Origin: Calditrichota bacterium
GTDB taxonomy: Bacteria; Calditrichota; Calditrichia; RBG-13-44-9; J042
Reading direction: 5' to 3'
NCBI GenBank assembly: GCA_013150955.1
Contig: JAADJD010000055.1
Coordinates: forward strand, 33,677 to 96,652
Length of the DNA: 62,976 nt
Part shown: piece by piece, positions 1 through 62,976 of the stretch
Layout: the number at the start of each line of letters is the position of its first letter
How positions within the stretch are numbered: the stretch's first letter is position 1
The notes under the pieces: generated by a model
Told to the model about the DNA's origin: nothing
The model's database searches: none
Seen by the model: only the letters and a program-made list of their open reading frames with translations
Position numbers and translations under genes: made by a program

Positions 1-215
1 CCCGACTCTCCAGAGTCGGTCGTCCCGCAAAGCGGGACGTGTGCCTGTCATCATTTCTGTTCAGTGGCAGAAATGCGCAGGCATAAAGCCTGCGACTACC
101 AACGCTTGTAGCCCGACTCTCCAGAGTCGGTCGTCCCGCAAAGTGGGACGTAGGTCTGTCATCTGTTCTGTTCAGTGGCGGAAATGCGCAGGTGTAAAGC
201 CTGCGACTACCATTG
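1..215. repeat. Tandem palindrome repeat, two units of about 111 bp
   Basis: Two near-identical units start at 1 and 112. Each has three hairpin-forming palindromes in the same order: CCCGACTCTCCAGAGTCGG, GTCCCGCAAAGCGGGAC and CGCAGGCATAAAGCCTGCG, joined by unstructured spacers. The second unit carries scattered changes, some of which keep stems pairable as G-T (AAAGCGGG versus AAAGTGGG). The array runs off the left edge. The layout resembles the arrays further right but the palindrome sequences differ. An 89-codon open frame across it (41-310) is judged a by-product of the repeat. Confidence 0.85.
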
Positions 216-280
216 CCAACTGCCTACTGGAAACTGCCAACTGGCCAAATGAGCGGAAAGCCTGCGGCGAATCCCATTCA

Positions 281-1885
281 TTATCCAGCGCTAACATCCT
301 GAACGGTTGACGGATTGCTTTTACCCGGTATAAATTCATCGGTAGAACTCTGCTCGATCAACCGCCGGATGACGGTTACCTTAATCTGTCCCGGATATTC
401 CATGGTTTCCTTGATTTTGCGGGCAATGTCGGAGGCCAGCATGTCCACCTTCATATCATCCGTCTCTTCGGGAACCACAATGACCCGCACCTCGCGTCCC
501 GCAGAAATGGCATAGGTCTTGGCCACGCCTTCAAAGGAATTGCCCAGCTCTTCCAGCTTTTTAATCCGCTGAGTATAGGCCTCCAGGGATTCGCGTCGGG
601 CACCGGGACGCGCACCACTGATGCGGTCGGCAGCGGTCACCAGCACCGAAATGGGCGAAATGGGATCTGCTTCTTCGTGATGTGCCAGAATGGAATTGAT
701 GACCACTGGATGCTCGTTGCATCGCGTGGCCAGTTCCACCCCGATGGTCACATGGCTACCCTCAGAATCGTTGCTGACCGCCTTTCCGATATCATGGAAC
801 AGGCCTGCACGCCGCGCCAGCTCCACATCCAGGCCCAGCTCGGCCGCCATGTGACCCGCCAGCCAGGCCACTTCCTTGGAATGTTGCAAAATATTCTGCC
901 CGTAGCTGGTGCGATATTTCAATCGACCCAGCCACTCCTTCATTTCGGGATGCACATTTTTAATATTGAGCTCCTTCAGCGTTTCCTCCGCCGCCTTCTT
1001 GATATTCTCTTCCACAATCTTCTGAGCACGATTTACCTCGGTTTCAATCGCCTTGGGATTGATGTTCTTACTCTGAATCAACCGCTCCATCGCCAGACGG
1101 GCCACCTCCCGCTTGATGGGATCAAAACTGGACATCACAACCGTCTCGGGTGTATCATCCACAATCACCTTCACACCGGTTGCGGCTTCGAACGCCTTAA
1201 TATTGCGTCCCTCGCGACCGATGATCAATCCCTTCCAGTTATCATTGGGCAGCGTGACCGAGGTGAGAGTGGATTCCATGGTGTACTCGGTGGCCATGCG
1301 CTCGATGGCAAAGGCCATGATTTCCTTGGCTTCCCATCGTGCCCGCTCGATGGCATCGTTCTTTATCTCAATGATCTGCTGCGCGGCCTCGGATTTGGCC
1401 TCCGCAATTAAATTCTCAATCAACTGCTTTTTGGCATCCTCGCGACTCAAGCCGCTGATGCTCTCCAACTTCTCAATCTGTTGCTCAATGATTTCGTTTA
1501 AGCGCTTCTGATCCTCCTGAAGCTTCTGCCGTTCCTGATCAATTTCATTCTGTAATTTCTTCAGGTGGGATGCCTGATCCTGAATCTGATTCTCCAGTCG
1601 CCGCAATTCCTTTTCCCGACGCCGTAACCGATCCTCACTCCGCGACAGCTCATGCTCCCGCTGCTTCAACTGCCGTTGCAGCTTATTGCGCTCCGCCTGA
1701 AATCGTTCCTTAGCCTTCAGATAGGCTTCTCGCTCTAACTTCTCGGCGCTGCGTTTGGCTTGCTCCAGAATTTTTTTGGCTGTATCCTTGGCATGATTTA
1801 TTCGGATTTTGGTAATAACATGATAAATCAATACCCCCAGGAGGATACCCACAAGCGCTACCAGTCCCAACTCTATCCAGGTCAT
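281..1885 (-). CDS. rny: Ribonuclease Y
   Basis: Membrane-anchored endoribonuclease that starts mRNA decay. The 534 residues show the family architecture: an N-terminal membrane helix (about residues 4-24), a long charged coiled coil (about 30-200), a KH RNA-binding domain with the GREGRN loop near residue 225, and an HD phosphohydrolase domain with the metal-binding HD pair in LFHDIG near residue 365 and HHEEAD downstream. The ATG at 1885 is preferred over the GTG at 1894 because AAGGGG lies 8 nt before it, whereas it runs into the GTG. The protein continues about 20-25 polar residues (ending TVQDVSAG) beyond the conserved VTVIRR end, where most family members stop a few residues later. The gene stands alone, followed by palindromic repeats. 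Confidence 0.96.
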   Translation of the reverse strand: MTWIELGLVALVGILLGVLIYHVITKIRINHAKDTAKKILEQAKRSAEKLEREAYLKAKERFQAERNKLQRQLKQREHELSRSEDRLRRREKELRRLENQIQDQASHLKKLQNEIDQERQKLQEDQKRLNEIIEQQIEKLESISGLSREDAKKQLIENLIAEAKSEAAQQIIEIKNDAIERARWEAKEIMAFAIERMATEYTMESTLTSVTLPNDNWKGLIIGREGRNIKAFEAATGVKVIVDDTPETVVMSSFDPIKREVARLAMERLIQSKNINPKAIETEVNRAQKIVEENIKKAAEETLKELNIKNVHPEMKEWLGRLKYRTSYGQNILQHSKEVAWLAGHMAAELGLDVELARRAGLFHDIGKAVSNDSEGSHVTIGVELATRCNEHPVVINSILAHHEEADPISPISVLVTAADRISGARPGARRESLEAYTQRIKKLEELGNSFEGVAKTYAISAGREVRVIVVPEETDDMKVDMLASDIARKIKETMEYPGQIKVTVIRRLIEQSSTDEFIPGKSNPSTVQDVSAG

Positions 1886-2079
1886 ATCGATCACCCCTTC
1901 GTTTTTTCACGTTGTTCATCAACTTCATCACACCACGATCCTCATTTACAGGATCCCTGTTCAACTTGTTTAACGAATTAAAATAATTTTATTTTTCGGC
2001 AATGCAAAATTTTTTTTCAGATAAGTCGATTTTTTAATCAGGAAGGATCGGGATTTCAATCGGAAGATTTTACCCAGAT

Positions 2080-2285
2080 TTTGCATTGGCCCACGATTCA
2101 CACAAATTAACCCAGATTATGCGTTAGACCACGAATTGCACGAATCAACACAAATAAAAAATAATCAAAAACATTAGATCAGATTTGAATGAAAATTTAT
2201 TTCGGGATATATTCGCGATTTTGTGGATATGGTTTGGTTTCATTCGCGTGATTCGCGGTTCAACACATCATCTGGATTGAAAAAG
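2080..2285 (+). repeat. AT-rich dispersed element (family B), forward copy
   Basis: This roughly 200-bp element fills most of the gap between rny and the upstream-lying sensor kinase gene. It begins with CCAGATTATGCGTTAGACC, followed by ACGAATTGCACGAAT, has an AT-rich core containing GATCAGATTTGAATG and GGGATATATTCGCGA, and ends with the imperfect inverse of its start (ATTCGCGTGATTCGCGG). Similar copies lie near 6.4, 7.6, 20.9, 26.2, 33.1, 36.2, 39.8 and 57.6 kb, with half copies near 30.8, 44.5 and 46.9 kb. No coding sequence is evident in it. Confidence 0.8.
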
Positions 2286-2297
2286 TCGGGGAATGGT

Positions 2298-5200
2298 TTA
2301 ACCTTCCGAGAGCACCGAATGGAGCACCCGATTGATGGATTCCATGGTGAACGGTTTGTGGATACGCCCCACGAATCCGAATTTTTCATAATTCGCCAGA
2401 ACGCTATCGGTGGAATAGCCACTGGCCACAATGACCCGCGCCTGAGGATCAATTTCCAGAATTTGCTGAACCGCTTCTTTACCCCCCATACCGCCCCGGA
2501 TGGTTAAATCCATGATCACCACATCAAAGGGGCGATTGGCTTCCATTGCTTCCCGATATTTCCGAACCGCCTCCGCACCTTCGCGGGCCGTTTCGACCTC
2601 GATGTTCATCATGCCCAGGAAATTTTTAAATAAATCCAGAATGTACTCCTCATCGTCCATGACCAGCGCACGATAGTTTCCGTTAGTCGACAGCTGAAAC
2701 GAATGGGTTTCCTGGTGCCGGCGACCGGTTTCGGGAATGGCTGGCAGGTAGATGATGAACGTGGTGCCCTTCCCCAGCTCCGATTCCACCAGAATCTTCC
2801 CCCCGTGCTTCTGAATGATGGCATACGTGGTGGCCAATCCCAATCCACTACCCTTTTGCTTGGTGGTAAAATAGGGATCGAAAATTTTAGTGAGATTTTC
2901 TCGCGGAATACCAATGCCGGTATCGGAAAAAGTGAGCCTCACAAAATATAGCCCTTCCAGATCGGAGACCTCATGCGCCCGCTCCTGCATCTGCTCGCGA
3001 TGACAATTTTCCGCCTTAATGGTCAGGTTACCACCCCCAGGCATGGCCTGAACGGCGTTGATCACCAGATTGTTGATCACCTGATTGAGTTGACCGGGAT
3101 CGGCCTGCACCACCCACAGGTTGTCGTCAATCACCATATTACAGGCCACACTGGAACCTCGCAGGGCAAACTCCACGCTATCTTTCAACATATCTTTCAA
3201 AGAAATTTCTTCTTTTACCGGTTCGCCGCCCTTGGCAAAAGTTAGCAATTGCTGAGTTAAATGGGAGGCATTTTTGGTCGCTTCTTCGATGCCTTTGAGG
3301 TACTTCTCGATATTGACCCCACTGGCATACATCATGCGGGCCAGCTGGGCATTCCCCAAAATCCCGGACAGAATGTTGTTAAAATCGTGTGCAATGCCAC
3401 CGGCCAGCAACCCAATGGATTCCAGTTTCTGTGCCTTGATCATTTCATTTTCCAGCTGGCGTTCGGTGCTGATGTCCCGAATCACCCACACATACCCCGA
3501 TTCCGATGCCGCCTCATCCGTCACCTGTGCCCAGCTAATGCTGACCACCTTTTCGTTCGGATGATGGGTATTTTTCAGTCGTGCTGTAAAATAACTGGTA
3601 TTTTTCCCCTGCTTTTCCAGATGATGGATGTACTGGGGAATGAAGATGCGCTCATGGCTGTTTTCGCTTTCCAGTTCCAAAATCTCATTCAACTTTTTCC
3701 CGGTCGCCTTTTCGGAAGAAATGCCGATGAGCTTTTCGGCAGCGGAGTTCAACAGCAGCACCCGTCCTTCCCGGTCGGTTCGGATCACGCCATCGGCGAT
3801 GGATTTTAACGTCACGGCCAGCTCCTCGCGCTCCTTGCGCAACGAGGCCTGCACCCGCTTGCGTTCCTCCGTTTCTTTCTTAAGTAGCTGATAGCTGAGC
3901 TCGATGGCCCGGGTGCGCTCTTCCACCTGTTTCTCCAGTTGCAGGGTGCGCTTCCGATGGTAAGCCTCTCGCCAGCGAATGGACAGATACACCACCCCCG
4001 ACAGAAACGAAATGGCCAGTAGCAAAAACCAGGCTGATTTCCACCAGGGTTTTAATATGGTGAAATGCACCGTCTTGGTGGCCAGAGTGTGCCCATTTAC
4101 GGGATTAATCAATAGCAGAGAAAATGTGTAGGGGCCGTCGGATAAATTGGTGTAGTTGATGAAGGAAAGATCATCCGCTGCCAGCGTGTCGCGATGAAAT
4201 CCATTCAAGTGATAGGCATACCGTAGATCTGAAAACGTCCCATAGTTTATCCGGGTAAAATAAATTTTTAGATTGTTCTGCCCGGCCTGCAACACAATTT
4301 CATCCGGAAAAGGAAAGGAAAGGGTGGTATCTTCGGCAACAATCTTGGTAATGTAGAACCAGGGTAAATAATCGGTATACTCCATCTTCTTCTGGTAATG
4401 CACCAGTCCTTCCACACCACCGAACCACAGATTGTCCTCATCTTCGTACAAAATGGCTCCCATGTTAAATTCGGTGGTAATTAATCCCTGACGCTTGTTA
4501 AAAATGCGAATGCGTTCTTCGGTAAACTGAAACAGTCCCTTGCTGGTCAGTAACCAGATCCCGTTGCGGCGCGTGGGCAGCACATCCCAGATGGTGTGTT
4601 TCAGCATCAATTCCTGCGATAGCTGTTCCCCATCCCATTTAAATAATCCCCGTGACGTGGCAATGTAAATATTTCCGTCCGGATCCTTGCGCAGGGCAAA
4701 AATTTTGTGAACGGGATAGTGGGTTTCGTAGGGAACCCAGGTGGTATCCACCAGCCGGTACAATCCGCGCCCGTTGGTGCCCAACCACAACTGCCCCTGG
4801 CGATCCCGTGCAATCCCCCAGAAAGAAATGAACTGGCCCCGCAGGTTATGGGTAATATCCCGCAACTGGTCGCCATCGTACACGTAAACTTCCCGCTGGG
4901 TCAGGATGTACCATTTGCCGCCATCGGGAATGATGCGCCTTACGGTACGTTGCTGAAACAAAGCGGTGTAATCATTCTCCAGCAGACGATTGTTTTTAAT
5001 GATAAAGAGCCCGCGGCTGGTACCGATCCAGAGGGCATCCCCCACGTTCGCCAGGGTAAAAATGGAATTTTCACCAAACACATTTTCGAATTGATCCAGG
5101 CGCACGAAAAGCCCATCTTCCAGGCGATACAAACCATCGTTGCGGGTGGCCACCAGAATGTTACCCTGCCCGTCCCGGTGAATGGCGCGAATGTAGGAAG

Positions 5201-6233
5201 TTCGGAAACCGTCCTGTGCCCCAAAATTCTGGAAATTCCGATTGGGAATCACCACCAGTCCCCGATAGGTTCCAATAAAGAACGCTCCCGACTGGTCAAT
5301 AAAATTGCACTTGGAAAACATGCCTGGCAGCGGCTGAATGATTTCGACAAACTGGCCCTCCCTTACATGCACCACGCCACCGGGACTGGATGCCAGATTG
5401 ATCCAAACACTCCTGCCATCCCGGCTATACAAATGCGACACAAACACGTTACCAAAATGCTGGTAGAATTTTTCGGTTAACCGGGGATTGTTCCAGATGT
5501 ACAGACCCCGGGCCGTGCCAATCCACACCTCCCCGTTGGGCAGGGCCAGAATGCTGCGAATTTCGTTGGAGGGCAACCCATTTTCCGTGGTCAGGGTGAA
5601 AATTTCATCGTCTTGCTGAAATACCTGAACGCCATTCTGATACGTGCCCACCCAGTAGCGACCGGCATAATCTTTTGCGGCCGAGATGATCGGCCCCTGC
5701 AGGTCATCGTTGCGACCATTTCGATCATACAAATGCCGCACGACGGTGTCATTGCGAAAAACGTAAAGGCCACCGGGTTCGGCGGCCAGCAGAATTTCCC
5801 CATCGTGGGTGCGGGTTAAATAATTCAGCCGCTGGTTGGAAAATTCGGTGGTAAACACGATGGGTTCCGCATGGGAATTCCGCACCCGCCATAGCCCATT
5901 CACCAGCGTGGCAACCCAGATGTCCCCCGGTTGATTTTCCACCAATCCGGTAACCAGACGAAACGGATACCCGGTCTCTTCATTATACACCCGAAAGGCC
6001 GTGCCATTAAACCGGGCAATGCCCTCGTTGGTGGACAGCCAGATAAACCCATAGGTATCCTGAATAATTCCCGAAACGATCGATTGCGGGAGCCCATCAT
6101 CCACGCTGTAAATCTTAAAGGGGTAATTGGGACTGTGAATGTGTGCTGCGGAACCGATGGTTATCAGAAGGCCGATAATAAATATGCTGGACAATCGCCC
6201 TGCCCAGCCGCTCTGTTTTAATTCCACTTCCAT
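2298..6233 (-). CDS. Hybrid sensor histidine kinase with beta-propeller/Y_Y_Y sensor and C-terminal receiver
   Basis: Single-protein two-component system of 1311 residues. A signal/anchor helix (about 14-30) is followed by a long periplasmic region of two-component-regulator propeller repeats (recurrent WIGT and LWLGT motifs), a Y_Y_Y-type beta domain (near 700-770), a membrane helix beginning SAWFLLL, a coiled coil, a PAS domain (TDREGRVLLLNSAA), a HisKA segment with phosphoacceptor His near 949 (IAHDFNN), a HATPase domain (DTGIGIP, GSGLGLATTY), and a receiver from about 1187 with phosphoacceptor Asp near 1242 (VVIMDL) and the conserved KPF. No AraC or other DNA-binding domain follows, unlike classical Bacteroides HTCS regulators, so output probably goes through phosphorelay to another protein. 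Input ligand is unknown; related propeller sensors often read oligosaccharides. No clear Shine-Dalgarno precedes the ATG at 6233. Confidence 0.93.
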   Translation of the reverse strand: MEVELKQSGWAGRLSSIFIIGLLITIGSAAHIHSPNYPFKIYSVDDGLPQSIVSGIIQDTYGFIWLSTNEGIARFNGTAFRVYNEETGYPFRLVTGLVENQPGDIWVATLVNGLWRVRNSHAEPIVFTTEFSNQRLNYLTRTHDGEILLAAEPGGLYVFRNDTVVRHLYDRNGRNDDLQGPIISAAKDYAGRYWVGTYQNGVQVFQQDDEIFTLTTENGLPSNEIRSILALPNGEVWIGTARGLYIWNNPRLTEKFYQHFGNVFVSHLYSRDGRSVWINLASSPGGVVHVREGQFVEIIQPLPGMFSKCNFIDQSGAFFIGTYRGLVVIPNRNFQNFGAQDGFRTSYIRAIHRDGQGNILVATRNDGLYRLEDGLFVRLDQFENVFGENSIFTLANVGDALWIGTSRGLFIIKNNRLLENDYTALFQQRTVRRIIPDGGKWYILTQREVYVYDGDQLRDITHNLRGQFISFWGIARDRQGQLWLGTNGRGLYRLVDTTWVPYETHYPVHKIFALRKDPDGNIYIATSRGLFKWDGEQLSQELMLKHTIWDVLPTRRNGIWLLTSKGLFQFTEERIRIFNKRQGLITTEFNMGAILYEDEDNLWFGGVEGLVHYQKKMEYTDYLPWFYITKIVAEDTTLSFPFPDEIVLQAGQNNLKIYFTRINYGTFSDLRYAYHLNGFHRDTLAADDLSFINYTNLSDGPYTFSLLLINPVNGHTLATKTVHFTILKPWWKSAWFLLLAISFLSGVVYLSIRWREAYHRKRTLQLEKQVEERTRAIELSYQLLKKETEERKRVQASLRKEREELAVTLKSIADGVIRTDREGRVLLLNSAAEKLIGISSEKATGKKLNEILELESENSHERIFIPQYIHHLEKQGKNTSYFTARLKNTHHPNEKVVSISWAQVTDEAASESGYVWVIRDISTERQLENEMIKAQKLESIGLLAGGIAHDFNNILSGILGNAQLARMMYASGVNIEKYLKGIEEATKNASHLTQQLLTFAKGGEPVKEEISLKDMLKDSVEFALRGSSVACNMVIDDNLWVVQADPGQLNQVINNLVINAVQAMPGGGNLTIKAENCHREQMQERAHEVSDLEGLYFVRLTFSDTGIGIPRENLTKIFDPYFTTKQKGSGLGLATTYAIIQKHGGKILVESELGKGTTFIIYLPAIPETGRRHQETHSFQLSTNGNYRALVMDDEEYILDLFKNFLGMMNIEVETAREGAEAVRKYREAMEANRPFDVVIMDLTIRGGMGGKEAVQQILEIDPQARVIVASGYSTDSVLANYEKFGFVGRIHKPFTMESINRVLHSVLSEG

Positions 6234-6381
6234 TGCGTTGCGTTTTTAAAACAACCCTCTTTCTTCAATTGTAATCATCGTAAACTTCAGGGAAATTGTT
6301 ATGAGAAAAATCCGGGAAAAATTTCACATTTTCCTTTTTGTTTTCACATTTGTGGATAAGCACGGGGATTTCCCGGTTAAT

Positions 6382-6548
6382 TCCAGATTATGCAATAGCC
6401 TACGAATGACACGAATGAACACCAAGAAAAATAATAAAATACACTTGATTCTATCTGGATGAAAATGTTTGCCCGGATATATTCACTATTTTGTTGATTT
6501 TTTTCGAATTCATTCGCGTGATTCGTGGTTCAACGCATTATTTGGGTT
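6382..6548 (+). repeat. AT-rich dispersed element (family B), forward copy
   Basis: A full-length copy lies between the HisA-like gene and the hybrid kinase gene. It starts CCAGATTATGCAATAGCC, has the core TATCTGGATGAAAATG and GATATATTCACTATTTTG, and ends ATTCGTGGTTCAACGCATTA, which mirrors the start. The rest of the 6234-6646 gap shows no gene. Confidence 0.8.
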
Positions 6549-6646
6549 AATTTCCCCAGGACCAACGAAACGGGAAGGGAAACCATCCACCGTTCAGGAA
6601 GCGATCGGAGTGGACATCACCAGACAATACGGATCAAAGGGAAGGC

Positions 6647-7390
6647 TTACGTCTTTCGTTGTTGCCGATACTGCTGAATCTGGTTCAATAAATCCATATT
6701 GTCCGAAAAGATGGCCTTACCAATAATGATGGAATCCACCCGATACCGCCGCAACTTCTCCACATGTTGAATATCGGTCACCGAGCGTACCCCGCCCGCA
6801 ATAGTTAACATGGCGCGGGTGTATTCGGCAATTTCTTTAATTTTTTCGAAATTAATGCCCTGCATGGTATGAACGCGTTCGATATCGGTAAAGATGATGC
6901 GATTTACCCCCTGGGACTCCACCAGACGAATGAAGATTTTAATGGGCATTTCCACACTCTTTTGCCAGCCCAGGTATCGGATTTGATCGCCCAGGATATC
7001 CAGGCTGACGGCAATGCGATCCGGGGAAAAGTTACGTACAATCTGATACAGCAGATTGGGATATTGCACGGCAAGCGTTCCCAGCACCACCTGATCCACT
7101 CCGGCCTGCAACAGCTCATCGATCTGCACCAGCTGCCGGATGCCCCCGGCAACCTGGACGGGAATGTTTACGGCTTTAACAATCTGTTTAATGATAGGCA
7201 CATTGTTTTCCCCCTGCTCCAGCGCCGCATCGATGTCGACAACATGCAACTTGTCCACGCCCCGTTTTTCCAGCTCCCGGGCCACGTGGATGGGGTCATT
7301 CCAGGTATCGTCACCGGGAGATGGCACATCGGCGCCATCCCCAAAAAACACCTTTGATCTGCGTAAGTTTATTGCCGAAATTACCTGCAT
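6647..7390 (-). CDS. HisA-like (beta/alpha)8-barrel protein, stand-alone, altered catalytic residue
   Basis: This 247-residue protein aligns along its whole length with HisA/HisF, the histidine-biosynthesis half-barrel-duplicated sugar isomerases. The phosphate-binding motifs are clear: VQVAGGIR near residue 78, VVLGTLAV near 101, TIAGGVRS near 196 and IIIGKAIF near 221. The VSLD near 128-131 and TDI near 168-170 match HisA strand ends. However, the N-terminal catalytic Asp of HisA (A-x-D-L) is Asn at residue 8 (SAINLRR), and the usual RDG after TDI is ERVHT. No other his gene is nearby. It may therefore be a paralogue with a different substrate, or a HisA that tolerates the change. Family membership is firm; activity is not. 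Confidence 0.85.
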   Translation of the reverse strand: MQVISAINLRRSKVFFGDGADVPSPGDDTWNDPIHVARELEKRGVDKLHVVDIDAALEQGENNVPIIKQIVKAVNIPVQVAGGIRQLVQIDELLQAGVDQVVLGTLAVQYPNLLYQIVRNFSPDRIAVSLDILGDQIRYLGWQKSVEMPIKIFIRLVESQGVNRIIFTDIERVHTMQGINFEKIKEIAEYTRAMLTIAGGVRSVTDIQHVEKLRRYRVDSIIIGKAIFSDNMDLLNQIQQYRQQRKT

Positions 7391-7589
7391 GCCGTTCCAG
7401 CTTATTTTTTACTAAAATAATCGTCCGTTTTCCAAAAAGCAAACCAAACCCGATGCTTCTTGCCCGCCGGCCGGTTACCGAACCCGATTCATTTTCCATA
7501 TTATCGTTAATCCGGCGGCAGGGGTAAAGCGCAGATTTTTTCCGGTAATGTTCCATACCCGCCCCCGGCAGTTCATGGATAATAGGGTA

Positions 7590-7812
7590 AAGCGGTTAAT
7601 CCCAGATGATGCATCCGCCTACGAATGACACGAATGAACACCAATAAACCCAGATTATGCATTAGACCACGAATTGCACGAATTAACACAAATAAAAATA
7701 ATCAAATACATTAGATCAGATCTGGATGAAAAATTCGTTTCTAAGTTTATTCGCGATTTTATTGATATTTTTGGGTTTCATTCGCGTGATTCGTGGTTTC
7801 ACGCATTATTCG
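7590..7812 (+). repeat. AT-rich dispersed element (family B), forward copy with doubled left end
   Basis: Two successive left-end sequences are present: CCCAGATGATGCATCC near 7601 and CCCAGATTATGCATTAGACC near 7648. A single core (GATCAGATCTGGATG, TTTATTCGCGATTTT) and a right end ATTCGTGGTTTCACGCATTA follow. The doubling suggests one copy landed in, or recombined with, another. It lies between pilT and the HisA-like gene; no gene is seen in the remaining 7391-7590 stretch. Confidence 0.78.
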
Positions 7813-7832
7813 GCATAAATTCCAACCGCCTG

Positions 7833-8837
7833 TCAGGAAATAACGCCATGCATGCGCAGGCGTTGCAGGCATTGTTCCATGGTTTGCATTCCCTGGGCAG
7901 CATTGGTTTGCATCAGGGAGGGCAGCTGGTAGGTTTTTTGTTCCCGGATCAGATTGCGCACTGCCGGGGTGGCAATCAAAATTTCCTGGGCGGCCACCCG
8001 ACCGGCCGGAGTGCGGGCCGGAATCAACCGCTGAGAAATGACCGCCAGTATACTGTCCGCCAGCATCAGGCGAATTTGCTGCTGCTGGAACTCCGGAAAT
8101 ACGCCCACAATCCGTTCAATGGCCTCTGCCGCGGAATTGGTGTGCAGGGTGGACAGCACCAGATGACCGGTCTCCGCAGCCTCCAGAGCCGCCTGAATGG
8201 TTTCCAGATCCCGCATCTCCCCGACCAGAATGACATCGGGATCTTCCCGCAGGGCCGCCCGCAGGGCGGTGGCAAATCCCCGGGTGTGCACCCCTACTTC
8301 CCGCTGCTGAATCAGCGCTTTACTGGGTTCGTAAACGTACTCAATGGGATCTTCGATGGTGATGATGTGCACCGGTCGGCTGCGATTGATTTCCTGCACC
8401 ATGGTGGCCAGGGTGGTGGATTTACCGGACCCGGTTGGGCCGGTAACCAGCACCAGTCCCTGCTGGGCCGCCACCAGCTTATTAAAAATCGGGGGAAAAT
8501 TAAGCTCTGCAAAGGAAGGAATTTTAACCGGCAAAATGCGAATGGCCAGCGCCCAGCCATTTTGTTGAAAAAAGATGTGTACTCGCAACCGCACTTGATT
8601 GTAAGAGCAGGAAAAATCGTATTCGCGCGCGGGAGCATCCTGAGGCGCCGATGGCACCTGAAATTCCTCCCGGATCAGCGCTTCCACCTCCTGCCGCGAG
8701 ATGATGGCATCGGTCAGCCGATCCATCTTCCCCCCAATCCGAACCATGGGCACCCAGTCGCTGGAGATGTGCAAATCCGATGCCCGCCGCTGAATGGCTT
8801 CTTCCAGCAATTCTTTAAACCAGAAGGTCTGAAACAT
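7833..8837 (-). CDS. pilT: Type IV pilus twitching motility ATPase PilT
   Basis: Hexameric cytoplasmic ATPase that powers pilus retraction. The 334 residues carry RASDLHIS near residue 18, Walker A GPTGSGKS (133-140), a Walker B region DPDVILVGEMRD (about 199-210), the LSTLHTNSA His-box, and the C-terminal QGMQTMEQ motif typical of PilT. It stops slightly earlier than well-known PilT proteins, losing only the extreme tail. The open frame extends to 8960, but the ATG at 8837 matches the family start, has TGAGGA upstream and leaves only 8 bp after the secretin stop. It is the last gene of the pilus operon and the only retraction ATPase here. Confidence 0.93.
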   Translation of the reverse strand: MFQTFWFKELLEEAIQRRASDLHISSDWVPMVRIGGKMDRLTDAIISRQEVEALIREEFQVPSAPQDAPAREYDFSCSYNQVRLRVHIFFQQNGWALAIRILPVKIPSFAELNFPPIFNKLVAAQQGLVLVTGPTGSGKSTTLATMVQEINRSRPVHIITIEDPIEYVYEPSKALIQQREVGVHTRGFATALRAALREDPDVILVGEMRDLETIQAALEAAETGHLVLSTLHTNSAAEAIERIVGVFPEFQQQQIRLMLADSILAVISQRLIPARTPAGRVAAQEILIATPAVRNLIREQKTYQLPSLMQTNAAQGMQTMEQCLQRLRMHGVIS

Positions 8838-8845
8838 AGCGATCC

Positions 8846-10144
8846 TCAGGGTTTTTGAATGATCCGTGGCGTAATGAAGATGAGCAAGTCCGATTGCTCC
8901 TTCCGTTGCGTCTTGTGGCGAAATAACGCTCCCAGCAATGGAATGTCTCCCAGCAGCCACACTTTATCAATGACCTCGGTGGTGTTCTCCTTAATCAACC
9001 CCCCGATAACAATCGTCTGACTGTCCTGTACGGTAATGGTGGTCTCCACCTCCCGTTTGGATGTGATGGGTTGCGGGAAATCGCTGGGGCCGGTATATCC
9101 GATAATTTCTTCCAGTACCGGATGCACTCTGAGGGTAATCTGTCCGTCGGTATTAATCCGCGGAATGACTTCCAGGTACATGTTTACTTCCTTTTCCCGA
9201 TAAGAGATCAGGTCGCCGGAAATGCCCCGGCTAACTTCTGGAATGGGTACGATGGTACCAATTTTAATGACGGCCTTGTGATTGTTCAGCGTGGTGACTC
9301 GTGGATTGGACACCAAGCGGGAGCGATTATCCTTGGCCAGCAGGCTCAGGGTGGCCTGCAGCTGATCTACCGTCAAAATGCCCCAGTTTAACTGTCCCGT
9401 ACGGTCGGGTAGATCGTACCAGAGGCTCAGTGGATTCTGCGTGGTCTGTCCAGTTGCGGCATTTTCGTAAGGCAGGGTGTTTTCGGCACCGGTGCTTTTC
9501 ACGGTTATCTGATTGGGCAGGCGCAACCCCAGCTGACGTTCACCCCCAAGGATGGTTTCAATGAGCCGCACCTCGATCTGCAATTGCTGACCGGGCACAT
9601 CCAGTTCATCAATCACCGCCGCAATTCGATCGATGTTTTCCTGATAATCGGTGATGATCACCATGTCCGATCGTCTTTGGGTTTCATCCTTTTCTGGCTC
9701 AGAAATCAGCGCTTCAATCTTCCCCCGATCCGATAGCAATGGCAGCAGCGTGGGGCGGATGCGAAACGCATCCACATAGTCCAATCGAAATACCCGCGTT
9801 TGCAACTCCCCCGGCACCCGTAGCTGATAGGGCTTCACCAGAATGAAATTTCCCTCCACAATATAATGGGCACCAATGGGTTTCAAAATGGCGGTTAATG
9901 CATCGGAGAGGGGTACATCGGTTAATTGCAAGCTCAGCTGACCGCTCACTGCACCCCCCACCACAAGATTTAATTGATATTGATGCGAGATCATCTGCAG
10001 AATGTCTTTCACATCGGTATTGGCCATTTTGATGGTAATGCGCTGCTGGAGTTTCTGGGCCATATCACCAGCAGCCACTGAAGCCCCAAGTCCCATCAAC
10101 AGGCCCATGAGCAACAGAATGGAGAATCCGATTTGTCGAATCAT
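8846..10144 (-). CDS. pilQ: Type IV pilus secretin PilQ (short form)
   Basis: Outer-membrane secretin through which the pilus exits. A signal peptide (about residues 1-25, LLLMGLLMGLGASVAAG) precedes an N0/STN-type domain (about 33-105), one N1-like domain (about 118-185, VFRLDYVDAFRI) and the C-terminal secretin domain with VSNPRVTTLNNHKA and VIGGLIKE motifs and a final LLIFITPRII strand. At 432 residues it is much shorter than proteobacterial PilQ because it lacks AMIN domains and extra N-domains. It lies between the PilP-like and PilT genes, which supports assignment to the pilus rather than to type II secretion. Confidence 0.9.
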   Translation of the reverse strand: MIRQIGFSILLLMGLLMGLGASVAAGDMAQKLQQRITIKMANTDVKDILQMISHQYQLNLVVGGAVSGQLSLQLTDVPLSDALTAILKPIGAHYIVEGNFILVKPYQLRVPGELQTRVFRLDYVDAFRIRPTLLPLLSDRGKIEALISEPEKDETQRRSDMVIITDYQENIDRIAAVIDELDVPGQQLQIEVRLIETILGGERQLGLRLPNQITVKSTGAENTLPYENAATGQTTQNPLSLWYDLPDRTGQLNWGILTVDQLQATLSLLAKDNRSRLVSNPRVTTLNNHKAVIKIGTIVPIPEVSRGISGDLISYREKEVNMYLEVIPRINTDGQITLRVHPVLEEIIGYTGPSDFPQPITSKREVETTITVQDSQTIVIGGLIKENTTEVIDKVWLLGDIPLLGALFRHKTQRKEQSDLLIFITPRIIQKP

Positions 10145-10162
10145 TGCATCATCCTCTTAAAA

Positions 10163-10648
10163 TTAAGGCATCTCCAGAACGCGTCGTTGCTGGCCACTTT
10201 CCAGAATCACCCGATCGGGTTCAATGCGCACCACGCGATACCCATGAATGCGATCCCCTTCCTGAACCAGCATGCCATTGATGAGCGCCACTGCACCCGA
10301 TGCCCCCACACTGATGGCCTGCAGCCGCAGGGAAATTTGCGGTTGTACCACCCCATTTTTTCCTCCGGCAACGGGGATCACCACCGGGACGTTCGGCTGG
10401 CTACGGAACGGATCCTGCTCCCAGACACCGGGACGATAAGGCAGTTTGCGCACCCTTTCGACCGTTTCCGGTTGTGCCGCCAGGGTATCGGCATCCGTTT
10501 CTTCTGTCACTGCGGTTTCCTCCTCGCCACCGGTATACGCCCGTTTGTAATCATCAAAATTGGTGATCACATCAAACACCGCGTACAGTAGAATCAGCAA
10601 CAAAAAAAGGAGTAAACGCTTTTCTTTTTTGTTCAATTGCTTGATCAT
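10163..10648 (-). CDS. pilP: PilP-like inner-membrane/periplasmic pilus alignment protein
   Basis: This 161-residue protein has a single N-terminal membrane helix (LLLFLLLILLYAVFDV, about residues 11-27), a proline- and acid-rich linker, and a small C-terminal beta domain (LQAISVGASGAVALINGMLV, then GYRVVRIEPDRVIL) that resembles the PilP/GspC homology domain. PilP links the PilMNO platform to the secretin. Sequence recognition is moderate, but its position between pilO and pilQ is the canonical one. It is membrane-anchored by a helix rather than by a lipoprotein signal. Confidence 0.75.
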   Translation of the reverse strand: MIKQLNKKEKRLLLFLLLILLYAVFDVITNFDDYKRAYTGGEEETAVTEETDADTLAAQPETVERVRKLPYRPGVWEQDPFRSQPNVPVVIPVAGGKNGVVQPQISLRLQAISVGASGAVALINGMLVQEGDRIHGYRVVRIEPDRVILESGQQRRVLEMP

Positions 10649-10654
10649 CTGTGA

Positions 10655-11224
10655 CTATCCTTCATTCATTTTCATGATGAACACCCGACTGCGAATGCGC
10701 GCTTCCAGCACGCGCGGTTTCTTTTCCAGTCGCTGGATCTCCACCGCAACGGGCATCTGGTAAAATGGCAGGTTTTCCCAGGCCTGCAGAAACTTTCCAA
10801 TCTGGAGATAACTACCCCGCAGCCGCCACATCATGTACAGGGGCTTCACCCGTGCGGTGTCCTCTACTATGGCTTCAAAGCTTTCGATGTCGGGATCGGC
10901 GCTGAAAATTTGCAGGCCAAGCGGCGTGGCCAGGGCCGCTGTTTCCCGCAGTACCCGCGGAAACTCCCGAACCGTCAGGAACCGCCGCTCCACAGCCTTC
11001 AGGACACGGGACAGGCTATCCACCTGCTGCTGGATCTGCTCCAGCGACCCCTGGTGCTGTATAAAATAGTCCCGCTCACCCTCCACCTTTTGAATCTGGT
11101 GGATCAGCTCCTCGCGCTCCAGAACCGCACTCTGGTAACCCAGCAGATAAAGCAGGCTAAAACTGATCAACCCCACCACCAGGATTCCCAGCAGCCAGCG
11201 GATTTGTTTTTTCTGTGCATTCAT
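10655..11224 (-). CDS. pilO: PilO-like pilus assembly protein
   Basis: This 189-residue bitopic membrane protein has a short cytoplasmic tail, one membrane helix (WLLGILVVGLISFSLLYLLG, about 10-29), a periplasmic coiled coil (about 35-80, ELIHQIQKVEGERDYF) and a C-terminal ferredoxin-like region. This is the PilO layout. Its ATG overlaps the stop of the upstream pilMN gene by 4 bp (ATGA), indicating translational coupling. PilO partners with PilN in the inner-membrane ring. The assignment rests on topology and operon position as much as on sequence. Confidence 0.78.
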   Translation of the reverse strand: MNAQKKQIRWLLGILVVGLISFSLLYLLGYQSAVLEREELIHQIQKVEGERDYFIQHQGSLEQIQQQVDSLSRVLKAVERRFLTVREFPRVLRETAALATPLGLQIFSADPDIESFEAIVEDTARVKPLYMMWRLRGSYLQIGKFLQAWENLPFYQMPVAVEIQRLEKKPRVLEARIRSRVFIMKMNEG

Positions 11225-13023
11225 CGAAACGCCATGATATTAAATCGATATTGATTATTTTCGGGCGTCATCCCTCTTTCAATTAATCGAACCGATCGGA
11301 AAACAGACGCTTCCTCCAGCTGATTGATCCACTCCAGCAATTGCGTTTCGCTGGCGATGGGTGGCAACAACACCCGTCCAACCAGCTGAACGGCCGTTTG
11401 GGTGTCCTCCGGGATCGGTACCTCCAGCGGGAATTCCTCTTCCAGATCGCTCACGTGATAAATCCGCAACTCATCCAGCACCACGCCGTCAGGCCAGTTC
11501 TGACTGAAGTATTGCATCATCGGCACCACTTCCGTTTCTTCCTGCAAATAAGTTCCCAGTGTCTGCAATCGATTTTGAATGGCCACTTTCCGCAGAAGGG
11601 CATCCCGGAATTCCTGATTACTGCTGGTTAATTGGGCAAAATTTTCTTTTAATTGCTGCAGCTCCTGCCGGTAGCGTTCCACTTCCCCCTTCACGTGAAC
11701 GGTCATGCTGGTGACGCCGATTAAAAGCGCCAGAAAGGCGGCTGCAAGGGTCATATTGACCTTTTTCAGGAGCCGCGCTTTGCGCACTTCCGGGGGAACA
11801 AAGGTTTGCCGGAGCCGGGTGTAGGCCGGAAACCCAATGAATCCCACAAACTGACCGGGAAACTGCACCGGGCTCTTCAACGTCGGGAAATGGGGAATCA
11901 GCGGCAGGATGGGCATGGACAGTTCCCGGGAAAGGTAGGCCACCAGCTCCGGTGAATTGGCGCCCAATCCCGAAACGAAGATATTGTCCAGGCCATAAAA
12001 TTCGAATGCATGGTGAGCGTATTCCAGCGTCCGCAGAATCTCCGCATATAGTGCCCCGGCTGGCGCCAATCCCGGCTGATGATACTCTTCCAGAAATTGT
12101 TTCAGGCGCTCCCCAACCACATGATTGGCAAAAGGCTTATTGGTTTCTTCCAGCCGCCGGAAGAATGGCTCGTGATTTCGCCCATTACTGGCAGCGGGCG
12201 TTTCCATGTGCTGCAATCCAAAGGCGACCTGCCGGGTAAACACCGGCTTGCCTTTTCGGTACAGAAAAATGTGGGTACTCACCCGTCCCACATCCATAAA
12301 CAACGCATCCGAAGAATGCGATACCATGTCCTGATACGATTGCAACAAAACCAGCTGTCTTGGGATCAGCAAATCGGGATGGATGTCGTACGGTGCCAGC
12401 ATTTTAATGAAATGCTGGATGACCGTTCGCGGAATCAAAACCACCAGAATGCGCTGTTGCTGAATGACTTCTTCTTCGAAGGTGCTGAGTTTCTGATATA
12501 GCCAGATAAACTGATCCTCTTTAAACCCCTCCACCTCCCCTTTCAACTGGAAGTAAATGGCCTTTTCCAGTTCCTGGGTTTCGCTAACCACAGGAAAGAC
12601 CATCTCCATGCAGGTCACCGAAGGGTGCGAAAAACTGATCCAGACTTCCATGGGTGCACGATATTCCTGCTTTAAAATATTGGAGACGGTCTCTGCCCAG
12701 GCGTTCTCCATCACCTGCCCGGAGCTTTGAAAGATCTCCACACCGGCCTTTTGCAGGGACATCTGTCGACCCAGGCGCCGGAACACCGAATAAACGATGC
12801 GATCCTCCTGGAAATCCAGAGCCAGAATCCGGGTGGCAATCCATCCGGCAAATCCCAGCGACTGATGGAAAAACGTATCCTGAATGTCCACCCGGGGCGA
12901 CTCGCTCTGGCGCTGGTGCCCATTCCGTGTACGAAACGGCCACCGATTTCCCATCACCGTCCCGGGTATTTGCCGTAACCACCGCCAGGTTTTTTGCACC
13001 TGTTGTCGAACGTCAATTTCCAT
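11221..13023 (-). CDS. PilM-PilN fusion, inner-membrane platform protein
   Basis: The 600-residue protein joins two normally separate pilus proteins. An N-terminal actin-like, PilM-type region (about 60-390) contains the nucleotide-fold signatures ILALDF, LFMDVGRVSTHIFL and NIFVSGLGANS. A membrane helix follows (MTLAAAFLALLIGVTSMTV, about 425-445), then a PilN-type coiled coil and periplasmic domain. The layout resembles GspL of type II secretion, where the same parts occur in one chain. The start at 13023 has GGAGT six bases upstream. The first 55 residues are basic and not recognised. Fusion removes the PilM-PilN peptide contact as an independent interaction, so stoichiometry is fixed at 1:1. 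Confidence 0.82.
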   Translation of the reverse strand: MEIDVRQQVQKTWRWLRQIPGTVMGNRWPFRTRNGHQRQSESPRVDIQDTFFHQSLGFAGWIATRILALDFQEDRIVYSVFRRLGRQMSLQKAGVEIFQSSGQVMENAWAETVSNILKQEYRAPMEVWISFSHPSVTCMEMVFPVVSETQELEKAIYFQLKGEVEGFKEDQFIWLYQKLSTFEEEVIQQQRILVVLIPRTVIQHFIKMLAPYDIHPDLLIPRQLVLLQSYQDMVSHSSDALFMDVGRVSTHIFLYRKGKPVFTRQVAFGLQHMETPAASNGRNHEPFFRRLEETNKPFANHVVGERLKQFLEEYHQPGLAPAGALYAEILRTLEYAHHAFEFYGLDNIFVSGLGANSPELVAYLSRELSMPILPLIPHFPTLKSPVQFPGQFVGFIGFPAYTRLRQTFVPPEVRKARLLKKVNMTLAAAFLALLIGVTSMTVHVKGEVERYRQELQQLKENFAQLTSSNQEFRDALLRKVAIQNRLQTLGTYLQEETEVVPMMQYFSQNWPDGVVLDELRIYHVSDLEEEFPLEVPIPEDTQTAVQLVGRVLLPPIASETQLLEWINQLEEASVFRSVRLIERGMTPENNQYRFNIMAFR

Positions 13024-13041
13024 CTGTTGACTCCGGATCCC

Positions 13042-14094
13042 TCAATGGATCACCTGCTTTTGAATGTCGTACAGCAACAAAGGACTTTCATTAATGGAAG
13101 CCTTTAAAAATTCCCGCGATCGATCGGGGTGATAGTACACAATCAAAGTTCGAGAACCTTTCCTTTCCCGATCCCCAGGGTGCTTTTTCTTTTTCCGTTT
13201 CTTCTTCCGCTCTTCATGCTCCCCGGCCTCAGCATTCGATCGTTCGTGATCTTCTTCTTTATCCTCATCGTCATCATCCTCGTATTTGGACTGCAGTCGA
13301 ACATCGCCCGCCATGATGAGCATGCCCGGCAAACGGAGGCGCTTTTTTCCTTTCCGTTTACCATCAAACCGCAAACGGGAATCGTCATCCGGCGCAACAA
13401 TACCCCACCAGTTTCGATAGAGTTGGAACCGGGATAACTTTCCCAGATCGTCATCCAGAATCACATCGCCTTCCACGTAGGTGTAAAAAATGCCCCATCG
13501 ATAGGGTCGTTTTAGTTTCAGATCCTTCGTCACCTGAAAATACACGCGCTTCCCCCGAAACCGTTTTGAACGGGACTGTTTCTCAAAATATTCTCGATCA
13601 AATTGAGGCAACCGGGGCGCATGTTCCAGGATGCGATCCCCGGATTTCCGACGTTTTCCCGTCAACGAAACCACGGTTACCCCTTCAACCGAGCCCCCGG
13701 CCACCACCGCGTAGCCAGACAAATCCAGGTAGCGCGCTTCCAGCACCAGCGTCTGGGAAAATCCGTGAACCCGTCCCCGCGATGTGATTCTCACCCGATT
13801 TCCTTCCAGTACGTCAAGCTCAACCCGCGTCTTCTGACTGTCGGGCCAGACCAGCTCCTCCTCCCAGCTGGCAGGAACAGGATAGCCGGTCATTAAGAAT
13901 CGTTTCACCCCATATTCCAATCCCGATACCGCCAGATAGTACGCCTGGCGACTGGCCGCATCGCGAATGTGGGATCGGGACTCGATGGAGATCATGGTGG
14001 CAAGGGTTAGACCAAAAACCGCCAGAAAGGTAATGATAATGAGTCCCTGAACCAGAATGCCTCCCTGCTGGGATTTTACGTCAATCCGCCACAT
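13042..14094 (-). CDS. PilX-like minor pilin/pilus assembly protein with charged low-complexity segment
   Basis: The 350-residue product starts with a short polar stretch and a prepilin-like hydrophobic helix (GGILVQGLIIITFLAVFGLTL) followed by RQAYYLAVSGLEYG, as in PilX-type proteins that carry a long extracellular domain. A beta-rich region follows. Near the C-terminus is a highly acidic then highly basic run (roughly residues 240-300: EDDDDEDKEED, later KKKRKKKK) before a hydrophobic-polar tail. The upstream open frame reaches 14199, but the ATG at 14094 is chosen because GGGGTGG precedes it and the product then begins at the pilin-like segment. It overlaps the previous gene by 14 bp. Processing by PilD is uncertain because the G-x4-E motif is not canonical. 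Confidence 0.75.
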   Translation of the reverse strand: MWRIDVKSQQGGILVQGLIIITFLAVFGLTLATMISIESRSHIRDAASRQAYYLAVSGLEYGVKRFLMTGYPVPASWEEELVWPDSQKTRVELDVLEGNRVRITSRGRVHGFSQTLVLEARYLDLSGYAVVAGGSVEGVTVVSLTGKRRKSGDRILEHAPRLPQFDREYFEKQSRSKRFRGKRVYFQVTKDLKLKRPYRWGIFYTYVEGDVILDDDLGKLSRFQLYRNWWGIVAPDDDSRLRFDGKRKGKKRLRLPGMLIMAGDVRLQSKYEDDDDEDKEEDHERSNAEAGEHEERKKKRKKKKHPGDRERKGSRTLIVYYHPDRSREFLKASINESPLLLYDIQKQVIH

Positions 14095-14572
14095 GGTACC
14101 ACCCCTGCCGCTGCCAGCGAAACTGCTTTTGCTGGAATTGCAGCCTGATCTGCACGTATGCCACCTGGTCTCTGTCCCGCGTTTCTTTTTTCTGCGCATC
14201 CAGCAAACGAAAAGGAAATCCCCGCAAATGGGTCAGGAACACCTCCCCATCGCGGTACAGGACACCCCGCCGATAGCGATACTCGATCGGTCGGCCTTTC
14301 GAACGGCGAATGCGAATGCGATCTTCCTGAATTTCCAGAATATCCTGCCGGCTTAAACCAGCAAAATCCTGTCGGAGGCGGATCCAGGCTCGATCCGCTT
14401 CGGTCGCAAAAAACGATCGCTGAAACACATCCACCATCATGCGGGCGCTAACATTCATGAAGCCCAGGGAAACCGACAACACCACCCCCAATAATACCAG
14501 CACAAAGACCATTTCCAGCAGGCTGGCTCCCTTTTCATCGAAGAAGGGATATGTCGACTTCCGGGCATTCAT
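14081..14572 (-). CDS. Prepilin-like minor pilin (PilW/GspJ type)
   Basis: The 163-residue protein has a class III signal sequence: charged leader, then KG|ASLLEMVFVLVLLGVVLSVS, with cleavage predicted after Gly and Glu at mature position 5. The remainder is a basic globular domain (RIRRSKGRPIEYRYRRG). The ATG at 14572 overlaps the preceding stop as ATGA, which fixes the start over an open frame reaching 14653. It is one of three minor pilin-like proteins encoded in a row upstream of the assembly platform, probably forming the pilus tip or priming complex. Confidence 0.85.
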   Translation of the reverse strand: MNARKSTYPFFDEKGASLLEMVFVLVLLGVVLSVSLGFMNVSARMMVDVFQRSFFATEADRAWIRLRQDFAGLSRQDILEIQEDRIRIRRSKGRPIEYRYRRGVLYRDGEVFLTHLRGFPFRLLDAQKKETRDRDQVAYVQIRLQFQQKQFRWQRQGWYHVAD

Positions 14573-14973
14573 GATTGATATCGGGTTAAATAGACGGTTA
14601 ATCGAGCAACCGTTCCCAGTTTCTGATAACGCACCGTCACGGTCACGCGCCACAGCGGGACATTCGCCTCGCCCCAGGCCAGGATGTATTCCACCGTGGT
14701 TTGCCTTCGGTATCCGCCCGCCAGACGTTCTTCACCCGCAAACCGATCGATGGTGGTGTACCAGTCGGGATGCGCTTGCTTAAAGGCCAGGATTTCCTCG
14801 ATGCGTTCCTGTGCGTGGCTTTCTGCCTGTCGCTGAATCTCCGTCCGGGTATGGGTGGCCACGGTTCGGGACATCACCATAAGCAACGAGGGCAGGGCAA
14901 CCCCCAGTAGCGTGATCAATACAATCAGCTCCAGCAGGGTTGCCCCACGCTGTTGTTGCCAGTTCAATGTCAT
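14569..14973 (-). CDS. Prepilin-like minor pilin (PilV/GspI type)
   Basis: The 134-residue protein opens with QQQRG|ATLLELIVLITLLGV, a class III prepilin signal with Glu at mature position 5. A helix continues through ESHAQERIEEILAFKQAHPDW, a pattern typical of GspI/PilV, followed by a beta domain (LWRVTVTVRYQ). It is expected to be processed by the PilD encoded three genes upstream. It is coupled to the downstream minor pilin by a 4-bp overlap and starts 21 bp after the major pilin stop. Confidence 0.87.
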   Translation of the reverse strand: MTLNWQQQRGATLLELIVLITLLGVALPSLLMVMSRTVATHTRTEIQRQAESHAQERIEEILAFKQAHPDWYTTIDRFAGEERLAGGYRRQTTVEYILAWGEANVPLWRVTVTVRYQKLGTVARLTVYLTRYQS

Positions 14974-14994
14974 CCACCCATCCCATCATCCATA

Positions 14995-15360
14995 TTAGAA
15001 CTTATGACCGTTCGGGCACTTCACAATAACCCGCAGGGAATTATCATTGGCGGAAATGGTGTAGCTTTTGTTCCCCTTGGGACACCGGGGTACGCGCCCA
15101 TCGGCAAAGTCACTCCCCCTCAGCGTTTTGGCCACATCACTCAGTTTCACATCCTTATTGCGCATCACCTGCTTGGAGTACTTCATCAGGATGGCGTTCT
15201 CGATGGATTTTTGATTGGCCAGACAGGCCTTCCGCTGCGATTCCGCCGTCATGCTGATATATTTGGGCACCGCCACTGCTACCAGCAGCCCCAGAATCAC
15301 CAGCACAAACACCAGCTCAACCATCGAAAAACCTTTTTGGTTGGAGATAAAACGTTTCAT
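14995..15360 (-). CDS. pilA: Major type IV pilin-like protein
   Basis: The 121-residue prepilin has a six-to-nine residue basic leader and the signature QKG|FSMVELVFVLVILGLLVAVAVP, with Phe at +1 and Glu at +5, as in major pilins. A short globular domain contains two cysteine pairs at most (CLANQ, PRCPKGNK, VKCPNGHKF). Its start has the strongest ribosome-binding site of the locus, AAGGAGG seven bases before ATG, consistent with abundant expression. A 67-bp gap separates it from pilC. Pseudopilins of type II secretion look similar; the PilT and PilMN genes favour a pilus. Confidence 0.9.
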   Translation of the reverse strand: MKRFISNQKGFSMVELVFVLVILGLLVAVAVPKYISMTAESQRKACLANQKSIENAILMKYSKQVMRNKDVKLSDVAKTLRGSDFADGRVPRCPKGNKSYTISANDNSLRVIVKCPNGHKF

Positions 15361-15427
15361 TATACATCCTCCTTAAATAATTGGTTGTGTGAATGATACT
15401 TGATCTATCTAAAAATTTGCTGGAACC

Positions 15428-16633
15428 TTATTTCATCATGCTGATCAGATCCCACATGGGCAACAACAGCGCCATGGCCAGGATAAATACCATGGCTCCC
15501 AGAATAACCGTCAGCACCGGTTCCACCACGGTACTCAAGTTGCTCACCGTCTCAGTCACTTCCCTGTCGTAATAATCTGCCACCTGGCTGAGCATGCCTT
15601 CAATGGCACCACTCTCTTCCCCAATGCGAATCATCTGTACTGCAAACTCATCAAAAATGCGGCTTTTTTCCATCGTCGCGGCCAGTCCCTCGCCTTTCTT
15701 CACCCCCTGAATCATGCGATCGATCTCCCGGCGGAATACCCGATTCTCCGTGGCGGAACGGATGATCTCCAGTGCCTGCACCAGTGGAATGCCGGTATGA
15801 AAAAGGGTGTACAGCATTTTGGTAAAACGCGCCATCAACGATTTCTGGATTAACGCGCCAAAAATAGGAATGGTAAACAGGAAGGATTCCAGATGATAAC
15901 GACCTTCTTCCAATCGATAAGCATAAAGGATGCCCCCCACCGTGCCCAGGATGCCCAGCACCACCAACCAGCCGTATTGGGTCAACGCTGCAGAAATGGA
16001 TAACAACAAGCGGGTAATGAACGGTAATTCGGTTCCACTGGCTTCAAAAAGGGGAGCGAATTTGGGAATGACCAGCGTGGTAAAGATGAAAAATGCAACG
16101 ATAATGGCCACCAGCGTGATGAGAGGATACCGCAGCGCTTTTTGAACGTCCTTCTTGATCCGGTACTCATCTTCCAGCAGACGGTGCAGGTAATGCAGGG
16201 TCTCTTCCAGTGTACCACTGATTTCTCCCACGCGAATGGCATTCACATAAATGCGGGAAAATACGCGGGGATGTTTTTCCATGGCGCTGGATAGCGAACT
16301 GCCACCGGCCACATCCTGAATCAACACATTCATAAATTCCCGGAACGTTTCGTCCCTGCTCTGGTGGCGGATGGCTTTCAAACTGGCCAGAATGGGCACC
16401 CCGGCCTTCAACAGGGTGTGCAATTGACTGGTAAACTGCGCAATTTGCCGCGGTTTAAAGCGGAATTGCTGCGCACTGACCTTTCGTTGTTGCGTTTCCA
16501 GCACCTGGATTTCGATAGGAAAGAGGCTTTGCGATTTAATTTTATGAATCGCCTCTTCCTCGCTGTCCGCAACCAGAACATCTTCGTAGAATTTGCCATC
16601 AGCGGTCATGGCTTTGTAGAGGAACTGCCCCAT
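15428..16633 (-). CDS. pilC: Type IV pilus inner-membrane platform protein PilC
   Basis: Polytopic GspF/PilC family protein of 401 residues. The N-terminal YKAMTADGKFYEDVLVADS is the usual opening strand segment. Two homologous cytoplasmic GspF domains (about 65-190 and 270-390) each precede membrane helices, for example YPLITLVAIIVAFFIFTTLVIP and the terminal VILGAMVFILAMALLLPMW. It anchors pilin subunits during assembly and retraction. It lies between pilD and pilA, in the same direction, with 17 bp to pilD. Confidence 0.95.
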   Translation of the reverse strand: MGQFLYKAMTADGKFYEDVLVADSEEEAIHKIKSQSLFPIEIQVLETQQRKVSAQQFRFKPRQIAQFTSQLHTLLKAGVPILASLKAIRHQSRDETFREFMNVLIQDVAGGSSLSSAMEKHPRVFSRIYVNAIRVGEISGTLEETLHYLHRLLEDEYRIKKDVQKALRYPLITLVAIIVAFFIFTTLVIPKFAPLFEASGTELPFITRLLLSISAALTQYGWLVVLGILGTVGGILYAYRLEEGRYHLESFLFTIPIFGALIQKSLMARFTKMLYTLFHTGIPLVQALEIIRSATENRVFRREIDRMIQGVKKGEGLAATMEKSRIFDEFAVQMIRIGEESGAIEGMLSQVADYYDREVTETVSNLSTVVEPVLTVILGAMVFILAMALLLPMWDLISMMK

Positions 16634-16650
16634 TGGTTATCCCCCAACAC

Positions 16651-17418
16651 CTATAACACGATGCGCCAGTACCACTGCACAATGACGGATCCCCAGAAGA
16701 TGAAAACAATCAACGCGATGGACATAAATGGCCCCAGTGGGATGTACTCTTTCCGCTGGCGCCGCCCCAGGAACTGCATCAACATCAGCGCCAGAAATGC
16801 AATAAAAAAACTGAAAAACAGGGCGTAAATAATCATGTGTCCTCCTAAATAAAATCCTGCCACGGCTGCGAATTTCACATCTCCCATTCCCATTGCCTCC
16901 TTACGAAACACCGCCCGTCCCAGCACCGCGACAAGGAGCATGATCCCCCCTGCACCAATGAATCCCAAAAACGCTTCATAAAACGGAATGACCTGAAAAA
17001 GGGCATTTTCTACAATTCCCGCCAGCAACATAAATCCCAGTATGCGGTTGGGAATGATCTGATACTCCAGGTCAATCCAGGCCAGCACGATCAAACTATA
17101 CGCAAAGGTTAAGTAGAAGATGAAAGCGCCTCCCCATCCCAGTTTCAAATATGCCAGTGTGGTAAGAATACCGGTAAGCGCTTCGATGAAGGGATAGCGT
17201 GGAGAAATGGTGGCTCCACAATAGTGGCAGCGCCCCCTTAACAAAATGAAGGAAATTAAAGGAATTTTGTATTTCCAGGGCAGGGGTGTGCGACACTCCG
17301 GACAAAAGGAACCGATCTTAAAGATCGAGATTTTCCGCGGTATCCGGTAGATACAAACATTCAAAAAGCTCCCGAAAACAATCCCGAATAAAAATGTGAT
17401 AAAAACCGTAGGCTCCAT
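16651..17418 (-). CDS. pilD: Prepilin peptidase PilD
   Basis: Bifunctional membrane aspartyl protease and N-methyltransferase that processes prepilins. The 255 residues include the N-terminal helix FGSFLNVCIYRIPR, the cytoplasmic zinc-binding CxxC pairs (CPECRTPLPW and CHYCGA), and the two catalytic-Asp regions, DLEYQIIPN and GMGDVKFA. About eight membrane segments are evident. All expected motifs of the bifunctional form are intact. Its substrates are presumably the four prepilin-like proteins encoded just downstream. Confidence 0.95.
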   Translation of the reverse strand: MEPTVFITFLFGIVFGSFLNVCIYRIPRKISIFKIGSFCPECRTPLPWKYKIPLISFILLRGRCHYCGATISPRYPFIEALTGILTTLAYLKLGWGGAFIFYLTFAYSLIVLAWIDLEYQIIPNRILGFMLLAGIVENALFQVIPFYEAFLGFIGAGGIMLLVAVLGRAVFRKEAMGMGDVKFAAVAGFYLGGHMIIYALFFSFFIAFLALMLMQFLGRRQRKEYIPLGPFMSIALIVFIFWGSVIVQWYWRIVL

Positions 17419-17453
17419 CCCTTGTATGTTCCATCCCTTCCTGGTTATAAAAA

Positions 17454-19622
17454 TTAAAATTTAGATTTTAAAAACCGTTCAATCCGGGCCAGCAGAATGT
17501 CCGGATGAAACGGTTTTACTAAGTAATCGTCGGCACCCAGCTCAAAGCCTTTAATTTCATTCTCTGAACCCTCCATGGCGGTCAGGATAATGACCGGGAT
17601 GGTGGAGTAGGCCAGATCGGATCGAATGATCTTTAGAAATTCAAAACCGTCCATCCGGGGCATCATGATGTCCAGGACAATCACATCCGGGCGCTTCTTT
17701 TTGACCAGATCCAGTGCCTCGCGGCCATCCTCGGCTTCCAGCACTTCCCACTCCTTGCGGGTTTCAATCTGTTTCCGGATCATCATCCGCATCACCCGAT
17801 CGTCTTCCACCAGCAATACCCGCGGCGTTCCGGGTTCGGCCTCCGGATGCTCCTCCACCACTTTCTCTTCCGCCAAGGATTCTTCCACTGCAGGCGCCAC
17901 CGCTGCCGAAACCACCGGTGTGCGGGCTTCCGGTTCAAAGACATTAATGACCCGTTTTATTTCCGCCAGATCAGTGACACCTTCGGCAACCAGCACCAGG
18001 GCTTCGTCCAGAAGGCTACGGAATCCTTTTTCCTGAGCCATTTTGCGCAGCTCCGGCAGGGGACGATTTTCCGCAATAGCCGCTTTCAGCTCCTGATCCA
18101 GGATCAGGATTTCGTACACTCCAATCCGCCCCTTGTAACCGGTGTAGTTACAGGCGGCACAACCCGCCGCCCGATAAAATCGCGGTTTCAGTCCCAAGGA
18201 CTGCAGGCGGGGGAGCCATTGTTCTTCATCCCCGCTGGTTCCTTCTTCCTTGCACTCCAGACACAGGCGTCGTACCAGACGCTGGGCGATAATGGATTGC
18301 AGGGCATCGGCCACCTTGAAGCTTTCGATACCCATGTCCATCAATCGCGTGATGGTGGCCAATGTGTTATTGGTATGCAGGGTGGATAGCACCAGATGAC
18401 CGGTCAGAGCGGCCTGGACGGCAATCTCTGCGGTCTCGCGGTCTCGAATCTCGCCCACCAGAATCACATCCGGATCCTGACGTAAAAAGGAACGCAGGGC
18501 GGTGGCGAAGGTAATACCCGCCTTTTCATTCACCTGAACCTGATTGATGCCCTCCAGCATGTATTCAATGGGATCCTCGATGGTGAGGATATTGTTGGCT
18601 ACCGATTTGATCTGGTTCAGCGCCGCATACAGGGTGGTGGTCTTGCCCGAACCGGTGGGCCCGGTGACCAGGATCATGCCGTCCTTGAACGCAAAACATT
18701 GCTTGAGTTTTTCCAGATTTTCTTCCCGCAGTCCCAGCTGGTCGAACGATACCAGAGCCTTCCGCCGATCCAGAATGCGAATCACGATCTTCTCTCCGTA
18801 GGTGGTGGGCAAAACAGACACCCGCAGATCGATATCCACATCATCCAGGTAAACTTTGGCCTTTCCATCCTGCGGTTTGCGCGTCTCGGCGATGTTCAGA
18901 TTAGAGATGATCTTAATCCGGCTCACCAGCGCGGCATGGGAATTTCGGGGAATTTCCAGTATCTTTTGCAACACCCCATCGATGCGAAACCGCACCACAA
19001 CCACATGTTCCGTGGGTTCAATGTGAATATCGGAGGCCTCCTTCTCGATGGCGTCGCTGATGATGAGGTTAACCAGCTTGACCACCGGCGCATCATCCAG
19101 ACTGCCGTCATCCCCCGCAATGCGAATCTGATGTCGCACCTTGGCTTTGTTCACAATGGAATTGATGAATTTGTCCGGCGAATAATACTCGCCAATCTTT
19201 TGCTGCAATTGCTCCCGAAAGGCAAAATACGGCCGGATATATTTGCCGGTTAAAAAGCGCAATTCCCGTTCTACCTGCACATCAAACGGATTGGCAAACG
19301 CCACATGCAGGTAATGGCCTTCCACGGAAAGTGGAAGTAAATTGTACTTCTGGCAAATGTCTTCGGGGACAATCTCGATGGCATGGGCATCGATGGGATA
19401 GTTTTCCAGGTTAACAAAGGGAATTTGAAACACCCGCTCGATGTACTGCACCAGATCCGCCGCCGGAATCACGCCCTGCTGTACCAGGAAGTTGGAAAAC
19501 AATTCCTGATGATCGTACCACTGGGCTAACTCCAGCAGTTGCTCGTGTTTCAGGATTCGATTTTTCAGCAGGGACTCGACAAACCATCTGTCGGGAAATT
19601 TTTGTAATAGTTGAACTTCCAC
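17454..19622 (-). CDS. pilB: Pilus extension ATPase PilB with fused C-terminal receiver domain
   Basis: This 722-residue cytoplasmic motor has an N-terminal MshEN-like domain (about 45-140), ASDIHIEP, Walker A GPTGSGKTTT (321-330), Walker B DPDVILVGEIRD, the STLHTNNT His-box and zinc-site cysteines (CLEC and CAAC). Ordinary PilB would end near residue 560. Here an Ala/Glu/Pro-rich linker leads into a complete CheY-like receiver from about 601, with acidic pair EDD, phosphoacceptor Asp651 (VIVLDIMMP) and Lys703 (VKPF). All receiver residues needed for phosphorylation are present, so pilus extension may be directly phospho-regulated. The start codon is GTG at 19622, with a short leader. It is the first gene of the pilus operon. 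Confidence 0.95.
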   Translation of the reverse strand: MEVQLLQKFPDRWFVESLLKNRILKHEQLLELAQWYDHQELFSNFLVQQGVIPAADLVQYIERVFQIPFVNLENYPIDAHAIEIVPEDICQKYNLLPLSVEGHYLHVAFANPFDVQVERELRFLTGKYIRPYFAFREQLQQKIGEYYSPDKFINSIVNKAKVRHQIRIAGDDGSLDDAPVVKLVNLIISDAIEKEASDIHIEPTEHVVVVRFRIDGVLQKILEIPRNSHAALVSRIKIISNLNIAETRKPQDGKAKVYLDDVDIDLRVSVLPTTYGEKIVIRILDRRKALVSFDQLGLREENLEKLKQCFAFKDGMILVTGPTGSGKTTTLYAALNQIKSVANNILTIEDPIEYMLEGINQVQVNEKAGITFATALRSFLRQDPDVILVGEIRDRETAEIAVQAALTGHLVLSTLHTNNTLATITRLMDMGIESFKVADALQSIIAQRLVRRLCLECKEEGTSGDEEQWLPRLQSLGLKPRFYRAAGCAACNYTGYKGRIGVYEILILDQELKAAIAENRPLPELRKMAQEKGFRSLLDEALVLVAEGVTDLAEIKRVINVFEPEARTPVVSAAVAPAVEESLAEEKVVEEHPEAEPGTPRVLLVEDDRVMRMMIRKQIETRKEWEVLEAEDGREALDLVKKKRPDVIVLDIMMPRMDGFEFLKIIRSDLAYSTIPVIILTAMEGSENEIKGFELGADDYLVKPFHPDILLARIERFLKSKF

Positions 19623-19659
19623 TTTCCGATCGTATATTTATTGGTACAGTAATTGTCGA
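19611..19659. promoter_or_regulatory. Divergent overlapping promoters for rluD-like gene (+) and pil operon (-)
   Basis: On the plus strand TTGAAC (19611-19616) and TATATT (19633-19638) are separated by 16 bp, a good sigma-70 pattern for the pseudouridine synthase gene. On the minus strand TCGACA (revcomp of 19654-19659) and TATACG (revcomp of 19631-19636) are spaced 17 bp and would serve pilB. The two -10 elements overlap, so the two transcription starts probably compete. The minus-strand assignment is the weaker. Confidence 0.5.
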
Positions 19660-19687
19660 TGCGGAAAGGGAAAAGATTAGCGGAATC

Positions 19688-20671
19688 ATGTTAAAAGAAC
19701 TAAAAGTGACCATTCAATCGCCCAATCACGAGCGGCTGGACAAAGCCCTTCACAAGGCACTTCCGCATTTTTCCCGACGCTACCTGCGCCGCCTGATTGA
19801 ACAGGGCAGCGTTTACCTCAATAATAAGCGCATCCGTAAACAATCGAAAATTCTGGTACCCCATCAGGAGTACACCGTTCATATCTACGACTATGATGGC
19901 AGCGACATCGACGCCCTGGCCAGTACCATTCACTGGGAAGATCGGATTCTTTATCGGGATGAACATCTGCTGGCGGTTAATAAACCCTCGGGGATTCCCT
20001 CTGCCCCCACGCGGGAATCGGCCGTTCACAATGTATACGCCTACCTGGAAAAGGCCGGGATACTGGACAAAAAATATTTTCCGTTTCATCGTCTGGACAA
20101 GGGGACTACTGGAGTTCTGCTCATTCCCACCAGTCGGATGATGATCCGGGATCTCAATCGGCAGATGCAGGAAACGCGCATTCAGAAGGTTTACTTTGCG
20201 CTGGTGGAAGGCACGCCCGAAAAAACCGCCTGGACAATCGATGGGTACATGTCGGCACCGCGGGGATACCACACACCGGCGAGATTTTCCAGCACCGAGC
20301 GACCGGGTTTTTTGTACTCCCGCACGGATTTCGCCACCGAGCTGAAGAATCCTGACAAAAACGTGGCACTGGTGCGCATCCTGCCCCAAACGGGGCGGAC
20401 TCACCAGATTCGCCTGCACCTGCAGGTCAGCCGGTTATCCGTGCTGGGGGATCCCATTTACCGACTGGCCGCCACCCAGCATTTCAAAACCCCTCATTTA
20501 ATGCTGCACTGCTTTGAAATGCGCTTCTACCATCCTGCCCGGCGAGAAGATGTTGCCATCCGGGCACCCCTGCCCACGGAGTTTGTGCATCTGGGCCGTC
20601 TGTTCTTTCCCGACTTCGACGCCTGGCACGACCGACTAATATCCCGCCCTTCGGAAAACCGGACGTCCTGA
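19688..20671 (+). CDS. RluA/RluD-family pseudouridine synthase
   Basis: Isomerises uridine to pseudouridine in structured RNA, most likely 23S rRNA. The 327 residues comprise an N-terminal S4 RNA-binding domain (about 13-75, RLDKALHKALPHFSRRYLRR) and the catalytic domain. The active-site motif is HRLDKGTTGVLL near residue 137, where Asp is the catalytic residue, and QTGRTHQIRLHL near 238 is the second family signature. The gene is divergent from the pilus operon. RluD is the closest guess because of the S4 domain, but the exact target uridines cannot be deduced. Confidence 0.92.
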   Translation: MLKELKVTIQSPNHERLDKALHKALPHFSRRYLRRLIEQGSVYLNNKRIRKQSKILVPHQEYTVHIYDYDGSDIDALASTIHWEDRILYRDEHLLAVNKPSGIPSAPTRESAVHNVYAYLEKAGILDKKYFPFHRLDKGTTGVLLIPTSRMMIRDLNRQMQETRIQKVYFALVEGTPEKTAWTIDGYMSAPRGYHTPARFSSTERPGFLYSRTDFATELKNPDKNVALVRILPQTGRTHQIRLHLQVSRLSVLGDPIYRLAATQHFKTPHLMLHCFEMRFYHPARREDVAIRAPLPTEFVHLGRLFFPDFDAWHDRLISRPSENRTS

Positions 20672-20814
20672 GCAACTCTCCCTTTCCCCCATCGTCATCA
20701 AATACGCTTACCCCCTGCCATCCGGACACCGGATTCTTCCGAACCGGAATTGCGAACTTCGAACGTCATCGACGATTCCCGAATTCGGTTTTTCACCACA
20801 AGGGAAGTAATTCA

Positions 20815-21055
20815 ACCCAAACGATGCATTAAATCCAAATAAAGCGTTAAACCACGAATCTCACGAATGAATTCGAAAAAAATCAACAAAATAGCGAATA
20901 TGTCCAGGAAAACATTTTCATTCAGCATTCAGATAAAATCAAGTGCATTTTATTATTTTTATTGGTGTTCATTCGTGTGATTCATAGGCTATCGCATAAT
21001 TTGGGTTAATCCGTGTCATTCGTGGTCTAAGGCATAATCTGAGTTCAATCGGCAG
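20815..21055 (-). repeat. AT-rich dispersed element (family B), reverse copy
   Basis: This copy is inverted relative to those at 2.1-7.8 kb. It begins AACCCAAACGATGCATTAAA, has a second start-like segment near 20834, carries AAATAGCGAATATGTCC and ATTCAGATAAAATCAAG in the core, and ends with GCATAATTTGGGTTAA plus a further GTCTAAGGCATAATCTGAG. It accounts for most of the 20672-21092 gap; the 20672-20815 remainder shows nothing recognisable. Confidence 0.78.
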
Positions 21056-21092
21056 CGCTTTCCTTTCCCGACCCTCCGGAATTTTTAATGTA

Positions 21093-21121
21093 TTGAATTT
21101 TCACCACCCCCGGCCTATATT
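21093..21121 (+). promoter_or_regulatory. Sigma-70-type promoter of the Wzi-like gene
   Basis: TTGAAT at 21093-21098 and TATATT at 21116-21121 are separated by 17 bp and lie about 27 bp before the ATG, which itself has TTAGGGAGC upstream. The same hexamer pattern recurs before other genes in the window. Confidence 0.6.
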
Positions 21122-21147
21122 TTCGGTCTGGAATTTAGGGAGCAACC

Positions 21148-22839
21148 ATGCGATTCATTCAACGGAGCCTGTTGATTCTGGTTTTCTGGGTAGTCGCGGC
21201 CTGGGCAGACAATCCCGTCAGCGTGCCTCTGGGTCATCCGGTCTACGCTTTCCTGGATCGAATGGAAACACTGGGCGTTCTGCCCAACTTAATGGATGGG
21301 GTTCGTCCCCTGCCCCGCAGCACGGTCGCTCGCTGGTTGCTCCAGATTGATCGCAACCGGTTTTTACTCACCCGCATCGATCGCGAACGACTGGACAACT
21401 TTTTACTGGACTTCCGCTGGGAAATTGATCCCGGAAAGCGTTACCCCGAACTACCCGAGGATCGCAACTGGTATTCGCCGCTCTCCAGCTGGGGACAATT
21501 CAAGAAAGACCTGCGACGATTTCTGAAGCGCAATCAGCCCGAAGAGGAATTCCACACCCTGGTCTGGGAAGACAGCAGCGGAAGTTTCTATTTGGATCTG
21601 ATTCAGGATTTGACGTACGACCGACGCAGCGACGGGAAAATCCGGGTGCTCAACATGCAAACCTACTACATTCGGGGCACCATTGGTAACAACTTTGGGT
21701 TTGCGGCACGGGGCAGCCAGGCCGCCCTCACCGGCGAAAAATACTACCGCGAGGCCCATCCCGAAGTAAAGGGCACCTTTTTACAGGATCACGGAAGCGT
21801 CACCTACTTTGACCGTTCGGGCGGGGAAATGGCACTGGATCTGTCTTACTTCGAGGTTCGGTTTGCCCAGCAGTTTGTGCAGTGGGGTCTGGGGGAATCC
21901 GGCCAGTTCATCATTTCCGATTATGCCGATCACTTTCCCTATTTCCAGCTGCAAAAGCGCTGGCGTCGGGTGACGTTTTCCTTTATCCACGGCAAGCTGG
22001 TGGCGGAAGCATCCGGGGATACCCTGGCCGGTCGGCCATATTATCCCGATAAATGGATCGTGGCTCACCGACTGGAGGTGACCCCCTGGGATCGGCTGTC
22101 CCTGGCCTTCACCGAGTCCTACATCTACGGAAATCGCGGCATCGAATGGGCCTACCTGCTTCCGCTGAACATGTATCGAGCTACGGAACACTACCTGCTG
22201 GATCGGGACAATAAGACCATCGCCCTGGATGCCGAATTGCGCTTGCAACGGGGCCTGAAAATTTACGGTACCCTGTTTCTGGATGAATTCCGGCAGAGCA
22301 AGCTATTTACCGATTGGTACGGTAACAAACACGCGGTGATGCTGGGATTCGTGAATATGGATCCCTTTCGGATTCCCAATTTCAGCATTCGGGTGGAATA
22401 CGTGGCCATCATGCCCTGGGTGTATACCCACAAATATGCGATAAACCGCTACATCAACAATCTACAACCGCTGGGATATTGGGCAGGCCCCAACTCCGAA
22501 GTATGGTACGTTCACCTGCAAAAGGAATTTCATCGCCGGCTGATTGGTGGGTTGCAGTTGCGGCAATGGAAACACGGCGAAAACTATCCCAACGAAAACA
22601 TTGGTGGAGACATTCTGTTAGGCCGAAATATTTTGCTGGGCGACCAGCGCGTGCCCCGGCAAACCCGCAAATTCCTGGAAGGCATTTTACGCACCGAGAA
22701 AACCATTCGGGTTTATTTACAATACGAAATGTTTAACGATCTATTCTTGAACCTGCAGTGGCAGGCTCAATCCGTTACGCGACTGAACAGCCGAACGAAT
22801 ACAACGGAATGGCGTTTTGGATTTCGCTGGGATTACTGA
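21148..22839 (+). CDS. Wzi-like capsule assembly family outer-membrane protein
   Basis: The 563-residue product has a signal peptide (about residues 1-20, LLILVFWVVAAWA) and the typical start of this family, VPLGHPVYAFLDRMETLG, with RPLPRSTVARWL soon after. Alternating aromatic and polar strands follow to a terminal aromatic residue (RFGFRWDY), as in outer-membrane beta-barrels. In Escherichia coli, Wzi anchors group 1 capsule to the surface. The gene is first in a four-gene plus-strand cluster with GT2, flippase-like and radical SAM genes, supporting an envelope-glycan role. The substrate is unknown. Confidence 0.82.
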   Translation: MRFIQRSLLILVFWVVAAWADNPVSVPLGHPVYAFLDRMETLGVLPNLMDGVRPLPRSTVARWLLQIDRNRFLLTRIDRERLDNFLLDFRWEIDPGKRYPELPEDRNWYSPLSSWGQFKKDLRRFLKRNQPEEEFHTLVWEDSSGSFYLDLIQDLTYDRRSDGKIRVLNMQTYYIRGTIGNNFGFAARGSQAALTGEKYYREAHPEVKGTFLQDHGSVTYFDRSGGEMALDLSYFEVRFAQQFVQWGLGESGQFIISDYADHFPYFQLQKRWRRVTFSFIHGKLVAEASGDTLAGRPYYPDKWIVAHRLEVTPWDRLSLAFTESYIYGNRGIEWAYLLPLNMYRATEHYLLDRDNKTIALDAELRLQRGLKIYGTLFLDEFRQSKLFTDWYGNKHAVMLGFVNMDPFRIPNFSIRVEYVAIMPWVYTHKYAINRYINNLQPLGYWAGPNSEVWYVHLQKEFHRRLIGGLQLRQWKHGENYPNENIGGDILLGRNILLGDQRVPRQTRKFLEGILRTEKTIRVYLQYEMFNDLFLNLQWQAQSVTRLNSRTNTTEWRFGFRWDY

Positions 22840-23938
22840 ACACATCCTCTTCCCCTGGTTATTTTCGATTCCGGTGGGGATTTACTTCCTGGTGTTGCTG
22901 GGGGTGCTGGTTGGTCTGCTTCGTTTGCGGGAACCCACCCAATCGTTCACCCCGCGGATTAGCGTGGTAATTGCCGCCCGCAACGAAGCCGATCGCATTC
23001 AGGCCTGTTTGAACAGCCTGGAGCAGCTGGATTACCCCGAAGACCGCTACGAAATCATCCTGGTGGACGATCATTCCACCGACGCCACCCCCCGTTTGAT
23101 TCAGCAATACTGCACCCGCCATCCCAACTGGAAGTTCATTCCCCTGAACCAGAAAAGCAGCGAACTGCGGGGGAAAAAACACGCCCTGCTGACGGGCATC
23201 GCTGCTGCACGGGGGGAAATCATTTTCACCACGGACGCCGATTGTGTGGTACCGCCGGGCTGGCTGCGGCACATGTCCCGTTATTTCGAAAATGATGTGA
23301 CCATGGTACTGGGATATTCCCCCCTGATCGAACGACCCGGTGTGTGGCACAAACTGCTGGCATTCGATAATTTGTTCTCGGCCATCGTGGCGGCGGCACC
23401 CACCCAGCTGGGACACCCCATCTCCAGTGTGGGGCGGAACCTGGCCTATCGAAAGGATGCATACAATGATGTGGGCAGTTTTCTGGCGTTAAAAAAATTC
23501 CGCAGCGGCGATGACGTGCACCTGACCGAACGATTCCGCTTCATGAAGGTAGGGAAAATTGTTTTCTGTGCCCATCCGCAGACCTTTGTGGCCACCCTTC
23601 CGCCAGCCACCCTAAAAGAAATTTTTCATGCCCAGCTGCGGAAACACAGTAAAATTTTCAAACAAACGCCATCGGCCATCGCCTTCTCCCTGGGGGTTTT
23701 TCTTTCCTATTGCTGGCTCACCTTATTTCCCCTCTTTGCTCCGCAGTACCTTACCCTCTGGCTGTACACGATGGGGGCGAAATTCCTGATGGAATTTGTG
23801 GATTTAACCGTGGCCGCCCGCATCTTCCGCCAAACCCAGCTGGTGAAATACTTTCCCCTGATGCAAATCATTTACCCGTTTTATATATTCCTGTTTAGTT
23901 TTCTGGGAGCATTCGACATTTATCGCTGGAAGGAATAA
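22817..23938 (+). CDS. Membrane-associated family 2 glycosyltransferase
   Basis: The 373-residue protein has an N-terminal membrane helix (IPVGIYFLVLLGVLVGLL), a GT-A domain with VVIAARNEADRI, ILVDDHSTD and TDADCVVP (DxD), an acceptor-side SGDDVHLTERF motif near residue 231, QLRKHSKIF, and two or three C-terminal helices. It overlaps the wzi-like gene by 23 bp and appears to start at TTG (22817), since no in-frame ATG gives the conserved N-terminus. A paralogue is encoded at 33583-34743. Donor and acceptor sugars cannot be inferred. Confidence 0.88.
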   Translation: MDFAGITEHILFPWLFSIPVGIYFLVLLGVLVGLLRLREPTQSFTPRISVVIAARNEADRIQACLNSLEQLDYPEDRYEIILVDDHSTDATPRLIQQYCTRHPNWKFIPLNQKSSELRGKKHALLTGIAAARGEIIFTTDADCVVPPGWLRHMSRYFENDVTMVLGYSPLIERPGVWHKLLAFDNLFSAIVAAAPTQLGHPISSVGRNLAYRKDAYNDVGSFLALKKFRSGDDVHLTERFRFMKVGKIVFCAHPQTFVATLPPATLKEIFHAQLRKHSKIFKQTPSAIAFSLGVFLSYCWLTLFPLFAPQYLTLWLYTMGAKFLMEFVDLTVAARIFRQTQLVKYFPLMQIIYPFYIFLFSFLGAFDIYRWKE

Positions 23939-23941
23939 CCA

Positions 23942-24871
23942 TTGGTACCGGCAACGCTGAGTCAACGTTTGTGGCATTGGGGTCAACTGGCCATTAGCCT
24001 GGGTTTGATGGTCTGGATCATCCTCCAGGTCGATCCAGCAGTGATGATTCAATTCTACCCCAAAGTGTCGCCGGTGGCCTGGCTGCTGATTGTACTGGCG
24101 GCACTGGGCAACATCACGGTTCAATTCTGGCGCTGGCGGCTATTGATCCGTGAGTACTCTACCGATTTCCACCCGGGGGACATTCTACCCTCTTTTCTGG
24201 CCGGTTTCACCTTTCGGCTGATTCTCCCCGGTGGTCATGCCGAAATCACCAAGATTTTTCTGCTACCCGGACGGAAACGGGGCAAGATTGTCGCATTTGG
24301 ACTGGAGCGGTTTTTCCAGACCTTCATCAAGCTAATGCTGATTGCCGGGGCGCTGGGCATGCTGTTCCCGGCGCATCGCCTGCTGGCCGGGATGGTCGCC
24401 GCCGGGATGCTGATCGTCTACTTCCTGACCCCCGTCCTGCCATTCTGGAAAAAGATTGAGGAAAAACCCACCAACGGGCAGTGGACGTTTCTGGTAAACC
24501 TGGGCTATTCCCTGTTGATGTTCATGTTCATGGGCATTCAATACTACCTGATTTTCTGGAAACTGTACCCCGTCCGCTGGGATTTCACGCTGGCCACGGT
24601 GGCCTTTCTCTGGGGCAGCGGGCTGGTTCCCATCACCATTTCGGGCATGGGCGTTCGGGAGTGGATGGCCTCCTACCTGTTTCCACTGCAGGGGATTCCT
24701 GCGGGGGAAGGCGTTGCGGCAGCACTGGTCATCTTTTTCCTGAATTCCATTCTGCCGGCGCTGGTGGGAATTTATTTCATCCATCGGCACCGTCATCATC
24801 TAAAGGACATTCCCCCAACCTTGCGGCAATCCGGTCACCAGATTAAACACTGGCTACGCTCTCGAAAGTAG
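23942..24871 (+). CDS. Flippase-like integral membrane protein (lysylphosphatidylglycerol synthase TM-domain family)
   Basis: The 309-residue protein is composed of about eight hydrophobic helices and carries the family pattern: FWRWRLLIRE after the second helix, LPGGHAEITKIF, LERFFQTFIKL, and SGMGVREW near residue 235. This is the membrane half of MprF, found alone in many bacteria beside glycosyltransferases and thought to flip or handle lipid-linked substrates. It begins with TTG at 23942, preceded by GGAAGGAA at good spacing and only 3 bp after the GT2 stop. Its partner enzymes suggest a role with a lipid-linked sugar, which is inference. Confidence 0.83.
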   Translation: MVPATLSQRLWHWGQLAISLGLMVWIILQVDPAVMIQFYPKVSPVAWLLIVLAALGNITVQFWRWRLLIREYSTDFHPGDILPSFLAGFTFRLILPGGHAEITKIFLLPGRKRGKIVAFGLERFFQTFIKLMLIAGALGMLFPAHRLLAGMVAAGMLIVYFLTPVLPFWKKIEEKPTNGQWTFLVNLGYSLLMFMFMGIQYYLIFWKLYPVRWDFTLATVAFLWGSGLVPITISGMGVREWMASYLFPLQGIPAGEGVAAALVIFFLNSILPALVGIYFIHRHRHHLKDIPPTLRQSGHQIKHWLRSRK

Positions 24872-24891
24872 AATTCCCTGCCCGGTTTTTG

Positions 24892-24920
24892 TGGCATTCA
24901 GCGGCCGGGTTTCCTATATT
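24892..24920 (+). promoter_or_regulatory. Possible promoter of the radical SAM gene
   Basis: TATATT at 24915-24920 matches the -10 element seen before other genes here, with TGGCAT 17 bp upstream as a weak -35. It sits 28 bp before the chosen ATG and would give the last gene of the cluster its own start. Confidence 0.4.
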
Positions 24921-24947
24921 GCATTCGCACCAAAAAACGAACCCAGC

Positions 24948-26072
24948 ATGTCCACGACCCAGACATCGGTGGTATCATCGCTGCGGGCTTCCGTCTGGCG
25001 CCGCTGGTTCGTTGTCCCGCTGCGGACACTGCTCAGCAATTCCATGATCCACGCCGTGCGCTGGACACCAATCCGGATTGTCAATGTGTTTCAGGCCACC
25101 CTCGCCATGGCGCTTTCCCGGTTGTTCCGGCGACCCATCATCTGGGGAGTTCCCCCCATGCTGATGATTGAACCCACCAACATTTGCAATCTCAAGTGCC
25201 CCATGTGTCCGTCGGGCAATGGCAGCATGACCCGGCCACGGGGACGGCTGGACCGGACGGCCTATCAGCGATTGATCGATGCAGTGGGACACCGCCTGCT
25301 GCAGATTCAATTGTGGAATCAGGGAGAACCGTTCATTCATCCCCGTCTGGTGGATTTTATTCGCTATGCCAAAGCCAGAGGCATCATGGTCATCACCTCT
25401 ACCAACGGCCATTTTATCCGCACGGACGAAGCGGCTCGCGAATTAATCCAGTCGGGATTGGATCAGCTGATTTTTTCGCTGGATGGTACCAATCCCGAAA
25501 CCTACACCCGCTACCGGGTGGGAGGCAACTTTCAGCGGGTTATGGACGCCCTGACGCGGATCGCGCGCATCCGTCGGGAAATGCGATCACCCACCCCGAT
25601 CATCGAGTTGCAATTTCTGGTTTTCCGCCATAACCAACACGAGATCGATGCATTGATCCAGTTTGCCGAGGCCATCGGGGTGGATCGGATTTCGTTCAAA
25701 AGCGCCCAGGTGTACACACAACCTCAGGCGCAGGCCTATCTGCCGGATGATCCCCGATTCAACCGATACGAAACCGGGACAACCGACGTGCGCATCAAGG
25801 GGCGACTCCCCAACTGGTGCAAGCGGCTCTGGCTGAATCCCGTGGTCAACTGGGATGGCACCCTGTCTCCCTGCTGTTTTGACAAGGATGCAGACTGGGC
25901 TATGGGAAATGTGTTTCGGGAGGAGCAGACATTTTCTGAGGTGTGGCGGGGACAGGCGTTTCAACGATTCCGATGGCATATTTTACATCGGCGAGCAGGC
26001 ATTCCCATGTGCCGAAACTGCACCGAGGGGCTTCCTCAGCCCTACGCCTACATTGTGAATTTGCCGCGATAA
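24948..26072 (+). CDS. Radical SAM/SPASM-domain enzyme
   Basis: The 374-residue protein has the radical SAM cluster motif CNLKCPMC near residue 80, WNQGEPFIHP, an STNGHFI motif and SLDGTNPETYTRYRVGG, all typical of the SPASM subfamily. A C-terminal auxiliary-cluster region begins CKRLW, includes SPCCFDKD and ends with MCRNC. Such enzymes modify peptides, sugars or lipids; the substrate is not evident. The N-terminal 75 residues (VPLRTLLSNSMIHAVRWT) are basic and may bind membranes. The ATG at 24948 is chosen over a GTG at 24891 because a TATATT element lies between them. A paralogue lies at 34740-35885, also paired with a GT2 gene. Confidence 0.88.
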   Translation: MSTTQTSVVSSLRASVWRRWFVVPLRTLLSNSMIHAVRWTPIRIVNVFQATLAMALSRLFRRPIIWGVPPMLMIEPTNICNLKCPMCPSGNGSMTRPRGRLDRTAYQRLIDAVGHRLLQIQLWNQGEPFIHPRLVDFIRYAKARGIMVITSTNGHFIRTDEAARELIQSGLDQLIFSLDGTNPETYTRYRVGGNFQRVMDALTRIARIRREMRSPTPIIELQFLVFRHNQHEIDALIQFAEAIGVDRISFKSAQVYTQPQAQAYLPDDPRFNRYETGTTDVRIKGRLPNWCKRLWLNPVVNWDGTLSPCCFDKDADWAMGNVFREEQTFSEVWRGQAFQRFRWHILHRRAGIPMCRNCTEGLPQPYAYIVNLPR

Positions 26073-26084
26073 ATCCAGACTTTG

Positions 26085-26350
26085 TACTAAACCACGAATG
26101 ACACGAATTAACTCAAATTAAATCCGGATTATGCTTTAGACCACGAATTTCGCGAATTAACACAAATAAAATCAATAAACCCAAATAAAGCGTTAAACCA
26201 CAAATCACGCGAATGAATTCGAAAAAAATCAACAAAATAGCGAATATATCCGGGAAAACATTTTCGTCCAGATAGAAACCAGTGCATTTTATTATTTTTA
26301 TTGGTGTTCATTCGTGTCATTCGTAGGCTAATGCATAATCTGGGTTTAAC
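26085..26350 (-). repeat. AT-rich dispersed elements (family B), reverse copy plus extra ends
   Basis: The gap between two convergent genes holds ACCACGAATGACACGAATTA, then GATTATGCTTTAGACCACG, then a complete reverse copy starting AACCCAAATAAAGCGTTAAA and ending GGCTAATGCATAATCTGGG. The core contains AAATAGCGAATATATCCGGG and TTTTATTATTTTTATTGG. The extra end fragments suggest repeated insertion at the same place. Confidence 0.78.
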
Positions 26351-26442
26351 ACACAATTCGCGTTACGTTCCAGAGCACGATGAATCCGGATTAACCCAAA
26401 CGCATTTACAACGGAACGGGCTGATAGACCGGCAATCCCTGC

Positions 26443-27816
26443 TCACGCCTGCTCGCTTTCCCGAAGTCCGAATTTTTTAATTAGCCGGTGGATGGTTCGC
26501 CGATCCAGGCCACATGCCCTGGCCGTCTGGCTAATGTTCCACCCATGTCGATCCAGCTGATATTTCAGGTACTCCCGCTCAAAAGTGGCCAGCACCTGCT
26601 CTTTGGCCTCTTTGTAAGACAGATTCTCCCAGTGGCGCTTAAATCGGTGATAGCCGGATTGGCCGAGATACGCCGGCAAATCCACGGCACGGATCACCGG
26701 CGGATTGGCCAGGTAATAGGTGCGCTCGATCACGTTTTGCAATTCACGAACGTTTCCCGGCCATTCATAATGTTTGATGCGCTCCATGGCCTCGGGCTCA
26801 ATCCGGGTAATCTGGCGATTGTACTTCTGGTTCAACTGGTGCAGAAAATGTTCCACCAGAATGGGAATATCCTCTTTCCGTTCCCGCAGTGGGGGAATCT
26901 GGATTTGAATGGTGTTGATTCGGAAGAAAAAATCCTCCCGCAGCAGGCCAGCTTCCAGCAGCTCTTCCGGCTGACGGTTGGTCGCCGAAATGACCCGGAT
27001 GTCCACCGGAATTTCCTGGCTCCCTCCCACCCGACGAATCTTGCGATCCTCCAGCATGCGCAACAATTTCACCTGCATGGATTGCGGCATCTCGCATACT
27101 TCATCCAGAAACAGGGTACCGCCGTTAGCCAGTTCGACCAATCCCGGCTTGGACTGAAACGCCCCGGTAAAGGCCCCTTTTTCGTAACCAAACAGTTCGC
27201 TTTCAAACAGGGTTTCCGGTAACGCCCCACAATTGATGGGAATAAGGGGACGATTTCGCCGCAGAGAATTTTTGTGAATGCTGCGGGCGATTAACTCCTT
27301 GCCCACACCGCTCTCTCCCACTATCAGCACGTTGGCATTTCCCGGTGCAATTTTGCGAATCATTTCAAAGATGGCCTGCATGGCCGGGCTCTTCCCCACC
27401 ATCCCGTCAAATTCATGCCCCTGGATCCGTGCTTCCAGGATGGGTGCCACCTGTTGGAGCGCTTCCTCAATGGCACGGATCAGCTTTTTGGATGGAAATG
27501 GCTTCTCGATAAAATCGTAAGCCCCCTGCTTGACGGCCTCCACCCCGCGTTCCAGCGTGCCATAGCCGGTCACCATGATCACCGGCAGGTGGGGATGAGC
27601 CTGTTTTACCCGCTTCAGGAATTGCATGCCGTCCATGCCGGGCATTTTCAGGTCGCATATCACCAGTGCAAAATCATTTGGCCGCGAAAGCAATTCCAAT
27701 CCCCTGCGGGCACTGGTCACGGCCGTCACCCGATAACCAGCCCGTTCCAGAATCTTGGCATAACTTTCCAGCATCTCCTGCTCATCATCGATGACTAACA
27801 GGTCAACATTTTTCAT
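26443..27816 (-). CDS. NtrC-family sigma-54-dependent response regulator
   Basis: The 457-residue protein has a receiver domain (1-120; DDE near residue 10, phosphoacceptor in LVICDLKMPGMDG, Lys in EKPF), a sigma-54 AAA+ domain with Walker A GESGVGKE, the GAFTGA loop that contacts sigma-54 and FLDEVCEMP, and a Fis-type helix-turn-helix at the C-terminus (NISQTARACGLDRRTIHRL). The ATG at 27816 has GGAGG six bases upstream and overlaps the kinase gene by 14 bp, so the pair is translationally coupled. It should activate sigma-54 promoters in response to the kinase; no obvious -24/-12 promoter was found by eye in this window. Confidence 0.95.
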   Translation of the reverse strand: MKNVDLLVIDDEQEMLESYAKILERAGYRVTAVTSARRGLELLSRPNDFALVICDLKMPGMDGMQFLKRVKQAHPHLPVIMVTGYGTLERGVEAVKQGAYDFIEKPFPSKKLIRAIEEALQQVAPILEARIQGHEFDGMVGKSPAMQAIFEMIRKIAPGNANVLIVGESGVGKELIARSIHKNSLRRNRPLIPINCGALPETLFESELFGYEKGAFTGAFQSKPGLVELANGGTLFLDEVCEMPQSMQVKLLRMLEDRKIRRVGGSQEIPVDIRVISATNRQPEELLEAGLLREDFFFRINTIQIQIPPLRERKEDIPILVEHFLHQLNQKYNRQITRIEPEAMERIKHYEWPGNVRELQNVIERTYYLANPPVIRAVDLPAYLGQSGYHRFKRHWENLSYKEAKEQVLATFEREYLKYQLDRHGWNISQTARACGLDRRTIHRLIKKFGLRESEQA

Positions 27817-29308
27817 GAGTGGCCTCCAATTCGACAACAAAAGTTGCACCCTGCGACGCATCTTTCAGATATATGCGCCCATTGTGATGTTCCACAATGT
27901 TTTTGGCGATGAACAATCCCAGCCCCGTCCCTTCGCCATTGCGCCGGGTGGTAAAAAACGGGGAGAAAATTTTATCGCGAAATTCCTCCGGCACACCCGG
28001 CCCATTATCGCAAATGATCACCCGATGAACATCGCTGCCGGACTCCAGCACCACCGTGATCTGACCGCTCTCTCGCTCCACTGCATGAAGCGCGTTGGTG
28101 ATCAGATTGCAGAATACCTGTTCCAGCTGGGCGGCATTTCCCAGCAGACAGGCCGGTTCCCGCGGTGGCTGAAATTCCACCCGCACCCGTTTTTGGTGAA
28201 ACAGCGGTTCCAGAACTTTCAGGGATTGTTGAATGATTCTTCCTAACTCGCAGGGTTCAAAGGTTCGCGGCCGTTTGCGCGCATAGTGCAGAATGGAACG
28301 GGTGGTATCGGCAATCTTCTGGGTTTGATGAATGATCATGTCCAGGTCTTGGGAGAATTGCCGATCGGCCAGTTGGTCTTCCAGCTCCCCTTTCAGGTAT
28401 TCGGCGCGGGTGAGAATGATGCTGGCGGGATTGTTTACCTCGTGGGCAATTTCGGCGGCAATTTCGCCCAGGGTGACCAACCGATCTGCCCGCTCGATTT
28501 TTTCGCGCAACAGGTTTTCCTCGCGCTCGCGAGCTGCCTTCAACCGTTCCACCATGGTGTTGAATTTTTGTGCCAGCATGGCCAGCTCGTGCCGACCGGG
28601 CATGCGCACCTGCACCTGAAAATCCCCTTCTGCCAGGCGATCAAATCCCTGGATAATGCGCTTCAGGCGGGTCTCGATCTGACCGTGATACATAAAATTC
28701 AGCACCAGCCACAAGACCACCACGCTAATACCGGTGCTAAAAATGGTCAGGCGCTTGGCGGTTAAATACATTTGCTCCGATTGGGACAATATCACGTGCA
28801 AATCCATAATGGCAATCAGCTCGCCGCGATTTTTATGGCAGGGGGTGCACTCCTCCTGAATGTAGATGCCGTGGTGGTGCGAGTAGGTGTGGCCGCGGGT
28901 GTAATAGGCCTCTTTCACGTCAATCTTATCGCGATCCACCAGAACATCCCGTGAGAGATCTTGAATTTTGCGGTAGATTTCGGTGGAATCCGAGGAAAAG
29001 ATGATGGTGCCATCCATCCGGTAAATGCGCACCGAACGAATGGTGGGCTCCAGAGAAATCAATTCCAGATTTTTTTGAATCGCCTGGCGATTGTTCTGCA
29101 GCATGCCGGCGTAAATGGCCTGGTACACTACCTGGCTGGTGGTTTCCAGCATGTTGATGGTAAACTCCTGGTAATTCGCGTCCAGGATGTGGATGAGCAG
29201 GATCATGGGGCCACCAACCACGATTAGCAGCGCCAGGGTGATGAGCACCATGAGGCGAAATTTCAGGGAGTGCATAAATGCCCCAAAGTGCGGACGGTTG
29301 GTGTTCAT
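27803..29308 (-). CDS. Sensor histidine kinase with periplasmic heme c-binding motif
   Basis: The 501-residue membrane kinase has helix 1 (about 18-42), a periplasmic sensor domain, helix 2 (about 187-207), a HAMP domain (208-262), HisKA with phosphoacceptor His289 (EIAHEVNNP) and HATPase motifs ([21 protein letters not shown]). The sensor domain contains CTPCH at 154-158, a covalent heme c attachment motif, and a nearby histidine run (HTYSHHHG) that could supply a distal ligand. Periplasmic heme c sensors of this layout are known among redox- or gas-sensing proteins in Geobacter-type bacteria. It pairs with the NtrC-type regulator downstream. The ATG at 29308 is favoured by upstream GGGGTGG; an ATG at 29275 is possible. 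Confidence 0.93.
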
Positions 29309-29429
29309 GGCAACCACCCCGATGTTTTATCGGGTGTTTTTTAACTACTGGAATTTATGAAAGAGGGAACGAGAAAAGAAAGTCCCATTTGAGAAAAATG
29401 GCACATGGATGGGAATGGGCGTCCAATGT

Positions 29430-30785
29430 GGTTGAGGGAGGCGTTAGCGCCACGCAAGTGGTGTGGGGAGGAAGGGAACATCCCGATAATCCCATCCGTT
29501 GCCTGAAAGGCAGCGATAAAATATTGTGCCCTTACAGGGCGAGATAAACCATGAACGGATGTCGCCTCTTTTCCCAGGGGTGCTACCCCTGGCTATCATA
29601 TTTTGCCCCTTCGGGGTGGGTTGCCCGAAGGGCAACCATACGGTAGCCCCACGCTTTGCGTGGGGGGAGGAAGGGAACATACCAACAATCCCACCTGCTG
29701 CCTGAAGGGCAGCGATAAAATATTGTGCCCCTTCAGGGCGAGATAAAACATGAACGGAGGTTGCCACTTTTCCCAGGGGTGTTACCCCTGGCTACCATAT
29801 TTTGCCCCTTCGGGGCGGGTTGCATGAACGCTGGATTTCCCCAATCCCGGAGCGATGCCCCGGGCTAACCTATTTTGCCCTTTCAGGGCGCAATAAAATA
29901 TGAATGGTGCTCTCAAAATTCCCAGGGGCGTTACCCCTGGCTATCATATTTTGCCCCTTCGGGGCGGGTTGCCCGAAGGGCAACCATACGTTAGCCCCAC
30001 GCAACGCGTGGGGGGGGACATGAAATGCCCCAATATTTTTCAACCCCGTTGCCTGAAGGGCAGCGATAAAATATTGTGCCCCTTCAGGGCGAGATAAACC
30101 ACGCACGAAGGTCGCCTTCTCTCGCAGGGGTGTTACCCCTGGCTATCATATTTTGCCCCTTCGGGGCGTGTTGCCTGAAGGGCAACCATACGGTAGCCCC
30201 ACGCTTTGCGTGGTGGGGACATGAAATGCCCCAATATTTTTCAACCCCGTTGCCTGAAGGGCAGCGATAAAATATTTTGCCCTTACGGGGCGGAATGTAT
30301 GAACATTGGATTTCCCCACATCCCGGGGCGATGCCCCGGGCTAATCTATTTTGCCCTTTCAGGGCGGAACAACGGAGGTCGCCTATTTCCTCAGGGGTGA
30401 TACCCCTGTTAACCGTATTGCACCACCATGTGGCGGGTTGCCCGAAGGGCAACCATATTGTAGCCCCACGCAACGCGTGGGGAGAGGAAGGGAACATCCC
30501 GACAATCCCACCTGCTGCCTGAAGGGCAGCGATAAAATATTGTGCCCTTACAGGGCGGAATAAAAACACGAACGGAGGTTGCCTCTTTTCCCAGGGGTGT
30601 TCCCCCTGGCTACCGTATTGTGCCCCTTTGGGGCGGAATGCATGAACATTGGATTTTCCCATATCCCGGGGCGGCGCCACGGGCTATCCCATTCTGCCCA
30701 TTCGGGGCGGAATACCATGATTGGCGGTCTTTCCACATCCCGGGGTGATACCCTGGTTATCCTATTTTGCCCCTTCGGGGCGGTG
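29430..30785 (+). repeat. Palindrome-mosaic array 1
   Basis: About 1.35 kb of GC-rich hairpin modules in a fixed order. Recognisable palindromes are GCTGCCTGAAGGGCAGC, GCCCTTACAGGGC, CCCGGGGCGATGCCCCGGG, GCCCTTTCAGGGC, CCAGGGGTGTTACCCCTGG, GCCCCTTCGGGGC, TTGCCCGAAGGGCAA and CCCCACGCAACGCGTGGGG. Pairs of hairpins are joined by about 12-nt linkers such as CTACCATATTTT or GATAAAATATTGT; longer constant spacers (ATGAACGGAGGTCGCC; GGAACATCCCGATAAT) separate the pairs. The GCGATAAAATATT marker recurs near 29513, 29712, 30063, 30264 and 30529, giving uneven periods of about 200, 350, 200 and 265 bp as modules drop out. Open frames within it, including one of 198 codons at 30084-30680, are repeat by-products. 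Confidence 0.92.
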
Positions 30786-30870
30786 TGCGTGCGGAACACA
30801 TTTTCATCCCGATATCATCAAATGCATTTTAAAATTTTTGTACGGGTGAATTCGCGTAATTCGTAGACCA
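30786..30870 (-). repeat. Half copy of family B element abutting array 1
   Basis: Directly after the last array palindrome the sequence becomes GGAACACATTTTCATCCCGA, then TGCATTTTAAAATTTTTG and GAATTCGCGTAATTCGTAG, which are the core and right end of a reverse family B element. Its left half is missing where the array begins. Confidence 0.7.
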
Positions 30871-30885
30871 GAACAAAACCCGGCA

Positions 30886-30921
30886 TAAAAATACCGGGAT
30901 CCATTTCCCGGATCCCGGTAT
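30886..30921 (-). terminator. Rho-independent terminator of the octaheme cytochrome gene
   Basis: A perfect 12-bp stem (ATACCGGGATCC, 30891-30902, pairing with 30910-30921) has a 7-nt loop and, on the minus strand, is followed by a TTTTT run (plus-strand A residues at 30887-30891). It lies 29 bp past the stop of the cytochrome gene. Confidence 0.85.
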
Positions 30922-30949
30922 ACTCCGATCCATTGTGGAAGGCATGGGC

Positions 30950-32413
30950 TTATCTCATCAACACCATCTTCCGGGAGAAAATCTGCTTCTCCGCCTCCAG
31001 ACGGTAAAAATAAATCCCACTGGGCAAATCGTTTGCATAAAACGTGACCCGATGCTTTCCTGGCGCCAACACGCCATTGGCCAGCACCGCAATTTCCTGT
31101 CCCACGGTATTGTAAACCGCCAGCTTCACCCGTGTGGTTCGTGGCAGGTGAAATTCAATGGTGGTGGTGGGATTAAACGGATTGGGATAATTCTGTAAGA
31201 GAGCAAAATCGACCGGAATTTCGATCGGCGATTCCGGGATGCCCACCAGACCATTGGTGTGAATGTCGAGAGCAAATCCGGCCGCCCATTCCACCGTCTT
31301 ATCCTGATGGCAGGGCAGACAGACAAAATCCAGCGTTACCGCACCATATCCATTGTCATCCAGGCGGACGTACTTCCCATCGGGAGTGAACATGGAGTCG
31401 CGTCCCACAGCGCGGGTGTCGATCTTCCACAGATGGGTGGCCACGTCACCCTTCCACCCATTGCCCAGCTGGGCACCGAGAGCCGATTTGCTGGCGTTTG
31501 GCATGTGGCAATCGGTACATTCCGCAGCATGCGGGGAACCATCCTGAAAGGTGATCTGTTTGTTGGGATGACAATTCTCGCATTCCAGTTTAATGCCGGA
31601 CAGCGGGTTGCCATTATTATCGGTACCGGCGGCATCGGGATATCGCAACGCCACATGGGTATTATGACAGGTTGCACAGGTCAATCCCATGGTGTTATGC
31701 TTGGAGGCCTGCATTTCGTTGTACTGTTCATGATGGCGGATGAATCCACCTTTGGCCGGAATCATATTCGTTTTGCTTCCCCGGGAATGACAATCGCCGC
31801 AGCGATGGTAGCGCAGGCTATCCGCCTGAATGGGGGGATGGGTGGTGGCGCTTGCCATATGATCACTGGCCGGGCCATGGCACCCCTCGCAACGAATTCC
31901 CGGCTCGGCAAATGTGCCCAGATCCGGGGTTATCTCGTTCCAGGAACCAGTGGGCTCGGGGCCAGTGGTGTGACATTTAAAACAATTGTAATTGTACGCC
32001 TTGGCCTCACCCTTGTGATAGGGCACCCATTGGGTTTCTCCACTTCCCCAGAGGTTGTACTGCGCCGAATCGTTGGCGGTAAAAATATAGCCATTCTTTT
32101 TAACAAAACGCGCCTTCCAGCCGAATCCACCAATGACGTAGGAAAGCGAATCCCAGGTCATACCATGGGGCGGTTCGGGAACCCCGGGACTGGTGTTGGT
32201 TGGATACACCGGCGGTGCCCCGGAAACCGGGTTCAATTTGAAAGGATGACCGGTCTTCATATACTCCTCGTAAATATTATAACCCGCCTGGGTCACGTCT
32301 GCCGAACCATGACAGGACATACAGGCATCCGATCCCACATAGTTCTGCGCCTGCAGCACCAGCGGTACCAGAAAGATCAGGAGTAAAACAGGTAGTCCAT
32401 AGAAACGTTTCAT
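30950..32413 (-). CDS. Secreted octaheme c-type cytochrome with type IX-style sorting domain
   Basis: The 487-residue protein has a signal peptide (about residues 1-22) and eight CxxCH heme motifs: CMSCH, CFKCH, CEGCH, CGDCH, CATCH, CENCH, CTDCH and CLPCH. After about residue 390 a C-terminal module starts NYPNPFNPTTTIEF and continues to GIYFYRLEAEKQIFSRKMVL, the Por secretion (type IX) sorting domain. The heme region resembles cytochrome c554/NrfB-like multiheme modules. Export across the outer membrane and a role in surface electron transfer or reduction of an extracellular acceptor are likely but inferred. Three start codons lie in tandem (GTG ATG ATG); the last (32413) has AAGGAGGA at optimal spacing. 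It starts 2 bp after the upstream receiver gene. Confidence 0.93.
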   Translation of the reverse strand: MKRFYGLPVLLLIFLVPLVLQAQNYVGSDACMSCHGSADVTQAGYNIYEEYMKTGHPFKLNPVSGAPPVYPTNTSPGVPEPPHGMTWDSLSYVIGGFGWKARFVKKNGYIFTANDSAQYNLWGSGETQWVPYHKGEAKAYNYNCFKCHTTGPEPTGSWNEITPDLGTFAEPGIRCEGCHGPASDHMASATTHPPIQADSLRYHRCGDCHSRGSKTNMIPAKGGFIRHHEQYNEMQASKHNTMGLTCATCHNTHVALRYPDAAGTDNNGNPLSGIKLECENCHPNKQITFQDGSPHAAECTDCHMPNASKSALGAQLGNGWKGDVATHLWKIDTRAVGRDSMFTPDGKYVRLDDNGYGAVTLDFVCLPCHQDKTVEWAAGFALDIHTNGLVGIPESPIEIPVDFALLQNYPNPFNPTTTIEFHLPRTTRVKLAVYNTVGQEIAVLANGVLAPGKHRVTFYANDLPSGIYFYRLEAEKQIFSRKMVLMR

Positions 32414-32415
32414 CA

Positions 32416-32790
32416 TCACTCCTCCTTTTTTGGTTTAAGAAACGATTGCACCATCTCCACCAGGTTTTTGATGGAAATCGGTTTGATAAAATAATTCACG
32501 TCCCCCATGGAGATGACTTCCGCGCAGTGCTTTAATTGATTGGGGGACAAAACCAGCAGCAATTTCACCTCGCTATTCAAAGAGCGCAGGATCCGCACCA
32601 GCTGGCTTAACGATTCTTTCAACAAATCCACATCCAGAATCACCAGCTGGGCGTAAGACCGGGTGTATTTCTCAAGAAAGTCCATACTCTGGTGACAGGT
32701 TTCGATGGTCAGGTGCATGTTTGTTAGTTCCTCCTCCACGTAATCCATTTCCCAATCATCCCGTCTGGCTAAAATCATCACCCGTTTCAT
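32416..32790 (-). CDS. Single-domain response regulator (receiver only)
   Basis: The 124-residue protein is a stand-alone CheY-like receiver. It has an acidic pair at RRDDWE, the phosphoacceptor Asp in LVILDVDLL near residue 53, LLVLSPNQ at the position of the usual T/S, and the conserved Lys in YFIKPIS near residue 104. There is no output domain. Only 2 bp separate its stop from the start of the octaheme cytochrome gene, so the two are co-transcribed and probably translationally coupled, an unusual pairing. It may be phosphorylated by the orphan-output hybrid kinase or the heme c kinase in this window; that is speculation. Confidence 0.85.
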   Translation of the reverse strand: MKRVMILARRDDWEMDYVEEELTNMHLTIETCHQSMDFLEKYTRSYAQLVILDVDLLKESLSQLVRILRSLNSEVKLLLVLSPNQLKHCAEVISMGDVNYFIKPISIKNLVEMVQSFLKPKKEE

Positions 32791-33099
32791 GTGCCGCCAC
32801 TTGGTTTATTCAAAAGAGATGCAAGCGCAGTGCCGGAACAAAAAGATTGTGCTAATCAATTGATAATAAAGGAGTTAACGATTTCCCCTGGAAGGCCAGA
32901 TCCTGCTTCATCTGGGGCACGAATGTCCCATTCACACGTAATGCATTGAAAATAAAAGGGATAGACATGTGGCCTGTGTGTCGCAGGTGGGGCAGGATTG
33001 TCTCACCCACTCCCCTCATCATTTCGGGAGCCAATTGGCGGGCATCAGAATTGGATATCGATGCTCTTCTCCCTCTTTCAAACCGGTGAATAAACCCTG

Positions 33100-33545
33100 A
33101 TAATACGTTAAACCCAAATATGGTAAACCACGAATTACGCGAATGGAACCAAAAAATATCAATTAAATCGCGAATAACCCTCGAAACATATTTTTATACA
33201 GATAAAATCCATCGTATTTTATTATTTTTTTACCCGTTGTGCTAATTCAGGATAAAGCAGGTATTTAGAAAAACCGTTAAGACGGTTAAGAATCAATCGG
33301 TTACGTCATCTATTCTCCTGGCTGAAGCCAGGAGTTAATCGAAATTCTCATTCATTAACACCCAGATTTATCTGGGTGGACAACTCCTATAGTAACAATA
33401 AATTATAGAACCGTTTTAACGGTTTGGGTTGTCTAATTCGCAAAACGGGTTAATTTTATTTGTGTTAATTCGTGCAATTCGTGGTATAAAGCATAATCTG
33501 GGTTTATTTGTGTTCACTCGTGTGATTCGTAGGCTCCTGCAAATT
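33100..33545 (-). repeat. Family B element interrupted by another palindrome cluster
   Basis: A reverse family B copy starts TAAACCCAAATATGGTAAAC near 33110 and runs through TTTTATTATTTTTTTACCC near 33235. Its expected right end reappears only after about 33450 (TTAATTCGTGCAATTCGTGG, GCATAATCTGGG, then ATTCGTAGGCTCCTGC). Between them lies an unrelated hairpin cluster. The preceding stretch 32791-33100 shows no gene or recognisable repeat. Confidence 0.72.
33265..33440. repeat. AT-richer palindrome cluster (family C)
   Basis: Four palindromes follow one another: AACCGTTAAGACGGTT, CTCCTGGCTGAAGCCAGGAG, CACCCAGATTTATCTGGGTG and AACCGTTTTAACGGTT. They are separated by AT-rich linkers. The layout parallels the large GC-rich arrays, but the sequences are different and there is only one copy here. 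It sits inside a family B element. Confidence 0.8.
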
Positions 33546-33582
33546 CCGGGTTAAAAGTTGTGGTTATCCACATCACCGGCGC

Positions 33583-34743
33583 TTATTTCGGTCGACTTCC
33601 CCACTGGAATTTTTGAAACTGTCCCAGCAACCCAAAATACACCACATAAGGCACGTGAAGGATAAACGCCAGCGGGAAATACTTTAGAATCGCGCAGCTG
33701 GAAAATCGACGGCAGGCTGAGTATAGAAACCGCCATTCTCCCATCCCTTTTAAAAATATTGCCAGCAAAAGTGGCCAGAGGGGCTGGCCGGAAATTACCG
33801 CAAAGGGAGTGCCCAGAAATAACAGGACGTTCAAGAAGTAATAACCAATAAGAATGGCGGTGACTTTTGCGGGATAGTAAAAACCCTTGGATGCATACCG
33901 CAATCGCTGATGATAAAATTGGGTGAAAGAGCCGGGTGGAAAATTCCAGACAAATGTTTCTGGATCGACGGCGTAGCGAATCTTCCACCGGGTCTCATCG
34001 CGCACCCGCTGAAGGAACAGGTCATCATCGCCAGTATGAATGTGGCGAAATGGGCCAAAACCATTCAGTTGCAGGAAAACCCGTCGCCGATAGGCCAGAT
34101 TGGTTCCCACACAGGTTACCGGATATCCCAGACCAGTGGTGGCTGCGGCAACAGCAGCGTGCGAAAAATATTCCAGTGCCAGTATTTTGTGAATCCATCG
34201 ATGAAACGGTGCACGCGTGGTGTAAGGGGCATATCCCAATACCATCCCGGTTTCCCGGGAAAACAATCTTACCATTCCTCTCGCCCATTGCTTGCCGGGT
34301 CGCCCATCGGCATCGGTCAATAAAATAATTTCACCATTGGCCTGGCGAATGGCCCGATCAATGGCCCGCTTTTTGGGTGCAAACTGCGGGTGCAGATCAT
34401 CGATGTGGATCACCTGCAATCGGGGATGCTGACGCGCCAGCTCATCCAGTGCCTCGCCGGTACCGTCTGTGGAACGATCGTCCACGGCGATGATTTCCAG
34501 TTTCTCCCGGGGGTAATCCTGCTGGAGCAGATGACGCAAACAGGCCTCCACATGGCGGCGCTCGTTGTGAAAACTAACAACGATGGAAACGGAGGGCAAT
34601 TCCGGGGAATCGGGATAAACCAGGCGCTTAAACCCGCGCTTCAGGGCTATCAGGCCGGCACCATAAAAAATGGTCAGCACCAGCACCATCATTTGTAAAG
34701 GATAATGCATCCACAGGTGCAGAATGGTTGGAAGATCAATCAT
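33583..34743 (-). CDS. Membrane-associated family 2 glycosyltransferase (second copy)
   Basis: The 386-residue paralogue of the GT2 protein at 22817 has an N-terminal helix (LQMMVLVLTIFYGAGLIAL), the GT-A motifs IVVSFHNERRHV, IAVDDRSTDGTG and TDADGRP, an acceptor motif TGDDDLFLQRV, QRLRYASKG, and C-terminal helices. Its ATG overlaps the stop of the radical SAM gene as ATGA. The pair repeats the GT2 plus radical SAM association of the 22.8-26.1 kb cluster in the opposite gene order and without the flippase-like or Wzi-like genes. The product glycan is unknown. Confidence 0.88.
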   Translation of the reverse strand: MIDLPTILHLWMHYPLQMMVLVLTIFYGAGLIALKRGFKRLVYPDSPELPSVSIVVSFHNERRHVEACLRHLLQQDYPREKLEIIAVDDRSTDGTGEALDELARQHPRLQVIHIDDLHPQFAPKKRAIDRAIRQANGEIILLTDADGRPGKQWARGMVRLFSRETGMVLGYAPYTTRAPFHRWIHKILALEYFSHAAVAAATTGLGYPVTCVGTNLAYRRRVFLQLNGFGPFRHIHTGDDDLFLQRVRDETRWKIRYAVDPETFVWNFPPGSFTQFYHQRLRYASKGFYYPAKVTAILIGYYFLNVLLFLGTPFAVISGQPLWPLLLAIFLKGMGEWRFLYSACRRFSSCAILKYFPLAFILHVPYVVYFGLLGQFQKFQWGSRPK

Positions 34744-35885
34744 TCTTTCTCAGGGGTCAGTTGGGTCACGGTTTCCAGATTGTGAGAAGCCGCTGGTTGC
34801 GAAGCGGATCGTGCCATCCAGCGCTGCCATAACCGGTCGGGAAGAAAACTGCCAAATCCCTGATTACAATTGCGACAGATGTCGATGCTCTGTCGATCGC
34901 GTAAATGCTGCTGGCGAAATGCCTGTAATTGTGGGCCTTTCCAGATTGCCCGGAAGTCCGCCACCGAATGGATGTTACCCACCACATACTTCCCGTTTTT
35001 ATCGAAACAACAGGGAACGATAGTTCCATCCCAGTTCATGAGAGTGGACAGCCACAGGCGGGGGCAATTTTGCTTTTCGGACACACCTTTTACCACCAAT
35101 TCCCCATTGCGGATTTCATACCGGCGGAAGGCTTCTTCATCAGGCAGCCAGAATCGGGCTTCTTCCATGGAGTGTACTTCAATATTTTTCACCAGAAACC
35201 GATCGACCCCCAGTTCCTCTGCCAGTCGCTTCATGGCCGGGATCTCGTGCTCGTTGTGCTTCATGACCAGAAACTGGATGGCCACATTCGGAGTACGGGA
35301 ACCCAGGCGGCGGCGCGTCTCCATGAGCAGTCGCGTTCCTTCAATCACTCGCTGGAGATCCCCACCAACGCGATAGTGCGCATAAGAACTCTGCGTAACC
35401 CCATCAATGGAGATGATCATGGAGTCCAGTCCGCTTTCGATGGTTTTTTCCACATTGGCCGGGGTAAAAAAATGGCCGTTGGTACTGGTGGTGACGTAAA
35501 TGCCCTTCCGTTTTGCCAGTCGAACAAAGTCAAAAAAATGTTTGTTCATGTAGGGTTCGCCCTGATGGTAAATCAGCAGGAAAAAAATATAATCCCCCAG
35601 CAATTCCATTAGATGCTCAAACGTCTCCGGGGATAGCCGTCCCACCGGTCGCTCCATCTCCCCCGCACCGGTGGTGCAAAGTGGACAACGCAGATTGCAC
35701 TGATTGGTTGGCTCGATGGTCAGCACGGGAGGGATGCCCCAGACCACCGGCTTTTTAATGAGCGAGGAGACCAGCAACGCAGCACTGGCTTTGATTAAAT
35801 TGACCAACCGCTTTGGTCTAAGCAAGGCGCGGATGAGACGTCCGGGTAAAATTTCATTCCACTGGATGGCCTTCGCAATTTCCAT
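34740..35885 (-). CDS. Radical SAM/SPASM-domain enzyme (second copy)
   Basis: The roughly 381-residue protein carries CNLRCPLC, YHQGEPYMNK, STNGHFFTP, SIDGVTQSSYAHYRVGG and a C-terminal SPASM region with CPRLW, VPCCFDKNG and CRNC. It aligns along its length with the enzyme at 24948-26072, including the VVWGIPPVLTIEPTNQC lead-in. The start is uncertain: the ATG at 35885 has AGGGGA upstream and gives an N-terminus comparable to its paralogue, while the frame stays open to an ATG at 35975. Substrate unknown; co-translation with a GT2 enzyme suggests action on a glycan or glycolipid. Confidence 0.86.
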   Translation of the reverse strand: MEIAKAIQWNEILPGRLIRALLRPKRLVNLIKASAALLVSSLIKKPVVWGIPPVLTIEPTNQCNLRCPLCTTGAGEMERPVGRLSPETFEHLMELLGDYIFFLLIYHQGEPYMNKHFFDFVRLAKRKGIYVTTSTNGHFFTPANVEKTIESGLDSMIISIDGVTQSSYAHYRVGGDLQRVIEGTRLLMETRRRLGSRTPNVAIQFLVMKHNEHEIPAMKRLAEELGVDRFLVKNIEVHSMEEARFWLPDEEAFRRYEIRNGELVVKGVSEKQNCPRLWLSTLMNWDGTIVPCCFDKNGKYVVGNIHSVADFRAIWKGPQLQAFRQQHLRDRQSIDICRNCNQGFGSFLPDRLWQRWMARSASQPAASHNLETVTQLTPEKE

Positions 35886-36129
35886 GTGCAATCCCCTGTA
35901 TCCCCTATCTTTCGAATTATTCCAATAGCTCTCCCCGGCCACCTGTTCAGGATTTTCATAGTGCATGAAAAACAAAATTTACACGTCCCACATTTAAGTT
36001 GCAAATTGAAGAAAAGATTCCCATCCCCTCTCCAATAGCCAGGGATCTTTAGCCGAACACGCTGATCCCAGATGATGCTCACAGCTATCCGGCATCTGAA
36101 GAGGGATGGTCAAAACCCGGGAGGGGATT

Positions 36130-36300
36130 TTAACCCAAATAATGCATTGAATCGCGAATCACGCGAATGAATCGAAAAATATCCACAAAATAGATAACAA
36201 ACCCCGGAACACATTTTCATCCAGATAGAATCCAGTGCATTTTATTTTTTATTGGTGTTAATTCGTGTAATTCGTAGGCTAATGCATAATCTGGGTTTAA
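36130..36300 (-). repeat. AT-rich dispersed element (family B), reverse copy
   Basis: The element begins AACCCAAATAATGCATTGAA and ends GGCTAATGCATAATCTGGG, with the core AACACATTTTCATCCAGATA and CAGTGCATTTTATTTTTTAT. It lies between rsmB and the radical SAM gene. The flanks 35886-36130 and 36300-36397 show no gene. Confidence 0.82.
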
Positions 36301-36397
36301 TGCATGTGGGATAATTTGGGGAATTCCCTGCTTCAGGCGACATTTCGAGCTACCGGTGAATTCTGGGTTCGCTTACCGCAGCGAGTGGGTTCCCGTT

Positions 36398-37810
36398 TTA
36401 CACCGGCCGCTTGCGCAATCGGGCGGCAAACGATCCATCCATGTCGTGCTTATGGGGAAAAGTCCTCACGTAATGCTGATTCCAGAGATAATCCACTGGC
36501 AACTCGCCCATCAGATTCTCCAGCTGAAATTCCGGATGTGTTTCCAGGAATTTTTCCACCACTACTTCATTTTCTTCGGGTTCAATCGTACAGGTGCTGT
36601 AAACGATGGCACCGCCAGGTTTACAGACCCTGGCAGCTGCATCCAGCATTTGCAATTGCAGCCGTTGCATATTTTCGATGTCCTCTGCACTCCGCTTCCA
36701 TTTTAAATCCACCCGCTTGTTCAGCACCCCAAAGCCAGTACAGGGTACGTCCAGTAGAATCTTGTCAAAAAGAAGGGTCATGGGTAGCTGGGTGGCATCT
36801 GCCTGAATATAGCGCGCAGTGGTAATCCCCCACCGCAACAGGTTATCTCGCAACATTTTAACCCGATTGAAATGCCGATCAATGGCAACCAGCAATCCCT
36901 GGTTTTGCATGCGTTCTCCAATGAAGCCAGCCTTGCCTCCGGGTGCTGCGCAGGCATCCAGTACAGTTTCGCCGGGTTGGGGATCCAGAATCATCACCGG
37001 CAGACCGGTGCTGACATCCTGAACCGACACCCACCCCTGGCGCAATAAATCCAGCTTCCGAAAGGCGGAAAAATCTTTAATCCACAAAAAATTGGGAAAA
37101 TCCGGGTGCTCTTCGTATTCCAGTCCGGCCTGTTCCAGCACCTGTTTAACCTGCTCCCTGTCCGTCTTCAGATGATTGACCCGAATGAATAATTTCGGGC
37201 GCTCATTGTTCTTTTCAATTAAATGGGTAACTTCATCCACTCCCCAGTACTCAATCCACCGCTGGAGCAACCACTTGGGATGCGAGTACTGCACCGCCAT
37301 TCGTTCCAACACGTCCAGCTGCATCTCCATATATTCCAGCTTTTTCTGCTGGCGAAGGTAATTGCGCAAGATGGCATTCACCAGATTGGCCGTTTTTTGA
37401 TTGAACTTCTGTTTGGCAATCTCCACTGCCTCGTTCAGCACCGCATATGGTGGGATTTTTTCCAGAAACATGAGCTGATATAGCGAAGAGCGAAGATTGT
37501 TCTTTACGTCCGGTATTAAATCTTCGAATTCCCCCACATAGAGTTGTCGCAGGAACCAGTCCAATCGGTAGCGCCAGCGCAAAACGCCGTACACCACCTC
37601 CGTGATCAGAGAACGATCTGCCTCTTCGAATTCATTCAGTTCCTTTTCCAGCAGTTTATCCGTAAATGCCTGACGCATTTCCACGCGATTCAGGATCTCA
37701 ATAATCTTGGCTCGCGCATTAATCTGCGACTGAATCGGTGGCCCCTCGGGCTTCTCCAGTTCGTCATCCGGGGTAATAGAATTGTTAAGGTTTAAATCTT
37801 TTGCATCCAT
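36398..37810 (-). CDS. rsmB: 16S rRNA (cytosine-967-C5)-methyltransferase RsmB
   Basis: SAM-dependent methyltransferase of 470 residues. It has an N-terminal NusB-like domain (about 30-160, RSLITEVVYGVLRWRYRLD and LNEAVEIAKQ) and a Rossmann catalytic domain with LDACAAPGGK, the two catalytic cysteines in VPCTGFG and YSTCTIEPEEN, and the family C-terminal G-S-F-x-A-R-L (DGSFAARLRK). A 30-residue acidic N-terminal extension (NNSITPDDELEKPEG) precedes the NusB-like part. The ATG at 37810 is preferred over an upstream ATG at 37861. Confidence 0.94.
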   Translation of the reverse strand: MDAKDLNLNNSITPDDELEKPEGPPIQSQINARAKIIEILNRVEMRQAFTDKLLEKELNEFEEADRSLITEVVYGVLRWRYRLDWFLRQLYVGEFEDLIPDVKNNLRSSLYQLMFLEKIPPYAVLNEAVEIAKQKFNQKTANLVNAILRNYLRQQKKLEYMEMQLDVLERMAVQYSHPKWLLQRWIEYWGVDEVTHLIEKNNERPKLFIRVNHLKTDREQVKQVLEQAGLEYEEHPDFPNFLWIKDFSAFRKLDLLRQGWVSVQDVSTGLPVMILDPQPGETVLDACAAPGGKAGFIGERMQNQGLLVAIDRHFNRVKMLRDNLLRWGITTARYIQADATQLPMTLLFDKILLDVPCTGFGVLNKRVDLKWKRSAEDIENMQRLQLQMLDAAARVCKPGGAIVYSTCTIEPEENEVVVEKFLETHPEFQLENLMGELPVDYLWNQHYVRTFPHKHDMDGSFAARLRKRPV

Positions 37811-37994
37811 TGTTCCCAATCCTGTTTTTTCATAGAAAATAAATTTAACACGCGTAAACAATCGAACCTAATAACAAATTGGAAAATTCCCCCATCCCCA
37901 TCCCTGTACATTGCGCCTCACCCGGTCTCGATCGATTACCGCAAGCATCCAGCGTCTTTCAAATCGTCGATTGTTTACGATCCTTCCGGTACCG

Positions 37995-38825
37995 TCAGGT
38001 ATTTTTTGTGGATGGCGAATAAGGTACCGGAATATACTGCACGGTTGGCATCCGATGCTGCGTGGGTTGCGGAAAGAGGTTCATGAACTGATAGATTTCC
38101 TCGGGAACATCGGTGGAAATAGGCAACCCAAACGAGCGGGCTTCTTCTGCGGTAATGGGATAATCGTGCGTCCAGTGCCCCCGGGACAGCAGATCTGCCA
38201 GTTCCTCGGCTTTTTTGGGATCCATTTTGTCACTCAAAATCTCTGTCACCGTTTTCTTGAGCTGTCGGATGGCCTTCTCGCTAATGTCCGCCATAATCAA
38301 CGTCTGGTCGTCCAGGTGCTCGGCCTTTTTCTTTTCCACCGTTGCCAGAATGGAAGCGGCGGGATACTGCCCCAGTTGAGGATCCACCGGGCCCAAAACG
38401 GCATTGGGATCCATCACAATCTCATCGGCGGCCAGGGCAATCAGTGTTCCACCGGACATAGCATAATGGGGCACAAAGACGGTAACCTTGGCGGGATGGC
38501 GTTTCAGGGCCATGGCAATTTGCTTGGCCGCCAGCACCAGTCCACCCGGTGTATGAATGATCAGGTCAATGGGGATCTTTGGATCGGTCAGTTTAATGGC
38601 GCGCAGGATTTCTTCCGAATCTTCGATGTTAATGTAGCGCATCACGGGAAATCCCAACAGACTCATGGTTTCCTGCCGATGGATCAGCGCAATCAGTCGG
38701 CTGCCACGCCTGGCTTCAATTTTTTGCATCAGTCGCAGGCGTGCCGAAACCAGCATCCGTTGCCGAATAATGGGTTGCAGCGCCGAAATCATAAAAAAGA
38801 GCCAGAAAATGTCCAGCATGCTCAT
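37995..38825 (-). CDS. SDH-family (ClpP-class) membrane-associated serine protease
   Basis: The 276-residue protein matches the serine dehydrogenase proteinase family, distant relatives of ClpP and SppA. It has an N-terminal hydrophobic helix (LDIFWLFFMISALQPI), a conserved RRGSRLIALIHRQET segment, IIHTPGGLVLAA, and the nucleophile-containing AMSGGTLIALAADEI with ADEIVMDPNAVLGPVDPQLG following. The C-terminal region includes THDYPIT and EEARSFGLP. Substrates are unknown; the helix places it at the inner membrane. The next gene, 40 bp upstream in the same direction, encodes a rhomboid protease, so the two may act together in membrane protein turnover. Confidence 0.88.
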   Translation of the reverse strand: MSMLDIFWLFFMISALQPIIRQRMLVSARLRLMQKIEARRGSRLIALIHRQETMSLLGFPVMRYINIEDSEEILRAIKLTDPKIPIDLIIHTPGGLVLAAKQIAMALKRHPAKVTVFVPHYAMSGGTLIALAADEIVMDPNAVLGPVDPQLGQYPAASILATVEKKKAEHLDDQTLIMADISEKAIRQLKKTVTEILSDKMDPKKAEELADLLSRGHWTHDYPITAEEARSFGLPISTDVPEEIYQFMNLFPQPTQHRMPTVQYIPVPYSPSTKNT

Positions 38826-38865
38826 CTCTATTATCCTCCATTTGATTCGTTCTCACAGCCACCCG

Positions 38866-39576
38866 TTACCAGGGGAAAAATTGATCGGGATACACGCGGG
38901 GCATTTTTTTTCTGGGCTTTTTGAAGAAAAAGACCAGCACCGCGCCCACCAGAAATCCGCCAAAATGCGCCCACCAGGCCACACCCCCACTTTGACTGAA
39001 CGCCAGCGATAATGTCCCCTGGAAGAATTGCAACAGTACCCAGAATCCCAGGAAAAAGAAGGCCGGTATCTCAATAATATCCACAAAAATAAAAATGGGT
39101 ACCAGCGTGATGACCCGCGCAAAGGGATACAGAATGAAGTAAGCTCCCATCACCCCGGCGATGGCACCGCTGGCACCAATGGTCGGAACGGTGGATGTGG
39201 GATTCAAATAAATGTGGAACAGACTGGCCCCAATGCCACTCAAAATGTAAAAAGCCAGATAGCGACCGTGTCCCATACGATCTTCCACATTATCGCCAAA
39301 AATCCATAAAAACCACATGTTTCCGATGATATGCAACCATCCCCCGTGAAGAAACATGGAGGTTAAAATGGGAAAGAAACGTTCCACAATGTTCCAGGGT
39401 TCGTGCTGGGCCAGCCAGAAATATTTTGCAGGGATCACCCCAAAGGTGTGCAAAAAGGCCTCAAGCTGCGGTCCCAGAGACACTTCGTACAAAAAAATGG
39501 CGCTGTTGATGATGATAAGGGCATAATTCACAACGGGAAACGTTCGGGATGGAATATTATCACGTAGGGGTATCAT
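38866..39576 (-). CDS. Rhomboid-family intramembrane serine protease
   Basis: The 236-residue polytopic protein starts with the family hallmark IPLRDNIPSRTFPVVNY. It has the helix-2 motif FLHGGWLHIIGNMWFLWIFG, the nucleophile GASGAIAGVMGAY (Ser near residue 133) and the catalytic His in WWAHFGGFLVG near the C-terminus. Both catalytic residues are present, so it should be active. It probably shares an operon with the SDH-type protease 40 bp downstream. Confidence 0.93.
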   Translation of the reverse strand: MIPLRDNIPSRTFPVVNYALIIINSAIFLYEVSLGPQLEAFLHTFGVIPAKYFWLAQHEPWNIVERFFPILTSMFLHGGWLHIIGNMWFLWIFGDNVEDRMGHGRYLAFYILSGIGASLFHIYLNPTSTVPTIGASGAIAGVMGAYFILYPFARVITLVPIFIFVDIIEIPAFFFLGFWVLLQFFQGTLSLAFSQSGGVAWWAHFGGFLVGAVLVFFFKKPRKKMPRVYPDQFFPW

Positions 39577-39717
39577 AACACGTCATTCCTCTGATCAAGT
39601 TCACTCCAAATTTATTTCATAAACCCAATCGTTTTCCAATCGTTCCCGGCCAATGATTTTTCTCCCGGCTCGTTCGCACGCGCATTCAATCTGCACAACG
39701 AATATATGGATATTTTT

Positions 39718-39856
39718 GTCCCAGATTATTCACGAATGACACGAATTATACATTGGATTATATCTGAATGAAAATGTGTTCCGGGATTTATTCGCTATTT
39801 TGTTTATATTTTTTAGATTCATCCGCGTCATTCGTGGTTTAAAGCATAATTTGGAT
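39718..39856 (+). repeat. AT-rich dispersed element (family B), forward copy, shortened
   Basis: A shortened forward copy (CCAGATTATTCACGAATG to ATTCGTGGTTTAAAGCATAA) ends at the stop codon of the universal stress protein gene, so its right end runs into the 3' end of the transcript. The left arm lacks part of the usual sequence. Confidence 0.75.
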
Positions 39857-40753
39857 TTATTTGGATTCGCGCTTAACGGTAAGTACCGGGCAGGTCGCCC
39901 AGCGGACAACTTTCTCCGTGGTGCTACCCAGCAGTAAATACTCCAATCCCGTTAATCCATGGGTGGCAATGACAATCAAATCCACCGAATGATTCCGGGC
40001 ATAGTCCACAATTTCCTTATGCGCCTTACCTTCGGTAACCACGTAATCCATGGTCAGCCCGTCCGAAACCACATCGGAGACAAACTCCTGCATATTTTCC
40101 ACGACGCGTTCTTTAAGTGTCTTGTCGATTTCAAAAATGGAAGAAACCCCGGCAGCATAAAAGGAGGGATGGATCTCCTGCTCAATCACGTGCAGAAAAA
40201 TTAGATGTGCATTGAAATTCTTTGCCAGGGAGCTGGCATATTCCACCGCCCTTCGGGAATGGACGGAAAAATCGACAGGCACCAGGATGTGATCGAATTC
40301 AATCTTATCCACATCCCGATGAATGGTCAACACCGGTACCGGGGACAGGCGCACGACTTTTTCGGCCACACTGCCCTGGATCAAATGTTTTAAACCGGTG
40401 CGCCCATGAGTCCCCATGATGACCAGATCAAACGGCTGCTCCTCCAGATATTCCAGAATGGCATCTGCGGCCGAAATGCCTCGCTGCACTTCCGACCGTA
40501 CATTGACCCCTCGATCGCTTACCCGGTGAAATTGTTTTTCAATCTCTTTATGAATTTTTTGTTCCTGTTTTTTAACGTACGCCTCCAGCTCCTGAACTTT
40601 TTCAATCTCATTCACATCTTCCTGAAACAAGGTAATGACGTGAAATAATGTGAGCTCGGATCCGTATAGTTCGCCAAATCGGATGGCATAATCCAGCGCC
40701 TTGCTGGAACAATCACTAAAATCTACCGGAACCAGGATGCGTTGGAAATTCAT
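39857..40753 (-). CDS. Tandem-domain universal stress protein (UspA family)
   Basis: The 298-residue cytoplasmic protein consists of two UspA domains (about 1-145 and 155-298). Each ends with the ATP-binding signature: GTHGRTGLKHLIQGSVAEKV in the first and ATHGLTGLEYLLLGSTTEKV in the second, so both are of the nucleotide-binding type. The second domain opens DHILVPVDFSVHSRR. A strong AAGGAGAA precedes the start. A possible promoter on the minus strand (TTGTTT, revcomp of 40815-40820, and TAATTT, revcomp of 40792-40797, 17 bp apart) lies just upstream. The gene stands alone. Confidence 0.93.
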   Translation of the reverse strand: MNFQRILVPVDFSDCSSKALDYAIRFGELYGSELTLFHVITLFQEDVNEIEKVQELEAYVKKQEQKIHKEIEKQFHRVSDRGVNVRSEVQRGISAADAILEYLEEQPFDLVIMGTHGRTGLKHLIQGSVAEKVVRLSPVPVLTIHRDVDKIEFDHILVPVDFSVHSRRAVEYASSLAKNFNAHLIFLHVIEQEIHPSFYAAGVSSIFEIDKTLKERVVENMQEFVSDVVSDGLTMDYVVTEGKAHKEIVDYARNHSVDLIVIATHGLTGLEYLLLGSTTEKVVRWATCPVLTVKRESK

Positions 40754-41124
40754 CGTGCTTCTCCTTCCGAATTTTTCATAGATATTTTACGAAATTAAAA
40801 TTTAAAAATGTTTTAAACAACCGTTTTTTATGAGGCAACGGGTAACATTTCGTTTTCTAAGGATTTGCGATAATGGGGTTCGATTTGCATTCATTCACCG
40901 CCAAAGGCAAAAACGAAACGGTCTTGAATATGTCCGCCGATCCGCCCCACAAAATGAACGGATCCTGATAAAAATCATGGATTTTCATGAAAGGAATGTC
41001 TAAAATATTTATAGTCTAAAATGAGTGCCATGCGGGATTGGCACCAGGGATCCGACAACACCGCACGGGAAAACGAACGTTCTCTGAAAAGGTGCGCATC
41101 CGGCGTGACTTTGTTCTTTTATTG

Positions 41125-41153
41125 TTGACAAAAATTCCAGTGAAGGTTAAAAT
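41125..41153 (+). promoter_or_regulatory. Strong sigma-70-type promoter of the HAO-like operon
   Basis: A consensus TTGACA at 41125-41130 and TAAAAT at 41148-41153 are separated by exactly 17 bp, 63 bp before the cytochrome ATG. This is the best -35 match in the window. The rest of the 463-bp gap from 40754 shows no gene; a near-repeat GTGCCAT...TTGGCACC near 41026-41044 forms a small inverted repeat that could be an operator. Confidence 0.65.
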
Positions 41154-41187
41154 TCAGACAAAAGCGTCTTAATTTAAGGATGTGACC

Positions 41188-41217
41188 ATGTTCATTCCAA
41201 AAAAAGGAGGCACATAA
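41188..41217 (+). promoter_or_regulatory. Nine-codon leader ORF overlapping the start of the HAO-like gene
   Basis: An ATG at 41188 with AAGGA seven bases upstream opens a nine-codon frame (MFIPKKGGT) that stops with TAA at 41215-41217. That stop shares its last base with the ATG of the cytochrome gene (TAATG). The AAA AAA GGA GGC codons of the leader are also the ribosome-binding site of the downstream gene. This arrangement fits translational coupling or a sensing leader, though a chance overlap is possible. Confidence 0.45.
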
Positions 41218-42464
41218 TGAAAACCCGATTCGCGGTACTGGTCAGCATCGGGGTATTTATGGTGAGCGTGGCAACCGCTGGTGCGGTGGACTGCGTGACC
41301 TGTCATAAGGACGTGACTCCCAAAATTGTAAGTGACTGGGAATTGAGTAAGCATTCGGAAAATGACATTGGATGTGCCGATTGTCATGGGGACAAGCATG
41401 TGGAGATGACCGATTACGAGAAGGCGGCCATCCCGACGCCGGAGACCTGTGGTGAATGCCATGAAGATCGGGTGGCCGAATTCAAACGTGGGAAACATGC
41501 GCTGGCCTGGGCAGCGATGAAGGCCATGCCCACGTTTCACTGGCAGCCCATGGAATTGACTGAGGGCATGAAGGGATGCGGTGGTTGCCACAAAATTGGC
41601 ATTAAAACCCCGGAGGAGATCAAAAAGCTGCGGACGGAAGGTTCGGGCTTTGGCATCGCCTCCTGCGATGCCTGTCATACCCGCCATCTGTTTTCGGTAA
41701 AAGAAGCCCGGCAACCTCAGGCCTGCCAGACCTGCCACATGGGCTTCGATCATCCCCAGTGGGAAATGTATTCCTCCTCCAAACACGGGGTACGTTTTCT
41801 GCTGAAGCAGAGTGGCGTTTTGCCGGAAGATGCCGCAGCGCCCACCTGCCAGACCTGCCATATGCAGGATGGCGATCACGAAGTGCGAACGGCCTGGGGA
41901 TTCCTTGCCGTCCGTCTGCCGCTGCCAGAGGATGAACAGTGGAAGCAGGATCAGGTGACCATCCTGAAGGCGCTGGGTGTGCTGGATCCAGAAGGAAATC
42001 CCACCCCGCGACTGGATGTGGTGAAGCAGGCCGATGTGGCACGATTGACGGAAGAGGCTTTTCAGAAAGAGCGGGAGAAAATGATTAAGGCCTGCAGCCA
42101 GTGCCATGCCACCCGATTCGCCAAGCGTGAACTGGAGAAAGGCGACCGTATGATCAAAGCGGCGGATCGGCTGCTGGCCGAGGCGATCAACATTGTGGCC
42201 GATCTGTACAAAGACGGCATTCTGAAGAAACCAGAAAATTACGCCTATGCGTATCCCGATTTGCTCACGTTCCACGATGCTCCCACTCCCATCGAACAGC
42301 GCCTGTTTGTGATGCATCTGAAACATCGCATGCGAACGTTTCAGGGGGCCTTTCATATGAATCCGGATTATTCCCTCTGGTATGGATGGAGTGAGATGGT
42401 ACGGGATCTGGCAGAAATTAAAGCCATGGCGCAGGAACTTCGGGAAAAGCACGCAAAGCAGTAG
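41217..42464 (+). CDS. Octaheme hydroxylamine oxidoreductase-like cytochrome c
   Basis: The 415-residue periplasmic protein has a signal peptide (about 1-23) and exactly eight CxxCH motifs: CVTCH (26-30), CADCH, CGECH, CGGCH, CDACH, two CQTCH and CSQCH. The heme-free C-terminal helical region contains YAYPDLLTFHDAPTPIEQ and NPDYSLWYGWSEM, characteristic of the HAO family. Eukaryote-like aerobic nitrifiers oxidise hydroxylamine with this fold; related enzymes in non-nitrifiers reduce nitrite or hydroxylamine. Which direction applies depends on the tyrosine cross-linked to the catalytic heme, which cannot be settled without alignment. The following NapH-like quinol dehydrogenase gene favours a reductive role. 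A perfect AAAAGGAGG precedes the ATG. Confidence 0.9.
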   Translation: MKTRFAVLVSIGVFMVSVATAGAVDCVTCHKDVTPKIVSDWELSKHSENDIGCADCHGDKHVEMTDYEKAAIPTPETCGECHEDRVAEFKRGKHALAWAAMKAMPTFHWQPMELTEGMKGCGGCHKIGIKTPEEIKKLRTEGSGFGIASCDACHTRHLFSVKEARQPQACQTCHMGFDHPQWEMYSSSKHGVRFLLKQSGVLPEDAAAPTCQTCHMQDGDHEVRTAWGFLAVRLPLPEDEQWKQDQVTILKALGVLDPEGNPTPRLDVVKQADVARLTEEAFQKEREKMIKACSQCHATRFAKRELEKGDRMIKAADRLLAEAINIVADLYKDGILKKPENYAYAYPDLLTFHDAPTPIEQRLFVMHLKHRMRTFQGAFHMNPDYSLWYGWSEMVRDLAEIKAMAQELREKHAKQ

Positions 42465-42475
42465 AAACGGGTTCG

Positions 42476-42509
42476 GGATGGTCGGCGGCGACTGGCCATC
42501 CCTTTTTTA
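42476..42509 (+). terminator. Rho-independent terminator between the HAO-like and NapH-like genes
   Basis: GGGATGG (42476-42482) pairs with CCATCCC (42497-42503), followed directly by TTTTTT. It lies 12 bp after the HAO-like stop and 38 bp before the next start. Partial readthrough would give more cytochrome than membrane partner. Confidence 0.75.
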
Positions 42510-42546
42510 AGGAACAGAATGTTACATTTTTCTCAAAGGATGGTCT

Positions 42547-43638
42547 ATGACATCACGCGAAACGGTGCAGGTGAATCATCCCCGGCAAACCATCGTGCCG
42601 GTCAGTGAACTGCAAAAGCCGCGGCGCAAAGTGCAGAAAGCCAGCGAGCCGTCCGTACAACCCTACCGGCGATGGGTGCAATGGGGATTTTTCCTTCTGG
42701 TGATCTGGATTGGCATCGAGTTTTTTATTTTTGTAACCCAGCTACAACAGGGGAAAACCCCCGCCGTTGACCGCCCACCCGGTGTGGAAGCGTTCCTTCC
42801 CCTCAGTGCATTGATTAGTTTGAAATACTGGATTCTAACCGGAGTCCTGAATAAAATCCATCCAGCCTCGGTGGTTCTGTTGCTATTTATTCTGGGCATT
42901 TCGCTGGTGTTAAAACGCAGCTTCTGCAGCTGGATTTGCCCGATCGGTTTTGTCTCCGAATGGCTATTCAATCTCCACAAAAAATTGTTCGATCGCCCGC
43001 GGTTCCTTCCCCGGTGGTTGGACTACCCCCTGCGATCGCTGAAATACCTGCTCCTGCTCTTCTTCCTCAAAGGCATTCTGGTGGATATGAATCTGGCTGC
43101 CCTGAAAGCCTTTATCTACAGCCCGTACAATCGGGTAGCCGATATCAAAATGCTCCTGTTCTTTACCAACATGTCGGAAACCACTTTCTGGACGCTGGTC
43201 ATCCTGGTATTATTATCCATCCTGACGCCTCACTTCTGGTGTCGTTTCCTCTGCCCATACGGAGCCCTTCTGGGAGTAATCAGCTGGCTCAGTCCGTTTA
43301 AAATTCATCGCAACACTGCCACCTGCGTGGACTGTGGAAAATGCAGCCGCGTTTGTCCAGCAAACATTCAGGTGCAGCGCCATCGGGTCGTTTTATCGGA
43401 CGAATGCCACACCTGCTTACAATGTGTGGATGCCTGCCCGGTGAAAGATGCGCTTTCGGTGTCCGTCACCACCAAAAAATTTCATTTAAACAAGAAACTT
43501 TATCCGGTCATCATCATAATAACATTCTTACTCTTCACAGGGGTGGCGCGGATAACCGGTTACTGGCAAAACGCCATTTCCCTGGAAGAGTATCAGTACC
43601 ATATTCAACATTTGCACGAACCCGAATATGGGCATTAA
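42547..43638 (+). CDS. NapH-like membrane iron-sulfur quinol dehydrogenase
   Basis: The 363-residue protein has a 42-residue soluble N-terminus, about four or five membrane helices, the two conserved CxxxCP motifs near helix ends (CSWICP at 127-132 and CRFLCP at 232-237) and two 4Fe-4S clusters (Cys260, 263, 266, 270 and Cys287, 290, 293, 297). This is the NapH/NosR-C-terminal/CcoG-type polyferredoxin layout that draws electrons from quinol. Placed after an octaheme HAO-like cytochrome it would pass quinol electrons to that enzyme. A short C-terminal helix and histidine-containing tail (YQYHIQHLHEPEYGH) follow the clusters. AAAGGA precedes the ATG. Confidence 0.9.
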   Translation: MTSRETVQVNHPRQTIVPVSELQKPRRKVQKASEPSVQPYRRWVQWGFFLLVIWIGIEFFIFVTQLQQGKTPAVDRPPGVEAFLPLSALISLKYWILTGVLNKIHPASVVLLLFILGISLVLKRSFCSWICPIGFVSEWLFNLHKKLFDRPRFLPRWLDYPLRSLKYLLLLFFLKGILVDMNLAALKAFIYSPYNRVADIKMLLFFTNMSETTFWTLVILVLLSILTPHFWCRFLCPYGALLGVISWLSPFKIHRNTATCVDCGKCSRVCPANIQVQRHRVVLSDECHTCLQCVDACPVKDALSVSVTTKKFHLNKKLYPVIIIITFLLFTGVARITGYWQNAISLEEYQYHIQHLHEPEYGH

Positions 43639-43655
43639 AATAGAGGATGATGCAT

Positions 43656-44447
43656 ATGCCGAAACGGTCTCAAAAATCCAGAATTCCCCTGCCCCGGGAA
43701 CATGGCGCGTGGGGCATTTTGATTGGTGCGTTTCTTTCCGTTCCTGCCTACACCAAAACCATTGCCATATCTCAGATCACATTTTTGCTGGCAATCTTGC
43801 TGTTGTTCATCTCCCGCGAACCGTTGCTGCAAATGATTCGCGGTAAATATCAACGGGATCTCTTTCTCTGGTTTTTACGATTTGCCGTGGCCGGTGCGGG
43901 TTTTCTGGCACTATCAGCCTACCTGGCTGGATTCCCGGAATTGATTGCCTACACGGCGCTGATGTCCCTGTTTTTCGTGTTCGAAATGGTGCTGGTGCGA
44001 CAGGGCAAGGCCATGTCTTTTCTGGCCCATCTGATTGGCACGATTGGATTAACCACGATTGCTCCGCTAACCCTATTAATCCACACCCGTAGCGTTCAAC
44101 CCACCGTCTGGTTCATCTGGTTTTTAAACATTCTGTTTTTTGTGAGCGGGATTCTGTTCGTTCGTTACGAAATTGCATTAAAGAGCCGATCTGCCCGCAA
44201 TCGTCAGGAAGCGCGGCGATACCGCATGGCCATGATTTTATATCATTTGCTGCTGCTGGTATTTTTTGCGGTGTTGATTTACGCAGACAACCTGGTAACC
44301 TCAACGATTTTCCTGTTTTTGCCGATCACCCTGCAGGGTTTCTGGGCAGTGATCAGTCAGCAGGCCATTTCCAATTTAAAACTGGTGGGCTGGTTGCAGG
44401 TGGGACAAACCCTCTTTTTTGTGTTTTTGATCGCCTGGCTAATTTAG
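43656..44447 (+). CDS. YwiC-like membrane protein
   Basis: The roughly 263-residue integral membrane protein has eight or so helices and the family signature LPREHGAWGILIGAF near its N-terminus. YwiC-like proteins have no proven function, but the Bacillus ywiC gene lies in the nitrate respiration region and relatives recur near denitrification genes. Here it follows the NapH-like gene by about 10-20 bp in the same direction, fitting the nitrogen-oxide theme. Several in-frame ATGs are possible (43647, 43650, 43656); the last has AGAGG at suitable spacing. A GC-rich hairpin (44501-44523) 53 bp past the stop may end the transcript. Confidence 0.85.
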   Translation: MPKRSQKSRIPLPREHGAWGILIGAFLSVPAYTKTIAISQITFLLAILLLFISREPLLQMIRGKYQRDLFLWFLRFAVAGAGFLALSAYLAGFPELIAYTALMSLFFVFEMVLVRQGKAMSFLAHLIGTIGLTTIAPLTLLIHTRSVQPTVWFIWFLNILFFVSGILFVRYEIALKSRSARNRQEARRYRMAMILYHLLLLVFFAVLIYADNLVTSTIFLFLPITLQGFWAVISQQAISNLKLVGWLQVGQTLFFVFLIAWLI

Positions 44448-44500
44448 CGTGGAAATGATTTCCGGAAAGGATTGTTGTTCCACCCGGAACGATTATTGAA

Positions 44501-44523
44501 CGCCCGGGGCGCCGCTCCGGGCG
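44501..44523 (+). terminator. Possible weak terminator after the YwiC-like gene
   Basis: CGCCCGG (44501-44507) pairs with CCGGGCG (44517-44523), followed by GATGTTGTTTT rather than a clean T run. The stem resembles one of the array palindromes (CCCGGGGC...), so it may instead be a stray repeat unit. Confidence 0.35.
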
Positions 44524-44531
44524 ATGTTGTT

Positions 44532-44592
44532 TTATTCCAGATTATGCATTCGATAACGAATGACACGAATGAACACAAAAAATAAAAATAAG
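44532..44592 (+). repeat. Half copy of family B element abutting array 2
   Basis: CCAGATTATGCATTCGATAA, then ACGAATGACACGAATGAACA and AAAAAATAAAAATAAG form the left arm of a forward family B element. The core and right end are absent; array 2 begins immediately after. Confidence 0.75.
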
Positions 44593-45400
44593 GTGGGGAG
44601 ATGCGGAGGGGTGGCGGATTTCCCCAATCCCGGGGCGATGCCCCGGGCTAATCTATTTTGCCCTTTCAGGGCAATGTACAACATGAACGGGGGTCGCCTC
44701 TTTTTCCAGGGGTGTTACCCCTGGCTACCGTATTGTGCCCCTTCAGGGCGAATGGATTTATTGGTTGATGTGTCAATCCTCGGGGTGTTGCCGCGAGTTT
44801 CCACATTATGCTCGCATGAGGCAAATTGCCCGAAGGGCAATGATAAGGTAGCCCCACGCAACGCGTGGGGGGGGAGATAATCCGTCCCATGCCACACCTG
44901 CTGCCTGAAGGGCAGCGATAAAATGATTACGCCCCTACAGGGCGGAATTGCATGAACGGTGGATTTCCCCACTCCCGGGGCGATGCCCCGGGCTAATCTA
45001 TTTTGCCCTTTCAGGGCAATGTACAACATGAACGGGGGTCGCCTCTTTTTCCAGGGGTGTTACCCTGGCTACCGTATTGTGCCCCTTCAGGGCGAATGAA
45101 TTTGTTGGTTGATGTGTCAATCCTCGAGGTGTTACCGCGAGTTTCCACATTATGCTCGCATGAGGCAAATTGCCCGAAGGGCAATGATACGGTAGCCCCA
45201 CGCAACGCGTGGGGGGGACGAATGAAACATCCCGATAATCCCCCTGCTGCCTGTAGGGCAGCGATAAAATGATTACGCCCCTACAGGGCGGAATTGCATG
45301 AAGGGTGGGTTTACCCACTCCCAGGGCGGTGCCCCGGGCTAACGTATTTTGCCCCTTCGGGGCGAATTGCCTGAAGGGCAACAAAATAACATCCCCCTGA
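44593..45400 (+). repeat. Palindrome-mosaic array 2
   Basis: Two near-complete cycles of the same ordered modules as array 1 lie here, about 350-355 bp apart: CCCGGGGCGATGCCCCGGG with GCCCTTTCAGGGC, CCAGGGGTGTTACCCCTGG with GCCCCTTCAGGGC, a variant segment with GATGTGTCAATCCTCGGGG and CATTATGCTCGCATGAGGC, TTGCCCGAAGGGCAA with CCCCACGCAACGCGTGGGG, and the GCTGCCTG module. The two cycles are nearly identical, including the variant segment, indicating a recent tandem duplication. The array fills the gap between the YwiC-like and POT transporter genes. Confidence 0.92.
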
Positions 45401-45463
45401 CCGTTCGCCAAAAACACCACCCACCTCCCCATCTCCCGGCTAATCGATGGAAATTTTTTTAAT

Positions 45464-45491
45464 TTGAAAATCCCGCCTGCAAACGTATATT
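45464..45491 (+). promoter_or_regulatory. Sigma-70-type promoter of the POT transporter gene
   Basis: TTGAAA at 45464-45469 and TATATT at 45486-45491, 16 bp apart, lie 64 bp before the ATG, downstream of the palindrome array. The transporter ATG has AAAGGAG upstream. Confidence 0.6.
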
Positions 45492-45555
45492 CTCCACTTA
45501 AGCTGAAGCATTCTGATATCTGGAAAAACAGAGCCAACTAAACAAAGGAGCGCCT

Positions 45556-46854
45556 ATGTTTTTCAAGAAGCATCCTCGCGGTTTAATGATCCTCTTCTTC
45601 ACCGAAATGTGGGAACGCTTTGCGTTTTACACCATGCTGGCCGTCTTCACCCTGTTTATGGACGAGGTCATGGGCTGGAGCGACTCGGTGAAGGGGGATG
45701 TGTACGGCATCTTTCTGGCTGGCGTGTATTTCACTCCCATATTCGGTGGCTGGATTGCTGACCGTCTGCTGGGCTACCGGCGCACTATTATGACCGGTGC
45801 GGTGGTATTCGGCCTGGGTTACCTGTTGCTATCCCTTTCCGGGCCAGATGCAGTCTGGCTGTTCTTCATGGCGCTGGCTATCATCATCATCGGGAATGGA
45901 TTGTTCAAGGCCAATATATCGGTTCTGGTGGGCAATTTGTACGATGAAGGCAGTGAGCTCAAAGATGCTGGCTACATGATTTTTTACATGGGCATTAATC
46001 TGGGTGCACTGATGGCACCGCTGGTGGCCACTTTTTTACACAACAAGTTTGGCACCTACAATGCCGCCTTTGCTGCAGCGGCCGCCGGTATGCTGCTCTC
46101 ATTAATCGTTTTTGAACTGGGCAAGAAAAAATATCTTTACGCCGAGCAGCGACAGAAAGAAGATCTGGCGCGGCGGGTGAACGATACGGAATACATGAAC
46201 CAGCAGATGAGCAAAGAAGAAGAAAAGGAGCGTATCACCGCATTGATGATCATCTTTGCCATCGTCATCTTTTTCTGGATGTCGTTTCATCAGAACGGTT
46301 TTGCCCTGACCCTGTTTGCTCAGCGTTCTGTGGTAGAACTGGAATGGCTCAAACCGGAGACGTACCAGTTCTTCAACCCATTCTTTATCATTATTCTGGC
46401 GCCCCTGGTCATTCGCTTTTTTGATCGATTGCGGGCAAAAGGTAAGGAACCATCCACACCGGCCAAAATTGGTCTGGGTATGTTCATTTCGGGATTGGCC
46501 ATGATGGTCATGGTCGTTGCCAGCCTGATGGGTGGCAATCTGGATCAAAACATCATGTCTCCCTGGTGGTTGATCAGCACTTACTTCATCATCACCATTG
46601 GAGAATTGCACCTGAGTCCCATGGGGCTTTCCTTTGTTTCCAAAGTGGCGCCCATTCGCATGCGGGGATTGATGATGGGCTTCTGGTTTGGGGCCACGGC
46701 TATCGGAAACTATTTGTCGGGTTTCATCGGAAAGTTTTATAGCGATCTGCCACACCACATGTTTTTCCTGATTCTGGCCAGTCTGTTGTTCATTTCGGCG
46801 TTGCTGGTGCGGCTCTTTTTGAATAAACTAAAACATGCCACTCAGGGGGTGTAG
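45556..46854 (+). CDS. POT/PTR-family proton-dependent peptide transporter
   Basis: This 432-residue inner-membrane protein of the major facilitator superfamily shows family motifs FFTEMWERFAFYTML (the E-x-x-E-R-F region that handles proton coupling), GGWIADRLLGYRR between helices 2 and 3, and GNGLFKANISVLVG, matching the F-K-x-N signature. About twelve helices with a long charged loop in the middle (KKKYLYAEQRQKEDLARR) are evident. It probably imports di- and tripeptides with protons. It is somewhat shorter than the roughly 480-500 residues common in proteobacterial members. Confidence 0.93.
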   Translation: MFFKKHPRGLMILFFTEMWERFAFYTMLAVFTLFMDEVMGWSDSVKGDVYGIFLAGVYFTPIFGGWIADRLLGYRRTIMTGAVVFGLGYLLLSLSGPDAVWLFFMALAIIIIGNGLFKANISVLVGNLYDEGSELKDAGYMIFYMGINLGALMAPLVATFLHNKFGTYNAAFAAAAAGMLLSLIVFELGKKKYLYAEQRQKEDLARRVNDTEYMNQQMSKEEEKERITALMIIFAIVIFFWMSFHQNGFALTLFAQRSVVELEWLKPETYQFFNPFFIIILAPLVIRFFDRLRAKGKEPSTPAKIGLGMFISGLAMMVMVVASLMGGNLDQNIMSPWWLISTYFIITIGELHLSPMGLSFVSKVAPIRMRGLMMGFWFGATAIGNYLSGFIGKFYSDLPHHMFFLILASLLFISALLVRLFLNKLKHATQGV

Positions 46855-46890
46855 GACACTTTGCAGAAAATCCCCTCCCAAAAAATCAAA

Positions 46891-46919
46891 AGGGCGGTTC
46901 CAATGGGCCGCCCTTTTTC
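46891..46919 (+). terminator. Rho-independent terminator of the POT transporter gene
   Basis: AGGGCGG (46891-46897) and CCGCCCT (46908-46914) form a 7-bp stem with a 10-nt loop, followed by TTTTT. It lies 37 bp after the stop. Confidence 0.82.
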
Positions 46920-46929
46920 TATTTGTTTT

Positions 46930-47060
46930 TCAACCCAGATTATGCAATGGCCTGCGAATTACACAAATTCTCACGAAAAAAAATCATAAAATCCATTCGG
47001 ATGATATCTGGATGAAAATGTGTTTCGGTGTTTATTCCTGATTGTGTGGATATTTTTTTA
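46930..47060 (+). repeat. Family B element truncated by array 3
   Basis: A forward copy starts AACCCAGATTATGCAATGGC and continues through the core (GATATCTGGATGAAAATG, TTTATTCCTGATTGTGTGGA) to GATATTTTTTTAG. At that point the usual right end (ATTCGCGTGATTCG...) is replaced by palindrome array 3. Confidence 0.75.
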
Positions 47061-47570
47061 GCGGGGCGATGCGAAGGGGTGACGGATTTCATCAATCCCA
47101 GGGCGATGCCCCGGGCTGCCATATTTTGCCCTTTCAGGGCGAAATAAAATATGAATGGTGTTCTCAAAATTCCCAGGGGTGGTACCCCTGGCTGCCATAT
47201 TTTGCCCCATCGGGGCGGGTTGCCTGTAAGGCAATGATACGTTAGCCCCCACGCTTTGCGTGGGGGGGACATGAAATACCCATTATTTTACACCTCCGCT
47301 GCCTGTAGGGCAGCGATAAAATATTTTGCCCTTACAGGGCGAATGATGTTTATGGTTTGGGGGGCTCCCCAATCCCGGGGCGATGCCCCGGGCTAACGTA
47401 TTTTGCCCCTTCGGGGGCGGGTTGCCTGAAGGGTAACCATACGTTAGCCCCACGCTTTGCGTGGGGGGGAGAATGAAACATCCCGATAATCCCCCCACTG
47501 CCTGAAGGGCAACAATATAAATTTTGCCCCTTCAGGGCGGAATGGATTAACGGTGGAGTTCCCCAATCTT
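47061..47570 (+). repeat. Palindrome-mosaic array 3
   Basis: About one and a half cycles of the same modules in the same orientation: CCAGGGCGATGCCCCGGG, GCCCTTTCAGGGC, CCAGGGGTGGTACCCCTGG, GCCCCATCGGGGC, CCCACGCTTTGCGTGGG, GCTGCCTGTAGGGCAGC, GCCCTTACAGGGC and again CCCGGGGCGATGCCCCGGG. The linkers keep CTGCCATATTTT or CTAACGTATTTT. Several stems carry paired changes (CTGTAGGG versus CTGAAGGG in loops). It lies between the convergent POT transporter and thioesterase genes. Confidence 0.9.
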
Positions 47571-47611
47571 CTGTTTTGCGGAAAATGCATGCTCTGTCTT
47601 TCGCTAACGGA

Positions 47612-48121
47612 CTATGGGGAACGTTCCGACTCATCTGGCCGGTTCTTTTCCGTTTCCAGAATCTTACGCTTACGCTCCAGGGCTTTCTTTTTCACAATTT
47701 CGGCAATTTCAAAATCCCGTCGTTCTTCTTCGGTTTCAATCAGCAGCTGCGGGATGGTTGCGGGATTCCCGGAATCGTCCAGCGCCACAAAATTGAAGTG
47801 CGCCGTGGTGCAATGCACTCGCTTGTGCGTTAGCGGATTTTCGGCATAAACATCCACCTTAACCACCATGGATGTGCGTCCCACCCAGACCACCTTGGCC
47901 AGCGTTTGAATACGGTCGCCCACCTTGACCGGGTGCATAAAGTCCATCGCCTCCGTCGAGGCGGTTACTGCCAGCTTTTCGGCAAATTTCGAGGCCGCAA
48001 TAGCGGCCGTTTTATCCATAACCGCCATCAAACGTCCACCAAACATGGTACCGTGGGGATTGGCGTCGTTCGGAAAAACAATCTCCCAGCTCTCAATCCA
48101 TTCTGACCGTTTGGCCTTCAC
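47612..48121 (-). CDS. Hotdog-fold acyl-CoA thioesterase (YciA/BACH-like)
   Basis: The 169-residue protein has the hotdog signature NDANPHGTMFGGRLMAVMD near its N-terminus, AMDFMHPVKVGD, a VWVGRTSMVVKVDVYAEN strand pair and HCTTAHFNFVALD, all typical of acyl-CoA thioesterases that hydrolyse CoA esters. A charged helix follows (EERRDFEIAEIVKKKALER). A GTG start at 48121 is chosen because GGGAGG lies six bases upstream; an ATG at 48184 overlaps the mutY stop by 4 bp but has no ribosome-binding site and adds residues absent from the family. It is co-directional with mutY. Confidence 0.88.
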   Translation of the reverse strand: MKAKRSEWIESWEIVFPNDANPHGTMFGGRLMAVMDKTAAIAASKFAEKLAVTASTEAMDFMHPVKVGDRIQTLAKVVWVGRTSMVVKVDVYAENPLTHKRVHCTTAHFNFVALDDSGNPATIPQLLIETEEERRDFEIAEIVKKKALERKRKILETEKNRPDESERSP

Positions 48122-48180
48122 GGTGTGCCTCCCTCGTGTTTTTTGTTCGATAATTATGAATTCAAATCCCAATGGCCCCT

Positions 48181-49302
48181 TCATCCAAAATCTTCAGACG
48201 ATTTATCTGAAAGCGATGCCATTTCCAGAATTCGCGGGATGAATTTTCGATTGGCACCCGGGAATGGGTAGTCCTTCAGTTCATGAAGCGCCACCCAGCG
48301 ATAATCCACCGGGCCGTTCAACCGCACCGATCCTTCCAGATACGTGCAACGGAAAACATGCAAAACAACCTTGAAGTGAGAATAGGCATGTCTGACCCGG
48401 GCGATCGGAGCGTCCACCCTGACCTGCAACCCCACCTCTTCCAGGATTTCCCGCTGGCAGGCCTGTGTGGGAGACTCCCCCGCTTGAATTTTTCCTCCTG
48501 GGAATTCCCACAATCCTCCCAGCAATCCCTCGGGCCGGCGACGGGTAATCAACACCTTTCCGTTTCGCTGGACAACCCCGACTGCAATGGCATATTCTGG
48601 AACCGACTTCCCCGGCTGACGCACGGGAAGGGTTTCCTGCCGCCCTTCTTCAAACGCCTGGCAAAATGCCTGCACCGGGCACCGACCACACGCGGGTTGA
48701 CGGGGTCTGCAAATGGTTGCCCCCAGCTCCATCATGGCCTGATTGTGGAGTCCGGGCTGATGGACATCCAGTAATTCCTGAGCCAGTATCTGGAATCGCT
48801 TAACGGCACGGGATTGGTTGACCGGATCTTCACAGGCAAACAAACGGGCCAGTACCCGCTTCACGTTCCCATCCACCACCGCGTGCGGCAGGCTGAACGC
48901 AATGCTGCACACCGCTGCAGCGATGTAATCTCCCACTCCCGGTAACCGTTTCCACTGTTCAAACGATTGGGGGAATTGTCCATTCCTCTCCCGCACCAGC
49001 TGTCTGGCCGCCTGATGCAGATGCCGAACCCGCGCATAGTACCCCAGCCCTTCCCACACCTTTAGTACCTCCTGCAGGGATGCTTCGGCCAGGCGATGAA
49101 CATCCGGAAAGCGCGAAAGAAAACGGTGATAATAAGGGATAACCGCCTCCACCTGCGTTTGCTGAAGCATCACTTCCGAAACCCAGATGGCGTATGGATC
49201 GTCCGTTTGTCGCCAGGGAAGTGGCCGCTGATGCCGCTGGTACCATTCCCGAAGGCGATCACGAAAGCGTTTGCGTCGTGCTGCAGACCATTCGTGACTC
49301 AT
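48181..49302 (-). CDS. mutY: A/G-specific adenine glycosylase MutY
   Basis: DNA repair enzyme that removes adenine paired with 8-oxoguanine. The 373 residues include the catalytic Glu in SEVMLQQTQV (near residue 43), the helix-hairpin-helix LPGVGDYIAAA, the catalytic Asp in VVDGNVKRV, and the 4Fe-4S loop CRPRQPACGRCPVQAFC. The C-terminal NUDIX-like domain that reads 8-oxoG has FPGGKIQAGES and REILEEVGL, retaining most of the NUDIX box. The gene is divergent from the aminotransferase gene across a 167-bp gap. Confidence 0.95.
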   Translation of the reverse strand: MSHEWSAARRKRFRDRLREWYQRHQRPLPWRQTDDPYAIWVSEVMLQQTQVEAVIPYYHRFLSRFPDVHRLAEASLQEVLKVWEGLGYYARVRHLHQAARQLVRERNGQFPQSFEQWKRLPGVGDYIAAAVCSIAFSLPHAVVDGNVKRVLARLFACEDPVNQSRAVKRFQILAQELLDVHQPGLHNQAMMELGATICRPRQPACGRCPVQAFCQAFEEGRQETLPVRQPGKSVPEYAIAVGVVQRNGKVLITRRRPEGLLGGLWEFPGGKIQAGESPTQACQREILEEVGLQVRVDAPIARVRHAYSHFKVVLHVFRCTYLEGSVRLNGPVDYRWVALHELKDYPFPGANRKFIPRILEMASLSDKSSEDFG

Positions 49303-49412
49303 GGCCGGGAATTAAGAGCAATTCCCAATGGGAAGCAAGTGAATTTTCCTGAAAGTGCTTCCACTTCCGCATCTCATTTTCAGATCATTTCCTTAAATTT
49401 CTGTGCCATCCG

Positions 49413-49441
49413 TTGATCCTTTTGAGCCCAGTTCCTATATT
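49413..49441 (+). promoter_or_regulatory. Sigma-70-type promoter of the aminotransferase gene
   Basis: TTGATC at 49413-49418 and TATATT at 49436-49441 are 17 bp apart, 28 bp before the ATG, which has AAAGGAA upstream. Confidence 0.58.
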
Positions 49442-49469
49442 TTTTGAACAGTAACGAAAGGAACGCTTC

Positions 49470-50714
49470 ATGAATCCCAGTAAGGATGACATATTCGATC
49501 TGTTCTCTCGATATGTTTCTTCAGGAAAAACTCGCTTTTTTCGGGAAGCCGGTATCGACTTTGTCTTTGGAAAGCGGGAAGGCCCGTTTGTGTGGGACAT
49601 TGATGGCAAACGGCGGCTCATCGATTGCCATTGTAATGGAGGCGTGTTCAATCTGGGACACCGGCACCCGGAGATTGTCGAGCTCCTTCGGGACGCACTG
49701 TCCCGTGTCGATATTGGCAACCACCATTTTGTGAGTCAGTACCGGGCTCAACTGGCGGAAAAACTGGCAGCCCTCACGCCCGGGAATCTCCAGTATACCA
49801 TCTTTGGCGTGAGCGGCGGCGAGGCCATCGATACAGCAATTAAAATTGCCCGCGGGGCGACCGGTCGCCGAAAGATTCTATCCGTCAAAGGGGCTTACCA
49901 CGGCCACACGGGACTGGCCGTTGCCACCGGCGATGCGAAGTACAGCCAGCCGTTCCTGAGCGATTCTCCGGATTTCGTCCAGGTGCCATTCAACGATGTA
50001 GCCGCCCTCACCCAGACGCTCACAGAAGAATTCGCCGCTGTCATCCTGGAAACCATTCCCGCCACGCTGGGAATGCCCATTCCCGATTCCGACTATTTTC
50101 AGAAAGTCCACCAGGTCTGCCGGCAACGGGGTAGCCTGCTCATTATTGATGAAGTTCAAAGCGGACTGGGACGGACGGGGAAGCTGTGGGCCATTTCCCA
50201 TTTCGACACCGTTCCCGACATTCTGGTCACCGGAAAGGGCCTCAGTGGAGGATTGTATCCCATCACTGCCACCATCATCCGTCCGGAACTGGAAATCCTG
50301 TTTCAGGACGATCCGTTCATTCACATTTCCACCTTCGGGGGTAGCGAATTGGGATGTCTGGTGGCCAGTAAGGTACTGGACATCACCCGGCAACGTGAAT
50401 TTCTGGAACACGTCAATCGCCTGGCCAACATCTTTGCGGACGGACTGGACACATTGCGCCAGCGCTTTGAAGGATTTCTGGTTGATGTGCGCCAGAAGGG
50501 ACTCATGATCGGATTAAAAATGGCCGATGAGCGCCTGGGGCCGGTAATGACCCGCGCCTGCTTCGAAACCGGATTGCTATGCGTCTTTGCCGGTAACGAT
50601 ACGTCCGTGGTGCAATTCCTTCCGCCTTTGATTATTGACGAAACCCTGGCGCAGGAAATCCTCCAGCGATTACACCAGGCCTTCCAGATCGGGCAGGAAT
50701 TCATCTCGTCGTGA
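49470..50714 (+). CDS. Class III PLP-dependent aminotransferase
   Basis: The 414-residue enzyme of the acetylornithine/ornithine aminotransferase fold has VWDIDGKRRLIDCHCNGGVFNLGHR-type opening strands (residues about 41-65), the phosphate-binding GVSGGEAID, YHGHTG, the cofactor Asp in IIDEVQSGLGRTG (Asp227) and the Schiff-base Lys256 in LVTGKGLSGG. All catalytic residues are intact. The natural substrate is not evident: CHCNGG replaces the usual D-x-x-x-G pattern, and no arginine or biotin genes are near. It is translationally coupled to the kinase-like gene that follows, which suggests a shared pathway. Confidence 0.92.
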   Translation: MNPSKDDIFDLFSRYVSSGKTRFFREAGIDFVFGKREGPFVWDIDGKRRLIDCHCNGGVFNLGHRHPEIVELLRDALSRVDIGNHHFVSQYRAQLAEKLAALTPGNLQYTIFGVSGGEAIDTAIKIARGATGRRKILSVKGAYHGHTGLAVATGDAKYSQPFLSDSPDFVQVPFNDVAALTQTLTEEFAAVILETIPATLGMPIPDSDYFQKVHQVCRQRGSLLIIDEVQSGLGRTGKLWAISHFDTVPDILVTGKGLSGGLYPITATIIRPELEILFQDDPFIHISTFGGSELGCLVASKVLDITRQREFLEHVNRLANIFADGLDTLRQRFEGFLVDVRQKGLMIGLKMADERLGPVMTRACFETGLLCVFAGNDTSVVQFLPPLIIDETLAQEILQRLHQAFQIGQEFISS

Positions 50715-50725
50715 GGGCAGGCATC

Positions 50726-51682
50726 ATGCTATCCGTCGATCGAAAATTGCTTCAGGAATTCGAGAATCAATTGAATCCGGCCAATCCATTTGCCAGTAAA
50801 ATCCCGTTCAAGATTCTGGGTTACGGAGAAATTTCCACTGTATTTCAGATTGGGGACATGGAAGACGTCGCCCTCAAACGCATGCCTCCCTTTGCCAGTA
50901 AGGAACAGCGCCGGGAATATCGCCAGGTGCTGGAAGAATATCACCAGATTTTAAGCCAAAAAATCGGAATTCGGGTTGCCGAATATGCATGCGAAGAATT
51001 TACCAACAAGGATGGAGAACATATCCTGTACATTGTTCAGGAACGGCTGCCCGAAGAAAGCATCGGGCATCGCTGGTTGCAACGGTGTTCCGACACCGAG
51101 CTGACGGTTCTAATCCACCGGGTGCTGGACAATCTGGTGAAAATCTGGCGCAAGAATCAGCAGGATGCTCCGGAGGAAGTGATCGGCCTGGATGCGCAGA
51201 TTTCCAACTGGTCATTCACCGGACTGGACAGCGAGGATGCTTCGGAACCCGTTTATCTGGACACCAGCACCCCGTTGATTCGCCGGTTTGGCCATGAGCT
51301 TCTGAATACCGAAATATTTCTGAAAAGCGTGCCACCGTTTCTGGTGTGGATTGTCAAACTGGCCTTTCTGCAGCAGGTTCTGGATCGCTATTACGATCTG
51401 CATCTGGTGTTGACGGATTTCGTGGCCAATTTTTATAAGGAAGGTCAAGCACACCGCATTCCGCTGGCCGTTCAAATAATCAATGCTTATCTGGCACAGC
51501 AGGCCGTTGATTTAAATATTGCGCCGCTCTCGGAAAAGGAGGTTCGCAAATATTACCGGGAAGATGCTTTCATCTGGATCATTTTTTTAAATTTTCGTCG
51601 GTTTGATCGGTTTTTAAAAACCCGCCTGTTCCGTCGGAAATATAATTTCATCCTGCCAGGCACGATTAAACGGTTTTCGTAA
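50726..51682 (+). CDS. Kinase-fold-like protein of unknown function (resembles DUF6206)
   Basis: The 318-residue protein has no certain assignment. Its opening, FKILGYGEISTVFQIGDMEDVALKRM (about residues 30-55), looks like the glycine-rich loop and lysine of protein or aminoglycoside kinases; VQERLPEES resembles a hinge, and VYLDTSTPLIRR could be a metal-binding DxD-like position, though a clear HxD catalytic loop is not visible. It resembles proteins annotated DUF6206. The upstream GTG at 50711 overlaps the aminotransferase stop by 4 bp; the ATG at 50726 with GGGCAGG upstream is equally plausible and is used here. The C-terminus is basic (RLFRRKYNFI). Confidence 0.6.
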   Translation: MLSVDRKLLQEFENQLNPANPFASKIPFKILGYGEISTVFQIGDMEDVALKRMPPFASKEQRREYRQVLEEYHQILSQKIGIRVAEYACEEFTNKDGEHILYIVQERLPEESIGHRWLQRCSDTELTVLIHRVLDNLVKIWRKNQQDAPEEVIGLDAQISNWSFTGLDSEDASEPVYLDTSTPLIRRFGHELLNTEIFLKSVPPFLVWIVKLAFLQQVLDRYYDLHLVLTDFVANFYKEGQAHRIPLAVQIINAYLAQQAVDLNIAPLSEKEVRKYYREDAFIWIIFLNFRRFDRFLKTRLFRRKYNFILPGTIKRFS

Positions 51683-51689
51683 AATTCAA

Positions 51690-52995
51690 CCCGCCCCGAA
51701 GGGACATAATACGGTAGCCAGGGGTAACACCCCTGGAAAAAGAGGCGACCTCCGTTTATGTTGTACATCGCCCCGAAGGGGCAAAATACGTTAGCCCGGG
51801 GCACCACCCCGGGAGTGGGGAGCCCCCCAAACCATAAACATCATTCGCCCTGTAGGGGCATAATATTTTATCGCTGCCCTTCAGGCAGCGGAATTGTAAA
51901 ATATTGGGCATTTCATCTCCCCCACGCGCTGCGTGGGGCTACCTTATCATTGCCCTTCGGGCAATTTGCCTCATGCAAGCATAATGTGGAAACTCGCGGT
52001 AACACCCTGAGGATTGACACATCAACCAACAAATCCATTCGCCCCGAAGGGGCAAAATATGGTAGCCAGGGGTACCTCCCCCGGAAAAAGAGGCGACCTC
52101 CGTTCATGTTGTACATCGCCCTGAAGGGGCAAAATACGTTAGCCCGGGGCACAGCCCCAGGATTGGGGAAATCCAGCGTTCATGCAATTCCGCCCTGTAG
52201 GGGCAAAATATTTCTATCGCTGCCCTACAGGCAGCGGGGGTGGCATGGGACGGATTATCTCCCCCCCCACGCGTTGCGTGGGGCTACCTTATCATTGCCC
52301 TTCGGGCAATTTGCCCCAAAGGGGCACAATATGGCAGCCAGGGGTACCACCCCTGGAAAAAAGGCGACCTCCGTTCATGTTGTACATCGCCCTGAACTGG
52401 CACAATAGGATAGCCCGGGGCATCGCCCCGGGATTGGGGAAATCCAGCGTTCATGCAATTCCGCCCTTTAGGGGCATGATCATTTTATCGCTGCCCTTCA
52501 GGCAGCGGAATTGTAAAATATTGGGCATTTCATCTCCCCCACGCGCTGCGTGGGGCTACCATATGGTTGCCCTTCAGGCAACCCGCCCCGAAGGGGCAAA
52601 ATATGGTAGCCAGAGGTACCACCCCTGGGAAAAGAGGCGACCTCCGTTCATGTTGTACATCGCCCCGAAGGAGCATAATAAGATAGCCCGGGGCACCGCC
52701 CCGGGATTGGGGAGCCCCCCAAACCATAAACATCATTCGCCCTGTAGGGGCACAATATTTTATTGCTGCCCTTCAGACAGTGGATGGGATTATCTGGATG
52801 TTCCATTCCCCCCCACGCAAAGCGTGGGGGCTAACATATGGTTGCCCTTCAGGCAACCCGCCCCGAAGGGGCATAATACGGTAGCCAGGGGTACCACCCC
52901 TGGGAATTTTGAAAGCACCATCCATATTTTATTTCGCCCTGAAAGGGCAAAATAAATTTGCCCGGGACATCGCTCCACGGATTCGGGAATCCCAC
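51690..52995 (-). repeat. Palindrome-mosaic array 4, inverted
   Basis: About 1.3 kb of the same modules but in reverse order and orientation relative to arrays 1-3 and 5. Reverse markers such as AATATTTTATCGCTGCCC occur near 51870 and 52480, and GGTAGCCAGGGGTACC, GTTAGCCCGGGGCACC and CCCCACGCGTTGCGTGGGG mark other modules. It holds about four partial cycles, including the variant segment (GATTGACACATCAACCAAC) shared with array 2. It fills the gap between the kinase-like gene and glgC. Open frames of 216 and 257 codons (51758-52408, 52182-52955) repeat the same peptide phrases and are judged not to be genes. Confidence 0.92.
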
Positions 52996-53076
52996 CCGTT
53001 TCAACCCATCCATGCTGACCCTCAAACACACCGGGGTTGCATTATTCCCCACCACATCCTACATTTTTCCAGAACA

Positions 53077-53100
53077 GGCATAAAAATGGTGGCGTATAAT
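53077..53100 (+). promoter_or_regulatory. Probable promoter of glgC
   Basis: A perfect TATAAT at 53095-53100 lies 53 bp before the ATG. The best -35 candidate (around 53071-53077) is weak. It lies just downstream of array 4. Confidence 0.45.
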
Positions 53101-53153
53101 GTTAACGCAAAACACCGGAATCGCAAACAGAACAAAACACTCGGGTGGGAAAA

Positions 53154-54437
53154 ATGAGCGACCCAAAGGTAGTGACCATGATCTTAGCCGGGGGTCAGGG
53201 TACCCGTCTGTACCCCCTGACGAAACTGCGATCCAAACCTGCAGTGCCCATTGCAGGTAAATTTCGTTTAATCGACATCCCCATCTCTAACTGCCTGAAC
53301 TCCAACTTTCGCCAGATATTCATCTGTACCCAATTCAGCGCGGAATCGCTACATCGGCACATCTTTATGACTTACCGATTCGATAATTTCACCAAGGACT
53401 TCATTACCATCCTGTCCGCGCAACAAACGCTGGACAATCGGGACTGGTACCAGGGTACTGCAGACGCCGTACGCCAGAACCTCCGCTTTATCCGTCGGTA
53501 TGGCGATCACGTCCTCATCCTTTCCGGCGATCATTTATATCGCATGGATTACCGGAAGTTTGTGGAATTCCACATTCAAAAGGACGCCGATATTACCATC
53601 TCGGTGATACCGGTGGAGCGGTCACAGGCCAGTCAATTTGGCATCATGAAAGTGGATCCTTACGCGCGCATCGTGGATTTTAAGGAAAAACCCCGGGACG
53701 AGGCCACGCTGGATGCCATGCGGACATCCGAATCGGTATTTCATCAATTCGGTATCCATTCCAACAATCGCACCCATCTGGCTTCCATGGGCGTTTATGT
53801 GTTCAAAAAACCGGTTCTCTTCGAGTTGCTGGAATCCACTTCCTTTGAAGATTTTGGCCGCGACGTAATCCCTTACGCCATTCAAAAGAAAAACGTGTTT
53901 GCCTACTTTTTCGATGACTACTGGGAAGACATTGGCACCATCAAATCCTTCTTCAAAGCTCATATGGATCTGGTGGCTCCCCTGCCACGATTCAATTTTT
54001 ACGACGAGGAACGCCCCATCTACACACATCCCCGATTTTTACCGGGTGCCAAGCTGCTGGAGTCGGATGTGCAATACGCCATTCTTTGCGACGGAAGCAT
54101 CATCAACAAGTCGTACATCCGAAATACCATTGTGGGGATTCGATCCGTTGTGCGGAAAAACAGCGTTTTGGAACGGGTGGTGATGATGGGTGCCGATTAC
54201 TTCGAGACACCGGAGCAAAAGGCCGAGAACGTGCGCCTGGGCCGGCCGCACATTGGGGTGGGTGAAAACTGTATCATCCGCAACGCGATTATCGATAAAA
54301 ACGCCCGCATCGGGAATCATGTCAAAATCATCAATGAACGCGGGATTGAAAACGAGGATCGCGAAAATTATGTAATTCGAGATGGGATTGTCGTGATCCC
54401 GAAAAATGCCGTCATCCCGGACAATACAGTTATCTGA
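53154..54437 (+). CDS. glgC: Glucose-1-phosphate adenylyltransferase GlgC
   Basis: This enzyme makes ADP-glucose for glycogen synthesis. The 427 residues contain the nucleotide-binding AGGQGTRLYPLT, KPAVPIAGKFRLIDIPISNC, WYQGTADAVRQ, the metal Asp in SGDHLYRMDY, and the substrate-binding FKEKP and YWEDIGTIKSF. The C-terminal left-handed beta-helix (SYIRNTIVGIRSVV, NAIIDKNARIGNHVK) is complete. The ATG at 53154 is used instead of a GTG at 53145. No glgA or glgB is in the window. It lies alone between array 4 and a 249-bp gap (54438-54686) in which nothing is recognised. Confidence 0.95.
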   Translation: MSDPKVVTMILAGGQGTRLYPLTKLRSKPAVPIAGKFRLIDIPISNCLNSNFRQIFICTQFSAESLHRHIFMTYRFDNFTKDFITILSAQQTLDNRDWYQGTADAVRQNLRFIRRYGDHVLILSGDHLYRMDYRKFVEFHIQKDADITISVIPVERSQASQFGIMKVDPYARIVDFKEKPRDEATLDAMRTSESVFHQFGIHSNNRTHLASMGVYVFKKPVLFELLESTSFEDFGRDVIPYAIQKKNVFAYFFDDYWEDIGTIKSFFKAHMDLVAPLPRFNFYDEERPIYTHPRFLPGAKLLESDVQYAILCDGSIINKSYIRNTIVGIRSVVRKNSVLERVVMMGADYFETPEQKAENVRLGRPHIGVGENCIIRNAIIDKNARIGNHVKIINERGIENEDRENYVIRDGIVVIPKNAVIPDNTVI

Positions 54438-54686
54438 AGGAATCGCACGGCCAATATCGAACAACTACACTGGCAATGGATCCATTGAACCCAAATAAAT
54501 AAACCACGAGGAGTGCAATCATTACCAAAAAAACATCCCCCCTTCTTCTTCGATAAGGATCCCTTTTTGCCATCCGAACCCATAACCGAAAAATGGCATT
54601 CTGCGGGGAAAATCAAACGGTTAGTCGACTTTCCTGTGCACAGAAACTTGTATGGGTAATCCACCAATCAGAGCGTAACGTCAGAC

Positions 54687-55166
54687 TCATTCCTCATTTT
54701 CGAAAGATGGCTTAATCAGCGGGGCTTTTCGGGAATCATTTTCCATTCCCACGCCAAATTTGTAAACCAGCTCACCCCCCAGAAATCCCGTGCGGAACAG
54801 AAACACCAGACCAACCACACTGACCAGATAATAGACCCACTGAATCGGTTTCTGCTGCCAGCGACCACTTAATGGCGGTAAATAGCGCAGCACACACAGA
54901 ACCCCAAAAGCACCCAGGGTGATGAGTCCCGACCATTTATGATGAACCACGCTCTCCTGCAATTCGGTGGGGATGTCCAGCGCATTCTGGGCCAGCCAGC
55001 CCGTCAACACGGCCGCCGTGGCGGCCAGCGTACCCAGAATCAACAGGGAGCGTCCCAGCTGATGGAATTTTTCCCTGCGGGAGACGGCATATAAGAAATC
55101 GCTCATCACGGCTACGGCCAGCAAAGCGATGGTAAAGTGCACCACCAGCGCATGCAGCTCGGGCAT
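54687..55166 (-). CDS. DUF2231-family membrane protein
   Basis: The 159-residue protein has four membrane helices and the family opening PELHALVVHFTIALLAVA with a conserved HxxxVHF histidine pair, VVHHKWSGLITLG containing a second histidine pair, and a C-terminal GGELVYKFGVGM. Histidine pairs in helices suggest heme or metal binding, as proposed for this family, whose function is unproven. The open frame extends to 55376 into recG, but the ATG at 55166 has AAAGGA at proper spacing and a strong promoter just upstream, so the longer frame is rejected. Confidence 0.85.
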   Translation of the reverse strand: MPELHALVVHFTIALLAVAVMSDFLYAVSRREKFHQLGRSLLILGTLAATAAVLTGWLAQNALDIPTELQESVVHHKWSGLITLGAFGVLCVLRYLPPLSGRWQQKPIQWVYYLVSVVGLVFLFRTGFLGGELVYKFGVGMENDSRKAPLIKPSFENEE

Positions 55167-55196
55167 CGTCATTTCCTTTCGGTTATCTGGACTGCC

Positions 55197-55225
55197 AATA
55201 TAGAGATGCCCCGGGGAAATTTCAA
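55197..55225 (-). promoter_or_regulatory. Sigma-70-type promoter of the DUF2231 gene
   Basis: On the minus strand TTGAAA (revcomp of 55220-55225) and TATATT (revcomp of 55197-55202) are separated by 17 bp, 30 bp before the ATG, in the gap after recG. Confidence 0.65.
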
Positions 55226-55275
55226 CCGGGTTTGATATTCCTGATCGGTGTTGGACTTTTGCAGGAGATGATTTT

Positions 55276-57378
55276 TCAGGCAATGTGGGCCATCTGGAAC
55301 TTGTCCGCAAACTTGCGCATAAATTGCCGTCGCACAATGGCGTGTTCCGCAAGACGGAGATGAGGATCCCTCTCAATCAGGGCAAAGGCATCCTTGCGGG
55401 CGGCTTCCACGATCTTTGCATCGGCCACCAGATCCGCATAGCGCAGATCGGGCAGGCCATGCTGACGGGTACCAAAAAATTCTCCACTTCCCCGCAATCT
55501 CAAATCTTCCTCCGCAATTTTGAACCCATCGGTGGTGGCCTCCATGGCTCGCATGCGCTGCCGGGCAACTTCGGAAATTTCTGCCGGTGTGACCAGAATA
55601 CAATACGATTTTCGAGCACCTCGTCCCACCCGTCCCCGCAACTGATGCAGCTGACTCAACCCAAACCGCTCCGCATGCTCTATCAACATGATGGTGGCAT
55701 TGGGAACGTCGACGCCCACTTCAATCACCGTGGTACTGATCAGGATTTGAATCTTCCCTTCTTTAAACTGCTGCATGATGTGTTCTTTTTCCTCCATTTT
55801 TAATCGTCCATGCAGCAGGGCCAGTTTAAATTCCGGGAAGACCTTTTGTTGCAAATTCTCGAATGCAACTGTGGCAGCCTTCAAATCGATCTTCTCCGAT
55901 TCTTCAATGATCGGGTAAACAATGTAGGCCTGCTCACCCTGTTTTACCCGCTCGCGGATGAAATCATAGATCCGGGGCAACCGATCTTCCGTTCGCCAGA
56001 CGGTGGTAATCGGCTGGCGTCCCGGAGGCAACTCATCGATGATGGACACATCCAGATCCCCATAAAGTGTAAGTGCCAGCGTGCGCGGAATGGGAGTGGC
56101 GGTCATGACCAGCACGTGGGGATTCTGCCCCTTTTCGATCAATTCTGCCCGTTGCAGTACCCCGAAGCGATGCTGTTCATCAATAACCACTACACCCAGC
56201 CTGTGGAATTCCACCGGCTCCTGAATAAGGGCATGCGTCCCGATGACCAGATCCACCTCTCCCTGCCGAATGGCCTGATGCATGCGTGCTTTCTCGGCAG
56301 CTTTCAGGCTCCCAATCAACAGCCCCACCCGAACATCAAATGGTTTCAGCATTTCTTTTATGGAAAAGTAATGCTGCTGGGCCAGGATCTCCGTGGGAGC
56401 CATCAGGGCAGCCTGGTATCCCGCTGAAATGGCCATGAGCATGGTTAACAGCGCCACCACCGTTTTTCCCGATCCTACATCCCCCTGCAACAGGCGGTTC
56501 ATGGGATGACCACTTTTTAAATCCTGATAAATTTCCCGAAGGACGCGGCGTTGTGCTCCGGTGAGCTGAAACGGTAAACTATCCACAATTCTCTTCAGCA
56601 CGTCGTTCTGGATGCTCATGGTCAGACCGGTGACCGGGGATTGATACACCCGCTTGCGCAAGGCCATGAGCAGTTCCATGTAAAATAGCTCTTCGTATTT
56701 GAAGCGTCGATAGGCCTGATGAAGCAAGGTTTCCGATTCAGGGAAATGCATTTGTCGGTAAGCCATCGCCCGCGGCAACAATCGATATCTTTCGATTAAA
56801 TAAGTGGGAAGGGTTTCGGGAACGGCGGATTGGTACCGTTCCAGTGCCAGATGTACCAGTCGACGGATTCCATAACTGCTAAAACCCACTTTGCGAAGGG
56901 CTTCCCCCGATGGATACAGGGGAATGATTTGCCCCGTGTGGATGGGCGCTCCTTTTTCACTGATGATATCAAAATCCGGGTGAACCATCTGCCAGCCTTT
57001 AAAACGGGTCACCTTACCGCTGAAGGCCACTGTCATGCCCACCTGAAAGATGCGGGAGAACACCTCAATTTGATGAAACCAGATTCCTTCCAGCACTCCC
57101 GTGCGATCGTAAATCTGTACCCGCAAACGGCGGCGTCCCCGTCGCACGACTTCAACCTGAATCACCTCTCCGGTAACGGTTACCTCCTCGTCCACTTTCA
57201 CCTGGGAAATCGGTACCACATTGCTTCGATCCAGATACCGGCGGGGGCGGTATTCCAGAAGATCCTCCACAGTGTAAATACCCACCGTTTCCAGAGCCCG
57301 TGCCCGTTTTTCACCAACGGTTTTTACATACTGGATGGGAATTTCATCCACAAACTCTGCTTTTCGGGTGCCGTTCAT
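55276..57378 (-). CDS. recG: ATP-dependent DNA helicase RecG
   Basis: Helicase that reverses stalled forks and processes recombination intermediates. The 700 residues comprise an N-terminal helix-hairpin-helix/wedge OB-fold region (VKTVGEKRARALETVGI, then VTVTGEVIQVEVVRRGR) and the SF2 motor with Walker A GDVGSGKTV, the DEQHRFG box, VMTATPIPRTLAL, and motif V/VI region STTVIEVGVDVPNA and QLRGRVGRG. The length and motif order are standard. The protein ends with RRQFMRKFADKFQM. No partner genes are adjacent. Confidence 0.97.
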   Translation of the reverse strand: MNGTRKAEFVDEIPIQYVKTVGEKRARALETVGIYTVEDLLEYRPRRYLDRSNVVPISQVKVDEEVTVTGEVIQVEVVRRGRRRLRVQIYDRTGVLEGIWFHQIEVFSRIFQVGMTVAFSGKVTRFKGWQMVHPDFDIISEKGAPIHTGQIIPLYPSGEALRKVGFSSYGIRRLVHLALERYQSAVPETLPTYLIERYRLLPRAMAYRQMHFPESETLLHQAYRRFKYEELFYMELLMALRKRVYQSPVTGLTMSIQNDVLKRIVDSLPFQLTGAQRRVLREIYQDLKSGHPMNRLLQGDVGSGKTVVALLTMLMAISAGYQAALMAPTEILAQQHYFSIKEMLKPFDVRVGLLIGSLKAAEKARMHQAIRQGEVDLVIGTHALIQEPVEFHRLGVVVIDEQHRFGVLQRAELIEKGQNPHVLVMTATPIPRTLALTLYGDLDVSIIDELPPGRQPITTVWRTEDRLPRIYDFIRERVKQGEQAYIVYPIIEESEKIDLKAATVAFENLQQKVFPEFKLALLHGRLKMEEKEHIMQQFKEGKIQILISTTVIEVGVDVPNATIMLIEHAERFGLSQLHQLRGRVGRGARKSYCILVTPAEISEVARQRMRAMEATTDGFKIAEEDLRLRGSGEFFGTRQHGLPDLRYADLVADAKIVEAARKDAFALIERDPHLRLAEHAIVRRQFMRKFADKFQMAHIA

Positions 57379-57589
57379 GTATAAAATTTAACGGAGTTTT
57401 ATTAAGGAATCCAACCGTTCACTGGAAAAATCCTCATAAATTTACGCAAATCTCCCCCCACGTGAACTGCCCCCATCCCGCATCCACTGAAGCATTCCCA
57501 TCTGGCTGGGAAAGTTTTAATTCGTCAACGTTAGAAATGCTTCTCACTCAATTTATTCGTCAGTTTCGGTTATCGGGCCATCTTGCATT

Positions 57590-57800
57590 AAACCCAGATT
57601 ATGCCTTAGACCACGAATTGCACGAATTAACACAAATAAAAATAATCAAATACATTAGATCAGATCAGGATAAAAATTTGTCTCGGGAGTATATTCGCGA
57701 TTTTGTGGGTATGGATTGGTTTCATTCGCGTGATTCGTAGGCTAATGCGTAATCTGGGTTAATTTTAATTCGTGAATTTGTAGGCTATTGCATAATATGT
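57590..57800 (+). repeat. AT-rich dispersed element (family B), forward copy
   Basis: A forward copy starts AACCCAGATTATGCCTTAGA, has the core TTAGATCAGATCAGGATAAA and TATATTCGCGATTTTGTGGG, and ends GGCTAATGCGTAATCTGGG, followed by an extra end fragment (GTAGGCTATTGCATAATATG). It nearly matches the copy at 7.6 kb. The remainder of the gap 57379-57590 and 57800-57901 shows no gene. Confidence 0.82.
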
Positions 57801-57901
57801 GTTAAACGGAATAGATCCGGAAGTAAACGGAAAACGAATTGAAGAATGCGAAATGATGTTTTCAGGAAATGCGGTGCTGGCGGTTATTTTCCGCCCCGGT
57901 T

Positions 57902-58600
57902 TCACACTTTCAGCACCTTTTCATCCACAATTTTACCATCCCACAGGTGAATGACCCGATGGGCCCGTTCGGCAAACATCTCGTTATGGGTTACAATAAT
58001 GAAGGTTTGATTATATTTTTCGTTCAGGGAGAGAATTAATTCAAACAGGGCCTCGCTATTGCGGCGATCCAGATCCCCGGTGGGCTCATCAGCCAGAACC
58101 AGTTTGGGCTGGTTCATTAATGCCCGCGCCACCGCTACCCGTTGTTGTTCCCCGCCGGACAACTGGTTGGGTCGGTGATGCAATCGGGCGCCCAAACCCA
58201 CTTCTTCCAGCAATTGAATCGCCCGCTGGCGGTCCTTCTTCCAGTCGTTACCTTTGATCATGCGAGGAATCAACACATTCTCCAGGGCAGTAAATTCGGG
58301 TAGCAGATAATGAAACTGAAACACAAACCCAATATGCTGATTGCGAAACCGGGCCAGACGGGCCTCGTCCAGTTGCGACATATCCTGCCCGTCTATCCAG
58401 ACCTTTCCACCGGTGGGTTTATCCAGGGTGCCGATGATGTTCAACAGGGTGCTCTTACCCACCCCGGACGGCCCCATGATGACCACAATCTCCCCGGCCT
58501 TTACCGCCATGGAAATGCCTTTCAGCACCTCGATGACCTCTGGCCCGGAGCGATAGGTCTTCACCAGATCTTCCGTTCTTAACAAATATTGATCTTCCAC
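57902..58600 (-). CDS. lolD: Lipoprotein-releasing/MacB-type ABC transporter ATPase LolD
   Basis: The 232-residue cytoplasmic ATPase has Walker [10 protein letters not shown], the Q-loop in [17 protein letters not shown] (LLPEF is typical of LolD), signature [15 protein letters not shown], Walker [13 protein letters not shown] and the His-switch VTHNE. With the FtsX-type permease encoded just upstream it should extract lipoproteins from the inner membrane. MacB-type export is an alternative, but the permease lacks an attached ATPase and no MacA is present. Confidence 0.9.
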
Positions 58601-58654
58601 GATGCTCCTACCCTTCCTGACTGTTATGTTAAAAAATCTGGCCCGGCATTTCTT

Positions 58655-59893
58655 CTATTCGTATCGGATGGCCTCCACCGGTTCCAGACGGGAGGCCTTG
58701 TATGCAGGATACACGGCGGCAATCAGACACAACACCACGGCGGCCACCCCCACCGCCAGGAAATCCGACAGATGCATCTCCACCGGCAATTTGCTAATTA
58801 AATACACATCCGGTGGCAATTTAACCAGTCCCCAGGTCTGCTGCGCATATCCAACGAAGAACCCGATTAAACTGCCCGCCGTCATGCCCAGTAATCCCAC
58901 AATGATCCCCTCGAACAGAAAAATACGCATGATTCCCTTAGACGTCGCCCCCATACTTTTCAGGATGCCAATCTCGCGGGTCTTTTCCATGACAATCATG
59001 ATCAGCGAACTGATGATATTAAACGCCGCCACCATGATGATCAGGCTCAGTACCACAAACGCTCCCCATTTCTCAATGGTCATCCAGCTATACAGGCTAC
59101 GGTTCAATTCAAACCAGGTTACCGCATGAAAAGGATATCCCCCCACCTTTTTCTCGATAAGCGGGGCAACCTTCCCGGCCAGGTTGTAATCATCCAGCTT
59201 GATTTCGATCCAGGTGACGGCACCCGGCATGCGAAACAGCTTTTGCGCCGCCTCGATGGAAATATAAGCCATCACTTTGTCGTATTCATAGAAGCCAATT
59301 TCGCTGATTCCGGTCACCACAAACTGCTGAAACCGGGGCGGGGTCAGCAAGCCTGCATTTTCGGGAATGGTAAACAGGGTCACCACATCCCCTTCGCCAA
59401 AGATGAACAGGTTTTCCGCCAGGTAACGTCCCAGGACAATTCCCGGAAGGCGGCGACCGTTGACCTCGTGCCATCCCAGATCAAACGCTCCAGCCACTAT
59501 GCTTCGGGGTACGGCACTAACCGTTCCTGCCGTTTGAGGATCCAGTGCCCGCACCACCACCGGCTGATTGCCGTCCTTGGAACGAATGACCCCTTCCTTG
59601 GCAATCACCGGCGAGGCACCGATCACATGCGGCACCTGCTTGACCGAATCCAGTAGCGCCTGATAATCCTCAATACTCTGGGTGTAAAACTTCCTTAGAC
59701 GAATGTGGGCATCGGCATTGATTAACCGCGTGCGCACTTCGTTTTCGAATCCATTAAACGTGGCCAGCACAATATTCAGAGCAGCCACACCGATCATGAC
59801 CCCCACAATGGACACATAGGTGATGATGGAAATGAATCCCGTACGCCGTTTGGCACGGAAATACCGCAATGCAATGAACGTCTCGTAACGCAT
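58655..59893 (-). CDS. LolC/LolE-type lipoprotein-releasing permease
   Basis: The 412-residue protein has the family start YETFIALRYFRAKRRTGFISIITYVSIVG-type opening (residues about 3-30), one N-terminal helix, a large periplasmic MacB-like domain (about 45-265) and three C-terminal helices with MEKTREIGILKSMGATSKGI between the second and third, the FtsX loop that contacts the ATPase. Only one permease gene is present, so it may act as a homodimer (LolF-like) rather than a LolC-LolE pair. It lies 54 bp before lolD in the same direction and 111 bp after lysS. Confidence 0.9.
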   Translation of the reverse strand: MRYETFIALRYFRAKRRTGFISIITYVSIVGVMIGVAALNIVLATFNGFENEVRTRLINADAHIRLRKFYTQSIEDYQALLDSVKQVPHVIGASPVIAKEGVIRSKDGNQPVVVRALDPQTAGTVSAVPRSIVAGAFDLGWHEVNGRRLPGIVLGRYLAENLFIFGEGDVVTLFTIPENAGLLTPPRFQQFVVTGISEIGFYEYDKVMAYISIEAAQKLFRMPGAVTWIEIKLDDYNLAGKVAPLIEKKVGGYPFHAVTWFELNRSLYSWMTIEKWGAFVVLSLIIMVAAFNIISSLIMIVMEKTREIGILKSMGATSKGIMRIFLFEGIIVGLLGMTAGSLIGFFVGYAQQTWGLVKLPPDVYLISKLPVEMHLSDFLAVGVAAVVLCLIAAVYPAYKASRLEPVEAIRYE

Positions 59894-60004
59894 GTTGATG
59901 TTCTTTCGGCTATTGGGTTGTGTGCATTCTTTAACGATCCGAAGCTTACGGAACCTTCCGGTTCGTTATGACTCCCAAACTCCCTTACGCGGCTCCCGGC
60001 GCAT

Positions 60005-61498
60005 TCAGGACTTTTCGGGACGCATATGTGGAAAGAAAATAACGTCCCGAATGGATGGCTGGTCGGTTAATAGCATGGTCAGCCGATCGATTCCGATGCC
60101 CAGACCCGCGGTCGGGGGCATACCATATTCGAGCGCCCGCAAGAAATCTTCATCCAGTACCTGGGCTTCCTCATCCCCTTTCGCCCGCAATTCCATTTGC
60201 GCCTCGAACCGCTCTCGTTGATCAATAGGATCGTTCAATTCACTAAATGCGTTTCCAATTTCCTTGCCGGCAATGATGGGCTCGAATCGTTCCACCAACC
60301 GGGGATTTTCCCGATGCTTCTTGGCCAGGGGCGACATTTCCAGTGGATAATCCGTGATGAAAGTTGGTTGAATCAGCCGGGGTTCCACAAACTCCCCAAA
60401 AATCTCATCAATGATTTTTCCGCTTCCCCAGCTGTCCTCCACTTCAATCCCCAGGTCTTTAGCGACCTTCCGCAACTGCTCCTCATCGGCCTGGGAGATA
60501 TCCACCCCTGCATATTCCCGAATGCTCTCAAACAGCGGCAATCGCCGCCAGGGAGGGGTCAAATCAATTTCCTGTCCCTGGTAGGTAATCTTCGTCGTTC
60601 CCAGCACTTTCTCGGCAATGGTGCTGATCATTTCCTCGGTCAGTTCCATCATCCAGTGGTAATCCTTGTAGGCCACATAAAGTTCCATCTGAGTAAATTC
60701 CGGATTGTGAAACCGATCCATCCCCTCGTTGCGGAAGTCTTTGGCAAACTCATATACGCCTTCAAAACCACCCACAATCAATCGCTTGAGGTACAATTCG
60801 TTGGCAATGCGTAAATAAAGTTTCATGTCCAGCGCGTTGTGATGGGTCACAAACGGGCGGGCGGATGCCCCTCCATAGATGGGTTGCAGAATCGGCGTCT
60901 CCACTTCCAGGTATCCCCGCTCGTTTAAAAATTCCCGCATGGTGGTCATGATCCGGGAACGCTTGATGAATACCTCTTTCACTTCGGGATTGACGATCAA
61001 ATCCACATACCGCTGCCGGTATCGCAGTTCCTTGTCTTTGAAAGGGTCGTAGACGATTCGCTTGCCATCCACAATCTTTTCTTTTACAATGGGTAGCGGA
61101 CGCAGAGATTTGGTGAGCAATTCCAGTTTTTCGGCAAGGATGCTGATCTCTCCGGTACGGGTTTTAAAAACCTGCCCCACAATCCCAACAATGTCACCAA
61201 TATCCAGCAGTTTGTAGACTTCAAACGCGAAGTCGCCCACCACGTCCTTTTTTAAATAAATCTGAATGCGTCCATCCATATCCTGGATGTGAAAGAAAGC
61301 CGCCTTTCCCATGCGGCGATTGGACATGATTCGTCCGGCTACCGAGACCGTCTGATTCTCCAGCTCGTCAAATTGCTCCTTTACCTGACGTGAGGTGTGG
61401 GTGCGATCGAATTTATAAGGATAGGGATTTACTCCCATTTCGATAAGTTTTTTCAGCTTTTCCCGACGCTGCTGAATCAATTGATGAATCTCTTCCAC
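60005..61498 (-). CDS. lysS: Class II lysyl-tRNA synthetase LysS
   Basis: Charges tRNA(Lys). The 497 residues have the N-terminal OB-fold anticodon-binding domain (about 55-150, [20 protein letters not shown]) and the class II core with motif 1 around [21 protein letters not shown], motif 2 [20 protein letters not shown] and motif 3 [15 protein letters not shown]. The start is GTG at 61498 with AAGGAG seven to nine bases upstream. It heads a likely lysS-lolC/E-lolD operon. The 413-bp gap upstream (61499-61911) contains only the promoter of the next gene. Confidence 0.97.
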
Positions 61499-61845
61499 CT
61501 TCCGTCTCCTTGCTTATGCATTCATAAATAAAGAAAATTACAGAAAAGTGAAGGGCTTTACAAGTAAAGTTGGAAATTTCATTCAAGCGATTCACTGGGT
61601 TGAGTATCCCTGCAACCGCTCGAAATACCGGGAATGGAACCGGAACTTTCGGTGGAGTTGACCTCAGGATGGATGACATTCACCATTCGCATTTCATTCA
61701 ACCGGATGAATCGGGTTCTGGAGGGCAACTATGGGGGAGCCGGAAATCATTTCCACACCCTTCCCGCATGCGAGAGGATGACTTCCACACCTTGGCCTGC
61801 TATTCCGTTAACGGGACGAACGGTTGGGCTTATTTTCAAATCTAT

Positions 61846-61874
61846 TTGAAAACGAATGCGATTTCACCTAAATT
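61846..61874 (+). promoter_or_regulatory. Promoter of the NusG-like gene
   Basis: TTGAAA at 61846-61851 and TAAATT at 61869-61874 are 17 bp apart, 37 bp before the ATG. Confidence 0.5.
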
Positions 61875-61911
61875 TTCCGGCTCAAAACCAAAAGCCATTG
61901 AGAAGGATTCG

Positions 61912-62415
61912 ATGCCCTGGTACGCACTATACACCCGTCCCCGACACGAGAAGAAGGTTTACGAACAGCTGAACGAGAAAGGGATTCATGCATTTTTACC
62001 ACTGGTCAGGCGATTGCGCCAGTGGAAAGATCGAAAAAAATGGGTGGAAATGCCCCTGTTCAATAGTTACGTGTTTGTCAATATTGAATTGCGGGATCGA
62101 TTTTCTGCTTTGCAGACGCACGGCGTCGTTCGAATGGTGAGTTTTGGTGGAGTACCTGCCACCATCCCTGACTGGCAAATCGAACAGCTGCGGCGGATCA
62201 TTGAATACCCGGAGACCCTGCAGCCGGAACAATATCTGAAAGAAGGGGATTGGGTGGAGGTGGTAGAAGGGCCATTTCGGGGGATAAAAGGATATTTGCG
62301 GGAGCTGCGTGGCGAAACCCGGGTGGCCATTCTGATCGATGGGATTTATCAATCGGTAAGTTTTGTGGTGGATCGGCGGTTTGTGAAAAAAATTCCCCCC
62401 GAATCTGTCGGGTAG
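61912..62415 (+). CDS. Specialised NusG paralogue (UpxY/RfaH-like antiterminator)
   Basis: The 167-residue protein has an N-terminal NGN domain (MPWYALYTRPRHEKKVYEQL, then FLPLVRRLRQWKDRKKWVEMPLFNSYVFV) and a C-terminal KOW domain with EGDWVEVVEGPFRGIKGYL. This is the layout of UpxY/RfaH-type factors that let RNA polymerase read through long polysaccharide operons. The ATG at 61912 has AAGGA four bases upstream; the frame is open to 61570 but that stretch contains the promoter and no family sequence. Its place at the end of a run of housekeeping genes suggests that a capsule or exopolysaccharide operon may begin to the right, although only a palindrome array is visible. Confidence 0.9.
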   Translation: MPWYALYTRPRHEKKVYEQLNEKGIHAFLPLVRRLRQWKDRKKWVEMPLFNSYVFVNIELRDRFSALQTHGVVRMVSFGGVPATIPDWQIEQLRRIIEYPETLQPEQYLKEGDWVEVVEGPFRGIKGYLRELRGETRVAILIDGIYQSVSFVVDRRFVKKIPPESVG

Positions 62416-62424
62416 CGGAATGGA

Positions 62425-62976
62425 TAATGGTGGATATCCCCCATCCCGGGCCGAAGCCCCGGGCTCATGTATTGTGCCCTTTCAGGGCGAGATAAAACAT
62501 GAACGGAGGTCGCCTTTTTTTCCAGGGGTGTTACCCCTGGCTACCATATTATGCCCCTTCGGGGCGAAAGTTTTTTAATGTTCCCATCCACGGAGTGTTA
62601 CCCCGAGCCACCGTATTTTGCCCCTACGAGGCAATTTGCCCGAAGGGCAAACATACGGTAGCCCCACGCATCGCGTGGGGTGGGGAATGGAACATCCCGA
62701 TAATCCCATCCGCTGCCTGTAGGGCAGCAATATTTATTTTGCCCCTTCAGGGCGGGGGCGGGATGAATTAACGTTGGATATCCCCAATCCCGGGGCGATG
62801 CCACAGGATAATGTATTGTGCCCTTTCAGGGCGAGATAAAACATGAACGGAGGTCGCCTTTTTTTCTACCGTATTGTGCCCCTAAGGGGCGAAGGTTTTT
62901 TAATGTTCCCATCCACGGAGTGTTACCCCGAGCCACCGTATTTTGCCCCTACGAGGCAATTTGCCCGAAGGGCAAA
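62425..62976 (+). repeat. Palindrome-mosaic array 5, continuing beyond the window
   Basis: Forward-orientation modules follow the NusG-like gene: a CCCGGGCCGAAGCCCCGGG module with GCCCTTTCAGGGC, CCAGGGGTGTTACCCCTGG with GCCCCTTCGGGGC, a variant spacer GTTTTTTAATGTTCCCATCC, TTGCCCGAAGGGCAA, CCCCACGCATCGCGTGGGG and the GCTGCCTGTAGGGCAGC module. A second cycle starts near 62780, about 345 bp later, and has lost the CCAGGGG palindrome through a deletion while keeping its flanks. The array runs off the right edge. Confidence 0.92.

Follow-up and report, generated by a model that had tools for sequence, protein, structure and literature searches.

Ordered hairpin arrays in a Calditrichota genome: probable REP-like clusters associated with a subclass 1.2 Y1 transposase

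REP, BIME and REPIN elements, which are associated with RAYT transposases (TnpAREP, class 2; Nunvar 2010; Bertels & Rainey 2011), are palindromes present in many intergenic copies. The automatic REP search of Quentin et al. 2018 (PMC6006769) relied on a GT[AG]G tag. That paper places TnpA-Y1 subclass 1.2 mostly in Cyanobacteria and Bacteroidetes, associates no REPs with it, and characterizes it by DH[IV]H, WQ and Y---Q--HH motifs, a length of ~148 aa, a conserved carboxy-terminal tail and low copy number. A third relevant element is the Acido-Lenti-1 motif (Rfam RF01687), which Weinberg et al. 2010 (PMC2864571) call 'probably' RNA and not cis-regulatory; a 2026 paper (PMC13298647) regards its function as little known and proposes a regulatory role.

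Here we describe five intergenic hairpin arrays in a stretch of 62,976 nt (the window) on contig C11 of a Calditrichota genome (4.07 Mb, 66 contigs). Our analysis makes it highly probable that these arrays consist of clustered non-autonomous mobile DNA of a BIME/REPIN-like kind, which would be mobilized by a class-1 (subclass 1.2) Y1 transposase.

Architecture of the five arrays

All five arrays consist of paired hairpins, L-linker-S, in a fixed order, and four such pairs make up a cycle of ~345 nt. The L hairpin has a stem of 6-8 and a loop of ~5, and the S hairpin a stem of 5 and a loop of 3. The linker often contains TATT; it is typically 12 nt long (21 of 47 window pairs) and starts with CTA in 29 of the 47, a TAG tag is present in 29 of the 47, and most neighbouring pairs are set apart by spacers of ~25-34 nt. 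The four pairs of a cycle are P1 (CCCGGGGcgatgCCCCGGG-CTAAYNTATTTT-GCCCYTTCRGGGC), P2 (CCAGGGGtgttaCCCCTGG-CTACCATATTTT-GCCCCTTCGGGGC), the inverted P3 (TTGCCCGAAGGGCAA-..GTAG-CCCCACGcaacGCGTGGGG) and P4 (GCTGCCTGAAGGGCAGC-GATAAAATATTTT-GCCCYTACAGGGC). In a blind scan for an L hairpin, an 8-14-nt linker and an S hairpin, the arrays (4,621 nt) yielded 43 strong pairs; the other 57,600 nt of the window and five shuffles of the array sequence yielded none.

An earlier, sequence-only reading had described different hairpins in constant order, paired through a roughly 12-nt linker, with uneven periods caused by missing modules, and our analysis confirms this description in substance. The period is 344-346 nt (a complete cycle) in the 44.6-kb array, 271-274 and 348 nt in the 51.7-kb array, and about 200, 267 and 350 nt in the 29.4-kb array; such uneven, shorter periods are expected if whole modules are missing. 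Two details need amending: one of the four pair types, P3, runs opposite to its neighbours, and the five arrays, correctly counted, cover 7.3% of the window rather than about 8%.

The unit of these arrays is a triad of hairpins, S-L-S, which occurs in direct and inverted orientation; the 5' foot of L bears an NTAG-like tag. Array 1 (29430..30785, + strand; 15 L-linker-S pairs, 10 triads) is neighboured by a histidine-kinase gene (27803-29317, -) and a multihaem cytochrome gene (30950-32419, -), and array 2 (44610..45380, +; two regular 345-nt cycles, 6 triads) by a YwiC-like gene (43647-44447, +) and a POT transporter gene (45556-46854, +). Array 3 (47085..47560, +; 6 pairs, 2 triads with E < 1e-3) has convergent genes on either side, and array 4 (51690..52990, -; 12 triads) is neighboured by a DUF6206 gene (50711-51682, +) and a GlgC-like gene (53145-54437, +). 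Array 5 (62425..62976, +; 4 triads in the window) reaches the window end and runs on for ~510 nt, to about C11:97163.

Other features in and around the arrays deserve mention. The multihaem cytochrome beside array 1 carries a Por secretion tail domain, hinting at an FCB-group lineage with type IX secretion. Long open reading frames cross the arrays (29444-29767 and 30084-30680 in the window; 3163-6480 at locus L011), and those read in L011 encode peptide repeats, PTRCVG and APRNAWG among them. The frames are likely to be annotated as proteins; as genes they are probably spurious, and we set them aside as repeat read-through. A second repeat family of ~180 nt, with about a dozen copies and inverted ends (AACCCAGATTATGC..CCACGAATT..CACGAAT / ATTCGTGG..GCATAATCTGGGTT), is found at 2104-2283, 6378-6550, 7597-7821, 20821-21047, 26061-26348, 33108-33554, 36132-36299, 57586-57765 and elsewhere, and half copies of it adjoin arrays at 44532-44600, 46930-47050 and 30809-30888. 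Outside the arrays, two adjacent strong hairpins (CTCCTGGCTGAAGCCAGGAG, CACCCAGATTTATCTGGGTG) at 33310-33372 give a weak, sub-threshold match to the Rfam nuoG family (28.6 versus 33 bits).

Triads at transposase genes and the Acido-Lenti-1 pair

The modules recur across the source genome, as the sequence-only reading had proposed to check: a one-cycle BLAST query gave 109 matches at ~25 loci, and the whole genome holds at least 94-100 triads. Two Y1 transposase genes are present, on contigs C35 and C13. The C35 tnpA (C35:4807-5259, minus strand, 150 aa), the single subclass-1.2 copy in the genome, sits within a larger array and has inverted triads on its two sides, at C35:4613-4702 (-) and 5455-5541 (+); inspection of the adjacent ORFs revealed no TnpB. 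The protein contains the motifs D54-H-V-H57, W95-Q96 and Y115VQNQEQHH123, of which D54, H55, H57, W95, Q96, Y115, Q119, H122 and H123 are invariant across 17 homologs, and a C-terminal tail (FQEE..FDERYVW) that is conserved among homologs. By the tests available, namely the HUH, WQ and Y---Q--HH motifs together with length and tail, the enzyme belongs to TnpA-Y1 subclass 1.2. Its AlphaFold2 model (pLDDT 84) matches IS608 TnpA-hairpin DNA complexes (2vih etc.) with E ~1e-8; its match to the RAYT-REP complex 4er8 is weaker. The earlier suggestion of a RAYT gene flanked by the same palindromes is therefore right as to the Y1 transposase and its flanks, but not as to the class, which is TnpA subclass 1.2 with no strict GTAG tag.

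About 20 near full-length homologs of the C35 protein (46-56% identity) occur in Verrucomicrobia, Planctomycetes, Hydrogenedentes, Chloroflexi and Desulfobacterota (Desulfococcaceae). S-L-S triads are seen at most of these ~20 foreign tnpA loci, mostly on both sides and inverted, in the layout S, ~20-30 nt, L, CT-linker, S. We aligned 25 triads from these flanks (alignment A1); part of the coordinates were set by hand because the automatic triad finder, whose shuffle control was not clean, combined the wrong hairpins in several flanks. CT comes after L in 24 of the 25 triads, and AG is the one near-invariant element at the foot of L.

A covariance model (R1) was made from those 25 foreign flanks, with no window sequence included. 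In the window, R1 detects 34 triads at E < 1e-3, all within the five arrays, and outside the arrays nothing below E ~1 except a partial match at 44503 (E 0.39). The top-scoring triad, at 29877..29966 (+), reaches 59.9 bits (E 1.8e-12) with this model made from other phyla only. One example, a direct triad at 44660..44750 (+; E 1e-9), reads S GCCCTTTCAGGGC, 33 nt, L CCAGGGGtgttaCCCCTGG, CTACCGTATTGT, S GCCCCTTCAGGGC, and the same cycle contains an inverted triad at 44826..44914 (-; E 7e-6) that reads S TTGCCCGAAGGGCAA, tag GTAG, L CCCCACGcaacGCGTGGGG, S GCTGCCTGAAGGGCAGC. R1 also scores triads around the C35 tnpA and throughout the source genome. The C13 gene, which is RAYT-like with a below-cut-off match to NCBIfam REP_Tyr_transpos, was rejected as the partner of the arrays since its flanks carry other, GTAG-tagged palindromes, in which R1 finds nothing. 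At window positions 1-212 there are tandem GTAG-tagged hairpins (GTCCCGCAAAGCGGGACGTAG.., GCGCAGGCATAAAGCCTGCGACTACC) that resemble classical REPs and also the palindromes beside the C13 gene (L012:3511-3990).

The stems of the triads covary. In A1, 98.4% of stem cells are paired, 11 of 17 pairs are compensatory and a single cell is G.U. Changes on both sides of a pair number 46 in A1 against 8.2 +/- 2.4 in shuffles, a control that ignores relatedness yet is free of the bias that favours the slid controls, the structure having been picked by eye on the same alignment. Within the source genome the corresponding numbers are 329 and 113 +/- 7. The excess of compensatory changes that the sequence-only reading had proposed to test for is thus present in both data sets, and together with genome-wide recurrence and the tnpA flanks it supports that reading's suggestion of BIME/REPIN-like non-autonomous mobile DNA.

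The only Rfam family above threshold in the arrays is RF01687, Acido-Lenti-1, which has the build of the array pairs (L hairpin, CTA linker, S hairpin). Four L-linker-S pairs in the window score above the gathering score of 37 bits: 45320..45364 (+; 40.7 bits), 30322..30366 (+; 39.8 bits), and 44629..44673 and 44974..45018 (both +; 38.8 bits). A further ~20 sub-threshold matches all fall within the arrays. By the tests available, the L-linker-S pair is a member of this family. RF01687 also occurs inverted on both sides of foreign tnpA genes (L034, L037 and L047), and 16 of 17 genomes chosen by tnpA alone hold Acido-Lenti-1, 14 of them over the cut-off, as against none of 14 control genomes. 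Acido-Lenti-1 therefore looks like mobile DNA and not an RNA gene, although its link to transposases may have been remarked on earlier in the literature. If this is true, a family of little-known function gains a function, and annotations of Acido-Lenti-1 as non-coding RNA genes need correcting to mobile-element palindromes.

Dispersed copies are found in a Desulfococcaceae genome (G040), where one L-linker motif has 303 copies at up to two mismatches and the reversed pattern has none. This palindrome family flanks the tnpA genes at C305 and C75, and those at C373 and C338 are flanked by two further families, likewise built as S-L-S. With four full-length tnpA genes and three palindrome families (L122, L131-L134), G040 offers a natural test of enzyme-palindrome specificity. 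At C75, tandem S-L repeats on either side of tnpA form a miniature of the window arrays. Ten G040 units were scanned for shared ends; the four that were measured are 174-234 nt long and have ~24-nt ends (GGGCGTATTTACAA-like arms), beyond which the flanks are unrelated. Such ~24-nt shared ends were not seen in the window, where the units are fused into arrays, whereas those of G040 are dispersed.

Distribution among relatives and rival readings

Across 40 genomes of the phylum, tnpA match strength correlates with copy number (Spearman 0.59 for triads and 0.64 for RF01687, uncorrected for phylogeny). All 15 phylum genomes with over-cut-off Acido-Lenti-1 have tnpA, and none of the eight tnpA-less ones has over-cut-off Acido-Lenti-1; with the strongest tnpA class left out, presence and absence are weakly associated (at looser cut-offs, p 0.11 and 0.45). 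In two genomes of the same family, G025 and G027 (86-89% complete, 400-650 contigs), triads are present and no tnpA was found, so the gene was lost there or missed. Inverted triad pairs are seen in G027 and in another relative, G030. Several genomes with weaker tnpA matches have no R1 or Acido-Lenti-1 matches; at least some of these have S-L-S flanks with different stem sequences, and others show none.

In a species of the same genus (G026, 98% complete), neither this tnpA nor triads were found. The sites of arrays 1, 3 and 4 measure 78, 190 and 267 nt there, as against 1541, 793 and 1473 nt here, and are thus shorter by ~1460, ~600 and ~1,200 nt, respectively; the parts of the orthologous sites that were read contain no triad. 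The fourth aligned site, at 44.6 kb, is not a clean comparison because G026 holds ~700 nt of unrelated sequence there. Since the intergenic DNA is too diverged, the comparison yields gap sizes and no exact insertion boundaries, and the shorter sites could be deletions instead of never-occupied sites.

The base pairs bear on whether the hairpins act as DNA or as RNA. G.U accounts for 1 of 425 cells in A1 and 24 of 2038 (1.2%) in a further alignment, A3, or ~1% of 2,463 cells in all; it is no commoner than A.C, many A.C cells lying at one loop-closing pair. Selection on an RNA strand should favour G.U, so its near-absence argues for hairpins of DNA, as would suit a transposase that recognizes single strands, although the pairs may still be transcribed. 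It is accordingly improbable that the pairs are structured RNAs, either a small RNA, the type under which Rfam lists RF01687 and which agrees with the 'probably' of the 2010 text, or terminators or stabilisers of 3' regions. The C(UUCG)G found in many S loops is stable in RNA, and all five arrays lie between codirectional or convergent genes; yet, besides the almost purely Watson-Crick covariation, the hairpins are not followed by a T-tract in the sequences read, near-identical dispersed copies number up to ~300, inverted copies flank tnpA, and G026 lacks both the arrays and tnpA. The role in transcript termination or stabilisation raised by the sequence-only reading found nothing in its favour.

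Ordinary satellite-like tandem repeats, shaped by recombination alone and with tnpA merely inserted in one array, are a very unlikely explanation. Slippage or unequal recombination could account for the tandem periods and for deletions of module length, and the C35 tnpA does lie inside an array, but inverted triads flank tnpA across phyla mostly without any array, the three G040 palindrome families each flank different tnpA genes, and the G040 units disperse with shared ends. Still less credible is that the hairpins are selected host elements, such as sites for nucleoid or topology proteins, whatever their mobile origin. Gyrase or IHF has such roles at E. coli BIMEs (PMC2817692) and the stems are strongly conserved; against this, array positions are not conserved between same-genus species, and recognition by a transposase already explains the conservation of the hairpins.

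According to the favoured reading, mobile DNA, an IS200-like HUH/Y1 transposase would have the triads as its terminal palindromes, the only such gene found in the genome being that on C35. The enzyme most likely binds hairpins that form where DNA is single-stranded, as on the lagging strand, and would cut and rejoin beside them, so that units bounded by two inverted triads may be moved or copied. Ordered cycles would then grow from neighbouring units by slippage or unequal recombination, and modules may be lost by the same route.

Comparison with known systems

That the arrays work like a REP/BIME system is strongly supported. As in RAYT systems, the palindromes are multi-copy and intergenic and lie in either orientation, a Y1 HUH transposase gene is found between inverted copies of them, turnover is at the species level and arrays are mosaic; the alternating orientation, fixed spacers and tandem clusters are those of BIMEs. 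Membership of the class-2 RAYT/REPtron group itself is ruled out because two defining features fail: the catalytic motif is Y---Q--HH here and Y---NP there, and where that group has a conserved GT[AG]G at the 5' foot of the hairpin, near-invariance at the foot of L is here limited to AG. The three-hairpin S-L-S unit and the cycles of four different hairpin pairs also set these arrays apart from RAYT/REP.

The resemblance to IS200/IS605 elements (IS608, ISDra2) lies in the TnpA fold, as modelled by AlphaFold2, and in the subterminal hairpins. Such insertion sequences have several near-identical tnpA copies, often with tnpB; here there is one tnpA, no TnpB is seen nearby, and non-autonomous palindromes, in their hundreds, take the place of identical IS copies, and we do not assign the arrays to this group. 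Acido-Lenti-1 shares the L hairpin, the 12-nt CTA linker and the S hairpin, but PMC2864571 describes an RNA found in Acidobacteria and Lentisphaerae and states no function for it, whereas here it belongs to a larger triad, which is found in dispersed units and where tnpA elements end.

The closest enzyme group is subclass 1.2, with which the C35 protein shares DHVH, WQ and Y---Q--HH motifs, a length of ~150 aa, a conserved tail and few copies per genome. Unlike in the account of this subclass in PMC6006769, cognate palindromes are present here, and in several other phyla; they may have been overlooked earlier because GTAG is not required and AG alone is nearly invariant. It is likely, if less certain than the nature of the arrays, that class-1.2 Y1 transposases have a REP-type system of their own, with an S-L-S substrate, an AG-type tag, an occurrence in at least six phyla and Acido-Lenti-1 as the substrate core, in which case a transposase subclass reported without a REP partner gains a partner in DNA.
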